Source of the DNA: Megalonaias nervosa
Taxonomy: Eukaryota > Mollusca > Bivalvia > Unionida > Unionidae
Direction: 5' to 3'
DNA length: 64,000 bases
NCBI GenBank assembly: GCA_016617855.1
Contig: JAECUM010091481.1
Location: 32,396 to 96,395 of the forward strand
The position numbers and the translations under genes were made by a program. This document shows, in pieces, positions 1 through 64,000 of this stretch (position 1 is its first letter; each line of letters starts with the position of its first letter). The notes below the pieces were generated by a model. It was not told the origin of the DNA, made no database searches, and saw nothing but the letters and a program-made list of their open reading frames with translations.

Positions 1-502
1 ATGAATAGCGGCTGTTGCAAGGGAACTTTTACGATGGTAACATTGAGGTCGTCGTAAAACTGGTTCTTAACTTCCGGGGAAGATGGCAATGTAGGCGCTG
101 AGCAGGATGATCAATCCGGTTGATGTCTGAAGCTGAAGTTACAGGATCCTCTCAGTTCCATCTGAGGGAGGTACAATGAAACTAAGCAGACTGCTGTTCT
201 TGATAGTGAAATCAACGCCATGCTCTGTTGACGCATCTGGAGGCTCTCCAAACCAGAATAATGATTAGTCTTTCTCCCTGAGTGTGTTAAACGCAGAGTC
301 TTGTCTCTTGGAGGGTGACAATGTCAATCTGAAGTCTGCACAGTTCATTGTTGATCAGGGCCGTCTTCTGAGCGTCGTTTACACGTTGTAGATCTTCCGA
401 GTGTTCTGGTGTCATGGTCGTCACGTTCCAGGTTCCCAGCCTGAGTGCTGGTATTTTGCTTTTCTGCCTGGTTATGCCTGGTGCAAGGTTTCCAATCCAC
501 AT
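1..502 (-). pseudogene. LINE endonuclease (EEP domain) fragment, cut by the window edge
   Basis: The minus strand encodes the start of the endonuclease of a non-LTR retrotransposon. A LGTWNVTTM-type opening motif is followed by TLQETRL, whose glutamate is a metal ligand in exonuclease-endonuclease-phosphatase (EEP) domains; this enzyme nicks target DNA for target-primed reverse transcription. The open frame (290-502) ends in a stop. The domain goes on in other frames towards position 1, where FYDDLNVTIVKVP resembles the segment just before the LGDFNARVG motif of such enzymes. The copy is therefore frameshifted and not functional. The RT part would lie left of the window. The assignment to the 'craniofacial development protein 2-like' LINE group is from memory of that family. 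Confidence 0.7.
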
Positions 503-960
503 GTTAAGTATACACTCTAAGCCTCACGCACCCAGAACGGCAGGCAGATCGTGGTGGGACAGAACCTTATTGAGTGGGGGCTGCCCAGTTTGTGGCAGGC
601 GGTATTCTGTCCATTGAGATTACATCATCTTTTCCACCGTTGGAAGCAACCCCTGGCGCCTCGCTTTACGCCAGTCAAGCATTAAGACTAATAACCGGTA
701 ACTGCTGATTCTCTTGTTGTGTGGACACGATATGGCGAAGCTGGAGTGTCTTCTCCAGGGTAGGTTTTGTGGAGACCCTGGGTTGCCAGTGCGTCAGGGT
801 GCCCCTCTTGACCTCACTAGTATAATCCAAGGGAAAGGAAATCCCAATACATTTGGTACCAATTCAGCTGCAGGAAGTTGCCAGGTGCTGGTATATGACC
901 ACCTAATGGGTTCCACTCCTGATTTTTTTAATCGGGGTTTACCCTCTTAGTCTTTTTCAC
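503..960 (-). mobile_element. Probable 5' leader of the same LINE
   Basis: This GC-richer stretch directly upstream of the minus-strand endonuclease start has no convincing open frame and differs in composition from the AT-rich DNA beyond 960. Its position and composition fit the untranslated leader of the LINE; a host-derived flank is the alternative. The element boundary is taken as the start of the ATT microsatellite. Confidence 0.4.
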
Positions 961-976
961 ATGTACACGGGAATGT

Positions 977-977
977 A

Positions 978-1017
<40 letters not shown>
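977..1017. repeat. (TTA)n microsatellite
   Basis: Uninterrupted TAT/TTA trinucleotide run, about 13 units, next to the inferred 5' end of the LINE leader. Confidence 0.95.
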
Positions 1018-1971
1018 GTGCGTTTTAAATGAATTCAGATGTGCTGAATAAAGTGTAGGGCGTACATTGTTCTTTCTGAATCCAGAGATCGAACGCGGCA
1101 ACGTACGAGCACATCTAGCCTGGCAAACTTTTCAATCACTCACATAAATTTTCTTGTTCGTTGCTTTTTAGTACACGAAGAAAGGGAAGTTTTGTAGTAA
1201 ATGTTTTTGCGGAGAATTCTTTCGCGACCACACCAGCTTCGGAAAAATAACTTTCACCGGGAAGATAAATATTGTGTTTCCCGCCTGTATATCATATATC
1301 AGAGGCGTCCTCCTTTTATAGATGGGGGTCAAGACAGATAAAATGCTTACGGTCGCGGGACGCATGAGCAGGAACAGCTCCTTTTAACTAACTGTGCACA
1401 TACATTTAAATGCAATTTTTTTAAAAGGACTGCATACATGGCACAATGTGATGGACTGGACTGCATGCGGCCACTGGACCGCGGGTTGTATGTACATGCC
1501 TGTCATATATGTTGCCAAGATTAGCATATAGGAAATGTAAATCTTCCGAGGTATAATATAATTACGCACACAAGCCAACTGTGGTGGCTACCTGTCTTCC
1601 AGATGTTTTCAAGTTTAAGAATCAGCGAAAGCTCAAGAGGATGCTCACATATGCAGGGAGGGATGAGAGGGATTTAATGTTAATGTGGTCTGATAAGTTT
1701 TATCAGGGAACATAATTTACGATAATAATTTCCTTTCGCTGCCCAATTATTACCAGATCACAATAACAATAGGAAAATGGCAATATGGTTGCATCCTTAA
1801 GGAAGGTTAGATCATTCTCTAACGCGCAGGTAGCACAAGTTGTAAACAGGACATCGATACAACACTGAACCCATGTCGTGCTGAGAAGAAAAGTGTTATT
1901 TCATCAATCAGATTTTTCCCGGAGAATCCAAGGAAAGGAATAAGCTCCAAGCTTAGAGCAAGGTATTGGTG
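1018..1971. other. Non-coding stretch, nothing recognised
   Basis: Only short open frames of under 70 codons occur, without known motifs. No RNA gene or repeat could be identified by eye. Confidence 0.5.
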
Positions 1972-2415
1972 CTATGAACTGACTATGGTGATTTGCTGAG
2001 CAGCCTCCCAATGTAGGTCCCAGGAGATAAACTCATTTCTGGGAAGCTCGATCACGTAGGGTAACACTGGAGATAGTCGACTGCGTATACCAACCAACGG
2101 CCTCCATGTTATTTTGAATTGCCTCATTGATGGATCACCTGAGCAGAAGGAACGAATGACTATTCTCTTATTACCCATACATCGTAATCTATTCTCGGCG
2201 ACAAAACCAGGTTGCATCATCAGTACGACTGGAACATCCGATCGGAACTGGATGTAGTTTGGGTCAACCGATTGGGCAAGCGAATAGCTCATCATGCAGT
2301 TTGAAGTTAGAGCCACAAGAAAACATTTATTTAACACTGAAGCTTCTTCCCAGCAAGGGGGACAAATTCTTATTGTGACCAATATCTTCTCTCCCATGAC
2401 ATTTGAACGTGCCAA
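1972..2415 (-). CDS. Unrecognised 147-codon open frame
   Basis: I do not recognise this protein. It is the longest open frame in the first 5 kb outside repeats, with a mixed composition rather than low complexity, no signal peptide, no clear membrane helix and no known motif. It could be a decayed exon, part of an unknown repeat or a chance frame. No TATA box or splice sites could be assigned with confidence. Confidence 0.2.
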   Translation of the reverse strand: MARSNVMGEKILVTIRICPPCWEEASVLNKCFLVALTSNCMMSYSLAQSVDPNYIQFRSDVPVVLMMQPGFVAENRLRCMGNKRIVIRSFCSGDPSMRQFKITWRPLVGIRSRLSPVLPYVIELPRNEFISWDLHWEAAQQITIVSS

Positions 2416-4352
2416 AATTTATGGAAAGATAATCAGAAAAGAATATGAAGAAAGCTAGCCAATCAATGAATGGTAGCTAGGAGAGAAATATCATCGTTGT
2501 CCCTACACCGGTCTACTGCGGAAAGTCACTTTCCTTCGCATGCTTTTAAAGTGGAGGATCTTGTAACCTGTCGCTGTTCTCTCCACGATCGCAGGGCTGA
2601 ATTCTCATCCGCGCAAGGATCTCCTGGCAAGAGTCAGGAGGAAAGAAGGAGCATGACTGGGCATGGGTGGAGAAAAGGTTAACATGGGTTGCTTAAGCAG
2701 GGTGGGGTCGCCTTTATTTTCATGGGAACGTTTACTGCTGCTTTGACCTAGGACTAACTTATCGGAGAGGGGTGATGACAGCCATTTGGCAATTCTGGTC
2801 CCTCACTCTATAAACTACTATTGGGATCAATATGGATTTATTAAAAGCGTAACCCCAAAACCCCTTTGCAATGGTCCTGAAATTGGAGATATGAAGTTTG
2901 ACAATTTGAGGTTCCACCTTGTCGGAAAGACGAGTATCATCACAAGTCCAACGAAGCGATTAAAGACGGAGGGATGGAAAAATTACCCCGGTGCAGCAGC
3001 TGACCTCTGTTCTGCAGCGTGATGGCTAGGACGTTGAACCTGTCCTTGATTTCATTGACCTGTCCAGATATATCTTCTCGGAAGTGTCAGCGGACAAACT
3101 CACATCCCTTAAAACAACATTTTGGTGACTAGGTCCCGCCAAATCCCGCCACAACATTTGAAGACATAATTCACCAAGATAGAGTTCCACTTGGTAGTGA
3201 CTGTCGTGAAATGAACTAGTATGGAAGCACCTCCCTCCCAAACGAACGAACTTGCGTCTTTGCAGATCGAAATTCCAAGTAAGATTGCTGCCGCTAACCA
3301 CTCCGTCCTGTCACCGTCACCATCGTATGGTGTGTAACACACTACCATGCGTGGTCACTGTCAAGGCGAAACAAAGCCAAAAACGCTAAGTCGAACATGA
3401 ATCACTTTGCAACAACATTCCAGATCAATTTTGGAGTTGCACTGAACATCTGCTGAGCGATTTTGTAGAAAGGAATGCATATTCGTCATTGGTGTCCGAT
3501 ACAGACGCAGATGCTTACAGACAAGAAAGTTTTCGAATTACTTGGGTCTCAATTTGTACCTGGTCTTAGATAATGAAAAGGGTGTCGGTCGGCCTAGTGG
3601 GCAGCCGGCATGTACGAATGTTGTGGGCGATAAAGGACGATGAGATAGGTAGCTAACCTCTTGTGCTCAATCTTACATGCACTAATGCCCTGCGCAGGCA
3701 CTCAGCGGGTGGGAAGCTTAGTGGGTTGTCAAATAAAGGGAGGAAATATTGAAATATGTTGTTGAAAGTCGTGAGCATTTCACAGGTTGTTTCTTGAATC
3801 AAACCCAGTATATGCTATTCTAGAAGTGAGTTTGAGGGATTTGGCGTTGTTGCATCTGTGTAGTCCTGTTACTCTGATTCCAGATATCACTACGTGATGG
3901 CCGCCATCAACATGCTTCAAGGAATCCTAAACGAGGGTAGGTATTTAGGTGGGGCCATCACAGAATCTTTCACGACATTGGGCATAGACTCGATCTGTGA
4001 ATTAGGATGTAAGCTCAATACGTCAATGTCAGACGACTTTGATCATGACCAGTTAGCTTTGCCCTTTATTTGGTTACAAAGTACGGTTAGTCGAAACTCC
4101 CCAGATTTGCAGATTCTGAAGGATTTTGATTTTGGAACATTTGGTGCAAACCAGAGACATCTCATGCTTGTCTTCGGTGATCATGAAACGATATGCTGGG
4201 TTTACTTTGACGTCAGAGTTTCAGCTTAAATGACAGAGATAAAAAAATTACTAAGTAACAGGAGTAGTATAGCAGGTAAGTCTAGATGCAAACGGGACTT
4301 TATGTTACACAGGATAAAATGATTTCAAACGGGTATATAACATTAGCCACCA
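2416..4352. other. Non-coding stretch with weak open frames
   Basis: Contains one 111-codon plus-strand frame (3894-4229) and two overlapping minus-strand frames near 3026-3348, none with recognisable motifs. I could not assign any repeat family. Confidence 0.4.
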
Positions 4353-4385
4353 TAATGAAATTTATGGGGACAAGATGTAATGTTA
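4353..4385 (+). repeat. Arm of a distant inverted repeat (partner at 8089-8121)
   Basis: About 32 bases (ATGAAATTT...GGGGACAAGATG...TTAA) match the reverse complement of the partner with about one mismatch, and weaker similarity extends on the left. The fossil Polinton fragment and the 48-bp minisatellite lie between the arms. Confidence 0.6.
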
Positions 4386-4433
4386 ATCTATCTGGAAATG
4401 TAACAGTTTGGTTTTTAAGACACATAAACACAC

Positions 4434-4436
<3 letters not shown>

Positions 4437-4474
<38 letters not shown>

Positions 4475-4475
4475 T
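4437..4475. repeat. (ATA)n microsatellite
   Basis: Continuous AAT/ATA trinucleotide run followed by a few imperfect units. Confidence 0.95.
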
Positions 4476-5159
4476 GATAATAATCCAGTGACAGGTAAAA
4501 TATTTATTAATCATTTTCTGAAGACTAGTGTTATTTTGCTACATTGTCGAATGAATGCAGAATGTTTGTCTTATGACAGATTTGTTTCTTAAATTCTTTA
4601 CAATTCTGCCTAAAATGACTTGTTCCTAGATTACAATTTTTCGTGTGCTAGATTTGGTTCTTAAATTTATCATAACATGATAGCAGCCCTACCACTGACT
4701 GTAACCTTGGTTTACTCATTATGCGACTTGAAAATAGTGTTGTTGAACCATATTATGAAATTTGCAAAGCCTAGCACTTCTGGCCTCGGTTTAAATTTCA
4801 TAAGAGGGGTAAAATTGTAACTGTTCTTGGCTAGAGCATTTTTAATTTTTACCAGTTTGCTGACACTTTACGAGTTCTTCAATCGAGAATGCTTTCGATA
4901 TCCTATACGTCAAATTCTTTCTTTGTCAATCCCTGTAACCCAGGTAAGTAATAAGATCCTTTTAACACTTCTCCGTTCATATCTTTCAATTTATAGACAG
5001 GGGTTCATGTCCACGTATTTATTCGGTGATACGAAAAAAATTTGTCAGCCTACTGGGTGAATATTCCTTATTAAAAGTACCTTTTGTTTTCCAACGCAAA
5101 CCCAATCTATAGTTTTTAATACGTCTTTCTTTTTTCTGATTTTTTGATGCTCTTAGCAA
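4476..5159. other. Non-coding AT-rich stretch, nothing recognised
   Basis: No frame with a recognisable product; only a 77-codon hydrophobic-rich frame at 4827-5060 that I cannot assign. Confidence 0.4.
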
Positions 5160-5164
5160 CTTAT

Positions 5165-5770
5165 TACAGTTACTTCGTTTGAGGTGTCACTTCTTCTGGG
5201 GCACATCCTATGTTACGATGGTGATATTGGTTGTAAGCTTTTACTAAATGTGGTAGCACGTTGATGTATTTGAGAGTATGTTGATATGTAACGTATTTCC
5301 ACATGAGTTTTTGAAAAGTTCTTTTAAAACGTTGCACGATACTAGCTTTCGTCTCAGGATTTTCAGTGCTTAAAAGATTAATGTGTCTTTTTAAAATTCT
5401 TTTTGAAAAGCTTGATTCAGAAATTCGGCGCCTTTGTCTGTTTGCCATCGTAGAGGGTGTCGACCACTTTGTTTCAAGCATTAATTTAGAAGCCAATGGA
5501 ACTACCTAGCTGATTCTAAAAACACACGAATGACACAAAACACATAATTGTGACTTCAATTGTACGAAGCTAAATGTGAAATAATCTGCTAAACCTGCTT
5601 GCGATTCATAATCGATTCCTTCTAATTTAGCTTGACTTCTGGAAACATTTCGTTGAATGGGTTTGTGTAACGTGTACGTCGATTCTTCGTGTAACCATTG
5701 CCTTACATCTTGCAGACGTAAAATTTTAAGCTTGGCTTCGGCAGAGCAGGCGGGAGGAGCAAGATTTTAG
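5165..5770 (-). pseudogene. Polinton integrase remnant
   Basis: In shifting frames the minus strand carries the landmarks of the intact integrase at 60067-61176: a TYTLHKPI block near 5670, an EGID block near 5600, then TENPETKASIV and HTLKYINVLPHL in the open frame 5170-5496. The glutamate context of the DDE catalytic triad (KASIVQRF) is still visible, but the region of the first aspartate is scrambled and the C-terminal chromodomain is absent. Not functional. Confidence 0.8.
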
Positions 5771-5979
5771 TAGATGCTAGCTAAAAGTGTCTCCTTGGGG
5801 TTTGTTGTTGCTGCTGCTCAGTAAGTAAACCAACTGCCGATGCTCTTTTGTTCGTGTGGTATTTTTCTGGATTTCAATGTTTGACTTGTCCGACGAGCAA
5901 TAGGAGATGCTCGTGCATGGGTGATCGGATTTTGTCTGACTCATTGTTTGCTTTTTTCTTTTCTTTTCTGCTGACAAGG

Positions 5980-6313
5980 ATGTGGAGATAAACGTTTTGA
6001 TCCAATCACTTCAGGATGCAGGTGTCAACTTGGGTATTCTAGTAAGTGAAACACCTCTTGGAAATTTTCTCCTAGATCTACTATCCCCGGGACTGCATCG
6101 AACAGTTGAAGTCCTTGCAATAAATTGTCCTAGCGTTGCGATTTTGCCGTTTCTGAAAAAAAATAGGTTGGATTTATTAATTAATTCTTATTTTAAGTGT
6201 CACATCTCGGTGAGCTTAGGATCAGGACGTAAATATGCTAATCGTTGTTCCAACTAGGTATTTAGTTCCACCCATTGCTTGTAAGGGATTAAAATTAATT
6301 TTCGTCCTTCCAT
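5980..6313 (-). pseudogene. Remnant of the proline-rich virion-type gene
   Basis: The minus strand starts with MEGRKLILIPYKQW, nearly the same as the first residues of the 59365-60063 gene of Polinton B, and then decays; no proline tracts can be followed. Its position directly upstream of the integrase remnant preserves the gene order of B. Confidence 0.7.
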
Positions 6314-6379
6314 ACGCTCCAAAGGTACAAGTGTAATGTCTCTCCAAGATAGTGTGTCATTTTTAAGTTCTTGCCAACC

Positions 6380-6640
6380 CTCCTCTTTAGAGTGGGTCAT
6401 ATTGGCATGGGTAGAAAAACTCCTCGTTGAGGGAGCTTTGTTTCTTTTGTCGAATTGGGATTTTCTTTTTCGCCATTTGTCCAAGAAGGTAACAATATCG
6501 TCCTAATTGCTGTTTCTGTCTCTGGGTCATATGAACCTTTCTTTTCGAAACGTTCAAATAACATTAACACGATGTATCTATGATTCGTTTGACGCTGTTT
6601 GAATAATTTGAGTACTGGATTTAATAAGTACTGACAAAAC
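6380..6640 (-). pseudogene. Remnant of a basic minor structural gene
   Basis: A minus-strand segment around 6440-6510 reads GQMAKKKIPIRQKKQ, aligning with RQMVHKKIPIGQKKK of the 58887-59300 gene of Polinton B, and in another frame ends in RGVFLPMPI like the RGGFLP motif of that gene. Frame changes between the two blocks show decay. Confidence 0.6.
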
Positions 6641-6660
6641 ATCCAAATGTTTAACTAAAC

Positions 6661-7170
6661 GATGAGGGAAATACTATCTTACATTTTTTAATGGTCTCCT
6701 CGGTAGATGGTGTAATCTTTAATATCCTTGTTTGGGAAAACAGAAGGAAATCTTGTTCAACACACTTTTTTTTAATACTAGAATTCGTATCCACTGTTGG
6801 TCGGGACGTCGTAAAAACTTTATTTAAGGTATTGCTGGTGTTCTCATCGGACTAAATAGTGCCAGTTCTTGTTTCGACAAATCCTGTACACTTTGTAACA
6901 TGCATATTATATCTTATAGTTGATAGTAGTGATTTTCCTACATATTTATCACTTTATATCCTTGACTGCGTCGTTGGTTTGCTTAGTCGTACAATTCTTC
7001 AGTGATAGTGAATTGTGAGAAAGGATTTTCAGGTATCGTTGGGGAAGGGCATCCGTCAAATAAACATCCTTGAAATTCGTACACTATATGTGGGTTTTCT
7101 AAGTCCCAGCCATTCACAGAACAAGATCCAATTTTCATTTTTCTCCAACGCCGTTTCTAGCATGTTGACA
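6661..7170. other. Non-coding stretch, nothing recognised
   Basis: No coding similarity seen; it could contain further, unrecognisable remains of the fossil Polinton. Confidence 0.35.
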
Positions 7171-7625
7171 ATGTCAGATACAAATTGATAACATGTTTAG
7201 ACAGTCAACAAACTGACTTGTCAGATACTGATTGATACCATGTCTAGAGCGTTGACACAATGACAATGTCAGATACTGATTGATACAATGTCTAGAGTGT
7301 TGACACAATGACAATGTCAGATACTGACTGATACCATGTCTAGAGTGTTGACACAATGACCATATCAGATACTGATTGATACCATATCTAGAGTGTTGAC
7401 ACAATGATAATGTCAGATACTGATTGATACCATGTCTAGAGTGTTGACACAATGACCATGTCAGATACTGATTGATACAATGTCTAGAGTGCTGACACAA
7501 TGACAGTGTCAGATACTGACTGATACCATGTCTAGAGTGTTGACACGATGACCATATCAGATACTGATTGATACCATGTCTAGGGAGTTGACACAATGAC
7601 AACGTCAGATACTGATTAATACCGT
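7171..7625. repeat. 48-bp minisatellite, about nine to ten units
   Basis: Units begin with CAGATACTGATTGATACCATG and recur every 48 bases at 7222, 7270, 7318, 7366, 7414, 7462, 7510, 7558 and 7606, with a diverged unit before 7222. Because 48 is a multiple of three, the minus strand stays open through the array and would encode a 16-residue repeat (NQYLTLSLCQHSRHGI). Neighbouring units differ by a few substitutions and higher-order two-unit patterns can be seen. A translated gene is unlikely: there is no promoter or other coding evidence. Confidence 0.95.
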
Positions 7626-10170
7626 CTTGTTCTGGGTCGTCATACATGTGTTAAAAAAAAACTAGATGCAAACGGAAGACTTAGACTTAGAAGGAACATG
7701 AAATTTGAACTCTTAAATTTCACAGTGCATGTCTAGGCCCTCTTTCAAAATTTTCTGGAAGTCACTTTTTGCGTAGCTCCAATGTGAAAATAATCTTCAT
7801 GCGCTACAAAACGACATTTCTTCTTCGTGGATCTTGACTCTGTCGGTATCATGACGGTAGATGGGCCAATCATTTCCTCCTCAAAATCACTAGCGTGAAC
7901 TTATGACAAAATATCTCTGATTGTATGTGGCGACACCTGAAGTCGTCATCTCTTAGCTTCTGATTTCATCTGGGAAGGATGTGATCTTTTTATGATCATT
8001 GTTGATTTAAGCAATTTACCTCTCTGTCTGACTATCTGTCTCTCTCCAAGCTAGACAGACTCATCATGTGAAACCAATGGATACATTTTTAACATTACAT
8101 CTTGTCCCCACAAATTTCATCTTGGCTGCCTGATGTTAAATTTCCGTTCGGATCTATAATCGTTTACTCTTTTTAACAAAGAATTCTTGTTTGGGCCTAA
8201 ATCACCGTACCTATACTACGAAAAGGTGACATTCACAGACGAGGAGAAAACTCACGAAGAAAAGACACGGAAAAAGTGTTACGACTCTATGGTCATAAAT
8301 TAAGTAACAGAAAGAAACAAAAAACCGACAAGTTTTGTAAAACTTAACAAATAATTAAATTATCAAACTTATAAAATGAAAATATAGCAGGAACTTAACA
8401 CTATTATGAACTGAATCAAATGATCCTAAAAGTTCTATTCAAATCCAAAAGAATCGAATGTTCCAAATGAATTTCAGATTCTCGAATGCTACGTATCACG
8501 TATACCCCATGTGACAGACCTTACTACTTAATCTATTATTTCACAATACCTATTCACGTAAACTAACCCATCCAATCGGAAATAACTGATTTCTTCTAAG
8601 AACCCACCTGACCCCACCAGCCAATGAGAAATTACCCCAAACTTGTCAGCATATTTTATTATTAGAAACTTCACAATCATTTATAGATCCTATGCAATCT
8701 ACAGTCACTGTAACATTTTAAAATAGAATCTATACCTGTGTACAAAATTAGCTGTGTAATATCTTCTGCACAGACTATCACTACTATTTACAGTGATGAA
8801 CAAAAATTACACATAATATAGATACAGTCATGTACCAAGAGTTACAAAAATATAGATATACATAACAAAAGTTAGTATACAAAACATAATGTGGCGTCTG
8901 CAAATCAAACTATAGCACTGAATAAGAGCAATGTAAACATGTATCACTTACCGGTCAGAGGCCAAGTAAAACACAAAGTGAAAAATTGGAATAAAATTCC
9001 CTCAAAGAAAAACTGGATACCATTCAGCTTTACAGAAAGATGAATAAGAGAAAATTGGTAAAATCAAATTGATTATAGGTGGCATAAAGACGTAATTACA
9101 TAGTATCCCGTGTGATTGACTTATATTGGGATACTATTTTTGGAAGTCTATACGACATATAAGCGGGGAAGAAGAATTTTCGTCTTTCCGGGATGTCTGC
9201 ATTCTGGAGGTAACGCAAGTTATTGTCCTAACGTTAGTGTTGTCGTATAATGTACTTGATGGAGAATATTTGATTTACTTAAAGGAAAAGTCCGTCTTGC
9301 ATTTTATTTCTCATACACAGTATGGAGGAAGGCATGTTTTATATAGTCTCCATACCAGAATGGAAAATATTATTGTATTTCTACTAAATAAATCCACTGA
9401 AGGTACCATATTGTTAATGTCAGTGTCGGTCGTCATCAGAAACTGCCAGTGACAACAGAAAGTAGGTTTGTGTTTACACCGTCGATACCTACTTTAAAGT
9501 TAATGCTTACATTTCTTATCTGCCAAAGAAAACGTGCTATTTACTTCTTAATCCGATATTTCTGATGATGAAATTCAGCAGTAACAGATGATATTAATTT
9601 TCGGTCCAGATAAATAATGATTTATTTGTTTTCAAGTGTCGAAAACATTCACATTCTGTTCTGAATAGACTCCTTATGCATGTACTCGTAACTCACTTGT
9701 AGCATCGTAACACCGGTATGTAACGTTATGGATAGCATAAATATATGTCAGGATGTACTCATAGCAGAACATGTGTACTTAGGGGTTGTTTCATAATATA
9801 TATCAGCTATGAGTGAAGTTTGTTTCAGAAATGGATTCGCTTGCCTTGAACCCTGTTAGATTTGTATACTGTGGTTGTAACAAAACATTTCCACAGTGAA
9901 AATGTTCTATCGATGCCCACCACCCCTTCTTTAGCTGATAAAAAGACTCCAAGTTCATTATATGTTCAAGAGTATAGCATATTACTGAGGATAAGGAATT
10001 GTCTCTAGAATGAATAATTTAAGCTACGTACGGATGTTTATTGGCCATTTACTATAAATCTAATAGCAATAATTACATTACCTACAATTTATAAAGCTTA
10101 TAAACTCGTTTGCATCATGCCTACTGTACTGTAAATAAAGCTATTTATGCGAGTTAGGAAACAACAACAG
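7626..10170. other. AT-rich non-coding stretch
   Basis: No gene recognised. It holds the right arm of the inverted repeat (8089-8121) and a segment at 8277-8345 similar to 44028-44095 (a dispersed repeat). One 108-codon plus-strand frame (9126-9452) has no recognisable motif. Confidence 0.4.
8089..8121 (-). repeat. Right arm of the distant inverted repeat
   Basis: Reverse complement of 4353-4385 with about one mismatch; see that entry. Confidence 0.6.
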
Positions 10171-10207
10171 TAATAATAATAATAATAATAATTATTATTA
10201 TTTTATA

Positions 10208-10300
<93 letters not shown>
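10171..10300. repeat. (AAT)n/(TTA)n followed by a long (AT)n microsatellite
   Basis: A short AAT run turns into TTA at about 10190, forming a palindrome, and then about 90 bases of perfect AT dinucleotides run to 10300. Such a tract can extrude a cruciform and is a likely assembly-length uncertainty. Confidence 0.95.
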
Positions 10301-10311
10301 TGGTCGATTGT

Positions 10312-10685
10312 GCACTATTCATGTTTGATTGTAAAAGATTGCATTAAATTGCGGTAGATCGTACTGGATTGTGGTATACTGGTGTATTGTTGCCTTTAAA
10401 CGCTTGTTAGTAGTAGACTCTGGAAGGTTGTTGTGGATCATGGTAGATTGTGGTAGGTTGCAGTGGATTGTGGTAAACTGTGGTATATACACTGGCCGAT
10501 TGTGGTTATTTTCAAGCTTAATTGTAGAAGACTGAGGTTGACTGATGTATTTTCTAAGTCTATTGTAATAGATTGCAGTAGATTGTGGTAGTTTGTGGTA
10601 GATGGTAGCTGATTGTGGCAGATTGTTGTAGTGGATTGTGGTAGATGGTAGTTGATTGTGGTAGACTGTGGTAAATCGTGTTGCC
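10312..10685. repeat. Degenerate GATTGTGGTA short-period repeat
   Basis: The block is made of diverged 10-12 base units of the form GATTGTGGTA. The minus-strand open frame across it (rich in N, Q, S, T, Y, H) is a by-product of the repeat, not a gene. Confidence 0.85.
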
Positions 10686-10693
10686 GGCAAATA

Positions 10694-10701
10694 AATATGT
10701 A

Positions 10702-10752
<51 letters not shown>

Positions 10753-11068
10753 GGATTTTTAACGTAGCTTTAACAACTTTTCAGTCATATCGCTACGATG
10801 TTTGCAGTGTTGCAGTTTATAGTGATATCTAGCACTGGGGCATCATGCCGCAGACATGTAGCATGATGTCCCACCGAGTCACATTATCCTAACACCAGGC
10901 CGACCAGTCCTAACACTAACCTCTTAATGCTGAGCGCCAAGCGAGGTAGCTGTTAGTACCATTTTTGTAAGTCTTTGGTATGACTCGGCCGGGGATCGAA
11001 CCCACGACCTCCCGCATCCAAGGCGGACGCTCTAACCACTAGGCCACCGGAGCGGTCAATATGTAATG
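10694..11068 (-). mobile_element. tRNA-derived SINE, copy 1, with target-site duplication
   Basis: On the minus strand the element starts with a tRNA-like head: box A TGGCCTAGTGG, an arm resembling an anticodon arm with TGG, and box B GGTTCGATCCC. A unique body of about 230 bases and a (CA)n tail follow. The 11-bp sequence AATATGTAATG flanks it on both sides (10694-10704 and 11058-11068), which shows insertion by LINE-type retrotransposition. Copies 2 and 3 share head, body and tail. Confidence 0.93.
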
Positions 11069-11241
11069 GTATTCGTGTTCTAAATCATCACCTCATTCAC
11101 TCAATGGATTATGTCTCAAATGTTTAGAATATATATCATTTCGTAAATCACTACAGTTATTTCTAATATCAGTATACCGACTAGATAATTTCCTGTTACC
11201 AACGAAAAAAAAAACCGGGTAGTCACTTGTGTTGTCGTAGT

Positions 11242-13630
11242 CTATATTTTATTTCTGAAGATAGAATAGTTACTTTCACTTTTTACTGAATCCGTGAGTG
11301 AGATCCAGACATGAATAGATGAGTGCAGGAATGAGTTTCTGCTTATTTCGAGTCTAGCATTAATGCGATTAAAAATATTCGCAGTTCTATGAATATACAT
11401 GTTTGTCTCACCAACCAGTGGTGTAAGAATGTAAGCAGGATAAGAAGGAGAGAATTTATGAAATCTTCGCCTATCCGCCATGGTAGACCAACCAGTTTCT
11501 TTATAAATTTTATGACACAAGAGACTTTTAGTAAGCCCAGCTGCTGCTACTAATTGTAATTTTTCTAATTTGAGAGAGTTTTCGGCCGAACAACCATCCC
11601 ATACAACATCAACGTATTCTAGAAAGGGGCGGATGTACGTAATATATATCCTTCTAACGCCTTTCGGCAAAATATATATTTAAGTGTTTTCATGGCGGCT
11701 ATCATTTTTGAGGTCGACAAAAATATGTTAATCAGCATGTTTGTTCCAGTTTCCTAGACTTCTAAAAGTTACGCAAAGATGTTTGTTGAACTCAATAAAT
11801 GAAATGATTTAGTTTTAGAATTTTAGTTCAGGGAAAACCGGCTCTAGATTACGCGAGAATAACATTGTCTCAGGTTTGGTTGGATTAAAGTCAACTAACC
11901 ATTGCCTTGAATATTCGTCAACCGTTTTGCAAATCTTGATGGATACGCCGTTGACCTATCATCAGAAAAGGGTCTCGTTGCACTCAAGAAGTCAACGCCT
12001 ATATCGTTAATATACACATTAAATAATAACGGACCAAAACAGAGCCCTGTGACACGCCAGCCGCAACATACAAGCTATTTGTTTCGGCACTATTCACAAA
12101 AAAACTGCTTGAAGTCTATTCGATACGTAGTCAGAGAACTGCTTGAAGTCTATTCAGTAGGTAGTCAGAGAGCCAGTCAATAAGAGCTATCAATGCGATA
12201 GCACTTTAAGTTACGTATTAAACCGTTATGCCAAACCCGTTCAAATGCTCTAAAGACATCGCAAAAGACCATACACGTCATTCTTGTTACCAAGTGCAGT
12301 ACATATACTATGGTACACATCTATGAGATAAACACTGTAGAATTGGTAGGAACCCCCCACCCCTATTGATATTTAAAAAAAAAAAGATCATTTGAGTGTA
12401 GGTGGTTATAGAGATGCCTAAAAATAATTCTTTCCATAATCTTCCCAACACAACTTAATAATGACATGGGCCTGTAATTTGAAGGATCAGTGGTACATCC
12501 CTTTTTATACACAGGCATTACTTAACGTGGTTTTCCATAAAGATGGGAACACTTTTGTGGCAAGGGACATATTGAATAGGACAAAGAGTGGTTTTCACTA
12601 TGGGTGCGATGGTTCCTTGAGCATATGTTGACTTATTTTATCCACGCCACATGCTTTGTTGGTAAGTATGTTGGTTACGTCATAAACGTCTTGTTATTGT
12701 TAGTAATGTATTCGTTAATTTGTTATTAGTTTTTAAGCGCATACCCGTACCCGCAAGATTGATATTGGTGTCACCAACTTTCGATGTAGCAGCACAAAAA
12801 AGACATTGTGCTTTTACTATATCTGAAAATGCTACATCTAGCGAACCATTTGCATTAATGTTCCTTAATGGAGGTATTGATTTTGAAAACTTTTCCTTGA
12901 CAAAGTGGCGCACAAGTTTCCAATAATCTTTCGAGTTTAAATCACAAGAATCAGTATTCTCCAAATTACTAATACATTTTTCCTTTGTTCTTGACTTTGT
13001 TATCTGATTTTTTTTATATTTTCCAAAATGACTTGAGTTATTACCATTAATAACTACGATTTCTTTCATGCGGTCGCGCATCCTGCTTGTTCTGTTTATT
13101 GTGTTATCGTACCAGCGTTTGTCCCTCATCCGAACTGTTACCGTAGGCGACATGGTATACAATTTTTATCAAACTGACTATATGACGAAGCAAAGTTGCA
13201 ACTACATCATTTACATCCCCACAAGCTCCTAACTTAATTGTTCAGTCTATACCTCCTATAAGGTTCTTAAATGTTTGGAAATCCGCTTTATTTTTAAAAC
13301 CATACTTCTCTCTGGTGGTATATTCATAATGCAGTCAAGTACTTAAGGCCTTGTGATCACATATTTGCATCAGCAGAGATAATTCCTGACTGAAGAACAT
13401 CTATGGTTAGAGATATAATAATGGTTTCTATCAGAGCTGCAGAGGTATCTGTCACTCTGGTTATTACATTTTGAATGTTATTCAGCATTAACACCTTTCT
13501 GAGATCCCCGAATTCAGCACTGAGTAGGTCCTCGTTTAGATCACCCATGATTATAATATTATCACAGACACTGACGCCCCCGCTCAGTGTTGAAGTCTGA
13601 CGATGAAGATTGGGGACAGTGGATTCCATG
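11242..13630 (-). mobile_element. Dead Jockey/CR1-type LINE, 5'-truncated
   Basis: Reading the minus strand from 13630 downwards: the C-terminal half of an EEP endonuclease with the IIMGDLNEDLL motif (13357-13629), a linker (12680-13162), reverse-transcriptase blocks including GVSQGSVL and a PFSDD variant of the catalytic FADD box (about 11960-12080), and the typical C-terminal domain with KLEKLQLVAA and WSTMADRRRFHK (11242-11670). Frames change many times and stops are frequent, so it is inactive. The endonuclease N-terminus is missing, as expected for a 5'-truncated LINE insertion. Confidence 0.88.
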
Positions 13631-14950
13631 TAATGGGTGTTTTACACCTTTTAAAGATATTTTTTAATAACGGCTAATATTAGGATTTCATTCATGCAAA
13701 CTCTGGTACTTTGATAAAAAAAATATCGTGTGAGCTAAAACAGGAAACTAATATTTATAAAAGGGACATCTGTATTATTGAAGAATATGTAAAATTTTAG
13801 AAAAAAATATTGGTTGGTATTATCCATAACATTTATACAGTATTTAATTCCTATTAAATATTACACAAAATTTAATTTCAACACAACAATTCTATAGAGA
13901 GACTATTATACTATTGCCAATGGTTTATTATGATTCCATAATGAGCTTAATAAGCTATTATCACTTTTTATGTTCCTATTTCCATTCAAACTGCATATTT
14001 GGATAATAATTCCTCATAGCTACAAATATTGTGATTAAAAAACATTGCTGCATCTAAGTAAACCTAAACAAACTATTATTAAAGCCAATGATAAGCCGTC
14101 TCTGTATACATCAGGTAAAATTTGACCACAGGCTGCACAGTGCATGATATCAAAATTCGATTGAAATAATTTAATCAGGCTGGCTGCTCACTAGAATACA
14201 CAGAATTCAGGTAATACTGATTATCAAACAGCGGTGCAATCACTTAGATAGCGGAGGAAAACTGCAGCAAATCGAGCAAATAAGATTTATAAAAAATGAA
14301 AACTCGAATTATATTGATAGCTTAATTACACTTTCTTCAGGCTTCTAATTCGAGTTTGTAGCTGTGTGCAGAAAAATTTTGTTATTCCCTTTTCGTACAT
14401 AATTGTCAATTTGCTGCCTTATTTACTGAACAGATTTAAATGTTTTAGTACAAGTCTATATAATGTGTCTTGTTATAATTAATTTTTTCAATCAATACAT
14501 TCAGACATCTTGAAACAGTAGCTCCTGACTCTTTCATACAGCCTTACTATGGAATCTGATCCTAATATGCATTTCTTCTTCAAGTGCGCTGGTTTACAAA
14601 GGTAATGTTACCCCAAAAAAATTTAAAAAAAGAGAAGAATGAAAAAAAGAAAATGAACAGTGCATCTTGAATGACATCCAAGTGAACACGCTAATATTCC
14701 ATCGACCGTAAGAATGTGAATACTGCTGGGTGTTTAAATGCTGTTCAAAATAGAAAACTGAAATGAGTATCTTTTCCCACCGAACTTTTTTGCCTTGAGA
14801 GTGACGATGAGTAAATAATCAACTGTCACTTACTTATTTATGTATTTATTTATTGTTTCCGTTTTATTTATTAAAAAAATGCGAAAAAAGCGAGATATCT
14901 TCTTTCCTTTGTCGACGTCAATTGTTCTTGTTTAATAGTTCTGACAAGGT
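13631..14950. other. AT-rich non-coding stretch with a small hairpin
   Basis: No gene recognised. A 12-base inverted repeat (14300-14311 and 14346-14357, AAACTCGAATTA) with a 34-base spacer is the only structure seen. Confidence 0.45.
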
Positions 14951-15142
14951 TAGTAGTATAAGTAATTTGAGGTTTCTATTTCAGAGACCCCCTACCCCCC
15001 CCAAAAAAACGTTATACGTTAACATTTTTGTCAGCAGCCTTTTTTAGCTTAAAATGATGACTTTCATATTTCTGACAAAAAATATGTTTTGTCGGGGTAG
15101 GGGGTCTCTGAGATAGAAACACTCAATTACTTATACTACTAT
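14951..15142. repeat. Foldback element with 48-base arms
   Basis: Arms at 14951-14998 and 15095-15142 are inverted copies with about four mismatches, beginning TAGTAGTATAAGTAATT and ending in a C-rich (G-rich) run. The spacer is about 96 bases. It lies only 70 bases before the first gene of Polinton A, so it could be a MITE-like insertion or part of that element's terminus. Confidence 0.8.
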
Positions 15143-15211
15143 TACACTCTAGAAATTATTTTTATAGTTTTAGACAAAACTTCATATTAAACAAATGAAA
15201 TATTATATATA

Positions 15212-15505
15212 ATGTCCTTCTGTCATCCAATCCGACATGTTGGATTTGATCTGACAAACAGATTTTGTAAGAGATTTAATTCGATTAGAGCAGCCTCAGG
15301 TTATACTGGTATAAAATCTAAAATAATAAGCGATTGTATTAAAAAAGTTGGATATCATATATCGCCAAAATATGGATCAGTTTGGTTATTCGCGGCTGAA
15401 AATGATGTGAGAATAGCGGGTTGGGCAGATGATGTGATGACATTTATTGATAATATGGTTGATATTTTATTTGATAACGATATTTCTAAAGCTATACAAA
15501 ATTAA
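15212..15505 (+). CDS. Unrecognised 97-residue protein of Polinton A
   Basis: I do not recognise it. The ATG frame is complete, of mixed composition with no clear membrane helix, and ends 4 bases into the end of the convergent SLATT-like gene. It may be an accessory gene at the left edge of the element. Confidence 0.4.
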   Translation: MSFCHPIRHVGFDLTNRFCKRFNSIRAASGYTGIKSKIISDCIKKVGYHISPKYGSVWLFAAENDVRIAGWADDVMTFIDNMVDILFDNDISKAIQN

Positions 15506-15945
15506 ACATCTACTGTTGTAACCCATATTTTATTATAATCTTTTTCATATCTGCTAACTCTCATTGGCAGAATATCTGTTAACATACTGTCAATGATACG
15601 AAACTCTCGTATTAAATCGTCCATATCATATTTTATACCCCGCAAGTAAGATCGAATCTGATCAAGTAATTTTTTATAGGTGATACTTGCTGTTTTGCAA
15701 GCATTTTTTTTAGTCGCGAGTCGAGGCTCAATTTTTTTACACGCTGTTGCAAGAGAAACGCCGACACCAGATATTATTAACAAAAACGGGTTTAATGATG
15801 CGCCACTTGAAATTATACCAGAGCTGGTCATGATCAGAGGTAAATATGATATTACTCGAAGTATTTTGGTATAGTATTTGGAACATTTTTTTATACACCA
15901 AACTTTTTTATGATAATATTTATAATATTGTATTAAGGCGTCCAC
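15502..15945 (-). CDS. Two-transmembrane SLATT-like protein
   Basis: The 147-residue protein has two adjacent hydrophobic helices at about residues 28-66 (ILRVISYLPLIMTSSGI and NPFLLIISGVGVSL), then a long charged helix with a YKKLLDQIRSYLRG segment and a conserved-looking ID...LP ending. This layout is that of SLATT-type proteins, paired-helix membrane effectors known from bacterial conflict systems and seen in some eukaryotic mobile elements. Family membership rests on this pattern only. It overlaps the end of the 15212-15505 gene by 4 bases. A generic two-helix membrane protein is the alternative. Confidence 0.45.
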   Translation of the reverse strand: MDALIQYYKYYHKKVWCIKKCSKYYTKILRVISYLPLIMTSSGIISSGASLNPFLLIISGVGVSLATACKKIEPRLATKKNACKTASITYKKLLDQIRSYLRGIKYDMDDLIREFRIIDSMLTDILPMRVSRYEKDYNKIWVTTVDV

Positions 15946-16074
15946 ATCTTGTTTTGGAATGTTTTCTGAAATATGATTAAAATCGACTATATTTTTTTTT
16001 CATTATATAATATTTGTTTACAATAATGCCAATCCCTGGGTTTGATTTATTATACTGTCATCTAAGTGATTAAT

Positions 16075-17271
16075 TTAGGTGATCGTTCTAATAATAGAAA
16101 CCAAAGGAATATTGGTCAGATCAGCTATAAATTCCAGACACCACCAGTAAGAGGCTTCGGTTAATTTTTTATCGGATGCTTCTAGTAGGAATATTTCTTC
16201 AACATCTTTAAATAACAATAGAGATACAGTTTCAAAAAAATTATCAGTTGAATGACGCCATGGAAATGTGGTAGATATACTAAATTTTGCACGGCTAAAT
16301 ATGGACAGCCTATATAAACCAGCGACTTCCACGGTATGTTTGATAGTGTTATTTTGCGGTGTCCATGTTGCCGATCCTGATGATACTGTGTATACGATAT
16401 TGTTAGCTCGTCCGTGTGGAATTTTAATCATATTAGTTTTTTCAATAATACCAGGAATTCCGCTAACAATATCGTTTAGTTTTGTGTTAATTTCAGCGAG
16501 TTTAATATCTACAACCGCTGGACTTCCAAAAAATTCATTAATAGATTTGTTTATGTTTCTACGAAAGTTCAGGAACGTTTGTACGTGATTAGAAAAATCA
16601 GTTTTAATAGCGTTAATTCCATCATTTATTAGAATATTGATATTGTCGACGTATTTCTTTGTTACTGCGTCAAAATCTGTTTCTGGTGTTCTAAGATTAT
16701 TAATACCATTATTGTTCATGTTGAGGAATGCGCGTATTATACCACCATTAACTAACACATACTTAGATTCTTGATCGTCGACGTATTTTTTTGTTGCTGC
16801 GTCTGATTCTGCAGTTGGGTCTCCAAGGTATGTAATTTTTTTCCCCGACATGATAATATTACCTGTAACTGTCCCACCTATTTTATCAAGTTTGTTATCA
16901 TCAACATACTTTAGCTGCAAATAACTTACCGCTTGAGTTTGATTTAAGTTTGCTGGCGGATACCTGGTCTCTAAATTTATAATTTTTTTTCCTGACATAT
17001 CTAAGTTACCGCTTAAAGTTCCACCAGATTTATCTAGCTTATTATCGTCGACTAATTTAAGTTGTGCATAACTAACGGCTTGTGTATTAATAACATTTAT
17101 TGGTGGATAATCTGTTTCTAACTCTAATACTCGTTGATTTGACAAGTTTCCCGTCATTGTGTCGCCGGATTTTTTTAGATAGCCTGATAAATCAACCTTG
17201 CCGTCTGTTATTTTTGAACTTTCAGCTGTTAAATCTCCTACTAATGTTCCAAATTTTGAATAAAAACTCAT
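16075..17271 (-). CDS. Fibre-like protein with phage tail-fibre repeats
   Basis: The 398-residue intact frame holds repeated units with the signature GDTMTGNL / GGTLSGNLDMSGKKI / GGTVTGNIIMSGKKI, two of them continuing into D(A)AATKKYVDD-type segments (about residues 30-220). These are typical of trimeric phage tail fibres and of some giant-virus fibres. A coiled middle part and a compact C-terminal region of about 120 residues (after the HGRANNIVYTVSSG segment) follow and could be a receptor-binding head. By position and form it could act like the adenovirus fibre, anchored at penton vertices; that role is inferred. The ATG is the first in the frame. Confidence 0.75.
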   Translation of the reverse strand: MSFYSKFGTLVGDLTAESSKITDGKVDLSGYLKKSGDTMTGNLSNQRVLELETDYPPINVINTQAVSYAQLKLVDDNKLDKSGGTLSGNLDMSGKKIINLETRYPPANLNQTQAVSYLQLKYVDDNKLDKIGGTVTGNIIMSGKKITYLGDPTAESDAATKKYVDDQESKYVLVNGGIIRAFLNMNNNGINNLRTPETDFDAVTKKYVDNINILINDGINAIKTDFSNHVQTFLNFRRNINKSINEFFGSPAVVDIKLAEINTKLNDIVSGIPGIIEKTNMIKIPHGRANNIVYTVSSGSATWTPQNNTIKHTVEVAGLYRLSIFSRAKFSISTTFPWRHSTDNFFETVSLLLFKDVEEIFLLEASDKKLTEASYWWCLEFIADLTNIPLVSIIRTIT

Positions 17272-17289
17272 TATTTATTTATCGTTTGA

Positions 17290-18000
17290 CAAAAATTATA
17301 TAGCATAAAATTATATAATAGTAATGGCAAAATCGTCTATATTAATTTTGATACAGAACGTTTGGTGAAACATAAACATAACAATGAACTTCCAGATTGT
17401 CATTATCTTATCGTTGGGAGAACCGGATCGGGAAAAACAAACTTGCTTATGAATTTGCTTCTCGGAGATAATTTTAACTACGATCGCGTTTATATTTACA
17501 CGATTAACCCGCAACAGGATAAGTGCGAGCTACTTAACAATTATAATGACAAACTTCGTGATGATCTTGAAGCTGGCGAAGATTTTTTTATTATCAAACA
17601 ACCAGAAGAACTTATTCCAGTTAATCAACTTGATTCGTCCGAACACAAGATAGTTGTTTTTGATGATATTCCGCTAAACAATGAGGAAATGAATAAAATC
17701 AGATCGTATTTTTCACTGTCGCGAAATAAGAAATGTAATTCTATTTATCTCGCTCAGGGTTTTTATAATGTTGATAGATTTATTAGGCGAAATACTGGTT
17801 GTTTTATATTATTTCCAGGACTTGACAATGTCGATGTTAGAAATATCGCGAACGAGCAATGTGGTGATGTAACAAAAGATAAATTTATTGAACTATATCA
17901 TCAAGCAACGGCAAATAAATACGACTTTTTTTTGTTTGATAAATTAACAAATGATACGAGTAAAATGTTTCGATGTTGTATTGAAAAATATCTACAGTAA
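17290..18000 (+). CDS. DNA-packaging ATPase (FtsK/HerA type)
   Basis: Walker A GRTGSGKT near the N-terminus and Walker B IVVFDDI in the middle, with a LAQGF segment like the sensor region, identify the genome-packaging ATPase of Polintons and related viruses. It pumps DNA into the preformed capsid. The open frame begins after a stop at 17287-17289 but has no ATG before the conserved core; an ATG at 17324 is in another frame. The start is therefore lost or frameshifted, or a non-ATG start is used. Length from the core on is normal. Confidence 0.88.
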   Translation, partial: QKLYSIKLYNSNGKIVYINFDTERLVKHKHNNELPDCHYLIVGRTGSGKTNLLMNLLLGDNFNYDRVYIYTINPQQDKCELLNNYNDKLRDDLEAGEDFFIIKQPEELIPVNQLDSSEHKIVVFDDIPLNNEEMNKIRSYFSLSRNKKCNSIYLAQGFYNVDRFIRRNTGCFILFPGLDNVDVRNIANEQCGDVTKDKFIELYHQATANKYDFFLFDKLTNDTSKMFRCCIEKYLQ

Positions 18001-18019
18001 TTTTTATGCAAAATAGTAT

Positions 18020-19521
18020 ATGATTAATGGAAAGACAAGCAAAGTACAGAAAACATATAGAAGATCTAAAAAACTTGCGCAATCTCAGGCAAAATTTAAA
18101 CAGCTAGTACAGCAAGCACGACGTGGCCAAGTAGTTGCAGCAGAAACAGCAGCAACCGCTCTCAAACCAATTACTGAAGCTTTACTTGGAAACAACCTGA
18201 AACTAAACCATTATCAGAAGAAGAAGTTAAAAAAATACAGGAAAAAGGTTTACTCGGACTAGTTAAAGAACAACAAGAAGCATCTGCTGAAAGAATTATT
18301 GAGAGATCTGATGCGGAGAGAAAAAGATTAGCTGAGGCACTTGTAGCGCATATAGTTAATCCTGCTGCAAGACGAACTGAACTAAGAAGGTTGTTGAATA
18401 ATCCCCTGGAACTTCAACAAAGATTAGCAGAAGCAGTAGTAGTTGGACCGATTGAGAAAAGGTTAGAAAAAGAAGAAGAACTTAGAAGAGAGAGAGAAAA
18501 TGTAGAAGAAAAAAGAAGATTTGACCATGATTTGGAAAATATAGAAAGCAAAATAAGGGATAACGAATATAGAGATTTTAATAAAAAATATAGTGAATTT
18601 AGTGGTGTGAGAATATATAATGTTGAAAAAGATGAATTTAAAGCTGACGAAAAAATTGCAAAATTAAAAGAAATAAAAAAAGAGGGTGATGAGCATCTCA
18701 GCAAAGTAGTTTTAGAAAATAAAAATTACTATAATGACATTAAATTATATCGACATGGAATTATCGCTGATCTTTATGTTAAGGTTATTAATAATATAAG
18801 AAATAAACAATACCGTAGTCATCATAATAGTGGTTTAAGTGCCGAAGCAAAATTATTAGATGGAGGACAAGAAGAATCAGCATATACACCACCAGCTCCT
18901 ATAATGACTGAAGAAGAATTACTAAATTCAGAACGTGAATATAAAAGAAATCGTGATGAATATAAAGACAAAGCAGAAGAAGAAATAACATCAGAAGAAT
19001 ATTTTGCTTTTATGAAAGAAAATGACATTTCTGACGTTGATAATATATATAATTGGGAAAAAGATAAACACGATAATCTCATTGAAAAAGTAAAAAATAT
19101 CATTGAAGAAGGTAAAGGAGCTTTTAAAGACATTGATACAGCTCCAATGGTAAATATTGAAAAACTTTTTAAAAAATCTAGAGATGGTGTTATTGCTAGT
19201 ATTTTTAAAGCTACTGCATCAAAATTTAGAGATAAAAAATATACTGAAAAAGGGTATACTTTTAAAAAATTATTTGAATATTATGATAATGAGCGTTTTA
19301 AAAAACTTTTAGAAAAAACAGGAACTGGAGTTAGAATATTTTCATCAGTTACTGAAATGATTGGCAGATTAATGCTATTGATATCATCAAAAGAAGCTGG
19401 AAATGTTGGTGCTGAAATTGATAATGAAATTATTGATATACTTGATAATTTGAGATCGGAAAATTTATTAACATCTGACGAATACGAAACTTTACACCGC
19501 GACTTAATCGCGGTGATTTGA
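18020..19521 (+). pseudogene. Charged coiled-coil protein, one frameshift
   Basis: The first frame (18020-18262) gives a basic, helical N-terminus. At about 18190-18205 the coding sense moves to another frame, which stays open to 19521 and encodes long charged helices rich in E, K and R (for example RLAEALVAHI, KRLEKEEELRRERE). The second frame has no ATG near its start, which supports one gene with an indel. It lies between ATPase and penton genes, so a structural or assembly role is likely, but I cannot name a family. Confidence 0.6.
19495..19513. other. Small GC-rich hairpin
   Basis: ACCGCGA...TCGCGGT, a 7-base-pair stem with a 5-base loop, lies at the end of the coiled-coil gene just before its stop codon. 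In AT-rich surroundings it stands out; whether it ends transcription or is chance is unknown. Confidence 0.5.
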
Positions 19522-19545
19522 TATCAGATCGCTGCGATTTAATTT

Positions 19546-20327
19546 TATAAAAATATAATAATAAATTTCAGCAACATTATTACTAGACTCTAGCCAATCT
19601 GATAAAGATAGCGCAAATTTTTCAGTGAAGTATATTCCGCCAATAGAACTAGATCGCGAAAAACAACATGAAATTGGACTAATTTCCTGCACTTGATGGA
19701 ATGCTATGGCTAACGTAAAAACTGGAGTAAACGATGAATTTTCATTTAGTGTTCCTATACGTACTTCACCATTTGTCGCGTGGAAAACAATTAAAATTCC
19801 ACAAGGAGCCTATAATAATTACTGATCTAAATAAAATAATTAAAGAACTTATAACAAAAAATAAAGGTATAGCTGATAATTTTGAGCTTACACCAAATTA
19901 TAATACGTTACGCGCAAGAATGAAATTAAAAGATATAACAGTTAGTCTTGTATCGCAAACAAGTATCGCACCACTGATAGGATTTTATAATTATGTATAT
20001 CCTGCTCTTAATCGTGATAATCCCGAAACGTATGAAGGTGAAAAACCAGTAAATATAACTGAAGTAAACACAATACTGATAAATTGCTCCATCGCATCTG
20101 GTTCTTATTCAGCTAAAGGCAGCAAAGGTCAAACAATATATAGTTTTTCACCAGAAGTTCCACCAGGATCTCTTATGCAAATTAGTCCACGTCATATTAT
20201 TTATTATCCGATAAACGTTGAAAATCAAATAACAGAAGTAAATATGCAGTTGACAGATCAGTCTGGAAGACAGTTAGATTTTAATAATGAGGTTGTTACT
20301 TATTACCTGCACTTGCACGAACAGTAA
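19546..20327 (+). pseudogene. Penton-like minor capsid protein, broken
   Basis: The C-terminal frame (19734-20327) has the pattern of Polinton penton-like proteins: NINEVNTI-like ITEVNTILINC, SFSPEVPPG and a closing ITEVNMQLTDQ strand. The N-terminal part is readable upstream in another frame (IELDREKQHEIGLIS, then VAWKTIKIPQGAY). It contains a TGA stop at 19694-19696, and the frames cross at about 19805-19825. In the family this single jelly-roll protein forms the five-fold vertices. The gene is not functional as read. Confidence 0.75.
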
Positions 20328-20376
20328 ACATATTTTCTGAAAGATTTGACAACAAAATGATACAACCTCAGATATA

Positions 20377-20745
20377 ATGAAACAGAAAAAAGTTTATAGA
20401 AGAAAAATAGTAGGAGGATTTTTGGGAAACATGTTTGCTAAAATTATGAAAAATATTGCAGGAGTAGCTCATAAAGTTGCACCAATTGCAATTGATGCAA
20501 CGAAAGCTTTTGCAACTGGAGCTGCATCTGCTGCTGGAACTGCTGTGGGGCAAAAAATAGCTGATAAAATAAAAGGCGCACCTAAGGCGCATGCCGTACC
20601 TACGACAATCAAACAAGCTATTTCTGAAATAGCACCAACAAAAGAAACCCAACGCGCAATGATAACAACAACAAAAAAACTTTTATCGCCACGAGGAGAA
20701 CAAATTATACAAAAATTAATATCTAAAGTAACAGCGCCGCAATAG
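20377..20745 (+). CDS. Small basic amphipathic protein, pVI-like
   Basis: 122 residues with a basic start (MKQKKVYRRK), a GGFLGNMF amphipathic segment, an alanine/glycine-rich middle and a lysine-rich end. Its place between penton and hexon genes matches the adenovirus-pVI-like minor protein of Polintons, which is thought to help membrane penetration. Similarity is by pattern and synteny only. Confidence 0.55.
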   Translation: MKQKKVYRRKIVGGFLGNMFAKIMKNIAGVAHKVAPIAIDATKAFATGAASAAGTAVGQKIADKIKGAPKAHAVPTTIKQAISEIAPTKETQRAMITTTKKLLSPRGEQIIQKLISKVTAPQ

Positions 20746-20795
20746 CTTCGCTATAATTGATGACAAAATTTTGTATAACCTAAATAAATAAAAAA

Positions 20796-22355
20796 ATGTC
20801 TGTACAAAATTATCTCGATTTAGCAGAAATTTATGACACAGACGACACAGTAACAGAATTTGAGTATGTTGAATATCTTGATGAAAATTCCAACGAACCT
20901 AATAAGGCTGGCTCCAGAACATTTAATACTCGAGACGAGGACGTATTTCTACTTCCTCATAAAGCAATGTTGGAAGTTTGTGGCCAGATTATGACAGTAG
21001 CTGCCGCACCTGCCGCAATTGCAGATGGAGTAGAAGTAGCTCTTATAAATAACGGTTGGTGTTTATTTAAAAGTGCTAAATATCAGCTGGCCAATCAAAC
21101 TGTCGAAGATATTTCAAATCACTTACAAGTTGCAAGTACAATCTTAAATATTATTTCATTTTCCGACGATTACTCCAGATCAACTGCAACTAATATGATG
21201 TGGTTTAAAGATACTGGAAGTGGTGGGTCTGGTTTTATGGCATCGTCTGAGTTTTCAACCGGAGGTCTACCTATTTTAGTGGCTCGAGTTGATGCTGCCG
21301 CAAATGTTATAATTGTAAGTGATTTTCTAATTAGTAATGCTGCTGCGCTAGGTATAGTCGAACCAGGTGAAGCCGCTGGTGATGCAGCTACAAGAACCTC
21401 ACTTATTGCTGCTTGCAATAATCTTGGTATAACATCACCAGGTGCAGCTGCAACCGGCACTGAAATGTTAACTTTGATCAATAACTCATTTCCTATTGCC
21501 AGAAAAAATATACGTTACAATGAAGGTTATACTAGGAGAAAGGCACTTGTAGCAGGATCACGTCAAATTACAATGATGCTGCCGGTAAGTACAGTATTTG
21601 GCTTTTGCAGGGATTATAATAAAGTATTTCGTGGAGTTAAACATACGCTTATTTTAGATCGATCAGATCAAAACGATTGCCTGCTTAGGTCAGGTGGGGC
21701 TGATGTACAATTTGTCATAAACAAACTTGCGCTGTGGATGCCAAGAATAACTCCGTCTATCACTAAAATGGCGGAATTAAATAATATGCTGGAAAAACAC
21801 ACAAACAGAATTTATTTTCAGCAGCATAGAATATATCAAACAGCAGTTCCGAATACCACCGACTACACATGGCGAGTCACAACGACACCAAGTGAACAAA
21901 AACCACGGCAATTATTTGTTGCATTTCAGAGACAAGCTCGACGCAATAGCCAACTACAAAATAATGCGATATTTGATAGCGCTGATGTTAGACGAATATA
22001 CGCTAGAATAAATTCAAAACAATATCCAGAACGAGCGATAGAATGTAATTTTGCAGATGACGCTAATAAAAATATTACTCGACCTTATATGTATTTACTC
22101 GATGCAGTGCAAAAATATCAAGATGTTGGAGATGGATCTCAGATATCAGTAGAGGGATTTCGTACACTTTATCCGATATTTTATTTTGATGTTAGTAAAC
22201 ATAGCGAGCGAGCTGTAGACAGCACAGCTGATATTGAAATTACTTGGACACTAGGAGCAATTCCAGTAGCGCGTTTATATGTGTATGCGTTAGTAATAAG
22301 CGATAGATTTGTTACAATTGACTCTGTCCAAGGTAAAATGACAGTCCAAGTTTAA
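20796..22355 (+). CDS. Major capsid protein (hexon-like, double jelly roll)
   Basis: The intact 519-residue frame follows the penton and pVI-like genes. It has the landmarks I associate with Polinton hexon-like proteins: an RDEDVFLLPHKA block, NNGWCLFKSAKYQLANQ near residue 90, a long central loop rich in A and G, FGFCRDYNKVFRGVKHTL near 270 and a C-terminal ALVISDRFV strand. Trimers of two stacked jelly rolls form the icosahedral shell. It is the longest undamaged gene of this element. Confidence 0.85.
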   Translation: MSVQNYLDLAEIYDTDDTVTEFEYVEYLDENSNEPNKAGSRTFNTRDEDVFLLPHKAMLEVCGQIMTVAAAPAAIADGVEVALINNGWCLFKSAKYQLANQTVEDISNHLQVASTILNIISFSDDYSRSTATNMMWFKDTGSGGSGFMASSEFSTGGLPILVARVDAAANVIIVSDFLISNAAALGIVEPGEAAGDAATRTSLIAACNNLGITSPGAAATGTEMLTLINNSFPIARKNIRYNEGYTRRKALVAGSRQITMMLPVSTVFGFCRDYNKVFRGVKHTLILDRSDQNDCLLRSGGADVQFVINKLALWMPRITPSITKMAELNNMLEKHTNRIYFQQHRIYQTAVPNTTDYTWRVTTTPSEQKPRQLFVAFQRQARRNSQLQNNAIFDSADVRRIYARINSKQYPERAIECNFADDANKNITRPYMYLLDAVQKYQDVGDGSQISVEGFRTLYPIFYFDVSKHSERAVDSTADIEITWTLGAIPVARLYVYALVISDRFVTIDSVQGKMTVQV

Positions 22356-22374
22356 TCTATAATCGTTATATAAG

Positions 22375-22791
22375 ATGACAAAATATATTGTAAAAGAAAT
22401 ACATTTGACTGATGGTCAAGTTAAAAAATTAGCAGCTGCTGTTGCAAAACGGAGGCAGGTTTCATTAAAGATCAACCCAATAGACTCCGTCTCTCACGCC
22501 CAAGCAGGTGCTTTAACAAAATTGTTGTTAACCAAAAAACAAGTAAATAAATACGATCGCAAAAAACCTTTTGTTTTAAATTTAAGTGCTGCACAAATAA
22601 CTGCAATGGCCCACCGCATCGCGGTGGATGGCGGTTTCTTCGGTCCGGCATTATCTGTGATGGCCAGTACATTACTACCTAAAATTTTGCCAGTGTTAGG
22701 TACATTAGGATTAGCAGCAGCGTCTGGGGCAATATCTGGCGCAACGGAAAAGGCAGTTAAAGGTAGTGGTATAAAGAAAATTTTTGTATGA
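22375..22791 (+). CDS. Minor virion protein with hydrophobic GGFF tail
   Basis: 138 residues. Two helical motifs resembling each other (LTDGQVKKLAAAVAKRR... and LTKKQVNKY...) are followed by a DGGFFGPALSVMASTLLPKILPV-type amphipathic and glycine/alanine-rich C-terminus. Similar small genes follow the hexon gene in other Polintons. A probable membrane-active or core-associated virion component. Its TGA stop overlaps the next ATG (ATGA). A perfect 7-base hairpin (CCACCGC/GCGGTGG, about 22612-22628) lies inside the frame. Confidence 0.5.
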   Translation: MTKYIVKEIHLTDGQVKKLAAAVAKRRQVSLKINPIDSVSHAQAGALTKLLLTKKQVNKYDRKKPFVLNLSAAQITAMAHRIAVDGGFFGPALSVMASTLLPKILPVLGTLGLAAASGAISGATEKAVKGSGIKKIFV

Positions 22792-23006
22792 GTAATCGAT
22801 GGCAACAATTTTATCTGACTAATAAATATAATGCCAAAACGAAAAACAGCAACGAAAAGAAAGACAACGACGAAAAAAAGACACGACAGCGAAAAGGTGG
22901 ATTTCTTCCAATAGCCCCGTTACTAGCGGGATTGGCAGGAAGTCTATTGCCAGGTCTGTTAGGACGAGGACGAGGATTAATGTTGCCAGGAACAAGGCTG
23001 CGTTAA
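22788..23006 (+). CDS. Small core-peptide-like protein (pX-like), frame unclear
   Basis: The frame from the overlapping ATGA at 22788 encodes 72 residues ending in RKGGFLPIAPLLAGLAGSLL and an arginine/glycine-rich tail, a membrane-active peptide pattern typical of Polintons. A second ATG at 22831 in the +1 frame starts MPKRKTATKRKTTTKKR, which looks like a more natural basic leader but ends after 27 codons. Either an indel separates leader and tail, or the 22788 start is genuine. The 3' end overlaps the protease reading frame. Confidence 0.5.
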   Translation: MSNRWQQFYLTNKYNAKTKNSNEKKDNDEKKTRQRKGGFLPIAPLLAGLAGSLLPGLLGRGRGLMLPGTRLR

Positions 23007-23422
23007 GTAATTTTGAGATACTTGACAAACTAAAAAATGTAAAACATTTCAGTGGAGTTTACTCCAAAGATGAACTTATGGCGATTCCAGCGCAAGCGAC
23101 ACCATCGTGTGTTATAAATATACAGGATTTCAATGACGGATCTGGCACACATTGGGTAGCTGTTTTTGATAACAATTATTTTGACTCGTTCGGAATTCCA
23201 CCGAGCGACGCAGTAAAAAAATATATGAGTAAAAAGAAAATAATAAATTATTCGTCTAATCAAATTCAACCAGTTGGAACTTCCGCTTGTGGATATTATT
23301 GCGTAATGTTCATCAAACAGATGACAAAAAATCCAGATTTTTTAAAGTTTATTTTGCAATTTGATAAAAGACCTTCTCACGCCAATGATGATATTGCATT
23401 TAATTTTTGTAAAGCTACCTAA
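22985..23422 (+). CDS. Adenain-like cysteine protease
   Basis: The sequence holds the catalytic landmarks of the adenovirus-type maturation protease: GTHWVAVF (His), FDSFGIPP (acidic residue), and QPVGTSACGYYC (Gln and Cys). It cleaves precapsid proteins in Polinton-like viruses. The first ATG is at 23078, but in-frame sequence with family character (LSNFEIL, GVYSKDEL) extends upstream to about 22985 without an ATG, within the end of the pX-like gene. The N-terminus is thus lost, expressed from a non-ATG start, or reached by frameshifting. Confidence 0.85.
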   Translation, partial: ARNKAALSNFEILDKLKNVKHFSGVYSKDELMAIPAQATPSCVINIQDFNDGSGTHWVAVFDNNYFDSFGIPPSDAVKKYMSKKKIINYSSNQIQPVGTSACGYYCVMFIKQMTKNPDFLKFILQFDKRPSHANDDIAFNFCKAT

Positions 23423-23460
23423 AGATTGCAATTAATTTTATCTAAACTCACTGATATACA

Positions 23461-23626
23461 ATGTCAACATATTGTCTTAAATGTAAAACTAAAACAGAAA
23501 ATAAAGACGAAAAAACAGAAAAAAACAAAAAATAATAGAATAATGCTGAAAAGTATTTGTGCAATCTGCGGAAGAAAAAAAAAGTATGTTTTTGCCAAAA
23601 ACAAGCGGAGCGGGTTACCCTCCTGA
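23461..23626 (+). pseudogene. Zinc-ribbon protein (DUF5679-like), frameshifted
   Basis: ATG at 23461 starts MSTYCLKCKTKTEN, giving the first CxxC; the frame stops at about 23537 in a run of A-rich codons. The second half, NNRIMLKSICAICGRKK with the second CxxC, continues in another frame to 23626. Together they match the small zinc ribbons found in Polintons and other viruses. The break is in an A-rich stretch. Confidence 0.65.
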
Positions 23627-23667
23627 CGTTGTAAGGGATATTATTTTAGTAGACGACTAAATAAATA

Positions 23668-24180
23668 ATGACATGCGGCTGCGATTGCGATAGAGATTTA
23701 TGTCTCGAGCAAAATAAAATTGTTACATATTGCCAGAAATGCAAAAACAGAGAAATAATTGGAACAGGTATAGATATACATAAATTAATTGGCAAATTGC
23801 CGAGACCAAAAGGCGGTTGGACATTGCCAGGCCATAAATATACAGGTCCATGGAATCCTCTTGATGAACAACTTGACGAAAACGATAATCCGCTGCCAGG
23901 ACAAGAGCCTTACAATCAAGTTGACGCAATAGCAATGCGTCATGATATCTGCTATAGAGATATTGAACTTCCAGACAGCGATCAAAATAAACACAGCTGC
24001 GATAAAGTAATGTTAGACGAACTTCGTGAAATGAAACCTGTAAATATGCGAGAACGTGTTGACCGAAGGCTGGTCCAGGGTTTTATTGGAGCAAAATATA
24101 AACCTGGACTCGGAAAAGAATTATATGATGATCTTGCCGTAGAGCTACACAGACCTAAAAAAAAAGTTTCCGCGACGTAA
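23668..24180 (+). CDS. Parvovirus-type phospholipase A2-like domain
   Basis: 170 residues. YTGPWNPLDEQ resembles the calcium-binding loop (with W where a glycine is usual) and QVDAIAMRHDICYRD contains the HDxxY catalytic motif of parvoviral-type PLA2 domains. In parvoviruses this enzyme lets virions leave endosomes. In many invertebrate Polintons the same domain is fused to the integrase; here the frame changes at the nine-A run 24157-24165, just where the integrase starts in the +1 frame. The N-terminus has four close cysteines (TCGCDCDRDLC) that may bind zinc. Confidence 0.8.
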   Translation: MTCGCDCDRDLCLEQNKIVTYCQKCKNREIIGTGIDIHKLIGKLPRPKGGWTLPGHKYTGPWNPLDEQLDENDNPLPGQEPYNQVDAIAMRHDICYRDIELPDSDQNKHSCDKVMLDELREMKPVNMRERVDRRLVQGFIGAKYKPGLGKELYDDLAVELHRPKKKVSAT

Positions 24181-25065
24181 AGTTGTCGCAAATGCCGTTG
24201 ATGACATCTTGGCGATAGATTTAGTTGATATGTCAAATCTAGCTCAATATAATGTTGGCGCTGATGGCGCTCCAAAAAGATATCTTTTTAATGATGTAGA
24301 TGTTTTTAGCAAATATGCGTTTAGTATACCCGTTTCGGATAAAACAGGGACCTCGATGACTGATGCGCTAAAACAAATTATTGTCAACACAGAAAGAAAA
24401 CCAAACAGAATCTGGACTGATCGTGGAGCAGAGTTTTTTAATAAAACATTCGAGCAGTTTTTGGAACAAAATAACATTAAAAATATGTTACAGGAAACGA
24501 GGGAAAAAGCGTCATTGTCGAGCGATTTAATCGCACACTAAACGAAAAAATCCATAAATATTTAACAGCTAAAAACACGAATAAATATATTGACTATTTA
24601 CAGAAAATTGTTACCGAGTATAATAACACAAAACACAGATCCCTTTCGCTAGGCAAAAGGAAAATGTCGCCAAACGACGCGATTTCAAATCCAATACCAG
24701 CAAACGAAAACATGTACCGACGACACAAATTTAAAGTTGGGGATAAAGTTAGAATTTCGCTGACAAAAAAAACATTTGAAAAAGGATATACTCATAACTG
24801 GAGCGAAGAAGTATTTGTTGTTGATAAAGTACTTTTAACAATGCCAGTTACATACTCGTTGAAAGATTTATTAGGTGAGCCTATAACTGGCAGTTTTTAC
24901 GAGCAAGAACTTCAGAAAACAGAACAAGATGTATTTGTTATTGAAAAAGTTATTAAAAAGCGCGGCAACAAAAGTTTAGTCAAATGGCGTGGATATAGCG
25001 ATAAATTTAATAGTTGGGTACCAACTAAGTCGATTTCATCGACTGCGATTTCATCGACTGAATAA
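24166..25065 (+). pseudogene. Retrovirus-type integrase with chromodomain, frameshifted
   Basis: DILAIDLVDM carries the first catalytic aspartate, RIWTDRGAEFF the second, and the glutamate block (VERFNRTL) follows in another frame, so the frame changes at about 24500. The last part (24664-25065) has the GDKVRISLTKKTFEKGY SH3-like segment and a chromodomain (VFVIEKVI...VKWRGYSDKFNSWVP). Integrase inserts the linear genome and the chromodomain may target chromatin. The end overlaps the convergent VLTF3-like gene by 41 bases, in a short tandem repeat (ATTTCATCGACTG). Confidence 0.88.
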
Positions 25066-25522
25066 TATTATTATAAATTTCCTCATATTTTATTAGTACT
25101 GACTTACATTTTACTGGTTTGCATAAAGAAATTAAATGTGATTTTCTCGCATCATCAACTGGCATTAAATTAAATATTTTAACAAAAATAAAATCGTATT
25201 TTATATTTCTTTGTTGTCCAGTTATTTTTACGTTTAAAAAGGGTTTTATAAGCTGCCAAAATATTTGATGCTCTGCGATAGTAAAATTAAATTTTATTAT
25301 TTTTTTAGCAATATGGTACTTAACATCATATCGCCCAGTTGTTGGTCTGCTTAATTTTTTTTTACTAACAACAACATCATCTTCTTCATCGTCATAGTTA
25401 TACAAAATATCTTTTTCAGTATAATCAGCAAATATATCACTAATAATATTTTCTGATGTAACATTAGAAACTGAAACAAAATCTCCTGAATATAGCTCAG
25501 TCAGTCTCTCACTCAAGCTCAT
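25025..25522 (-). CDS. Possible late transcription factor (VLTF3-like)
   Basis: 165 residues. An acidic linker (YDDEEDDVVVSKKK) precedes a segment with RNIKYDFIFVKIFNLM, which resembles the RKNFLSYSYVLHKF-type strand of poxvirus VLTF3-like proteins encoded by some Polintons and giant viruses. The usual N-terminal zinc/helix region is short, so the assignment is tentative. The C-terminus comes from the same 15-base repeat that ends the convergent integrase gene. Confidence 0.4.
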   Translation of the reverse strand: MSLSERLTELYSGDFVSVSNVTSENIISDIFADYTEKDILYNYDDEEDDVVVSKKKLSRPTTGRYDVKYHIAKKIIKFNFTIAEHQIFWQLIKPFLNVKITGQQRNIKYDFIFVKIFNLMPVDDARKSHLISLCKPVKCKSVLIKYEEIYNNIIQSMKSQSMKST

Positions 25523-25560
25523 TATTATAATAATCTTTTATCTAATTAATAAGTAATAAG

Positions 25561-25842
25561 ATGTTCGAAGAAACAAAATATCATCAGCCAGTTAATATAC
25601 TAAATCGCAAAGAATTATCTGAGGCAATTCGAGCTTGTTTATTGGGACATAATTTTTATTTTGTTGATGTTATCATAACATTAGGTGATTCCGACAAATT
25701 TTTATTAACAGCAGCGGACAAAATAAAACTCGATACGAATAAAATGATGACGTTACGATTTAATCGCGACGATGTCACGGAATTTAGTCATAATTGTCTT
25801 ACTCGAAATGATATAGAAAATATTATTAATTATCATATCTAA
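25561..25842 (+). CDS. Unrecognised 93-residue protein
   Basis: Complete ATG frame, mixed alpha/beta composition, no membrane segment and no motif I know. It lies divergently from the VLTF3-like gene with 39 bases between, so the two may share a promoter. Confidence 0.45.
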   Translation: MFEETKYHQPVNILNRKELSEAIRACLLGHNFYFVDVIITLGDSDKFLLTAADKIKLDTNKMMTLRFNRDDVTEFSHNCLTRNDIENIINYHI

Positions 25843-25912
25843 AACTAAATCTATCAAATGTCATCATTGACGTTGCTGATTTTCTTTCACCATCAGCTAC
25901 ATCTTTTACTCG

Positions 25913-26496
25913 TCATGTATCAATTTTATGATATTTTCCAGCAGCTGTTATTGATTTAAATTTTATTTCTTTAAAAGTTTCGAGATTTATTGAGATAACT
26001 GATTTTGGATTTTTAAAATTAGAACCATCAGAACCGGCTCCACGTCGACTATTTTCTTTTGGCGTAATCAAATCCAAATTTTCCAGACGATTATCGGTTT
26101 TAATTTTGTTAATATGATCGATAACTAAACTATTAGGTATTAGTCCGTTAAAAGTTTCAAACACAAAACGGTGTGACATATAACCAACTTGGTTAGTTTT
26201 TATACCACTTACCATTACATGTAAATAACCAGTATTATGTAAATTTCCTAATACTTTTTTAGTTTTTTTTTATGTCTAATAACTCCTTGGTCATTTGTCT
26301 CATATAGAACTAACACTGGATGGGGTTGAAATTCATTTTGTAATCCTAAATTTTCAATATTATCATCACCAACTGTGCCATTTGCTCTATATACTCGTTG
26401 TCCTTTTGGAATATCGCCGCAAAACAAAGTATAAATAAAATCTTTTCTAAACATTTTAATTCTTTCTGCATTATCGTCTTTTACTGAAATTAACAT
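25913..26496 (-). pseudogene. HNH endonuclease with NUMOD-like end, frameshifted
   Basis: The frame from 26496 encodes FIYTLFCGDIPKGQRVYRANG...DDNIENLGL, an HNH-like module lacking the key histidines. It ends at 26248, and from about 26260 another frame goes on with VGYMSHRFVFETFNGLIP and SLVIDHINKIKTDNRLENL, a canonical HNH_3 module with the His-Asn-His site. A NUMOD1-like segment (VISINLETFKEIKFKSITAAGKY) closes the protein. The frame change sits at the nine-T run 26263-26271. Such enzymes are homing endonucleases in phage and giant-virus genomes. Confidence 0.78.
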
Positions 26497-26689
26497 GCCA
26501 TTAATTAAATGCAGTGAATTAAGTAAAAATTTTAGATAAAAAGACTAAAACTCACTGATTATAAGTTTTATAGCCAAAAAATTAAACCAAATTTTTACAA
26601 TGTAAAATCTAAATCACATATGATATGTTAGATAACTTACAAAGATTTTAAACTAAGCTGGAACAGTATTATCTTTCTTTTTAAAAAGG

Positions 26690-27139
26690 TTATACTTCTT
26701 GACCAACAGATAGCACTTCCACACTTGCTATCAAGTAATATGTGCTATCATGATTATATAACGAGAATTTAACTCTACCAGATACTTTACGACGACACTC
26801 AAATAATTCTTTCAACGCTATCTTACTGAGAAGATACTTACTACCTTTTGCAAAAACCTTTGACCTGTCCAAGTCTATACTAATTTTTGTGTACTGCTGC
26901 TGGCTGATTGGATTATGTAAATTATTATATTTCAATGCAAGCTCGTCTCGTAAACTTTCGAGATAACTAAAGTATTTTCTGTCATCTGATCTAATAAGGG
27001 ATAGTTTGATTCTGTCAAGTTTACTAAAACAAATACCTGAAATTTCATCATTAAATTCAAATGATAATTGTTGGCTATTGACCATTATTTTTTTTTTGTT
27101 GCTATTAACTCCATCTGCTAATGTTAAATTTTCAAACAT
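26690..27139 (-). CDS. Unrecognised 149-residue protein next to polymerase
   Basis: Intact frame starting 12 bases after the end of the polymerase remnant. Predicted strands near the end (GRVKFSLYNHDSTYYLIASVEVL) and basic patches could suit a nucleic-acid-binding protein, but I know no family. Position implies co-expression with polymerase. Confidence 0.45.
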   Translation of the reverse strand: MFENLTLADGVNSNKKKIMVNSQQLSFEFNDEISGICFSKLDRIKLSLIRSDDRKYFSYLESLRDELALKYNNLHNPISQQQYTKISIDLDRSKVFAKGSKYLLSKIALKELFECRRKVSGRVKFSLYNHDSTYYLIASVEVLSVGQEV

Positions 27140-27151
27140 TATTTCTAATGT

Positions 27152-29490
27152 TTAGACAAAATTAATTGTATAATGTCCAATTGCTAGAGTCTTAATTCCG
27201 TCACTGCAATATCTTTTATCATCAAAATTACTTAGTCCACGTTTTATAATCGTATCTGTTTCAAGTTTATGATGATTTGTTCTTATGACATTAGTTTTGA
27301 TAAAACTGACGCTATTGTTTAGTGCTGCTTTAAAATCGTCAAAATTCATCATCTTTTTCACGTATCCTCGAGGAATACCTTTAGCTTTTTTTTGTAAGTT
27401 TATTGTCATCTAATATAACAGCATACATTTTGATTCTTAATCCAACAAACTCTCTCACCGGCATAAACATAAACTCATCTTTCATTTTTCCAATAACATT
27501 CTTATTTGAGTTATCTTGAAATCCACTACACGCTGGATAATCTGATAAATCGAACAGACTTTTATTATTGTAAATATCCTCATAGACATCTTCACATTTT
27601 ATATTATAAACTAGCGAGTCCGTATCAGTAAATAACAACTCCGAATTTGGCCATTGCTTTTTGGTAAAATTGTAGTGAAAATTATACATCAGCCACTTCG
27701 ATATATCAAGTACAGCTGCACCAACATAAATCGGTTTATTTAACTTTAAATTTGTCTTTCGTCGTTGTATTGCAACAAGATTTTTATTAAATATTTTCAT
27801 ACTAACAAAACCATCATCGTTAACTAATTTATTTCTGCGACTAATATCATTGACAATTTCTATAGAAACCCTCCTCCGAATATTTTCCATCGTCTTACCG
27901 AACACCGAGTTATTCATTAACTTGAAAAAGTTTTTCTCAAAGTCGGTCTTAGCCACGGCACGACGTTTTGTATTTAGATCAATATAATTTGCCATCCACT
28001 TCGACTGATTAAACTTTAGCACGCGATGGACCTTTCTCAGAATTAGTCCAGCATCTACTGCTTCCTTTAAATTTTTGTAATGTATAACATAATTTCTTTT
28101 ATCTAACAAATTTGGAACTAGCTTATTAACAATCGAATTTTTTGATGTCGTCGTTGCTCGTTGTTCAGGCGATAATAAATTATAATTAATCATCATTGAC
28201 TCTGCGCAAAACGGATAATCGTTATGTAGATCATGTAGCGAACTAGGATAATCTAGGTCAACTTCAACAAAATATGAGATATCTGAAAAATCTATATGAA
28301 TTTTTCTAGGTAAATCATTATCAGTTTCTTTAAGAAATTGATCTGGAGTTATCCAATGAAATCCACCGTGTGGCATTGGCTCTGACATGGCCCAGCCATA
28401 CAAATTCACACAATCTAGATAAATAATGTAACTCGACGGGAGATTTTTATCATAATTTTTCAGATATTTGTTATTAGCGGCTGCATATTTCTTTGTTATA
28501 ACGCTAATTCCGCCTCTGATATCTTTTTCAATAAAGTTAAACATATCCACATCTGTCAAGAGATCTAATTCTATTTTACTCGTTTTTAGTAGAGCGTCCC
28601 AAGACAACCCTGGAGCGGAATAATACCAACAGGGATCTAATCCATAATTTGCATGACTAACTTGACGAAAACTTTCGAAAACATCTGCTAGCAATAATAC
28701 ATCTGTTTTCAAATATATATCGTGATAATCACCAAATGTTTTACAACCAAATTTATTCCAGATATCTTGTGCATATTTATATTCGTCATCTGTGATATTT
28801 TCGTTTTTGAGTTGCGAGTAAAATTTATCTTTGTCAGGCAGAGAAGTTTCGTTAAATCTGCTCCAGTCGTCGAGGTACTCGTACGGAAAGATACCTTTTT
28901 TTGTCAAATCGATATAATTTTCACCAAAGCAACTTTTTAGGTTAGCGAAATTACTGCCGGCGCTTGTAGCGCTGTTGACAAGCTCATCTAATGATGCTGC
29001 CATAAATTGCAGGCTGTCAATAAAGCGTAATTTGCAGAGCGTCACTGACATATACTTTTCAAAATTATTTGGAATACATTTTATTACGTTATTTAGTTTT
29101 AGTTTAGCTTTAATATTTTAATCACCAAAAGCTTCTACAATGATATGACTATCATAACCGCGAAAGTTATGTAAAACTACAGGAATAAAATCTGGAGCAT
29201 GAAATTTTAAATTGCAACTGTTATGAGCTGCTCCGCGATATTGGCCGGTCAAATGACAATGATCTCGTACCTTGGAATCGTCAAGTAACTTTTCACAAAT
29301 ATGACAATTAACTGCCTCATCGAAATCGAGTTGTTGTTTAGACGTTATTTTCATTAGAGCTGTTTTAAATAATCTGTTAGAAATTTTATTAACCTCGACT
29401 ATTAAATTTTTTAGTAACCACACGGCTGGATTTTCACCTCTATATAACTTTATCGGAGATGAAAATTTATCACTGGCGCAACAAACTGGT
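27152..29490 (-). pseudogene. Protein-primed family B DNA polymerase, broken and 5'-truncated
   Basis: From the right: an endonuclease-VII-like zinc segment (CHICEKLL...RDHCHLTGQYRGAAHNSC), the ExoI-like VLHNFRGYDSHI block, then palm motif A (YLDCVNLYGWAMS), motif B (KLMNNSVFGKTMEN) and motif C (TDTDSLVY). The C-terminus (GIPRGYVKKM...) is in another frame from 27409 on. Breaks: an in-frame TAA at 29118-29120 and a frame change at the eight-T run 27386-27393. Family character ends at about 29490, so the N-terminal 300 or so residues are missing. Confidence 0.9.
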
Positions 29491-30423
29491 CCAACTCCCA
29501 ATGGGTGCTCTACTAACTTAGCTATCTGCATTGTTGCCGTTAGCCAGTTCCTGCAACCCATACCCTCCTCCCTTACTTTCTTTTAAGTCATACATTTTTT
29601 CCCTTTATTCTTGCAGAAGACCTTGTAAAAGAAAACAAGATTATTCATTCTGATATATTTTGCAGTCAGAGAAAAGCATGGGAAGGACTTAATAAAAAAA
29701 CTGAGGATTTCTGCCACCCTTCCTTCCTTTTCTTTTTGAATTTATTCTTTCTGTCCGTCAGCGCCATTGTGTAAATAATATTACAAGAAAGACAGACAAA
29801 TTAATTAGAAATTAATAAGAAATTAATTGGAAAAGAAAATCTGTATGCGCATCTCCAACTTGACATGCACAGCTTTTATAGGATGTCGACATTTAGAACC
29901 GATTTTGGCGACATTTAATCACAACATAGAAGAATAGTGACCGCTAGTAAACGACCCGGGACCTGCATTTGGGGGACATCTGAGGACCAGCAACAACAAA
30001 GCACCAGCAAAAATGCAGTCTATCATTTTATTTGGGAATCCTCAGGTTGAAGCACAGATTGGACCAGATAAGACAGAATTATCAAGCAAATGCTCCACAG
30101 CCCGTATGTAAGGTATCTGACTTAGCAGATAAATAAACGAAGCAAATACGGTAGATCTTGATATCAAGGGCAAATTCGGGGAGTTCTGTTTATGTAAGGG
30201 AGTGTATTTTTTACATTGGCAAGTGTATCAATGAAAGATGGTAATCGTCATGATAATTCAGTAACATTTTCTAAATTATTCAATGCTTTGCCCCCTTTCA
30301 GTCTATTCAGCAACAAAGAAGTGTATATCTCACCTGCTGAGTTTGTTTTTGATGGACATCTTGACTTTGACGATGAAGTATATTAAAGCAATTCAGCTAC
30401 AGGTATTTGCCTTCCCTTTGCTT
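29491..30423. other. Non-coding stretch right of Polinton A
   Basis: No gene or terminal inverted repeat recognised. The minus-strand frame of polymerase runs a further 24 codons here, but without family similarity; this looks like flanking DNA or an insertion. Confidence 0.5.
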
Positions 30424-30433
30424 CCCAATTATT

Positions 30434-30514
<81 letters not shown>

Positions 30515-30768
30515 TTTATATTGATGTCTACCATTGGGGCATCCTGCCGCAGACGTGTAACATCATGTCCCACCCAGTCACATTATCCTGACACCAGGCC
30601 GACCAGTCCTAACACTAACCTCTTAATGTTGAGCGCCCAGCGAGGCAGCTGTAAGTACCATTTTAAAAAGTCTTTTGGTATGACTCGAGCGGGTTTTGAA
30701 CCCGCGACCTCCCGCATCCGAGGCGGACACTCTAACCACTTAAGTACCGGGGCTTTCCCCAATTATTA
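30424..30768 (-). mobile_element. tRNA-derived SINE, copy 2, with target-site duplication
   Basis: Same head, body and tail as copy 1, on the minus strand; the tail is a 77-base (GT)n run as read on the plus strand (30436-30512). The 11-bp CCCAATTATTA occurs at both ends (30424-30434 and 30758-30768). The head has box B GGGTTCAAAACCC-like changes, so this copy is older or silenced. Confidence 0.93.
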
Positions 30769-31505
30769 GGTTTTGACGTAATTGTTCTATCAGGTTTGTC
30801 AGTATAACATTTCACCTGTGCAAACAGAAGATGTTATAAATGTATAAATGTTAAAATAAATAAATAAATAAATAAATTCATCTACCGATCATTGCAACAG
30901 GTCCACTGTGATTGGAATATTCTGACCATTGGTTTACATTGTAAATAATGGTTCCTCCATGCATTTAAAATAAAAATGAGAAATAAATGAATAAACAAAT
31001 GTTGATGAATTGAGTTTTTCATACCTGAATTTTCCCACTTAACAGTGGTGAATATCAATACTTCAGCTGCACCGTCTTTCATCCAAAACCAGAGTCGAAT
31101 GGACTATATACCAGCTCGTCTCAAACCACCATGTTATCTCAAATGCAAGTCTGAAAAGACGATGAATGTGATATTAAGGGCGGATGGTGGAAATTATGTT
31201 TATTTTTTCTGGGAGTGTGCTCTTCAAATTAATTTATGGAGATTTTTTATAGGCATTTAGTGGTGCCATAGTTTGGTGGGTTACTGGGACCTTCGATATT
31301 TATACACTTGGTATAAGGTATACGTTATATTGAATAACGAATAACGGTGAATAAACCAATGTGGCCATTAGCCTATTTAATTTTATAAATTACCGTCGAA
31401 GTATTGTGCTACACTCCGTCCGTCTTTCCGTCTGTGCATCCGCTCGTCGATCTGTGAACGATAATGTTTTTGTCTTATATGATCATGCTGGTTTTATGCT
31501 GGTTT
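30769..31505. other. Non-coding stretch between SINEs
   Basis: Contains an (AAAT)n run at 30853-30877. No gene recognised. Confidence 0.5.
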
Positions 31506-31816
31506 TACCTATAGTAATTGGATCGCTCCGGTGGCCTAGTGGTTAGAGCATCGGCCTCGGATGCGGGAGGTCGTGGGTTCGAACCCCATACCAAAGACTG
31601 TTAAAAATGATACTAGCAGCTATCTCGCTTGGCGCTCAGCATTAATAGGTTAGTGTTAGGACTGGTCGGCATTGTGTCAGGATAATGTGACTGGGTGGGA
31701 CATCATGCTACATGTCTGCGGCATGATGCCCCAGTGCTGGGCGTCACTATAAACTGTCACACTGCAGACATCGTAGCGATATGACTGAAGAATTGTTAAA
31801 ACTACGTTAAAAATCC

Positions 31817-31913
<97 letters not shown>

Positions 31914-31918
31914 CTATA
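31506..31918 (+). mobile_element. tRNA-derived SINE, copy 3
   Basis: Plus-strand copy: box A TGGCCTAGTGG at 31532-31542, box B core GGTTCGAACC at 31576-31585, body, then a 90-base (CA)n tail (31821-31910). TACCTATA occurs at 31506-31513 and 31911-31918 and imperfectly extends to 14 bases, a probable target-site duplication. Confidence 0.9.
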
Positions 31919-33601
31919 CTCATTAGTAACATCAGCCTTATTCAAAATTAAGATTTGCAATTGCACGTGCTGCTTTACTCTTCTACGCATCGGTCTGAAT
32001 TTTATCAGTGATAAATATTAACCTCGATGCGATAGACGGCCCGTTTTGTGATTTTTCCATTTTTAAAACTTGGTAGACATACCTTTACTTCTAGTCGAGT
32101 AGTCAATTAAATTTCACCTTACATACGGATTTGTAACTTACACGAAAGACCCTTCAATGCCATAGTAAGGACTATTTTAGATAAATAAAACAGGCACTTC
32201 TTCGTTGTCCGTAAGTCCATTTAGGTGGACCTTATTTATCACCAAAAATTAGCACAATTATTAGCTTTCCAAGAAGCCTAAAGGCTCTGCCACATTAAAT
32301 TAATTGCTTTGTTTAGAAAGAAAAAAAAAAAATAAATAAATAAATAAAAGGCTGGAAAAATAAGGGGGTGGGGCAAAAGAAGTAGGTCAGGTAATTTATT
32401 TGAACCAGTGATAATCTTATTGTTGAGGTGCGGTATTTTGCTGTAGGAGAACTATTAGTTATAGATAGAAGAAGCGGAGTTGGTGAGTGATCATCTATTA
32501 CTCTAGTGATCCTATCTAACTGTCCGGACTCTTCTGAATACTCAAGCTGAACATGTTAGTTCTCTCCCAGGTAGCATAGAACATTCAAGGTCTTGTTAGT
32601 AGACCCTATTTATACTTTAGTAATTGTTTACACCAACCAACTGTAAGAAAAGATACATACTAATGTATTTGAAAAAAATCGAAAATTTTCGTCACAGAAA
32701 ACGGAACAAATTTTAATAAAGTACTTCTCCTGAAGCAAATCTAAATTCTTTTAATTCATTAATGTCCCCTCTAAAAAGTATCGAATAGGCACAGTTCTAT
32801 AGTAAACCGCACCATGTCCGCCATTTTGTTCTGTTGACTGGATCCTGCCATTCCTTGCCTGGGACTAGTGTTTTAACTGACTACCCAGGGTACCCGGATC
32901 GTAAGAAAAATGTAGACGCGAGATTTGGAATCACGTGAACAGCAATGAAAGGTCTCATCTGAGTATCCCGGGTCGTCGGTTGAAACATTAACTGACGACC
33001 CAGGGTACCCGGATGAGCTAATGGTAGGAAACGGATATCCTCTATCGCTATTGCGCGATTTCGGCAAATTTCTACTTTTTGATTGGGAATGTGTGATGAT
33101 TTATCACCCCATCATAATTTTACAAATGTCCGACACGGGGTGGGGAAGGTCAGATTAAAGGCGGACTAGGGACATCCACGGATTGAATATTTGTAATCCA
33201 GTACAGGCAGAAAAAGGGGATTCTGCAGGCGTGTTCATTTCAAATGAGTTGGTGTAACAAGTCAAATGCTTTGTTTTGTGAGTCTTGGCGAGGAAAATAT
33301 TAAACTCATTAGACAAGTTTGCTAAATTTCATTTACACGAGCACGAATCTGAGACTATTGTTACTGGTCGAAACCGCAAAATAGCGTAGTGGAAAGACTT
33401 AAAAAAAACCCATTAGGATCGCTTCGGACATTACGCCTATGCCTTACAATACGCCATAATTTTGACTCGGTTAGGTTAGACGATAAATGTTCACACCTAA
33501 AGTTCGTGTCAGTTTCACTATTACAAGCATTCCAGTTGTTGGATATTCATGTGAAGATTACTAGATGCAGAAAATCCAGATTTACTGTAACGTATTTGTG
33601 A
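31919..33601. other. Non-coding stretch with small repeats
   Basis: Holds an A-rich (AAAT)n run at 32320-32348 and a 24-base direct repeat (ACTGACKACCCAGGGTACCCGGAT) at 32876-32899 and 32990-33013. A hairpin (GGGTCGTCGGTT/AACTGACGACCC) adjoins the second copy. No gene recognised. Confidence 0.5.
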
Positions 33602-33640
33602 CCACACGCACGCACGCACGCACGCACGCACGCGCGCGCG

Positions 33641-33687
<47 letters not shown>
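33602..33687. repeat. Compound (ACGC)n-(GC)n-(CA)n microsatellite
   Basis: ACGC units to about 33632, then GC to about 33648, then CA to 33687. The alternating purine-pyrimidine sequence can form Z-DNA. It lacks the body of the SINE family. Confidence 0.95.
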
Positions 33688-33689
<2 letters not shown>

Positions 33690-35338
33690 CTTTGTCCGCT
33701 AATCTTCGCGTTCCCATTTATCAACACAAAATTTCGCTTTGACTAATATCGCTGTGATTTATCAGATTTTTTTCAAGCACATATAGAATCATCAACATTT
33801 CCTATATAATCTCAACCAGCCGTCATCGAAATGTATTTTTTTTCTGCAAAGTCGGAGTTTTCTTTTATCAACTGTTGCTTTGGAGCAACACATTATTTGC
33901 TTGTTTTCTGGCATTGATTTATTTCAGCTTAAAACTAATATTGGTCCATAAATGGAAATTCTAAGCTTTTGTCCAAGACATGTCTAACATTATATCCATG
34001 GGAGGCTGCAATTCGGAATTTGATCCCTGCTCTGAAAAATATTCCTGTCCTAACTATTCTCTGACACCTACACCTCACTTAAAATTTCTTGGAGATGACA
34101 GTTGTGGTGCCTTACTTTATTTTGTAGTTCTTTTAGCCTTATGGGTAGTATTAAGAATTAACCATCTATCGTCCTTCCTCGCCACGTTGTTACGTTTATC
34201 TTTATGGTTGTCGACCAAGCTTAAACGAGTTGTCCCCCTTCAATTACACTGGCTAGCATTTGGGAGTCAGCTCACGAATGATTGATATTTTTTTTAACAT
34301 GGCGGCGTAACATTTTCATAGTTCGGTGACGATTTACTTGGGGTAGTTTGTTTGGAGGGGGCATAGGTATTAATTTGGAATTAATTTGGTATTAATAGGT
34401 ATTAGTTTGGTTGGAGGGGGCATAGGGGACATTTCCCTAATTTTACAAATTTTTATTGTGGTTGAAAATTGCTCTGTGCCGCCTTCTTCTCACAGTTTTA
34501 CTGCCTAGTATTGTACCAGACACCCCAATATAACCTAAAAGTCCTAATATCGTCGATAAACAGCATCCCTATTGACTCGTTTCATCCCTGAAGAAGTGAC
34601 AGACGTTTGATTTTAATTCTTATTATGTGTATTACCGTGGCAGAAGAAAGGCCAATTAATGAAGCCACGCTTTATCGAGCGTTTTTAAAACTGTGTTCCA
34701 AAAGATTAAATTTTTATAACCTTGCATATATGGTATGAGAAAAATCTTAAATTCAACTCGTTTAACAAATTTCTGACCCACTAACATGTTTGTCTCGATC
34801 TGTTCGTAATAATTCTTTCTAAATGAGAATACGACAGCGTCTTGAGATATCATCTAATTTTAGAATGTATCTATTTTGATTTATTTTGCTTCAGTTATTC
34901 TCATATGTTGTGCTTTATTTTATTTTTTTATATCGAGAACACAGCAAGCTTGGAGCTAATTTAGAACCAAGTATATGTTGACTCTAAAGAATTGTCTATG
35001 TTCTTGCACACTTAATTGTTTGATGCGTATTAATAATCTCAGGATAGGACAACTGCCTTGCTTGACAGCATTACGGGCCACGGCCAGCTCCTCCACCACC
35101 AGCATGGACAAAAAGAGAATGGAGAAAAATTGGACTCGGACACATAACTCATTGCTTTATTTAAAGGAGAGGGTGGGGTGGGGTAAAGAAAGGATATGTA
35201 TGTAAACGTGTATATATTTGGTTTAAGGACACGTCAGCACAATCATTGCTATCTAGAGCAGGTTAAATGTTTAGTTTTCAAAATACAAAAGGGAAAATAC
35301 TTTAGGGAGAGAATCCGTTCCAAATAAATGTAATTATC
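33688..35338. other. Non-coding stretch, nothing recognised
   Basis: Only short frames of about 100 codons or fewer without known motifs; a short duplication (GTTTGGAGGGGGCATAGG) occurs at about 34349-34420. Confidence 0.4.
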
Positions 35339-35727
35339 ACACAGTCGGTACAGTTTTCCTATAGTATGTGCAGTTTCATATATTTGATATTACAACGTGT
35401 TACATATTACTTTATATGAGTCTGATTGGTCCAAATAAGCTCATGAAATTATTGTACAGTATTCTCTTCAATGATTGGATGCGATCGTGGGAAAACATTT
35501 TTAAACCCCCCCTTCTGGAATTGTAGTTTTCAATGAATATTTTGGCGGCCATTTTTCGACTCGAGTCACGAAAGGGAATATGGGAAAAATGGTCTCGTCT
35601 GTCTGAATATGGCCAACTTACCCCCACAGGGGTTTGTTATGTCATGTATAACAGTATTATCATAAAAAAAATGGCGTAAATCCCTAAGACAAGAATGACA
35701 ACAAGAAGTAAAATTAATGGCATCTGA
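35339..35727 (+). repeat. Direct repeat block, copy 1 (partner 36680-37067)
   Basis: About 390 bases align with the partner at roughly 75-80% by eye, including shared words CAGTTTCATAT, GAAATTATTG, GCGATCGTGG, CTTCTGGAAT and CAGGGGTTTGTTATGTCATG. The frames are not open, so it is non-coding. The two copies are 1.34 kb apart in the same orientation, and the second ends 48 bases before the LTR element. Confidence 0.85.
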
Positions 35728-36288
35728 GAGATAACTGAGAGTTAATAGCGAGGGTGGTTTAAATGTCAACTTACAGAATTAAGTAAACTCACCTCTGTTC
35801 ACAGAAGAATGTGGACATACACCGATCTCACAACTGACAGAACTTTATCCAACCACACCATATTTACGCGGTAAATGTGTGATGCAAATTTGACTCAAAA
35901 AGAAATTGTCTTCTGTACAATCTACTGTTCTAAATCAAATACTGCAAATATCCGGTCTCAAATACATTGCAGTAAATATGGGAATCTTCTCTCACATGAA
36001 TATCGCAACAATGTAATGTTTAGTTATGAAAGTAACATTTTCGGATAAACATGGATGGACTCGAACAGGTACTGTGTACCGTATCAAACAATGTGACATT
36101 ACACGGATTGGACATTCTGTGTTGAAAAATGATTTTGTCTTTGTAAACTGTTCTGTTCTTTGTTTGGGACTATTTTTTTACGCACAACAAATGAAAGGTA
36201 CAGCGTCTGTCCGAATGAACTAAATTATTCATTTTTCTTTCTATCTAAATAATTTCCACTGAAATAAAAACTATGTGATACAAAGAAT
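35728..36288. other. Non-coding spacer between repeat blocks
   Basis: Nothing recognised. Confidence 0.4.
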
Positions 36289-36426
36289 CTCAAATGGGTA
36301 TTAATTTAATATTGCATTTATGAAACTCGTTTAATAATGTCCAGCTTTTGCGAGCCTTGGCTCGCAAAAGCTGTACATTCTTCTACTAGTTTAATACATG
36401 CAATATTAAATCATTACCCATTTGAG
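36289..36426. repeat. Near-perfect foldback of 138 bases
   Basis: Arms starting CTCAAATGGGTA and ending TACCCATTTGAG meet at a 3-base loop in CAGCTTTTGCGAGCC-TTG-GCTCGCAAAAGCTG. The inner 15 base pairs are perfect, the outer part has small indels. It fits a miniature foldback transposon or a replication-generated palindrome. Confidence 0.85.
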
Positions 36427-36679
36427 GTCCTCTGTAGACGTAATCCTTCAAGACGAAAGGCAACAAGATTGCTAATTATAAACTGCTTTTTAGTCCTGGT
36501 CATATTTAATTACATGCAGTCGAAGTTAGTTTAACGTGTCTTTAAAGAGGTGCTCTATATGCGATGCAGAATAAAACATGATTCACTTATTCAGACTAAG
36601 TACAGAGTATGGAAACACTGAAAACACGACTACTTTGTTTTATACGTCAATACACCCCTATCATAAATTTTTCATCTAT

Positions 36680-37067
36680 CACATAGTCGATACACATTGC
36701 CTATAGTGTGTGCAGTTTCATATTTTTTATATTATAACATGCGAAAATATCACTTCAGGTGATTCTGATTGCTCCAAATTAGCCCATGAAATTATTGCGC
36801 AGTATTCTCATTACTGATTGCCTGCGATCGTGGGGAAACATTTTGAACCCCGCCTTCTGGAATGTTTTGTTTTCAATTAACATTTTGGCGGCTATTTTTT
36901 CAATTCGACTAGCGAAAGGAAATTGAGAAAAATATCTCAGCTGTCTGAATATGAACAATTTACCACCACAGGGGTTTGTTATGTCATGTATAACAATATC
37001 ATCATAAGAAAAATGGCGTAAAACTCCAAGACAAAAACAACAACAAAAAGTAAAACCAAGGGTATTG
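36680..37067 (+). repeat. Direct repeat block, copy 2
   Basis: Diverged copy of 35339-35727; see that entry. Confidence 0.85.
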
Positions 37068-37115
37068 CTCAGTTCATAGCGGGTGTGTAGAGTGGGGTTG
37101 GAGGGGGGCGGGGCG

Positions 37116-38007
37116 TGTTATGTATATTTAATTTATTTATTTGTTTGTTAGTTTTAAATTTTTTAATTCCATTACATGCTATTGTAACGTAACTTTCTTT
37201 ACTGGATTTGACATTGTCCAGAATTTGAGTTCAGTTCTGTTTGACCTGACTGTTATTTTTTTATTTTTTTGATAAACAACTAATAAGAGAAACACTGTAT
37301 CTAGTTGCTGACCTCGTTTCAAATTCAGTGACAGTTTTGGTAAACAACTTTTTTTTTTTTTTTCTCAGAGTAAGAATCATTAAGTTAAGTCAAGGTCATA
37401 CCTGGATTACGTGGCAAGTAGCATGTATCTATTGTTACAAACTTTTATTTTTTCCAGAAGAATGAACTTTTGACCCTCATCCGGGAATCTGTTTTGCTTC
37501 TTAATTAGCGTATAACTGTTGCTTTTGATAGAAGTTTGTGAGTTGGGCTCCAAACAATTGACACGTTAAGTTGTTATTATGTTGTGACCAGTTTAGGTTG
37601 AATTTTTATTTTCTTCAAATTATTGAATTTAAGTGGTTCTTTTCCTTGGAAATACATATGTGCTCTGACAAAATTCTTGGATAAAGACATTTATTGGAAG
37701 TTATACTGAATTCAAAACTGGAATAATATTTTCTGTGATTCAACAAAGGACTGCTGACACAACATCACTTCGCTGACCACAACAGCCATCATCGCCTTCC
37801 ATTTTGGATTTCATCGGGACTCGAATTCAGTTTCATTCTGGACTTTTTATTACTATGACTTCTATTTTTAATTCTTGGATTATTTTTGGATTTAATTCGT
37901 AAATTGTCACTTTGTATTTTAGGGAAATAAATTATTTGTTAAATTTTACAAAGCTTGTTGTCTTCACTCTTTTCTATTACTTATTTTAAGAGCATGGACT
38001 CGCAACA
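37116..38007 (+). repeat. 5' LTR
   Basis: Starts TGTTATGTATATTTAATTT, ends ...CGCAACA six bases before the primer-binding site. Positions 37116-37953 match the 3' LTR. Confidence 0.88.
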
Positions 38008-38013
38008 GAAAAT

Positions 38014-38031
38014 TGGGTGCTCGTCCTTGGG
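38014..38031 (+). promoter_or_regulatory. Primer-binding site, probably tRNA-Pro
   Basis: TGGGTGCTCGTCCTTGGG resembles the tRNA-Pro-type primer-binding site of gammaretroviruses (TGGGGGCTCGTCC...). It sets the 5' LTR end a few bases upstream. Confidence 0.65.
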
Positions 38032-38168
38032 ATACGAATTTTGCTAAAATATTTCAGAAAACTTTGTGTTTTGAAATTTAAATTACCATAGTTTTTGAAT
38101 TTTTTAAATCCCAAGTATTATTTAACATTTTAGAAATCTTTAATGAAATCAACAGGATTTTTTTTACA

Positions 38169-38617
38169 ATGTCATCAAAAGTGGGGATCTTTCTTTCAGA
38201 TCCTACCCAGGAATAGTTAGACTTCTTGAAAAGAGATGAACTGCTTCACCATGCCAGAAATTATGATCTTTCTGGGGCAAAAGCTTCTTTAACGAACAAG
38301 AAATAAAAAACATTTTGGTCCAGCATTTGGTGGAAAAGAATGTTTTGGATAAAAGTGCTTTGGTTTCGATCAGTAAGTCTGTATCAGACTCTGACATAAA
38401 AGTAAAGGAATTAAAATTAAAATACAAGATGGAATTAGAGTTAAGAAAACTTGAACGTCAGAAAGAGGAAAAATAAATGCAAATGCATTTACACAAAGAA
38501 GAGAAACAAATGCAAATGCAATTGGAGAAAGAGGAGAGAAACAAATGCAGTTACAGAAAGAAGAGAAACAAATGCAGTTAGATAAGGAGGAGAGAGAGAA
38601 ACAAATGCAGTTACAAT

Positions 38618-38688
<71 letters not shown>

Positions 38689-39680
38689 GCAAATACAAAG
38701 AGAAAAGGAAGGAAGGGAATATCAGTTTAGATTAAGAGAATAAGAGCTGGCAAGTGAAAAGCACATTCCCACTTTACATACAAATTCAAGTTTTGATGTT
38801 ACTAAGAATATCAGGTTAGTGCCCCTGTTAGAGAAAAAGAAGTAGACAAATATTTTCATCAGTTTGAAAAAATTGCTGAAAATTTGAAATGGCCAAGGGA
38901 GCATTGGACTCAGTTATTACAATGTGTACTTACTGGTAAAGCTCGTGATATTTACATTTCACTGCCACTCAGCAGAGACCTGATTATGATGTGGTTAAGG
39001 ACTATATCTAGAAGGGTGATGAGTTAGTCCCTGAGACTTATCGACAAGGTTTTAGGAATTCTAGAAAATCAACTGACCAGACTTATGTCGAATTTGCAGG
39101 GGAAAAAGCACGACAATTTGATAGGTGGTGGTCTTCTAGAATGGTTAATAAAGATTACGAACATCTCCGACAACTCATATTAGTTGAAGAGTTCAAGAAC
39201 TGTGTCCATAGTGACATTAAGACTTATTTTGATGAGCATAATGTCGAAACCTTGGAAAATGCTTCTCGTGCTGCTGACGAGCATTCCTTAGCTCATAAAA
39301 TTTCTTTTGTAGGCTTGTCCTCCACTCAGCAGCTTTCTGGTAAAAAAATATTTCAGCCTAATACGAGCCCTTCTAAATTTCAATCTGTCACAACTTTTAG
39401 AAATCAAGTTTCTGATAAGATTGATCAGAAATCCTTATCTCTTCTTACGTGTACCTGTTGCAAGAAGAAAGGACACGTTATTTCTGATTGCTACAAATTG
39501 AAAAATATGCATCAGGATCAAGACAGACCTATTCCAAATGCTCTTATTTCTAAGAGATCAAGGTCACGGTCATGTATTGAAAGCTATACGTTTGTTGGGT
39601 CTAATAAATCCCAGTCTGATATTATTATGGAGAATTATGAACCATTCATGTCGAAGGGTTCTATATCATTCTTGGGTGAT
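38169..39680 (+). pseudogene. gag remnant with zinc knuckle
   Basis: The sequence after ATG 38169 reads FLKRDELLHHARNYDL with an early stop. It has charged K/E/Q-rich repeats, then a (GA)n microsatellite at 38619-38680 that encodes RE repeats, then a SCAN-like capsid segment (DRWWSSRMVNKDYEHLRQLI). The C-terminal CCHC knuckle CTCCKKKGHVISDC is intact in the open frame 39141-40076. Several frame changes separate the parts. Confidence 0.8.
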
Positions 39681-40010
39681 TCAGCCAATCCTATCCCTAT
39701 TAAAATTTTAAGGGACACAGGAGCTTCTCAGAGTCTTTTATTATCAGGTACTTTGCCTTTTTCTGAGAGGTCTTCTTCTAATGAGAGTGTTCTTATTCAG
39801 GGAGTAGAGTGCGGCTTTGTTAATGTTCCTCTCCCTTGTGTAAATTTGTCATCAGACTTAGTCTCAGGACCCGTCACAGTCGGAACAGTGTCTTCTTTAC
39901 CCACTGAGGGCATTCATTTATTACTAGGTACCGACCTAGCTGGAGATAAGGTTGTGGTTAATCCACTTGTAACTGACAAGCCTTTTTTGGATCAGAAAGT
40001 CGATCTATTG
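39681..40010 (+). pseudogene. Retroviral-type aspartic protease
   Basis: ILRDTGASQSLL holds the catalytic DTGA, followed by strands ending in HLLLGTDLAGDKV, the usual GTDL-type C-terminal element. It is in the same frame as the end of gag. Domain itself undamaged; the polyprotein is not. Confidence 0.8.
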
Positions 40011-40157
40011 AAAAAGAATTCCCTGATTTATACCCAGCATGTGCAGTTGCTAGAGCTAAGGCAAAGAAGCTCTTGAGAATGATGTTGATCGGAAAGTATT
40101 CCTTTAGCTGACACATGTATTGGTCAGGCTTTTGATGAAGTCACTTTCACTCCTTGT

Positions 40158-41100
40158 TTGGATCAATCTAAAGGTATTGATCACAGTGATCCTCTTTTAA
40201 CTACTCATTCTCTTTTATCTAATCAGGTTGACAAAAGACAATCACATGTCGTCGAACAGGAAAAAGATCCTGAGATCTCCTGTTTGTTTCAAAGGGCCAT
40301 TAGTGAAATTGAAGCCACAGAAGTACCTGTTTGTTATTTAATGAAAAATGGGATTCTTATTAGAAAATTGAGACCTCCCAAGGTACCTGCTGGTGACGAG
40401 TGGGCAGTGAACTACCAAATTGTAGTTCCAAAATCGTACAGCCAGGAAATTCTTAGTCTGGCCCATGAAACTCCTTTGGCTGGTCATTTAGGGATGAATA
40501 AGTCTTGTCACAAGATCTTGAATCACTTCTATTAGTCAAAAATTAAAAGTGATGATTGTAAATACTGCAGATCTTGTCATGCTTGTCAAATGGTAGGAAA
40601 ACCCAATCAGAAGATATCTAAGGCTCACCTGCAACCGATTCCTGCATTTGACGAACCATTTAGGAGAATTATGGTAGATTGAGTCGGTCCCTTACCTAAG
40701 ACCAAGTCACGTAACCAATACTTGCTGACCATTATGCGTGCGTCAACAAGATTCCCAGAGAAAGTTCCTTTGAGGAATATTAAAACTTAAACAATAGTAA
40801 AAGCTTTGATAAAATTTTTTTTACTCAATTTGGCCTTCCCAGATCTGTCCAATCTGATCAAGGGTCAAATTTTATGTCTGGAATTTTCCAGCTAGTTATG
40901 CTTGAATTAGGTATTCACCAATTCAAGTCAAAAGTGAAATTATGATTTGAAAGAACTACAATGAAGAGAACTTTCGAGTCTGGTAATAGAGTTCATTCTC
41001 TCTTGCTCATTCTTCAAAATTTTCTTCAGATTAGATATTACGGCCCTTACGAAGTAAAGAAGAAAATGAATGGGTTAAATTATAATAACAGTACTCCTGG
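40158..41100 (+). pseudogene. Integrase, upstream of RT, internally deleted
   Basis: The H2C2 zinc domain is readable (HETPLAGHLGMNKSCHKI...CKYCRSCHACQ) with a stop between. The core has the first aspartate followed by TGA (MVD then stop, VGPLPK) and the second in SDQGSNF-like sequence. The glutamate segment is missing; sequence jumps at about 40935-40960 to a C-terminal RYYGPYEVKKKMN motif. Non-functional. Confidence 0.8.
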
Positions 41101-41115
41101 GATGTAAATAAATTA

Positions 41116-42040
41116 ATGAGGTACCAGTATGTTGACAGAGACAGCGAAGTTAATCATGCAGTTAATTTAGCTGTACCTGTCTCACTCAGTGAGGATTTAA
41201 GTGAAGGAATGCAATCAGACTCTATTGATTTTGGAGTAACAAATCTTCGGAATTCAGAAATTATGAATAATCTGGACCAGAAATTTTCACATTTGCAACA
41301 ACAAGAAAGGAATGAACTTAAACAGTTATTACTTGAATATGAGCACTTATTTCCAGATGTTCCTACGAGAACAATCAAAATTTACCATGACGTTGAAAGT
41401 GTAAATTCCAAACCTGTGAAACAACACCCATACAGGATGAACCATCTCAAACAGCAATACTTGAAAAAAGAAATTCAATATTTGCTGGAAAATGATTTCA
41501 TAGAACCGAGTAAAAGTGATTGGAGTTCACCATGTATACTTGTTTCGAAATCAGATAAAACTTTCCGCATGTGCACTGATTATAGAAAGGTGAACAGTGT
41601 GACTAAAACAGATTAATTTCCATTACCAAGAGTCGATGACTGCATTGACAAAATTGAAAATGCAAAGTATGTCACCAAATTTGACCTTCTGAAAGGATTT
41701 TGGCAAATTCCACTGACTTAAAGAGCAAAGGAAATTTCGGCATTCGTGACTCCAGATGGACTTTATCAATATAAAGTGACGCCGTTTGGGATCAAACTTT
41801 CGCTAAGTACTTTTCAACGTTTAATGAACATGATTACCTCTGGTCAAGATAATTGTGATGCTTACATCGATGATGTCATCATCTACAACGACACCTGGAA
41901 AGAACATTTAGCGACAATTCGGAAATTTTTTGACAGACCCACTGATGCAAGTTTGACAATTAATTTATCCAAAAGTGGGTTCTGCCCTGTTTTGTGTAAC
42001 ATTTCTAGGACATATTGTGGGACATGGACAAGTTAAACCT
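41116..42040 (+). pseudogene. Reverse transcriptase
   Basis: Linker, then SDWSSPCILVSKSDKTFRMCTDYRKVN, stops at about 41615 and 41720, VTPFGIKLSLSTFQRLMN and the catalytic YIDDVIIY. A frame change follows at about 41995. Typical gypsy-group RT, dead. Confidence 0.88.
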
Positions 42041-42099
42041 ATAGATGTTAAGGTCAAGGCTATCTCTGAATTCCGTGTGCCTGTCAGTAAAAGCAACTG

Positions 42100-42664
42100 A
42101 TGCAATTTTTGGGTATGGCTGGACACTATCGGAAATTTTGTTCCAATTATTCTATAATTGCTGAACCCCTGACAAATTTATTGAGCAAGAAAACCAAGTT
42201 TCATTGGACTGAAAAATGTCAGGAGGCTTTCGATAAGTTAAAGGCCATACTTAAGAGTGCACCAGTTCTTACAGCTCCAAATTTCAGTCTATCATTTAAA
42301 CTGTCTGTTGATGCAAGTGATGTTGGTGATGGAGCAGTATTGATTCAAAAAGATAAAAATGGTGTTGATCATCCAGTGTGCTATTTTTCTAAGAATTTAA
42401 ATAAGCACCAAAGAAATTATTCAACAATTGAGAAGAAATATTTGGCTTTGATATTAGCATTATAGCATTTTGAAATTTACATTAGTTCAGCTCCATCTCC
42501 GATTATTGTGTTTAGTGATCACAACCCCCTTACTTTCATCGACAAGATGAAAAACAAAAATCAGAGATTATTAAGGTAGAGGTTGTTGTTACAGGAGTAT
42601 AATATTGGCATCAGGCACATCAAGGGAAAAGACAATTTAATAGCAGATGCACTTTCTCGTGTAT
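42100..42664 (+). pseudogene. RNase H
   Basis: MAGHYRKFCSNYS tether, FKLSVDASDVGDGAVLIQ with the first catalytic aspartate, HQRNYSTIEKKYLAL, then after a TAG the closing IKGKDNLIADALSRV. It ends the coding region 136 bases before the polypurine tract. Confidence 0.88.
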
Positions 42665-42799
42665 AGAAATAAATATATTTCATGTATACTTTGTATCATT
42701 CATAAGATTTCTTCTTATGTTATTTTTTTTATAAACCTCATTTATAATTGACATATGGTAAAAAGAAAGCTTTATTATATAAATCTTTCTTTTTCTTTT

Positions 42800-42810
42800 A
42801 TGGGGAGAAG
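42800..42810 (+). promoter_or_regulatory. Polypurine tract
   Basis: ATGGGGAGAAG directly before the 3' LTR TGTTATG; it primes plus-strand synthesis and confirms the LTR start. Confidence 0.8.
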
Positions 42811-43680
42811 TGTTATGTATATTTAATTTAATTATTTGTTTGTTAGTTTTAAATTTTTTAATTCCATTACATGCTATTGTAATGTAACTTTGTTTACTGG
42901 ATTTGATATTATCCAGAATTTGAGTTCAGTTCTGTTTGACCTGACTGTTATTTTTTTATTTTATTTATAAACAACTAATAAGAGAAACACTATCTAGTTG
43001 CTGACCTCGTTTCAAATTCAGTGACAGTTTTGGTAAACAGCTTTTTTCTTTTTTTTTTTTTTCTTTTTTTCTCAGAGTAAGAATGATTAAGTTAAGTCAA
43101 GGTCATACCTGGATTACGTGACAAGTAGAATGTATCTATTGTTACAAACTTTTATTTTTTCCAGAAGAATGAACTTTTGACCCTCATCCGGGAATCTGTT
43201 TTGCTTCTTAATTAGCGTATAATTGTTGCTTTTGATAGAAGTTTGTGAGTTGGGCTCCAAACAATTGACACGTTAAGTTGTTATTATGTTGTGACCAGTT
43301 TAGGTTGAATTTTTATTTTTTTTAAATTATTGAATTCAAGTAATTCTTTTCCCTGGAAATACATATGTGCTCTGACAAAATTCTTGGATAAAGACATTTA
43401 TTGGAAGTTATACTGAATTCAAAACTGGAATAATATTTTCTGTGATTCAACAAAGGACTGTTGACACAACAGCACTTCGCTGACCACAACAGCCATCATC
43501 GCCTTCCATTTTGGATTTCATCGGGACTCGAATTCAGTTTCATTCAGGACTTTTTATTAATAAGGCTTCAATTTTAATTCTTGGATTATTTTTGGATTTA
43601 ATTTATAAAACCGTAAGTTTTTTTTCTTAATTTGTCACTTTGTATTCTAGGGAAATAAATTATTTGTTAAATTTTACAAA
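42811..43680 (+). repeat. 3' LTR, lacking its last bases
   Basis: Matches the 5' LTR from TGTTATG to TTGTTAAATTTTACAAA, with small poly-T length changes and a 20-base insertion near 43605. The stretch corresponding to 37954-38007 is missing. Confidence 0.88.
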
Positions 43681-46600
43681 ACTTTGTGAGGTGTCGAGAA
43701 AGATTACAATGACCTACCTTCATGTTTTAGTGGTTAAGTCTTCACAGTTAGTTGCAGTTTATCATGCATTGTCACGAAACATGATCGGTTTGTTTATTGT
43801 GAACGATAAAGCTCATCACGGGTAAGGAAAGTCACATTGACCCCCTTTTCACACTCCAGTGATTAAGCTAAGATTTTCTTTCTGTATGAATAGTCTTCTT
43901 TTAATTCGTTAGTAAACATAGCAAATAGAAATGGTGATAAGCATCCACCCTGCCGTGCTTTCATGCTAAGAGCTTATAATAGTGTAATAGCTAGAATCCC
44001 AGTTTTCAGTTGTTTGTGCCATAATATTGTTACGACTTTATGGTCTTAAGATATGTAACTGAAACAAGTGAAACCGATAAGTTTAGTAAATCAAAAAATA
44101 ATATATTCCCTAAGTTGTAATCTGAAAATTTGAGAGACATTTACAGTTTTGTTAATTAAATCCCAAATAATCTTAAATACCCTTTTTGTTAATTAAATCC
44201 CAAATAATCTTAGATAGGCATCACAAGTCCAAAAGCATAGATTGTTTCGAATAAGTTCCAATAATCTTGAATGTTCTGAGGTACCAAGCGTTTTTGAATG
44301 TCCTGATGTACCAATGGTCTTGAATGTCCTAATGTAATACAACGATATAACTCAGAATATCTTTGAGTGACTTTCCAATAATCCCAAGTTGGTGTTTTAG
44401 TCCAAAAGATCAATGAGCACCTTTTAAGCCCAGTGAATAATTTAAACAAATAATTTCTGATAAATTACTTCTGAATACAACTGCAAACTCTGATCATACA
44501 TTCCCAAAGGACTGATATAAAAAAGGAATAAATAATTGTTTACCCAAACTCTCTCTCTTTATATACAAATATCCACTTGACCTACGATGCAACAGATTGT
44601 TCTGGAAAACAAAAATTTACGATGGAAAATTACGCTAACTCTTTAACTCAAAATCCTGTAAACTACTTGTCTACTACTTAAAATCATGGCAAAGGTCGGG
44701 TTGTCAAAACTCCATTCTCAACCTTCAATCACAATTATGAGAAAAGTCAAGTACACAATATAAATTAAATATGCATAACAATATATCTCTAACAACATAA
44801 TCAAAGGCTTCTGTAAAGTTCATTCAGGGGCAATATAGTTGCTTACTTGGATTAATAAAGTGCATAAATTTTGAAAAGAATTTACTGTTGTAAAACTCAT
44901 CGTTAGGCATTCTAAAGCAAGGATCACCTTTGTTACATCTACCAGTACATTAAACCATGATTATAGTATAATATAATACAGAAGAATATTGATAACATTT
45001 ATAGCATTAATTCTCAATATCTTTAGTTATTCTGCAGAGGGATAACTTTCATTCATAAATCCATCCATACGCCCCTTCATACATTCTTTTATCCGTGATT
45101 ATGTTTTGGTTGATATGACAGAAATATACTACATGACTGAGAAAGACATTCGGGAAATATAATATTAACAATAACAGGAAGAAGTAGCAACAACAACATC
45201 AACAACAACAACTACTAAGACTTCAACTACAACTACCGCTACTAGTACTAAACAGAGGCGCTTTAACTCTTCTATTCTACACGCATCCTATGATTGAAAA
45301 TAAAGAGGTAAATGATAAAAAAAAAAATGACCTTGAGTACTAATCTACGTCATTATGATCATCATTTCTGTCATTATCATTATCATAATTTCACAGATAT
45401 ACAACGGGATTATTCAAACCATCTGATTATTGTTTTCTTTAATATGGTTTCACCTTAATATCCATAAAGACTGCATTAACTCCTATTATTGAAAATATGG
45501 TAATTTCAAAAGCGACGTAATAAATCGGTGATGGCTTTCTTGTTCAAATAATTGATCAAATAAGTATGTATAGAAACTTAAACATTTGCGAATATTCTTA
45601 ATGTATCAAATAATTACATTTCAAGTCGAACAACATACCAACCCAATGATAACTTCAAGTAGATAGTTTAATATTCACAAATGGACGAGTATTTCTTTTA
45701 CTGATTATAAGTTCGCACAAACTATATTTTCCGAGGATAATACATTTTGTTCTGTATCAATGAATCAATCTTGCAAATAATCCTTAAATACCAAAATATT
45801 AAAACTATAAATGCAACGTTTGTTGTAAAAATTAAATTCTTTCTTCAGTGTCTGACACACATAAAAATTAAAGATACGCGCAAACAAACAATATTAGATT
45901 AAGACATGCATAAGGTATACATGTGAGAGAAGATAGGTATCCAGGTTAGGTATCTCAATTTGTGTGACCTATGGCATAATTAGAAAGATGAAATTAATTG
46001 TCAGTCTTATAGAATCTTAAAAATTGTGATTTTAAAGTGACAGAAGAAATCGGTGACGGCGTTTTGCTTCGATCATTGATCCAATAGCTATATATAGGTA
46101 CTTAAAAAGCTACTTGCCATTTTTCATAATTCATAATATATTCTGAGTGACCCTTATACACTGATATACGTTGAAGTAGATGGGTATATATTGCTTGGCG
46201 AATGCATTTTTTTTTAATTGACTGTCGTAGTCATGAAAGGTGAAGTTTCCGAATACATAGTCAATAACTTCATAATTCACCTCTTTGCATGAGCAGATGG
46301 TTTGTTAATAATATTACTAAATAATTAGTATCACTAATGTAACATTTGATGAGTCCATCCACCCTCATAAAACGATAACTTATATCTCCACTAGTTAACG
46401 AATAATTAATAAATAATATCTCCAGAGAACGTCATAATATGGTTTTAATAGATATAGAATTGGAAAACAAGATCTGAGTTGTAAAATTTTTGAATTCGAA
46501 CAGCCATGTGATCCTTATTATCGCTATTGTGAAAACTTTCATTTTGGACTAAATAAAGCTGCCTGTTGATTTAAACTCCGAGGTTGCTTTGTCAATAGAT

Positions 46601-46875
46601 TTTTGGCCATAATCGATACATCACGTCTTACTGCATTAAGTGAAGAAAATAAATCATAACTACAAGACAAACATTCATGTCACATACTTTTACATATGGA
46701 ATTTACACAATAGTAGGTTTCTGGTTGAAAGCACTCATGGAATGTAGATACTAAAAGAAATAAAAATGATGCAACATGCACATGATTGCACGAAATTCAT
46801 TCAAATAAATATTCCTTCGCACATTTACAAAAAAGAATATGAATCATTTGGGACAGCATAAGGATCGCAAATAAA
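43681..46875. other. AT-rich non-coding stretch
   Basis: No genes recognised. 44028-44095 resembles 8277-8345, and about 45490-45590 resembles 46025-46120 (words AATCGGTGA, ATTGATC), suggesting old dispersed or tandem repeats. Confidence 0.4.
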
Positions 46876-47080
46876 TTACTCCAAAGCAGAGAGTCTTCTA
46901 ATATGGGACTGGAGAGGCAAAAGCAACCTTCCAGCCCTCCCATTATAATATATAATATCACTATGTTTACAATGGTGAATTACCAAAGGGACATCGAATT
47001 TTAGATTGTAAATTGTAAGAAAGTTGAAAAAGTTAAACATAATCAAATAACTTGGTGCAGTAGAAAATATTAACTTGAGG

Positions 47081-47130
<50 letters not shown>

Positions 47131-48640
47131 GCAACTGTAAGAGAGGGACTATGATAGCATTAAGACGGGAAAAAACGACGTACAGCCACTGTGAGAGACG
47201 GGATAGAGTATATCATTCCGAATATGGGGGATGGTGTACTGGATGCGGCGTATGCTCTAAAAACTTCCACTCCTCAAATAAAGGCAAACAGCTCCAATGA
47301 GAAGATAATTAGATAAATGTTGACAAATATAACTTTAATATAAACAAAAAACTCACATTTACGAACGTAATTTTAACCAAATGTGATGCGTGACAAATTT
47401 CTATACAGTACACATTTAGAACTGAGTTATGTCCCTTAAGTAAGAGGTGAGGATGATTAGAGACTATGATATCAATGTGCGACATGAGGCACAGATGGTA
47501 CCTTCAAAATACAATAAGAAAATGCGATACGACAGATACGTGTACTAACAAATGCGAGTCCAAAATGCACACATCATGCAGACACCCAGTTCAAGAAAAC
47601 AACTGACATTTTTTTAGGTATGTGAGTAAATCTCCTCACTTTACCTAATGTTCATTCTGAGCTATGTGCGCATATTTTCAGCCCGTATGTTTTATCTTGC
47701 CTAGCGTGTATTAAACGAAAACGAATAATTTGTAAATAACCCATCATCTGAATTTGACCTTTTCAAACATATTTTCAATGTGTCTGGGCCGGTATCAGCC
47801 TGTGTGTTTCATATAGGTCAGTGATCATCACAGATATGAAGGGAAACGCCAGTAATAACAAATGACATGTATTAAGGGATACAAACACATATACATTAAA
47901 TGCACCCAACAGTCTTGCACACTTAAAAATGACAAAACTACATTGATCAATGGCAAGGATGACTTGAAAACTCCAAAACGGATAAGGAAACCAGGAGAAA
48001 GTGTTATTCCCCAGGAGGAAAAGTACAGGCCTGTTTTGAAATGCAATTTAGACTCAAGAATGGAACTATATCGTTATGGCGACTTGACTAAGTATTCCTG
48101 AGTAAATATATACTGACTCACTATAGTCGGCGGTCTCAGGTTACGGAGCAAAAAGGTGTAAAAATAGCACATTGACACTCCATTGTTCGGTGGCAGGAAG
48201 GTGGTAATGTGACTATATGAAAATTCATTTGTCAATGTCCAGTTCAGACATCTAGTATAAGTACTGAAAATCACATTCCAGATTTCACCTCTGTCAGCCA
48301 GTGAATATTGAAGCGATACCAATTTCCAATCATTGAGGTTTATGTTGAAGATTGGCCCACACACTAAACATTCATTATTTATCAAGAACGTGCTGCATTA
48401 AATCCAATTGTCATAACATTCTAATTTATATCAACAGCAGACAGGGCCAGCCTTATGCTGATTGGACCGATTTGGCCTAATCGGGCCCCACACTCAAAGG
48501 GGCTCCGCGCGTTAGTAATTTTTAAAAATATAGATATAGAGAGAAAATAATTTTAAAGCGATGGAAGAAACCTTTAAGTTCAATATCATATAAAACTTAT
48601 TTAAAAGTTTATTTCCAAATACCGTGGTCACAGGGGGAAC
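46876..48640. other. Non-coding stretch with a (CA)n run
   Basis: A (CA)n microsatellite lies at 47082-47127 without SINE body. Weak open frames (47862-48101 and 48074-48385) have no known motif. At about 48439-48490 a GC-rich stretch (CAGGGCCAGCC...GGGCCCC) looks like the end of a hAT-type DNA transposon, too short to assign. Confidence 0.35.
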
Positions 48641-48689
48641 CGCGCAAGTAGTTATAGGGGATACCGTAGCGTCAATGGGAATTAGCATT

Positions 48690-48850
48690 ACAGAACCCCC
48701 TGGGACCGTATAGCCCCAAGAAAAAAAAGCACACCCTGGGACCGTATAGCGTCAATGGAAATTGTGTAGAGTGACTAGCACACCTTGGGACTGTATAGCG
48801 TCAATGGAAATTTTGTATAGCGACTAGTATACCCTGGGTCTGTATAGCGA
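48690..48850. repeat. Tandem repeats near the left edge of Polinton B
   Basis: Four diverged units contain CCTGGGACCGTATAGCGTCAATGG-type sequence at about 48693, 48735, 48781 and 48830, with spacing near 42-49 bases. Terminal tandem repeats occur in Polinton terminal inverted repeats, but the right end is outside the window, so this cannot be tested here. Confidence 0.7.
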
Positions 48851-48873
48851 CAAGAGGAATGGAACAGGTGGCA

Positions 48874-48923
48874 TGACGTCACACTGGTAACAATGTAGCA
48901 AAAAGAGAAGTACTGTGACGTCA
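48874..48923. promoter_or_regulatory. Two CRE palindromes
   Basis: TGACGTCA occurs at 48874-48881 and 48916-48923; a third copy is in the divergent promoter at 49520. This is the cAMP-response/ATF site used by many viral early promoters. Function here is inferred. Confidence 0.55.
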
Positions 48924-49054
48924 GGCTACCTGAGAGAGGGCTATAGACAAACACGAATCAAGAGTATTCGTGTTTTTAGTAGAGTAAGGGTTTTATATAT
49001 TCGTTTGGGTTGGAGACAAAATGAAAATTAAGATCTTTTCGAGGCATTGGAAGT

Positions 49055-49070
49055 GGCCCTGAAAAGGGCC
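49055..49070 (-). terminator. Histone-type 3' stem-loop (gene at 49103-49357)
   Basis: On the minus strand GGCCCTTTTCAGGGCC fits every position of the metazoan histone stem-loop consensus (6-base-pair stem, 4-base loop). It lies 32 bases after the stop codon. After 13 more bases comes CGAAAAGAT, a purine-rich motif like the histone downstream element that pairs with U7 snRNA. The 5' flank is CAAACAAC, also as in histone genes. Confidence 0.85.
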
Positions 49071-49102
49071 GTTGTTTGTTATGTTATGTTAACACCATTC
49101 CG

Positions 49103-49357
49103 TTAACATACAGGACATCGCATAGGTCTTCTTTTCTTCCTCAAATTTCTCAAAGCTTGTCTTAAACTGTGTCTCACTTCTGGTCCGTAGATGAGAGTCC
49201 GCTTAAGACAGCCTTGTCTTTCCACATAACATCTTCTTTTCCAAATAGTGGCACCGGTGATCCGGATGACAGTCCATTTTGTTTTCACATACATGGGTAA
49301 GTCCGTACGGAACAGCATCGATGATACCAAAGTAGAGGATTCTACGTTGATCAACAT
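49103..49357 (-). CDS. Unrecognised basic 84-residue protein with histone-type 3' end
   Basis: I do not recognise the protein and see no histone fold. Basic, with an arginine/lysine-rich second half (RHSLRQALRNLRKKRRP), several cysteines and a closing CPVC. It is transcribed away from the 49593 gene; a TATAAATA box on the minus strand lies about 50 bases before the ATG. The histone-type stem-loop follows 32 bases after the stop. Position at the element end and shared promoter suggest an early regulatory gene. Confidence 0.6.
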   Translation of the reverse strand: MLINVESSTLVSSMLFRTDLPMYVKTKWTVIRITGATIWKRRCYVERQGCLKRTLIYGPEVRHSLRQALRNLRKKRRPMRCPVC

Positions 49358-49592
49358 CTTCTCTGTGACGAGAACAGGTGAAGGGAATGAAGTGAACCGC
49401 GTTTATTTATAGTGGAAGACCGGATCGAAACGGATTGAAATGGATCACCAATCCCAACACGCGTTACAAAATTCAGTCACTTCGCGGAGTCTGTCTTCCA
49501 ATCCGAAGAGAGCTACCTGTGACGTCACATTTCCTATATAGGCACACTAGCGTCTGTGCGCAGTGAATCGATGCGGTATTGTTTTGTGAAAC
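49358..49592. promoter_or_regulatory. Divergent promoter with two TATA boxes and a CRE
   Basis: TATAAATA on the minus strand (49404-49411) faces left; TATATA (49535-49540) faces right. TGACGTCA lies at 49520-49527, 8 bases before the right TATA box. The 235-base intergenic region thus looks like a compact bidirectional promoter. Confidence 0.7.
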
Positions 49593-50231
49593 ATGACGGA
49601 ACCTAAGAAGACAATGAATTGGGGTGCACCGGCTGTGGAGACGAGAAGTAATGGTATAGCAGCAGCTACCAAAGTGAACACAGTGCTACTTCCCGAAGAG
49701 GTTGATTTCAACTGGGATTTAGTAGATTTTTTATCTTCTTCCCAAGAATTTGTTCCGGTACCAGTACCTTCGCCACTTTCTCCTTCTTTACCACGTGTCG
49801 ACGATTTTAAACAAAGACAGAAAGAAGAATTGGAGAAATTTTTACAGCAGCAGAAAGAAGCAGAGCAAGCATTTCTTCTTGAACAGCAACAGCGAGAAGA
49901 AGAAGAAGAGGCAAGAAGGAAACGACAGGAAGAAGAAGCAGTAGAGAAGAAACAAAGTCTAGGAGAGAAGGAGAACAGCGAAAGTCAAACGGTCACGGTA
50001 CTCTTGGACATTTTGGCCGAGTTAAGAAGTCTGAAACAAATGTATCAGACTTCTTTATTACGACCCAAGAGAAAAAGACCTTCCCGAGCCAAACAACCTA
50101 ACCCTGTGACTACACCAGAGATACCATCCCTAGTGATTTCTACTAAATCATTGACAGGAGCAAGTCCACAAGTAGACCTTGGCCGTGGCAAAGGCTTAAG
50201 GCAGTTAAAGCGAATTGATTCTCGTTCCTGA
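49593..50231 (+). CDS. Unrecognised coiled-coil protein with histone-type 3' end
   Basis: 212 residues: a low-complexity P/S/V region (residues 50-70), a strongly charged Q/E/R-rich coiled coil (about 70-125), a short leucine-rich helix (VTVLLDILAELRSL), then a basic nuclear-localisation-like stretch (RPKRKRPSR) and a basic tail. No family recognised; a DNA- or protein-binding regulator is plausible. TATATA is 53 bases before the ATG, and a histone-type stem-loop begins 33 bases after the stop. Confidence 0.65.
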   Translation: MTEPKKTMNWGAPAVETRSNGIAAATKVNTVLLPEEVDFNWDLVDFLSSSQEFVPVPVPSPLSPSLPRVDDFKQRQKEELEKFLQQQKEAEQAFLLEQQQREEEEEARRKRQEEEAVEKKQSLGEKENSESQTVTVLLDILAELRSLKQMYQTSLLRPKRKRPSRAKQPNPVTTPEIPSLVISTKSLTGASPQVDLGRGKGLRQLKRIDSRS

Positions 50232-50263
50232 GTTTATTCTAAGGAAAAAAACAAACACTCAAC

Positions 50264-50279
50264 AGTCCTTTTAAGGGCT
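50264..50279 (+). terminator. Histone-type 3' stem-loop (gene at 49593-50231)
   Basis: AGTCCTTTTAAGGGCT fits 14 of 16 positions of the histone stem-loop consensus; the two differences are a compensated first pair (A-U for G-C). The 3' flank ACCCA is the classical one after which histone RNA is cut. Twelve bases after the stem comes CGAAAAGAG, almost the same purine motif as behind the other stem-loop. The CGAAAAGAG region itself forms a small hairpin (ACTCT/AGAGT). Confidence 0.8.
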
Positions 50280-50539
50280 ACCCAATACTCTCGAAAAGAG
50301 TGACTATTCATTTTGCCAAAATCAATTAAAACTCAAAATCCCTTCTTTAACCCTATGATGTACGTGTTGTGAGTGTATGAGTGTAGGTCCTTATTAATCT
50401 AAACAATCAAAACCAAAAGACACTTACGTTTTTCAGTCTGGTCTATTCTGGTACAAATATTTACAATTCAATGTCACAACACAACATAACACAACACTTT
50501 TTAAAAAAGTTCATAGACTTCTTCTGTTTCTTTTTTCTT
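50280..50539. other. Convergent intergenic region
   Basis: Between the ends of the 49593 and 50540 genes. Apart from the stem-loop and purine motif I see no polyadenylation signal for the minus-strand gene. Confidence 0.4.
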
Positions 50540-50977
50540 TCACTCTCTCTGTCTTTTCAATTTCTTCACTTTCACACTTTTTTCCTCCTCCTCTTCTTCC
50601 TCACTTTTTTGGCTTCTTCTTTTCTTTTCTATCTTCTCTTTCTGAACGTGTCGGGGTTCTTCCTTTGCCGAGGGCAGCTTTTCTTCTTCCTCCTCCTCTT
50701 GCTCCTGTTCTTTCTTAGGACACTCTGAAGACCAATGTCCTTTCTCTTGACAATGATAACAGGTATCCTGAGTTTTGTTTCTTTTGACAATGGCCTTGCT
50801 TCTTTGACGGTCTCGACATTCTGTAGCCCAATACCCTTTCTTTTGACAGATATAGCAAGTATCTTGACTTTTGTCTCGAAAGGAAGGAGAGTAGTCCGTC
50901 GGCTTGTCTGAAGAAAACTTTCGTATGACACCTCGCAAAGCTCTAATCAGAAGTTCGATCTGTGTGGGTTCTTCCAT
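50540..50977 (-). CDS. CCHC zinc-knuckle protein
   Basis: 145 residues: an N-terminal helix, then two zinc knuckles, CYICQKKGYWATEC (Tyr where the ligand His belongs, so probably weak) and CYHCQEKGHWSSEC (complete CX2CX4HX4C), then a long tail alternating E-rich and K-rich segments. Such knuckles bind single-stranded nucleic acid as in retroviral nucleocapsid or CNBP proteins. TATATATAAA on the minus strand (51032-51040) is about 60 bases before the ATG; the gene is divergent from polymerase. Confidence 0.75.
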   Translation of the reverse strand: MEEPTQIELLIRALRGVIRKFSSDKPTDYSPSFRDKSQDTCYICQKKGYWATECRDRQRSKAIVKRNKTQDTCYHCQEKGHWSSECPKKEQEQEEEEEEKLPSAKEEPRHVQKEKIEKKRRSQKSEEEEEEEKSVKVKKLKRQRE

Positions 50978-51111
50978 CGTGCTGGTCGGCTTGAGAGCGA
51001 AATGAATACTGAGAGGGGAGTCACTAGCCCTTTATATATACCCTGGTCTGACATGGATATATAGGGGTTCATGGTGTTTCACATGTAGTCATTTGACTTT
51101 TTGCAATCAAG
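50978..51111. promoter_or_regulatory. Divergent promoter of zinc-knuckle and polymerase genes
   Basis: A minus-strand TATATATAAA at 51032-51040 and a plus-strand TATATA at 51058-51063 stand back to back in 134 bases, repeating the layout of the 49358-49592 promoter. Confidence 0.6.
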
Positions 51112-54100
51112 ATGAAACGATCGCATCATTTCGAAAAGAAAGGAGAAGAAAGTAAGAGGCAGAAACGTGATTTATCGCCTCGCACAGTAGCTGAAGTCTT
51201 GGCACAAATTCATGCCAGCGATTTTGAAGATGAGATGAGTGAACCAGAATCGAAGCCTAAAGAGTCTACACCAAATCAAAGTCCATTATCATCAGTAAAC
51301 CCTGAAAAGTACTACCATATTCGGGAGACGGACAAACGCTCTTCCAGAAAATTTAGAACCACAGCCTACACGTACGCAGTGAAGTTTAAAGATTTCAAGT
51401 CTGACGTACCCTTGGAAAAAGCAGAAGGGTTCATCACCGATGTGTGGGATTCTTTGTTAACCACACTAAAACGGCAATGTCAAGCCAAAGAAGACGATCG
51501 CTTGAGACTTTCTATTCATCACGACAATTTGAAGTCTCCCGTTTGGATCGAGTTTAGCAGTCCAACAGAATTGACACCTTCCAAAATCATGGACAAGATT
51601 CAACACGTACAACAATCCAATGACAAATTTCACATCACGGACGGAAAAGCGAACCTGTACATGACCCACGTGTCTCTTCCCCAAGGGACAGGTAAAAAAA
51701 AGTTGATGTTGGTAGACAACTTGCGTAACCTCAAGCGTAGCCTCGTCCAAATTAACAATCCAAAAGACAAGATGTGTTTAGCCCGTGCCATCGTGGTGGG
51801 ACAAACGTATGCCGACAAGAACGACACGGCAGAATGGAAAAGAGCCTGGAAAACTATTCAACAATCGGACCGAGCCAAACAACGAAAAGAAGCAGAACTC
51901 CTGTTACAGCAAGCGGGGTTAGCTAAAGACACACCCTGTGGCATTCCTGAAATGCAAAAATTGCAAGACGTCTTGGCTCCACGTTACACCTTGAAAGTTC
52001 ACCCTCAAGAAGTGCGCGGACCTCTGTTGTTTCGAGGTAAAGATTTTAAAGACGGAAAATACATTCACGTCTATCATCACGACGAACATTTTGATGCCAT
52101 TACCAGTATCACTGCATTCCTGGGATACGGTTATTACTGTGAGAAATGTGACTATGGCTATAACAATCGAGAGCAACATAAGCATTGCGGATCAAAATGT
52201 AAGGGATGTTTAGCCTCTACACCCTGTCTGGACGAAGGACAAGAACGAGTGCATTGCTCTGTTTGTCAGCGCACGTTTGTCAGTCCTGCCTGTTACCAAC
52301 AACACCTAAAGACGCAAGGTTCACAGCAGAAATGTGCTTGTCAGCTCTTGAGATTGTGCCCTACTTGTGGACAAGGCATACGTACCAATAGTGTCAAGTT
52401 ACACATTTGTCGAGGAAAGAAACGATGTCACATTTGTCGCCAAATCGTGGACTTGGAACACCAATGCTACATTCAAAAATACCATTCTAAACATGAAGAA
52501 GAAGAAGATAAGGACCAGAAGAAGAAAGGGAATTTCATCTTTTTCGATTTCGAATGCATGCTGGCATTTACATTCCTAATTTCTGCGTGGCTCACCGAGC
52601 GTGTGAGAAGTGCATCCAAGAGCCTATCTTGACTCATTGCCCTCACTGCAGCAAAATTCCTGGAGGACGTGAAAAAATCTTTCGAGGACCGAACACACTA
52701 GCCGATTTTGCCCAATGGATCTTAGACCCTATCGACGAAACGTGGAGCCAAGAAGATATCGAACGTTACGGAGATTGTCATCGCCATGCCACGGTGATGG
52801 CTCACAATTTCTCGGGATACGATGGACAATTTCTGTTGAGATACTATACGGAACAAAGTACCGAACGTCCGAAAGTAACTTTGAACGGAGCCAAAATCAT
52901 TTCCATGCAAGTGGGACAAGTACAGTTTAAAGATTCAATGAGTTACTTGGCTATGCCTTTGAGCCGCATGCCTAAAACGTTTGGCATGACAGAAATGGCC
53001 AAAGGCTATTTTCCGCACTTTTTCAATACCGAAACCAATCAACACGTCGTTCTACCCCATTTGCCTGAGGCTCACTACTACGACCCCGACAACATGCGTA
53101 CCGAACAACGAGAAGCTTTCTATGCATGGTACCAGACTCACGCTTCGGACCCTTTTGACTTTCAAGAAGAAATGTTAAAATATTGTCGTTCCGACGTAGA
53201 CATTTTACGTCGCTGCTGTGGAAAATTTCGAGAACTGTTCATGGAACACGAAGGGATCGATCCTTTGAAAGAAGCCTGTACCATTGCCAAAGCGTGTTCC
53301 TTAGTGTATCGTCAACGATTCATGCCCGAAAACACCCTAGCTGTCATTAGTCCTCAAACGACCAATTTTGTCAAACGTCAATACTCAGTCAAAGCTCTAC
53401 GCTGGTTACATCACTTGTGTGACAAGGAAGACAAATGGATCCAACACGCTCGCAACGGAGGAGGCGAAAAGACCATCGGAAGGTATTCAGTAGATGGCTG
53501 GGACTTAGAAAACCCCAAGATTGTGTACGAGTTTAACGGGTGCTTATTTCACGGATGTCCCATCTGCTACCCTCAACGTGACACTAAAAACCAGTTTTTA
53601 CAACGGACCATGGAAGACTTGTACCAGGCCACTTGTCAGCGACGCTTGAAGTTAGAAGAGCAAGGATACCAAGTAGTGGAAATGTGGGAACACGAGTACG
53701 ATCAGCGATTAAAAACCGATCCCGAGTTTAAGCGCATCGTGGAAAGTTACAAGCTGGTGGACCCTCTGAACCCACGGGACAGTTTGTACGGAGGACGGAC
53801 GAATGCCACCTGTTTGCTGTACCAAGCCGACGAAGAGAAAGGAGAAGAAATCAAATACTTGGACGTGTGTTCTCTGTATCCGTACGTGTGCAAATATTGC
53901 CACTTTCCCACAGGGCACCCACAATTGCTGACGGAACACATCGACGTGGACAATATTCGACAATACGAAGGATTGATCAAGTGCAAAGTCTTGCCTCCCA
54001 CGAACTTGTATCATCCCGTTTTACCACATCATTGCCAAGGAAAACTGATGTTTCCCTTGTGTCGTACTTGTGCTGAAACGTGCAACCAAGACCACCCTTG

Positions 54101-55190
54101 TCAGCACACTCAGGAAGAACGCGCCTTGACGGGAACGTGGGTCAGCGTGGAATTGTTTAAAGCTCTGGACTTGGGATACCAACTGTTAGAAGTGTACGAA
54201 ATTTACCACTTTCCCAAGACAGAAAAATACCACAAGGGCGACGATTCTCAAAAAGGCATTTTTGCAGACTACGTGAATGCCTTTTTGAAACTGAAACAAG
54301 AAGCTAGCGGATATCCTTCCTGGTGTCACACTCCCGAAGACCAAACAAAGTTCAAAGAGAAATACTGGAAGCAGGAAGGCATCACTTTAGACCACGTGGA
54401 GAAAAACGAAGGAAGGCGATCGTTTGCCAAAGTGATGTTAAATTGTTTGTGGGGTAAAATGGCACAAAGACCGTGTTTACCCAAGACGGAGTATTTGACA
54501 GAACCTTTCCGCTACTTGCAGATGATTCACGACAAAACCAAATACATGAAACACGTGGACGTCGTTCGTGAGGACTTACTCTTAGTCAATTACGAAGAAG
54601 AACTGAACTTTGTAGAAGCCGACGAATTTGGAAATGTCATCATTGCGGCTTACGTGACAGCCCATGCTCGCTTAAAACTGTACGAAGCTTTAGAACTATT
54701 AGGAGATCGTGTACTGTATTTTGACACGGACAGTTGCATCTACATTGATCGCCTGGGTCAACCTCACCCTGTCATCGAAGGAGACCGTTTAGGAGCCTGG
54801 ACGGATGAGCATCCTGACGACAAGATTCTCAGTTTTGCAAGTGGCGGTCCCAAAAATTACGGTTACGAATACCGTAACCCACAAGGAGATGTGCACACGG
54901 AGTGCAAAGTGAAAGGATTGACTCTCAATTATCGCACCAGCCGAGTGGTGAACTTTGGCGTCTTGAAAGAAGCCTTGCAGTCTGGACAGGATGGAAATTT
55001 TAAAGTGACCACCCACGAACCGCATAAGATTGTACGTTTACCCACACACCAAATCGTCAGTCGACCCTTGGAAAAAGTTTATCAAATCGTGTACCAGAAG
55101 CGAGTTCGGCTTCCCAATCACTTCACTTTACCGTACGGTCATGCCGATATTGGTCAGCATATAAAAAGGGACAACGTTCAAGGTCGATAG
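51112..55190 (+). pseudogene. Protein-primed family B DNA polymerase with one frameshift
   Basis: The first frame (51112 to about 52560) has a charged N-terminus, a terminal-protein-like region, several Cys/His zinc segments (CEKCDYGYNNREQHKHC, CSVCQRTF, CPTCGQG, CHICRQ) and ExoI (FFDFEC). The second frame (from about 52554 to 55190) continues with HRACEKC, ExoII (HNFSGYDGQFLL), palm motif A (YLDVCSLYPYV), B (KVMLNCLWGKMAQ) and C (YFDTDSCIYI). Thus one frame change, in GAATGCATGCTGG just after ExoI, splits an otherwise complete enzyme of normal length. It replicates the element from a protein primer. Confidence 0.92.
55160..55167 (+). promoter_or_regulatory. TATA box of the BIR gene
   Basis: TATAAAAA inside the end of the polymerase frame, 55 bases before the ATG at 55223. 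Comparable boxes precede other B genes at 57205, 58012, 58780 and 59312. Confidence 0.55.
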
Positions 55191-55222
55191 TTCATTGTGA
55201 CTACCATTGCTAAGCGAGAAAG

Positions 55223-55872
55223 ATGAATCCATTCACACAGCAAGCATCCAGTAAGAGTAAACTCGAGTACGATGCTGTGCCTTGCGATGGTAGGGATGCC
55301 GTACGCTATGACCTTAGTGATTCAGTACCACATCATCATGGGAACTTTGCTATAACTACTACTACTACCATACCTACTATGGAACGTGATGCTGTGCGTG
55401 TCAAACCTGATGGATGCGAAAGCGATGCCACTCGTTGTCGCACACCTTTTCACTTTACTGGTTTTCATGGTGGATGTCCACCTCCACAGGAAACCATGCG
55501 ACTACCACCCTACGGATGTCATGTAAAACTGAGCAAACTCCTAAGGATTTCACCGTACCCTCATCGAAATGAACCTGTGAAAGACGAATATTCGTTCCCT
55601 GTGCGTTTGCCAGAATACTGTGATTTTGAAAGTCGATTGCAAACTTCCAAGGAAAATGGCCAAAATATCTGGGAGGACCTACCCCCGAAGAATTAGCCAG
55701 AGCTGGATTTATCTACTTGGGCGAAGGAGATAAAGTCAAGTGCTTCAGTTGCGGCGTGTCACTTCACGAATGGGAGAAGAAAGATTGCGCTTACCTGGAA
55801 CATGCTCGATGGTCTCCGGAGTGTCACTACCCACCTTTAGTAGGTATTCGTTCCCTGTGCGTTTGCCGGTAG
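55223..55872 (+). pseudogene. BIR-domain (IAP-like) protein, frameshifted
   Basis: After a D/A/V/C-rich N-terminus the sequence YCDFESRLQT begins a baculovirus IAP repeat. The coding sense moves to another frame at about 55640, and the rest follows: PEELARAGFIYLG, then CFSCGVSLHEW and EHARWSPEC, giving the zinc site CX2CX16HX6C. BIR domains block caspases or bind IAP antagonists in host and viral anti-apoptotic proteins. A 23-base direct repeat (55589-55611 and 55845-55867) flanks the domain. No RING finger is present. The frame break makes it inactive as read. Confidence 0.85.
55589..55867. repeat. 23-base direct repeats around the BIR domain
   Basis: TATTCGTTCCCTGTGCGTTTGCC occurs at 55589-55611 and again at 55845-55867, 256 bases apart, with a perfect match. 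Confidence 0.95.
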
Positions 55873-55890
55873 GAGAAGTGTTTGACTGAC

Positions 55891-56346
55891 ATGATCATGG
55901 ATACTTTACAAGAGAACATTCGTGGTTTACCTGTGGAGTTGAGAGAACGCATTTACCGAGAGTTGGTCAAAATGCAAGTGAAACGAAAAGAATCATTGCA
56001 TCCGTTACATCACCGATGTTTGAACCACTGGTACATAAATGCTATAAGAGGATTGATTCTGATGAAAGTGTTCCAGTGGTCAGACATTCATCAACTACCC
56101 GAGGGTAAGAAGGATTGGTTTGTTACCGATTCTCTTTACTACAAGGTACACTTACTGCAACGAATTCTAGAAGAAGAGTTAAAGGGTTACCAAAATCTTG
56201 TACACAATGTAAACTTAGTTAAAGAGAGAACTTATGAACGACGTGTGATGTGCAAGTTAGTGACTAAATATTTTGGATACGTCGACAGAATACGACCACT
56301 TCTGTGCAAAAAGTACACTTATAGCTGCCGAAAAAAGAGGGTATAA
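55891..56346 (+). CDS. Helical protein with F-box-like start
   Basis: 151 residues from the ATG at 55891. The first 30 residues contain IRGLPVELRERIYRELV, which resembles the LP..L...I...L pattern of F-boxes that recruit SCF ubiquitin ligases; support is only this pattern. The rest is helical with many basic residues. Its RRVMCKLVTKYFG segment resembles RRVVCVLVTCFLG of the next gene, so the two may be related. Confidence 0.5.
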   Translation: MIMDTLQENIRGLPVELRERIYRELVKMQVKRKESLHPLHHRCLNHWYINAIRGLILMKVFQWSDIHQLPEGKKDWFVTDSLYYKVHLLQRILEEELKGYQNLVHNVNLVKERTYERRVMCKLVTKYFGYVDRIRPLLCKKYTYSCRKKRV

Positions 56347-56358
56347 AAACGTTCTACC

Positions 56359-56586
56359 ATGCCACGACCTTTATCATTCGTGATACAACAGATTCCGTGG
56401 AAGGAAATCAATGACAGTATTCAAACGGTGGAGGATTACCATTGCCTTTTACGAGAACTGTCTCCATTGAATTGGGGTCGACGTGTAGTGTGTGTCTTAG
56501 TGACTTGCTTTCTGGGATTTCGTTTACCAGTTGATTCTTTGTGGACTCTTTACGAACAGTACCTATTACTCCAAAACAAAACATGA
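56359..56586 (+). CDS. Small helical protein, 75 residues
   Basis: No family recognised. Contains a hydrophobic helix (RRVVCVLVTCFLGFRLP) similar to one in the previous gene. Its stop overlaps the next ATG (ATGA), so translation of the two may be coupled. Confidence 0.5.
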   Translation: MPRPLSFVIQQIPWKEINDSIQTVEDYHCLLRELSPLNWGRRVVCVLVTCFLGFRLPVDSLWTLYEQYLLLQNKT

Positions 56587-56828
56587 AAGTGATCCCTTTA
56601 AATGTCCACGAGAGACTCATTCTGCTCAAAGCTTTGCGCTTTCATTTGGATACTTCTCAACCTCTACGGGAAAACAAGATTCGTCAACTTTTAGGCACTG
56701 AAGATGTGTACGACGACGTGTGTGTAGCTTGTGACTTACACCCTCACTGGACAGATGTACGTAACTGGAAAAGTTTGGGGTTTGAGGCTTGGACTAAAGA
56801 AGTGGCACACTATGCCAAAGATTTGTAA
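56583..56828 (+). CDS. Small protein, 81 residues
   Basis: ATG overlaps the previous stop by 4 bases. Predicted helical, with a CVACDLHPHW segment; no known family. The end overlaps the next gene by 17 bases. The tight packing of 56359-57129 suggests one transcript. Confidence 0.5.
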   Translation: MKVIPLNVHERLILLKALRFHLDTSQPLRENKIRQLLGTEDVYDDVCVACDLHPHWTDVRNWKSLGFEAWTKEVAHYAKDL

Positions 56829-57129
56829 TCCTAAAAAATTAAAACGTTCCGTGAAAAAAGTCACTTTTAAACCTGTGTTAGTGACAATACCAGAAGAACA
56901 GTCTGTCACCGAGGAAAACCACTCTCTTCAGGACAGGACTGTCATCGACATTCCTGAAAGACCATTCCGGGAGGACCCTTGTGTGACTGAACCAAGGAAT
57001 GTACAGACTCTCAGAACATTACACACTACTCCTACGATTTCACCTCTTGATCACAAAAAAAATGTTGTACAGAGACTTGTTTATATTCCACTATGGTCGT
57101 TTTGTTGTGTTTTTTATTCCTGTACTTAA
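56812..57129 (+). CDS. Protein with PP1-docking-like KVTF motif
   Basis: 105 residues. Basic start (NPKKLKRSVKKVTFKP) includes KVTF, which fits the RVxF motif for docking to protein phosphatase 1, with basic residues before it as preferred. An acidic middle and a hydrophobic C-terminus (VYIPLWSFCCVFY) that could anchor in a membrane follow. Viral PP1 adaptors that reverse eIF2 phosphorylation have this kind of motif; that role here is speculative. Confidence 0.45.
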   Translation: MPKICNPKKLKRSVKKVTFKPVLVTIPEEQSVTEENHSLQDRTVIDIPERPFREDPCVTEPRNVQTLRTLHTTPTISPLDHKKNVVQRLVYIPLWSFCCVFYSCT

Positions 57130-57171
57130 CCATATGGCTTTTATGTATTTTTGTCTTTCGTGTTGTTCACC

Positions 57172-57189
57172 AATAAAGATGATAATAAA
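57172..57189 (+). terminator. Two polyadenylation signals
   Basis: AATAAA at 57172-57177 and 57184-57189, 43 and 55 bases after the stop of the 56812 gene, with a G/T-rich stretch downstream. These show that this part of the element uses ordinary poly(A) ends. Confidence 0.75.
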
Positions 57190-57204
57190 CGTGTCCTGAA
57201 AAAG

Positions 57205-57212
57205 TATAAAAG
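57205..57212 (+). promoter_or_regulatory. TATA box of the packaging ATPase gene
   Basis: TATAAAAG, 57 bases before the ATG at 57269, directly after the poly(A) signals of the preceding unit. Confidence 0.65.
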
Positions 57213-57268
57213 CTCTTGTCTTGTCTGTCTTCGTGTCACAAGTGACATTTTATTACACTACTACTACT

Positions 57269-57997
57269 ATGGCTACCTCTACTGTCTCTGCTCCCTCTTC
57301 CTCCACTGTCAAAGTCATTGACGAACACGTAGATCGGACTAGTTGGGAGGCCTTGCATCTTCGCCATCCCTTTAACATGCTCATTGCCGGACCGAGCGGT
57401 TCAGGCAAAACCGAATTTGTCAAACGTTTGATCGAACATAAACATCATTTGATCGATCGTCCTCCTCAACGTATCGTGTGGTGCTATAAAGAGTGGCAAT
57501 CGGCGTACAGCCTTCTGCGAGAAAGTCATGGCGATTCCATCGTCTTTGTGGAAGGCATTCCTGTCGAAGACGACGGAATCGTGTCTGACCCTAGTCAAAC
57601 TCATTTGGTTATTTTTGACGACATGTTAGGAGAAGACGAAGAAGAAATTAAACTGTGCTTTACGCGCAAAGGGCATCATCGTAATGCCAGTGTCATTTAC
57701 ATTACCCAAAATTTGTTTCAACAAAGTAAAGCCCATCGTACCATCAGTCTCAATGCTCATTACTTGGTGTTGTTTAAAAGCCCTAGAGATAAATCGCAAG
57801 TACAAGTCTTAGCCAAACAGTTAGGAACGCCTTGGCTGATTCATGCGTACGACGATGCTACTCAAACCCCACACGCTTATTTACTCGTGGATTTAAAACC
57901 CACTACTCCCGATTATTTGCGATTTCGTACCCATCTGTTTCACCCCTGGTGCCAAGACGGAGGACCTATCGTGTACACGTCTCCGTCGTCGACTTAA
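57269..57997 (+). CDS. DNA-packaging ATPase (FtsK/HerA type), intact
   Basis: 242 residues from ATG 57269, chosen over an upstream in-frame ATG near 57221 because it follows the TATA box at normal distance. Walker A GPSGSGKTEF near residue 41, Walker B HLVIFDDM near 110, YITQNLF sensor motif, and a basic patch (TRKGHHRNAS). Function as for the ATPase of Polinton A, but the proteins are only distantly alike. Confidence 0.92.
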   Translation: MATSTVSAPSSSTVKVIDEHVDRTSWEALHLRHPFNMLIAGPSGSGKTEFVKRLIEHKHHLIDRPPQRIVWCYKEWQSAYSLLRESHGDSIVFVEGIPVEDDGIVSDPSQTHLVIFDDMLGEDEEEIKLCFTRKGHHRNASVIYITQNLFQQSKAHRTISLNAHYLVLFKSPRDKSQVQVLAKQLGTPWLIHAYDDATQTPHAYLLVDLKPTTPDYLRFRTHLFHPWCQDGGPIVYTSPSST

Positions 57998-58011
57998 TCA
58001 CCCCAAAAATC

Positions 58012-58019
58012 TATAAAAA
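58012..58019 (+). promoter_or_regulatory. TATA box of the core-like gene
   Basis: TATAAAAA, 45 bases before the ATG at 58057. Confidence 0.6.
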
Positions 58020-58056
58020 CCTCGGTCACTTGGACTCTGTCTCACACATTGTCAAC

Positions 58057-58784
58057 ATGACGTCCCTTCAGTCTCATCTTCCCATTAAATTGATTCGTGC
58101 CTTGTACGGCATCAGTCGCGAAAAAATCCACAAATACGTGCTCGTGTCTTAGAAGCTAGTCTCAAAGAAGTCTTACGATGGTTTACGGTGACAGCACGTC
58201 AATTACTGCAAGGCATCATTCAGATTCCACATCAAACCAAACGTTTTTTTGAGAGAAACAAAGTTGCCTTGACGCAACTAGCCGATCCTCGCATCGACAT
58301 TCAAACCAAAAAGCAAATCATTTTGAAACCTGGAGGAAGTGGTACTTTAGGAGGTGTCATCATTCGTTCCCTCTTAAAATGGGATCCTAATGCTCCCTAA
58401 GTTGTCCCCAAGAAAAAAGCCACACCCAAACGTACCCAGAAGAAAAAGAAAAAGAGCAAGGGTGTCAAGACCAGGTCACAGCCCCAGAAAAAGAAAAAGA
58501 AAAGCCCACAGAAAACAGCTTCTACTCGCAAGAGAGTGTCTCCAACAACTTCTCCTCCAGCAGTGACACCCTCTTCCTCTTTAGCGGCAGTAGCCGCTGC
58601 TCACAAAGTACCTGCCCCCAAAGTCAAAGTCCAAGAGAGAACGGGCGTGTTACAGAGTTTACTGGATTTGTCCAAGCAAGAACTGTCCTGATTTAGTCCG
58701 TTGCGAACTCCTCCACGACGTGTGTTGCCTGTCATCAAGTTGATACGACGTAAAGACAATCAGTGGCGACGCATTCCAGTATAA
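58057..58784 (+). pseudogene. Long basic core-like protein, broken three times
   Basis: The ATG frame ends at about 58152 and the coding sense goes on in another frame (EASLKEVLRWF, QTKKQIILKPGGSGTLGGVI). This frame has a TAA at 58398-58400 and a TGA at about 58689-58691. Between them lies a very lysine-rich and proline-rich stretch (VPKKKATPKRTQKKKKK), like adenovirus core proteins that package DNA. The first half resembles the next gene (58887-59300), so the pair arose by duplication. Alternatively the basic part is a separate gene without an ATG. Confidence 0.6.
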
Positions 58785-58788
58785 AAAA
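58780..58788 (+). promoter_or_regulatory. TATA box of the 58887 gene
   Basis: TATAAAAAA, overlapping the preceding stop; an initiator-like ATCAGTG lies about 30 bases downstream. Confidence 0.6.
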
Positions 58789-58886
58789 AGACCCGAGGCA
58801 AACCATACGGATCAGTGTTTTTGTGCTGCTGCACGTCATCGACGTTAGTGTATTTTTGGTGTGTGTCCCGGAATCAACAAACAAAG

Positions 58887-59300
58887 ATGTCACCCCGCAA
58901 AAGACATTCCTCTTCGACCCCCAAAGGAAAGAAAAGGAAAGGACTGCCTCCTCGTTTGGTCAAACATTGGGACCTGTTGTCTGTCCTGTCCAAAGCTCCT
59001 CCACCCATGCGAAAACAACTCATTGAAACTGCCTCCAAAGATGTCATCGATACGGTGAGCGAATGTTGTCTGAACGTCTTGAAAGGCACAATACCTTTGA
59101 CTAAACATCAGAAAAATTGCTTAGCCAAACATCGACACGTTCTTCGCCAAATGGTCCATAAGAAAATACCCATTGGTCAAAAGAAAAAGATGTTGGTGCA
59201 ACGTGGAGGATTTTTACCCCTGTTAGGACTTATTACCAATGTAGCGAAACCTATACTGAGTGCCATGGGACATATTATACCTGCCCTAATTCCAACATAA
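58887..59300 (+). CDS. Basic minor structural protein with RGGFLP tail
   Basis: 137 residues: basic start (MSPRKRHSSSTPKGKKRK), a helical domain (ETASKDVIDTVSECCLNVLK), PLTKHQKNCLAKHR and KKIPIGQKKKMLVQRGGFLP, then a hydrophobic amphipathic end. This is a very common Polinton gene; a core or membrane-active virion protein is likely. A decayed copy is in the fossil fragment near 6.4 kb. Confidence 0.7.
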   Translation: MSPRKRHSSSTPKGKKRKGLPPRLVKHWDLLSVLSKAPPPMRKQLIETASKDVIDTVSECCLNVLKGTIPLTKHQKNCLAKHRHVLRQMVHKKIPIGQKKKMLVQRGGFLPLLGLITNVAKPILSAMGHIIPALIPT

Positions 59301-59364
59301 AAGACCAAGAAGATAAAAGGGACCTCTGAAATCAAAAGATCTCAGATGTGATCCTTGAAATCTG

Positions 59365-60063
59365 ATGGAAGGACGAAAACTAGCTTTAGTCCCTTACAAA
59401 CGATGGATGGAATACCATCGTTGGCAAGAACAACGAACCCCACATTTACCCCCCAATCCTCATTTGACCGAGATGTCCCAGATACAACACGAACTGCAAT
59501 CGTTGATGGATCGCAGCGATTTGTCAGAAACGGAAAAATCGCAATGGTACGGTCAATTATTGCAACGACTGCAACTCTTTCACCAGAAAGCTTTAGACGA
59601 AACAGCTCCACCCACTCTGAAAGATTTTAAGGCCTTGATGAAAAGTCCATCACTACCACCACCACCACCACTACCACCACCACCAGCGGTCAAGACAGAC
59701 ACAACCCCACGAAGGCCTGAGGAAGAAGAGGCACGAGAAGTTTTTCAAACACCGTCAGCAGCTCCCATTCCTAGTAAGATTGCAGCGTCCTTGTTGACCC
59801 CTTCCCCTACACCGCAACGAGAAGAACTTAAAGCTTGGGTTAAAAAGATGATGTCTACTCCACCTTCGACAGAGGTGAAAAAGAAAGAAGGGAAACCAGA
59901 AGTGAAAAAAGAAAAGAAGACCAAAGCCATTCCATTACCACCACCACCACCACCACTACCTTCCACTTCTACGCCCGTGGCACATCGGACACGTAAGACC
60001 GTTTCCAAACCACCCCCTCCTTCCATTCAGACTAGCATTCGTGAAAATTGGATCACTTATTAA
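59365..60063 (+). CDS. Proline-rich Polinton protein (VPYxxW type)
   Basis: 232 residues. The N-terminus MEGRKLALVPYKRW is typical of a conserved Polinton gene, followed by a helical segment. Two polyproline tracts (SLPPPPPLPPPPA and IPLPPPPPPLPST) could bind SH3, WW, EVH1 or profilin domains; K/E-rich linkers separate them. A possible TATA (GATAAAAGG, 59312-59320) is 45 bases before the ATG. The stop is 3 bases before the integrase ATG. Confidence 0.7.
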   Translation: MEGRKLALVPYKRWMEYHRWQEQRTPHLPPNPHLTEMSQIQHELQSLMDRSDLSETEKSQWYGQLLQRLQLFHQKALDETAPPTLKDFKALMKSPSLPPPPPLPPPPAVKTDTTPRRPEEEEAREVFQTPSAAPIPSKIAASLLTPSPTPQREELKAWVKKMMSTPPSTEVKKKEGKPEVKKEKKTKAIPLPPPPPPLPSTSTPVAHRTRKTVSKPPPPSIQTSIRENWITY

Positions 60064-60066
60064 AAC

Positions 60067-61176
60067 ATGGAGAAGGTGTTAACCAGCATTTACTACGATC
60101 CAGCTCATCCTGCTGGTTACGGAGGAGTTCAGAAATTGTATCGTGCTGCCAAAACTCGACTGAAAAGTATCCGTTTACCTCAGGTGCAACGCTGGTTACA
60201 AGAACAAGCCACGTACACCTTACACAAACCCATTCGACGAAAATTTTCCAGAAGTCGCACCCAAGTGGAGGGTATCGATCACCAATGGCAAGCCGATTTA
60301 GCCGATGTCTCTCATTTAGCCACCTACAATCGTGGCTACAAATATTTGTTTTGTGTCATCGACGTCTTTTCCAAATTTGCTTGGGTCGTACCATTGACTT
60401 CCAAATCGAGCAGTGAGTTAGTGCGAGCCCTCAAACTGGTGTTGAAACAAAGTGGTCGTCACCCTCTTCGATGGCAAACGGACAAAGGCACCGAATTTCT
60501 AAACCAAGCTTTCCAAAAAGAATTGAAGAAACGTGACATTCATTTTTTCACCACCGAGAATCCCGAAACCAAAGCCAGCATCGTGGAACGTTTTCAACGT
60601 ACCTTGAAAGAACGCATGTGGAAATATTTTACGCATCAACACACTCTCAAGTACATTGACGTCTTGCCACACCTCGTTCAATCGTACAACCAATCTTACC
60701 ATCGGAGCATTGGACGTGCCCCCCAAGAAGTGACTCCCGACAACGAAGTGACCGTCTTCGAGCGCCTGTTTGGACCGTCCACGACAGTGCCTGTCCCCAA
60801 GAAAGGTGGAGTGTTGGCCACGGGAGATTGGGTACGCATTGGCAAAACCAAACGCACTTTCGACAAAGGTTACTTACCCAATTGGACCACCGAATTGTTT
60901 CGTGTCACTGAACGTGTGCGTGGTCGCTATCCTCCCGTCTATAAATTAGAGGACATGAACGGGGAAGTGTTAAAAGGAACGTTTTACTTACCCGAGTTAC
61001 AACGTGTGACCAAAAAAGAAGACGACGTGTACGAGATCGAAAGCATTCTCGATCGAAGAACTCGTAAAGTAGGAAAGAAACGTGTCAAAGAAGTCAAAGT
61101 ACGTTGGAAAGGATATCCTCCCAGTTTTGACTCTTGGATCGACGCTTCGCAACTCATCGACTATAAAAAGAAGTGA
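60067..61176 (+). CDS. Retrovirus-type integrase with chromodomain, intact
   Basis: 369 residues, full length. An N-terminal helical region is followed by the DDE core: WQADLADVSH (Asp), LRWQTDKGTEFLNQ (Asp), ETKASIVERF (Glu); then the GDWVRIGKTKRTFDKGY SH3-like domain and a C-terminal chromodomain (YEIESIL...VKVRWKGYPPSFDSW). It would insert the linear element with short target duplication, and the chromodomain may direct it to marked chromatin. All catalytic residues are present. Confidence 0.95.
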   Translation: MEKVLTSIYYDPAHPAGYGGVQKLYRAAKTRLKSIRLPQVQRWLQEQATYTLHKPIRRKFSRSRTQVEGIDHQWQADLADVSHLATYNRGYKYLFCVIDVFSKFAWVVPLTSKSSSELVRALKLVLKQSGRHPLRWQTDKGTEFLNQAFQKELKKRDIHFFTTENPETKASIVERFQRTLKERMWKYFTHQHTLKYIDVLPHLVQSYNQSYHRSIGRAPQEVTPDNEVTVFERLFGPSTTVPVPKKGGVLATGDWVRIGKTKRTFDKGYLPNWTTELFRVTERVRGRYPPVYKLEDMNGEVLKGTFYLPELQRVTKKEDDVYEIESILDRRTRKVGKKRVKEVKVRWKGYPPSFDSWIDASQLIDYKKK

Positions 61177-61181
61177 CCATC

Positions 61182-61583
61182 ATGCCCTTCAACACAGTCT
61201 CAGCTACTGCAGTGACCACTCCTTCCCCCAGTTCTTCTCTGCAAGATCTACAAAAACAACCCTTGTGGGTGTGGTGTGGAGAACGTGTGCCTAAAACTCA
61301 AATCGTCTTTTTCTGCCAAATATTTGTGGTGTATTGTGTCATCGGTGCTGCCATTGCCAATTTGAGTTTGCAACAAGGAGATAAACAATTGTGGACCATT
61401 TTACTCAGCAGTTGCATTGGTTACCTTCTTCCCAATCCGTCTCTGAAATATTCCTCTAACGGAAACAACAACAACGGGAGTCTTGTGTCCAACGTCAGTT
61501 CCAACAGTCACCCTAACCATCCTCTTTTAGACACTCCTCTCACTTCCAGTGACTCCTCGGATACTAGAACTGTGGAATTATGA
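61182..61583 (+). CDS. Small two-helix membrane protein
   Basis: 133 residues from ATG 61182. Two hydrophobic segments (IVFFCQIFVVYCVIGAAIA and LWTILLSSCIGYLLP) are separated by a short loop; both termini are S/T/N-rich. This matches a common Polinton membrane gene of unknown role near integrase. Its stop overlaps the penton ATG (ATGA). Confidence 0.65.
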   Translation: MPFNTVSATAVTTPSPSSSLQDLQKQPLWVWCGERVPKTQIVFFCQIFVVYCVIGAAIANLSLQQGDKQLWTILLSSCIGYLLPNPSLKYSSNGNNNNGSLVSNVSSNSHPNHPLLDTPLTSSDSSDTRTVEL

Positions 61584-62500
61584 ACAACCAATTTTACTTA
61601 ACGTTACCCAGTGACAGTTCCATGGAGGTGTTTCCCAATAACACTTTGTGCTGTTTCTCGGCCAAATTACCTCAGGCCATCCGATTGGATCACAAAGCCC
61701 ATTGGGAAGTGGCTTTGGTAGAAATGATTCACCCTACACAAATCAAAAACATCATCGAAAATCAAAACACTTTGACGATAGAAGTTTGTGACGAACAAGT
61801 GCAACAATCCATGGATGAACGCGCTAGTGGTAGTGGTGTAGCTGACTTTATCAAAACACCAAACCCCATAACTAAACGAACCACTTATCTGTTGAAAGTT
61901 CCTGCAGGTTATTATTTTAGTGGTCAACATTTGGTGAACACCATAGCTGAGAGGTTCAATTTCATGTTTAGTAAAGCCTTGGAGAAAGCCAGAAAAAGTG
62001 TCACGATCGAGTACCACAAAATATCTCGTCGCCTACTGATGAAATTTTCTGAGGAAAAAGTATTGGCCATTACATTTTGTCCTGAATTGTATGACATTTT
62101 GGGTGGAGACCCTAAGTTAATCAAGATTGCAAACGAAATACCAGCTGTGACCAGTAACTTGGATTTTGCGAAATATTTTCGATTCCCTGTAGAAATGAAC
62201 CAAGGACTGAATTTGATTTTTGTGTACTCCGATGTGGTGGAGTACAACGTAGTGGGACACACCTCCGTACCGTAACTGCGTGTCATTCCTTTCAAAGTGG
62301 ACTCTGCCACGAAGGCTGACGAGGAAGGTGGAAACACCTATCACGTTCACCGCGAATTTGTAAATCCTCACTATTTGTCCGTCAGTAAGCCGTATTTTGA
62401 CACTGTCAACATTACTATAAAAGGAGATCTGGGACAAAATATTCCATTCACCAAAGGGAAAGTCACAGTGAAACTCCATTTTCGAAAACGATTACTCTAA
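61580..62500 (+). pseudogene. Penton-like minor capsid protein with one internal stop
   Basis: FYLTLPSDSSMEVFPNN and HWEVALVEMIHP are typical of Polinton minor capsid (penton-like, single jelly roll) proteins, and the C-terminal HYLSVSKPYFDTVNI and GKVTVKLHFRK strands follow in the same frame. A single TAA at 62273-62275 interrupts it; all else is open to 62500. Start set by ATGA overlap with the upstream gene. Confidence 0.85.
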
Positions 62501-62513
62501 CTTTTTGTCAGTC

Positions 62514-62966
62514 ATGTATCCTGTGTACCAAGGAGATGCTCGACAGCGAGGACATGGTTTAGGTGATATGCTCAAATCGGCCTTTCGTAGAGTGGTTCCC
62601 ATTTTGAAACCGATGGTGACACGGAGATTGCACGCCTTAAAAGATGCCGCGTTGACGCACGGCAAAGAATTTCTCCAAAATGTCATCATTGACAAACAAA
62701 ACCCCAAAGAAGCTTTTTTGAGAGCAGGCAAAAATGTCTTGCTTCAAACGGGCAAAGACCTTTTGGGTCGGCGAGAAACTCCTATAAATGCCCTGGGCAA
62801 TGCTGAGTTAGGCATTCCTGCTTCCCTGACGCCACAGCAAGGACAAGGCAGAAAAAGACGACGAAAGTACCCCTTCAGAGGACTTCACGCCCCTAGAGCT
62901 AGAAAGACTAAGAAAAGAAAAACCGTCCGAGAGTTAGACGTTTTTGATTATTTAAAAAAAAGGAAA
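62514..62966 (+). CDS. pVI-like minor capsid protein, in frame with the hexon gene
   Basis: ATG at 62514 begins MYPVYQGDARQRGHGLGDM and an amphipathic helix (LKSAFRRVVPILKPM), then a middle region and a basic, nuclear-signal-like end (GRKRRRKYPF, KTKKRKTVREL). This is the Polinton counterpart of adenovirus pVI. There is no stop before the hexon-like gene: the frame runs on through an eight-A run (62954-62961) into MMHRESCACS. Normally these are separate genes. Confidence 0.7.
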
Positions 62967-64000
62967 ATGATGCACCGAGAGTCTTGTGCTTGTTCCAAGT
63001 CGGAACTGGATCTGTTTGCCATGCCACCCACCATGATGACGATGCAAGAATCCCAATGGGTGGAATTTCATCCCGTCTCCTCTTTGGTGGATTCCGCTCC
63101 CATCGAGTTTGAAATCAAAGGACAGCCCGAAGATTACATCGATCTGAATAATAGTTACTTGTATCTAATGCTGAAAGTGATCAAAACTGACAACACCAAT
63201 CCGGGAGACGATGCCGCAGTAGCTCCCGTCAACAATTTCATGCATTCCTTGTTCAGCGAAGTGGATTTGTACTTGAATAACAAACTGATCAGCAGTAGCA
63301 CGGATACTTACCCTTACCGAGCGTACCTAGAAAATCTCTTGACGTACGGAAAAGAGGCCAAGAATACTCATCTGGATGCTTGCGTGGTATGGAAACCTGA
63401 CACCGCAGGTGAGAACACGTTTAACGACAGAGCCCTGACAGCCGATGACGATCCTCACAATGTGGGTTTTAACGATCGTCGAAGAAAAATCCTGCAAGGT
63501 CGTAGTTTAGAACTGATGGATCGTTTGCATTTGGACATGTGGTTGCAAGAGAAGTATTTGCTGAACGGAGTGGATATTCGCCTGAGACTCAATCGCAGCA
63601 GTGTCGCTTTCCATTTGATGGCTCAAGCCAACGAGTACAAAACTATCATCCAAGAAGCCAGACTTTACGTGCGACGTGTAGAAGTGTTACCTAAAGCGGG
63701 AAACGACATCAGTCAAACATTGAGCAGATCGACTGCCAAATATCCGATACGACGTGTCGAAGTGAAAACATTCACCATTGCTGCTGGACTCCGATCCAAG
63801 ATCGAAGATCATCTGTTCCAAGGACAGTTACCCAAACGTTTAATCGTTGGTATCGTCAGTAATGCAGCCTTCAACGGAGCCCACGATCAAAATCCTTTCC
63901 AGCTTAAGCACTACAGAGTCTCCAAAATTGAAGTCAGTCGCGATGGCAAGACTTTGTGTACCAGACCCTTCGAACCTAACTTTGCCCAGAAGAATTACTT
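62967..64000 (+). CDS. Major capsid protein (hexon-like), 5' part
   Basis: About 345 residues are visible and the frame is open at the window edge. SKSELDLFAMPPT, VEFHPVSSLVDSAPIEFEI, VNNFMHSLFSEVDLYLNN, TYPYRAYLENLLTYG and LHLDMWLQEKYLLNGVDI are hallmarks of the Polinton double jelly-roll protein (often annotated as F54H12.2-like in invertebrates). It forms the shell hexamers. ATG at 62967 with a second at 62970. Confidence 0.93.
   Translation, partial: MMHRESCACSKSELDLFAMPPTMMTMQESQWVEFHPVSSLVDSAPIEFEIKGQPEDYIDLNNSYLYLMLKVIKTDNTNPGDDAAVAPVNNFMHSLFSEVDLYLNNKLISSSTDTYPYRAYLENLLTYGKEAKNTHLDACVVWKPDTAGENTFNDRALTADDDPHNVGFNDRRRKILQGRSLELMDRLHLDMWLQEKYLLNGVDIRLRLNRSSVAFHLMAQANEYKTIIQEARLYVRRVEVLPKAGNDISQTLSRSTAKYPIRRVEVKTFTIAAGLRSKIEDHLFQGQLPKRLIVGIVSNAAFNGAHDQNPFQLKHYRVSKIEVSRDGKTLCTRPFEPNFAQKNY

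Follow-up and report, generated by a model that had tools for sequence, protein, structure and literature searches.

Both genes of a divergent pair at the left end of an animal Polinton, g84 and g212, end in a histone-type 3' module that consists of a stem-loop and a U7-type downstream box, although neither encodes a histone. The histone stem-loop consensus is GGYYYTTYTNARRRCC, 16 nt with six pairs and a four-base loop. Histone mRNAs are described as being bound at the stem-loop by SLBP, while the CUCUUU of U7 pairs with an AAAGAG core; cleavage follows a CA that lies 5 or 7 nt past the stem-loop, and no poly(A) is added. Judged from the sequence, the mRNAs of the element's terminal genes are very probably SLBP/U7-processed, non-polyadenylated, S-phase mRNAs of the histone type, by the route proposed below. 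It also appears likely, with somewhat less confidence, that the whole terminal accessory gene set, five genes per element, is under the host histone-mRNA pathway with the replication and capsid genes left out, so that a genomic parasite reads the host cell cycle.

The element lies in a window (the whole stretch analysed, 64,000 nucleotides) of the Megalonaias nervosa genome and belongs to the adintovirus-type Polintons of animals, as indicated by its PolB, ATPase, integrase-chromodomain and probable capsid genes, which follow in that order a CCHC zinc-knuckle ORF to the right of the g84/g212 pair (Table 1). This 145-aa ORF (50540-50977, minus strand) is convergent with g212 and carries a long acidic/basic tail in addition to its CCHC zinc knuckles. 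PolB matched Pfam DNA_pol_B_2 (E 7e-45), and the named relatives among the 120 best of 1,866 matches were mostly from bivalves and some from other marine invertebrates. Relatives such as P0023 encode PolB in a single ORF of ~1,340 aa, and its split into two ORFs means that the window copy is at least partly decayed. The capsid candidate has the expected position and matches ORFs in other Polintons, but no Pfam family matched it. The window ends where contig C51889 of the 2.19-Gb host genome ends, so that the right end of this copy, where the second repeat would lie, is outside the sequence; terminal inverted repeats were present in 7/7 relatives compared.

Table 1. Features of the element, numbered from the first letter of the window
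Feature	Position	Strand	Description
Downstream box of g84, U7-type	49034..49041	-	CGAAAAGA; assigned by sequence and spacing
Stem-loop of g84, histone-type	49055..49070	-	GGCCCTTTTCAGGGCC; 32 nt past stop; Rfam 32.4 bits
g84, left-hand gene of divergent pair	49103..49357	-	ORF; 84-aa basic protein, pI 11.2
Shared promoter region	49358..49592		TATA boxes; one TGACGTCA
g212, right-hand gene of divergent pair	49593..50231	+	212-aa protein; 19 metagenomic homologues, 63-94% identical
Stem-loop of g212, histone-type	50264..50279	+	AGTCCTTTTAAGGGCT; 32 nt past stop; Rfam 24.3 bits
Downstream box of g212	50292..50299	+	CGAAAAGA, then G (AAAGAG core); assigned by sequence and spacing
PolB	51112..55190	+	Two overlapping ORFs in different frames (51112-52632, 52554-55190); no histone-type end
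Packaging-type ATPase	57269..57997	+	Pox_A32 match; no histone-type end
rve integrase with C-terminal chromodomain	60067..61176	+	Pfam; no histone-type end
Probable major capsid protein	62514..64000	+	Cut by window/contig end; ORFs of L012 and L017, 31% and 27%

The window has other features. The remnant of a second adintovirus-like element (4882-7993, minus strand) matches proteins of the element described here in its integrase (43%), in fragments of PolB and in two further ORFs. A third, different Polinton-like element (16075-29561) has its own ATPase, integrase pieces (24104-25020) and a double-jelly-roll capsid ORF (20796-22355), and no histone stem-loop was found in it. Tandem repeats of 49 bp lie just outside the g84 module (48728-48853), probably in the terminal repeat, and tRNA-like matches at 10981-11053, 30681-30753 and 31530-31593 may be tRNA-derived SINEs.

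A sequence-only reading had placed a stem-loop 32-33 bases past the stop codons of both genes. The stem-loops were present, but the distance, counted from the stop codons at 49103-49105 (minus strand) and 50229-50231 (plus strand), was 32 nt in each case. The reading's full match for one gene and 14 of 16 positions for the other were reproduced on recounting, with g84 at 16/16 and g212 at 14/16 consensus positions and 6/6 pairs in each. The outer G-C of the g212 stem is replaced by A-U and its third pair is U-G; folded in isolation, the stems gave -11.4 (g84) and -6.4 kcal/mol (g212). The U7-like box reported 12-13 bases behind each stem-loop was also there, with CGAAAAGA starting 13 nt (g84) and 12 nt (g212), and GAAAAGA 14 nt and 13 nt, past the stem-loop. 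The core of the box is AAAGAG in g212 and AAAGAT, one base off the U7 pairing core, in g84. A CA follows the stem-loop at 5 nt in g212 and at 7 nt in g84, and a hairpin spans the g212 box with no equivalent in g84.

When the whole window was searched with 4,227 Rfam families, the Histone3 scores in Table 1 had E values of 1.9e-5 (g84) and 0.02 (g212), both modules falling below the Histone3 gathering score of 34, and Histone3 had no other match in the window at E <= 10. The two 3' modules were alike over ~70 nt (score 53 vs 29 for the best of 2,000 shuffled pairs). Within the window, the g84/g212 pair was found only once, and a relaxed scan of its element part gave no further stem-loop with a box.

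Chance resemblance was assessed with 400 Mb of sequence simulated with the dinucleotide frequencies of the window. Per window, the expected number is 0.009 for a 16/16 stem-loop with six pairs and 0.52 for one of at least 14/16 with six pairs, so the g212 stem-loop alone is not rare. The expectation falls to 0.0045 per window for a six-pair stem-loop of at least 14/16 with AAAAGA behind it, and the g212 stem-loop is rare once the box, the sense orientation, the distance from the stop and the twin gene are counted. The patterns by themselves also match unrelated viral contigs; those matches (5 and 4) were taken as chance, as none lay by a Polinton gene, the ORFs being judged by eye. In the host genome, the exact consensus occurred at 10,556 places vs 677 for the reversed control, and CCTTTTCAGGGCCAC followed 4-14 nt later by GAAAAGA occurred 7,132 times vs 0. 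These counts and the simulation refute chance resemblance, and retention of the stem-loop in older loci, described below, also stands against it; we give it almost no probability.

Twenty stem-loops were sampled in list order among the 10,556, skipping contigs that had already been examined. Sixteen belonged to this Polinton family, by protein or DNA, and the other four had neither a match nor a box. A nearby histone gene was rejected as the source of the stem-loops: 0/20 lay by a recognisable histone motif, and no Pfam histone was found among the 20 window ORFs scanned. Many of approximately the first 100 matches listed formed divergent pairs ~1.2 kb apart with a third stem-loop 18.5-20 kb off. 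At C71 35803-37151, two stem-loops on opposite strands face each other ~1.3 kb apart, and these could be two elements side by side.

Loci chosen by protein rather than by stem-loop gave a similar picture. The g212 search of the host genome yielded 150 scored matches of 18,479 first-look candidates, and the best 30 of the 150, the window's own included, were young copies of 97-100% identity. Both stem-loops had six pairs in 30/30 of these loci, and GAAAAGA lay behind 57/59 stem-loops, one of the 60 having been dropped at a locus end. An older set comprised 20 loci hand-picked among the listed matches to the ..CHH right-end protein and spread over 76-91% identity. The stem-loop was in register in 18/20 (13 six-pair, 5 five-pair), register was lost in 2/20, and GAAAAGA was present in 16/20; the score reached by 13/20 of these loci was reached in 3/4,000 shuffles. 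In most of these copies the stem-loop, whose absence would have told against the sequence-only reading, was kept. For covariation, which that reading had named as support, the signal on three sequences was not above shuffles (155/500).

Twelve divergent pairs and eight far ends were taken from matches to the stem-loop pattern. The pair stem-loops were chosen by this pattern, and only their downstream features are independent; GAAAAGA was present behind 20/24. The 12 pairs correspond to g84 and g212 in related elements, matching at 56-77% for g84 and 72-93% for g212 over the aligned parts. The g84 module lies in the terminal inverted repeat in 7/7 relatives compared, and the far end of 7/7 elements compared has an inverted copy of it. 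In the 3/8 far ends with an open ORF of 188-220 aa (L071, L074, L077), this copy lies 11-17 nt past the stop of that ORF. Two other types of stem-loop were found at the right end. AGCCCTTCTCAGGGCT, which the pattern could not pick, was present in 7/8 far ends, with a five-pair variant in the eighth, and, in the 7 far ends in which the gene end was located, a stem-loop of this type lies 26-31 nt past the stop of a gene whose product terminates in ..RCHH or ..RCNH. An inner stem-loop, outside the reach of the search pattern, was present in 6/8 far ends (4 six-pair, 2 five-pair); the exceptions were L074, which probably begins beyond the site, and L076, where none was found.

Five histone-type ends, all on small terminal genes, were thus counted in 5/7 elements read at both ends, two ends being assigned to one element by inference from contig, distance and inverted repeats. 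C16, C161 and C181 had five with all pairs intact, C154 and C192 had five with one broken pair, and C176 and C74 had four each. Histone-type ends on two non-histone Polinton genes, as first suggested, are supported by the sequence tests, but "two" was too few. No other stem-loops were found between the capsid gene and the third stem-loop in stretches L078-L081, and none of the core genes read had a stem-loop with a box. Stem-loop variants mostly stay paired, with G-C or A-U as the outer pair and C-G, U-G or U-A as the third. The CA lies 5 or 6 nt behind the stem-loop in other relatives, some of which lack it.

The position of two modules in the terminal inverted repeats, where those of g84 and the far end are the inverted copies just described, raises the alternative that the stem-loops are DNA-level hairpins that serve replication, packaging or end recognition. 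However, three modules, that of g212 and the inner two of the right end, are not part of the repeats, and every module follows a gene in the sense orientation and has its box on the 3' side, in a form that matches a host histone gene. A function as DNA hairpins is accordingly regarded as extremely improbable.

The host gene that provides this comparison was found among 11 matches in a Pfam histone search. One (L105) is a host H2A gene with GGCCCTTTTCAGGGCC 41 nt past the stop and GAAAAGA 12 nt past the stem-loop, in the box AGAAAAGA; therefore, the host uses the signal on a histone gene. ATTAAA occurs 192 nt from this stem-loop. A histone stem-loop was also found in two other matches, at 30.7 bits in L102, whose listed ORF extends through it, and at 24.5 bits in L107; the other 8/11 had none. 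The H2A stem-loop scored 37.8 bits vs 35.5-37.0 for the five best element modules, which are indistinguishable from it by the Histone3 model.

A Histone3 search of related Polintons, which the sequence-only reading had recommended, gave a divided result. Among 11 modules of related elements, 5 were over the threshold, 5 scored 19.4-28.9 bits and 1 (the L074 ..CHH module) was not listed; an outer A-U pair or a UCUC loop is found in some element modules, whose scores are under the Rfam gathering threshold. The distant set consisted of 11 contigs with Polinton-like PolB from bacterial genome bins (L012-L022), probably eukaryotic DNA binned with bacteria. One of the 11, L012, whose PolB is 38% identical, had a Histone3 match (35.8 bits), and no histone-type module was found in the other 10, most of which are partial. 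The L012 stem-loop lies 28 nt past the stop of an 89-aa C2H2 zinc-finger ORF and is followed by AAAAAAGAG; beyond the stem-loop and box, no likeness to the downstream sequence in the window was detectable.

Two metagenomic proteins that run past the usual stop, P0015 (g212 family) and P0020 (g84 family), have tails that fit a stem-loop and box at the window spacing at 26 and 24 of 27 positions, a fit reached by 0/2,000 shuffled tails for each (best 23). The outer pair is necessarily broken in P0020, and one stem position of P0015, off the consensus, could be paired or unpaired. Past the box, both tails have YYVNCQ and both window modules have TTCATTTTG, so that the letters past the box agree within a lineage and differ between lineages. 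Such agreement would be expected from gene conversion, or if each module pairs with the U7 of its lineage. Further searches found little: PolB, g212, capsid and integrase queries had no relative in viral contigs, PolB alignment there gave 6 distant loci, none with a strong module match, g212 alignment in genome contigs gave no match, and a three-module model found, besides its own three, only matches of 15.5-17.9 bits (27 sources, 327 kb).

These comparisons bear on the suggestion of passenger modules, in which a histone 3' end captured a single time has no function and has been replicated along with the element. The copies in the genome share descent, modules within an element are alike, and the 30 g212-chosen loci are nearly identical, as expected of passengers. 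However, there are five modules per element, each in sense behind its own gene, the stem-loop persists next to a protein that is down to 76%, most variants preserve pairing, and L012 has the stem-loop and box without other detectable likeness downstream. A passenger origin is therefore considered very unlikely, though less so than DNA hairpins.

The strongest competitor of histone-type processing, itself unlikely, is that the stem-loop is present without histone-type cleavage, the transcripts being polyadenylated downstream and SLBP having only a role in stability or translation. Polyadenylation is possible because ATTAAA lies 45 nt past the g212 stem-loop and AATAAA ~70 nt past that of L012. 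However, the box, which is needed only for U7 cleavage, is at a fixed distance in most modules (57/59, 20/24 and 18/20), and neither AATAAA nor ATTAAA occurs within 300 nt behind the g84 stem-loop.

The products of the two window genes give few clues to their roles. No histone domain was found in g84 or g212 with Pfam. The g84 protein had no match in Pfam, PHROG, NCBIfam or PDB, has two metagenomic homologues (63% and 73% identity) and gave a structure model with a pLDDT of 52. The g212 protein, which had no match in phage records, consists mostly of a long predicted helix (69-154; pLDDT 66) together with a basic KRKR stretch. A TATA box lies 54 nt ahead of the start codon in g84 and 58 nt ahead of it in g212, so the leaders are probably short. 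The CRE-like TGACGTCA occurs near the histone-ended genes, three times in the left end of the window element (48874, 48916, 49520) and three times ahead of the L012 zinc-finger gene (7874, 7889, 7952). Whole-sequence counts were 4 in the window and 4 in L012, with shuffled means of 0.78 and 0.08. These sites may be marks of shared early promoters.

The proposed pathway would start from the complete histone-type 3' ends of g84 and g212 at the left and, in relatives, of three more genes to the right of a protease-like gene. Host SLBP would bind the stem-loop of the terminal-gene transcripts, and the U7 snRNP would pair with the GAAAAGA(G) box and direct a cut just behind the stem-loop. The mRNAs would then be exported and translated without a poly(A) tail, and stable expression of the terminal genes would be confined to S phase, as with histone mRNAs. 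Candidate benefits to the element are timing with host replication, a saving of space or escape from poly(A)-linked control. We infer the processing by SLBP and U7, the absence of poly(A), the S-phase timing and the benefit by analogy with histone biology. A search of the host genome for a U7 snRNA gene found none, and the same search found none in control genomes either.

A histone signal on the terminal genes of a virus-like element suggests a tie to the host DNA-replication cycle. If the proposal is correct, histone mRNAs are joined by a second class of protein-coding transcripts in animals that have histone ends, and a genomic parasite makes use of it. A mobile element with the histone ending on several non-histone genes would break an accepted rule and show a new route by which such a parasite can track the host S phase, and the thousands of natural variants in one genome would teach what SLBP and U7 accept.

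The sequence-only reading knew of no such report for Polintons. No description of histone-type ends on terminal Polinton or adintovirus genes was found in the largely open-access literature covered, but the absence is not complete, since a 2025 paper lists six histone 3' UTR stem-loops among the Rfam matches in 8,300 Polinton-like virus genomes (PMC12220804). Its text gives a bare count, with no gene, downstream box or interpretation, and the count was made at the gathering cut-off, under which neither window module would have been included. Adintoviruses are described as having a PolB with an OTU-like N-terminal domain, a recognisable hexon and an rve integrase-chromodomain (PMC11071296). The small C2H2 zinc-finger gene ahead of the L012 histone-type end recalls, by description, the "Ziftr" genes of some adintoviruses, for which the passages on them discuss no 3' end; the term "stem-loop" does not occur in the main text of that paper (PMC11071296).

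The element resembles Polintons/Mavericks and adintoviruses in its PolB, packaging-type ATPase, rve integrase-chromodomain and probable capsid, and in the terminal inverted repeats of its relatives, and differs from those described in the histone-type ends of its terminal genes. The modules resemble the metazoan replication-dependent histone 3' end (RF00032 and the downstream element) in the stem, the loop, the ACCCA-type flank and the purine box with an AAAGA core at the usual distance, as well as in the short 3' UTR and the open, intronless ORFs. Unlike the histone system, however, they sit on the non-histone genes of a mobile DNA element.
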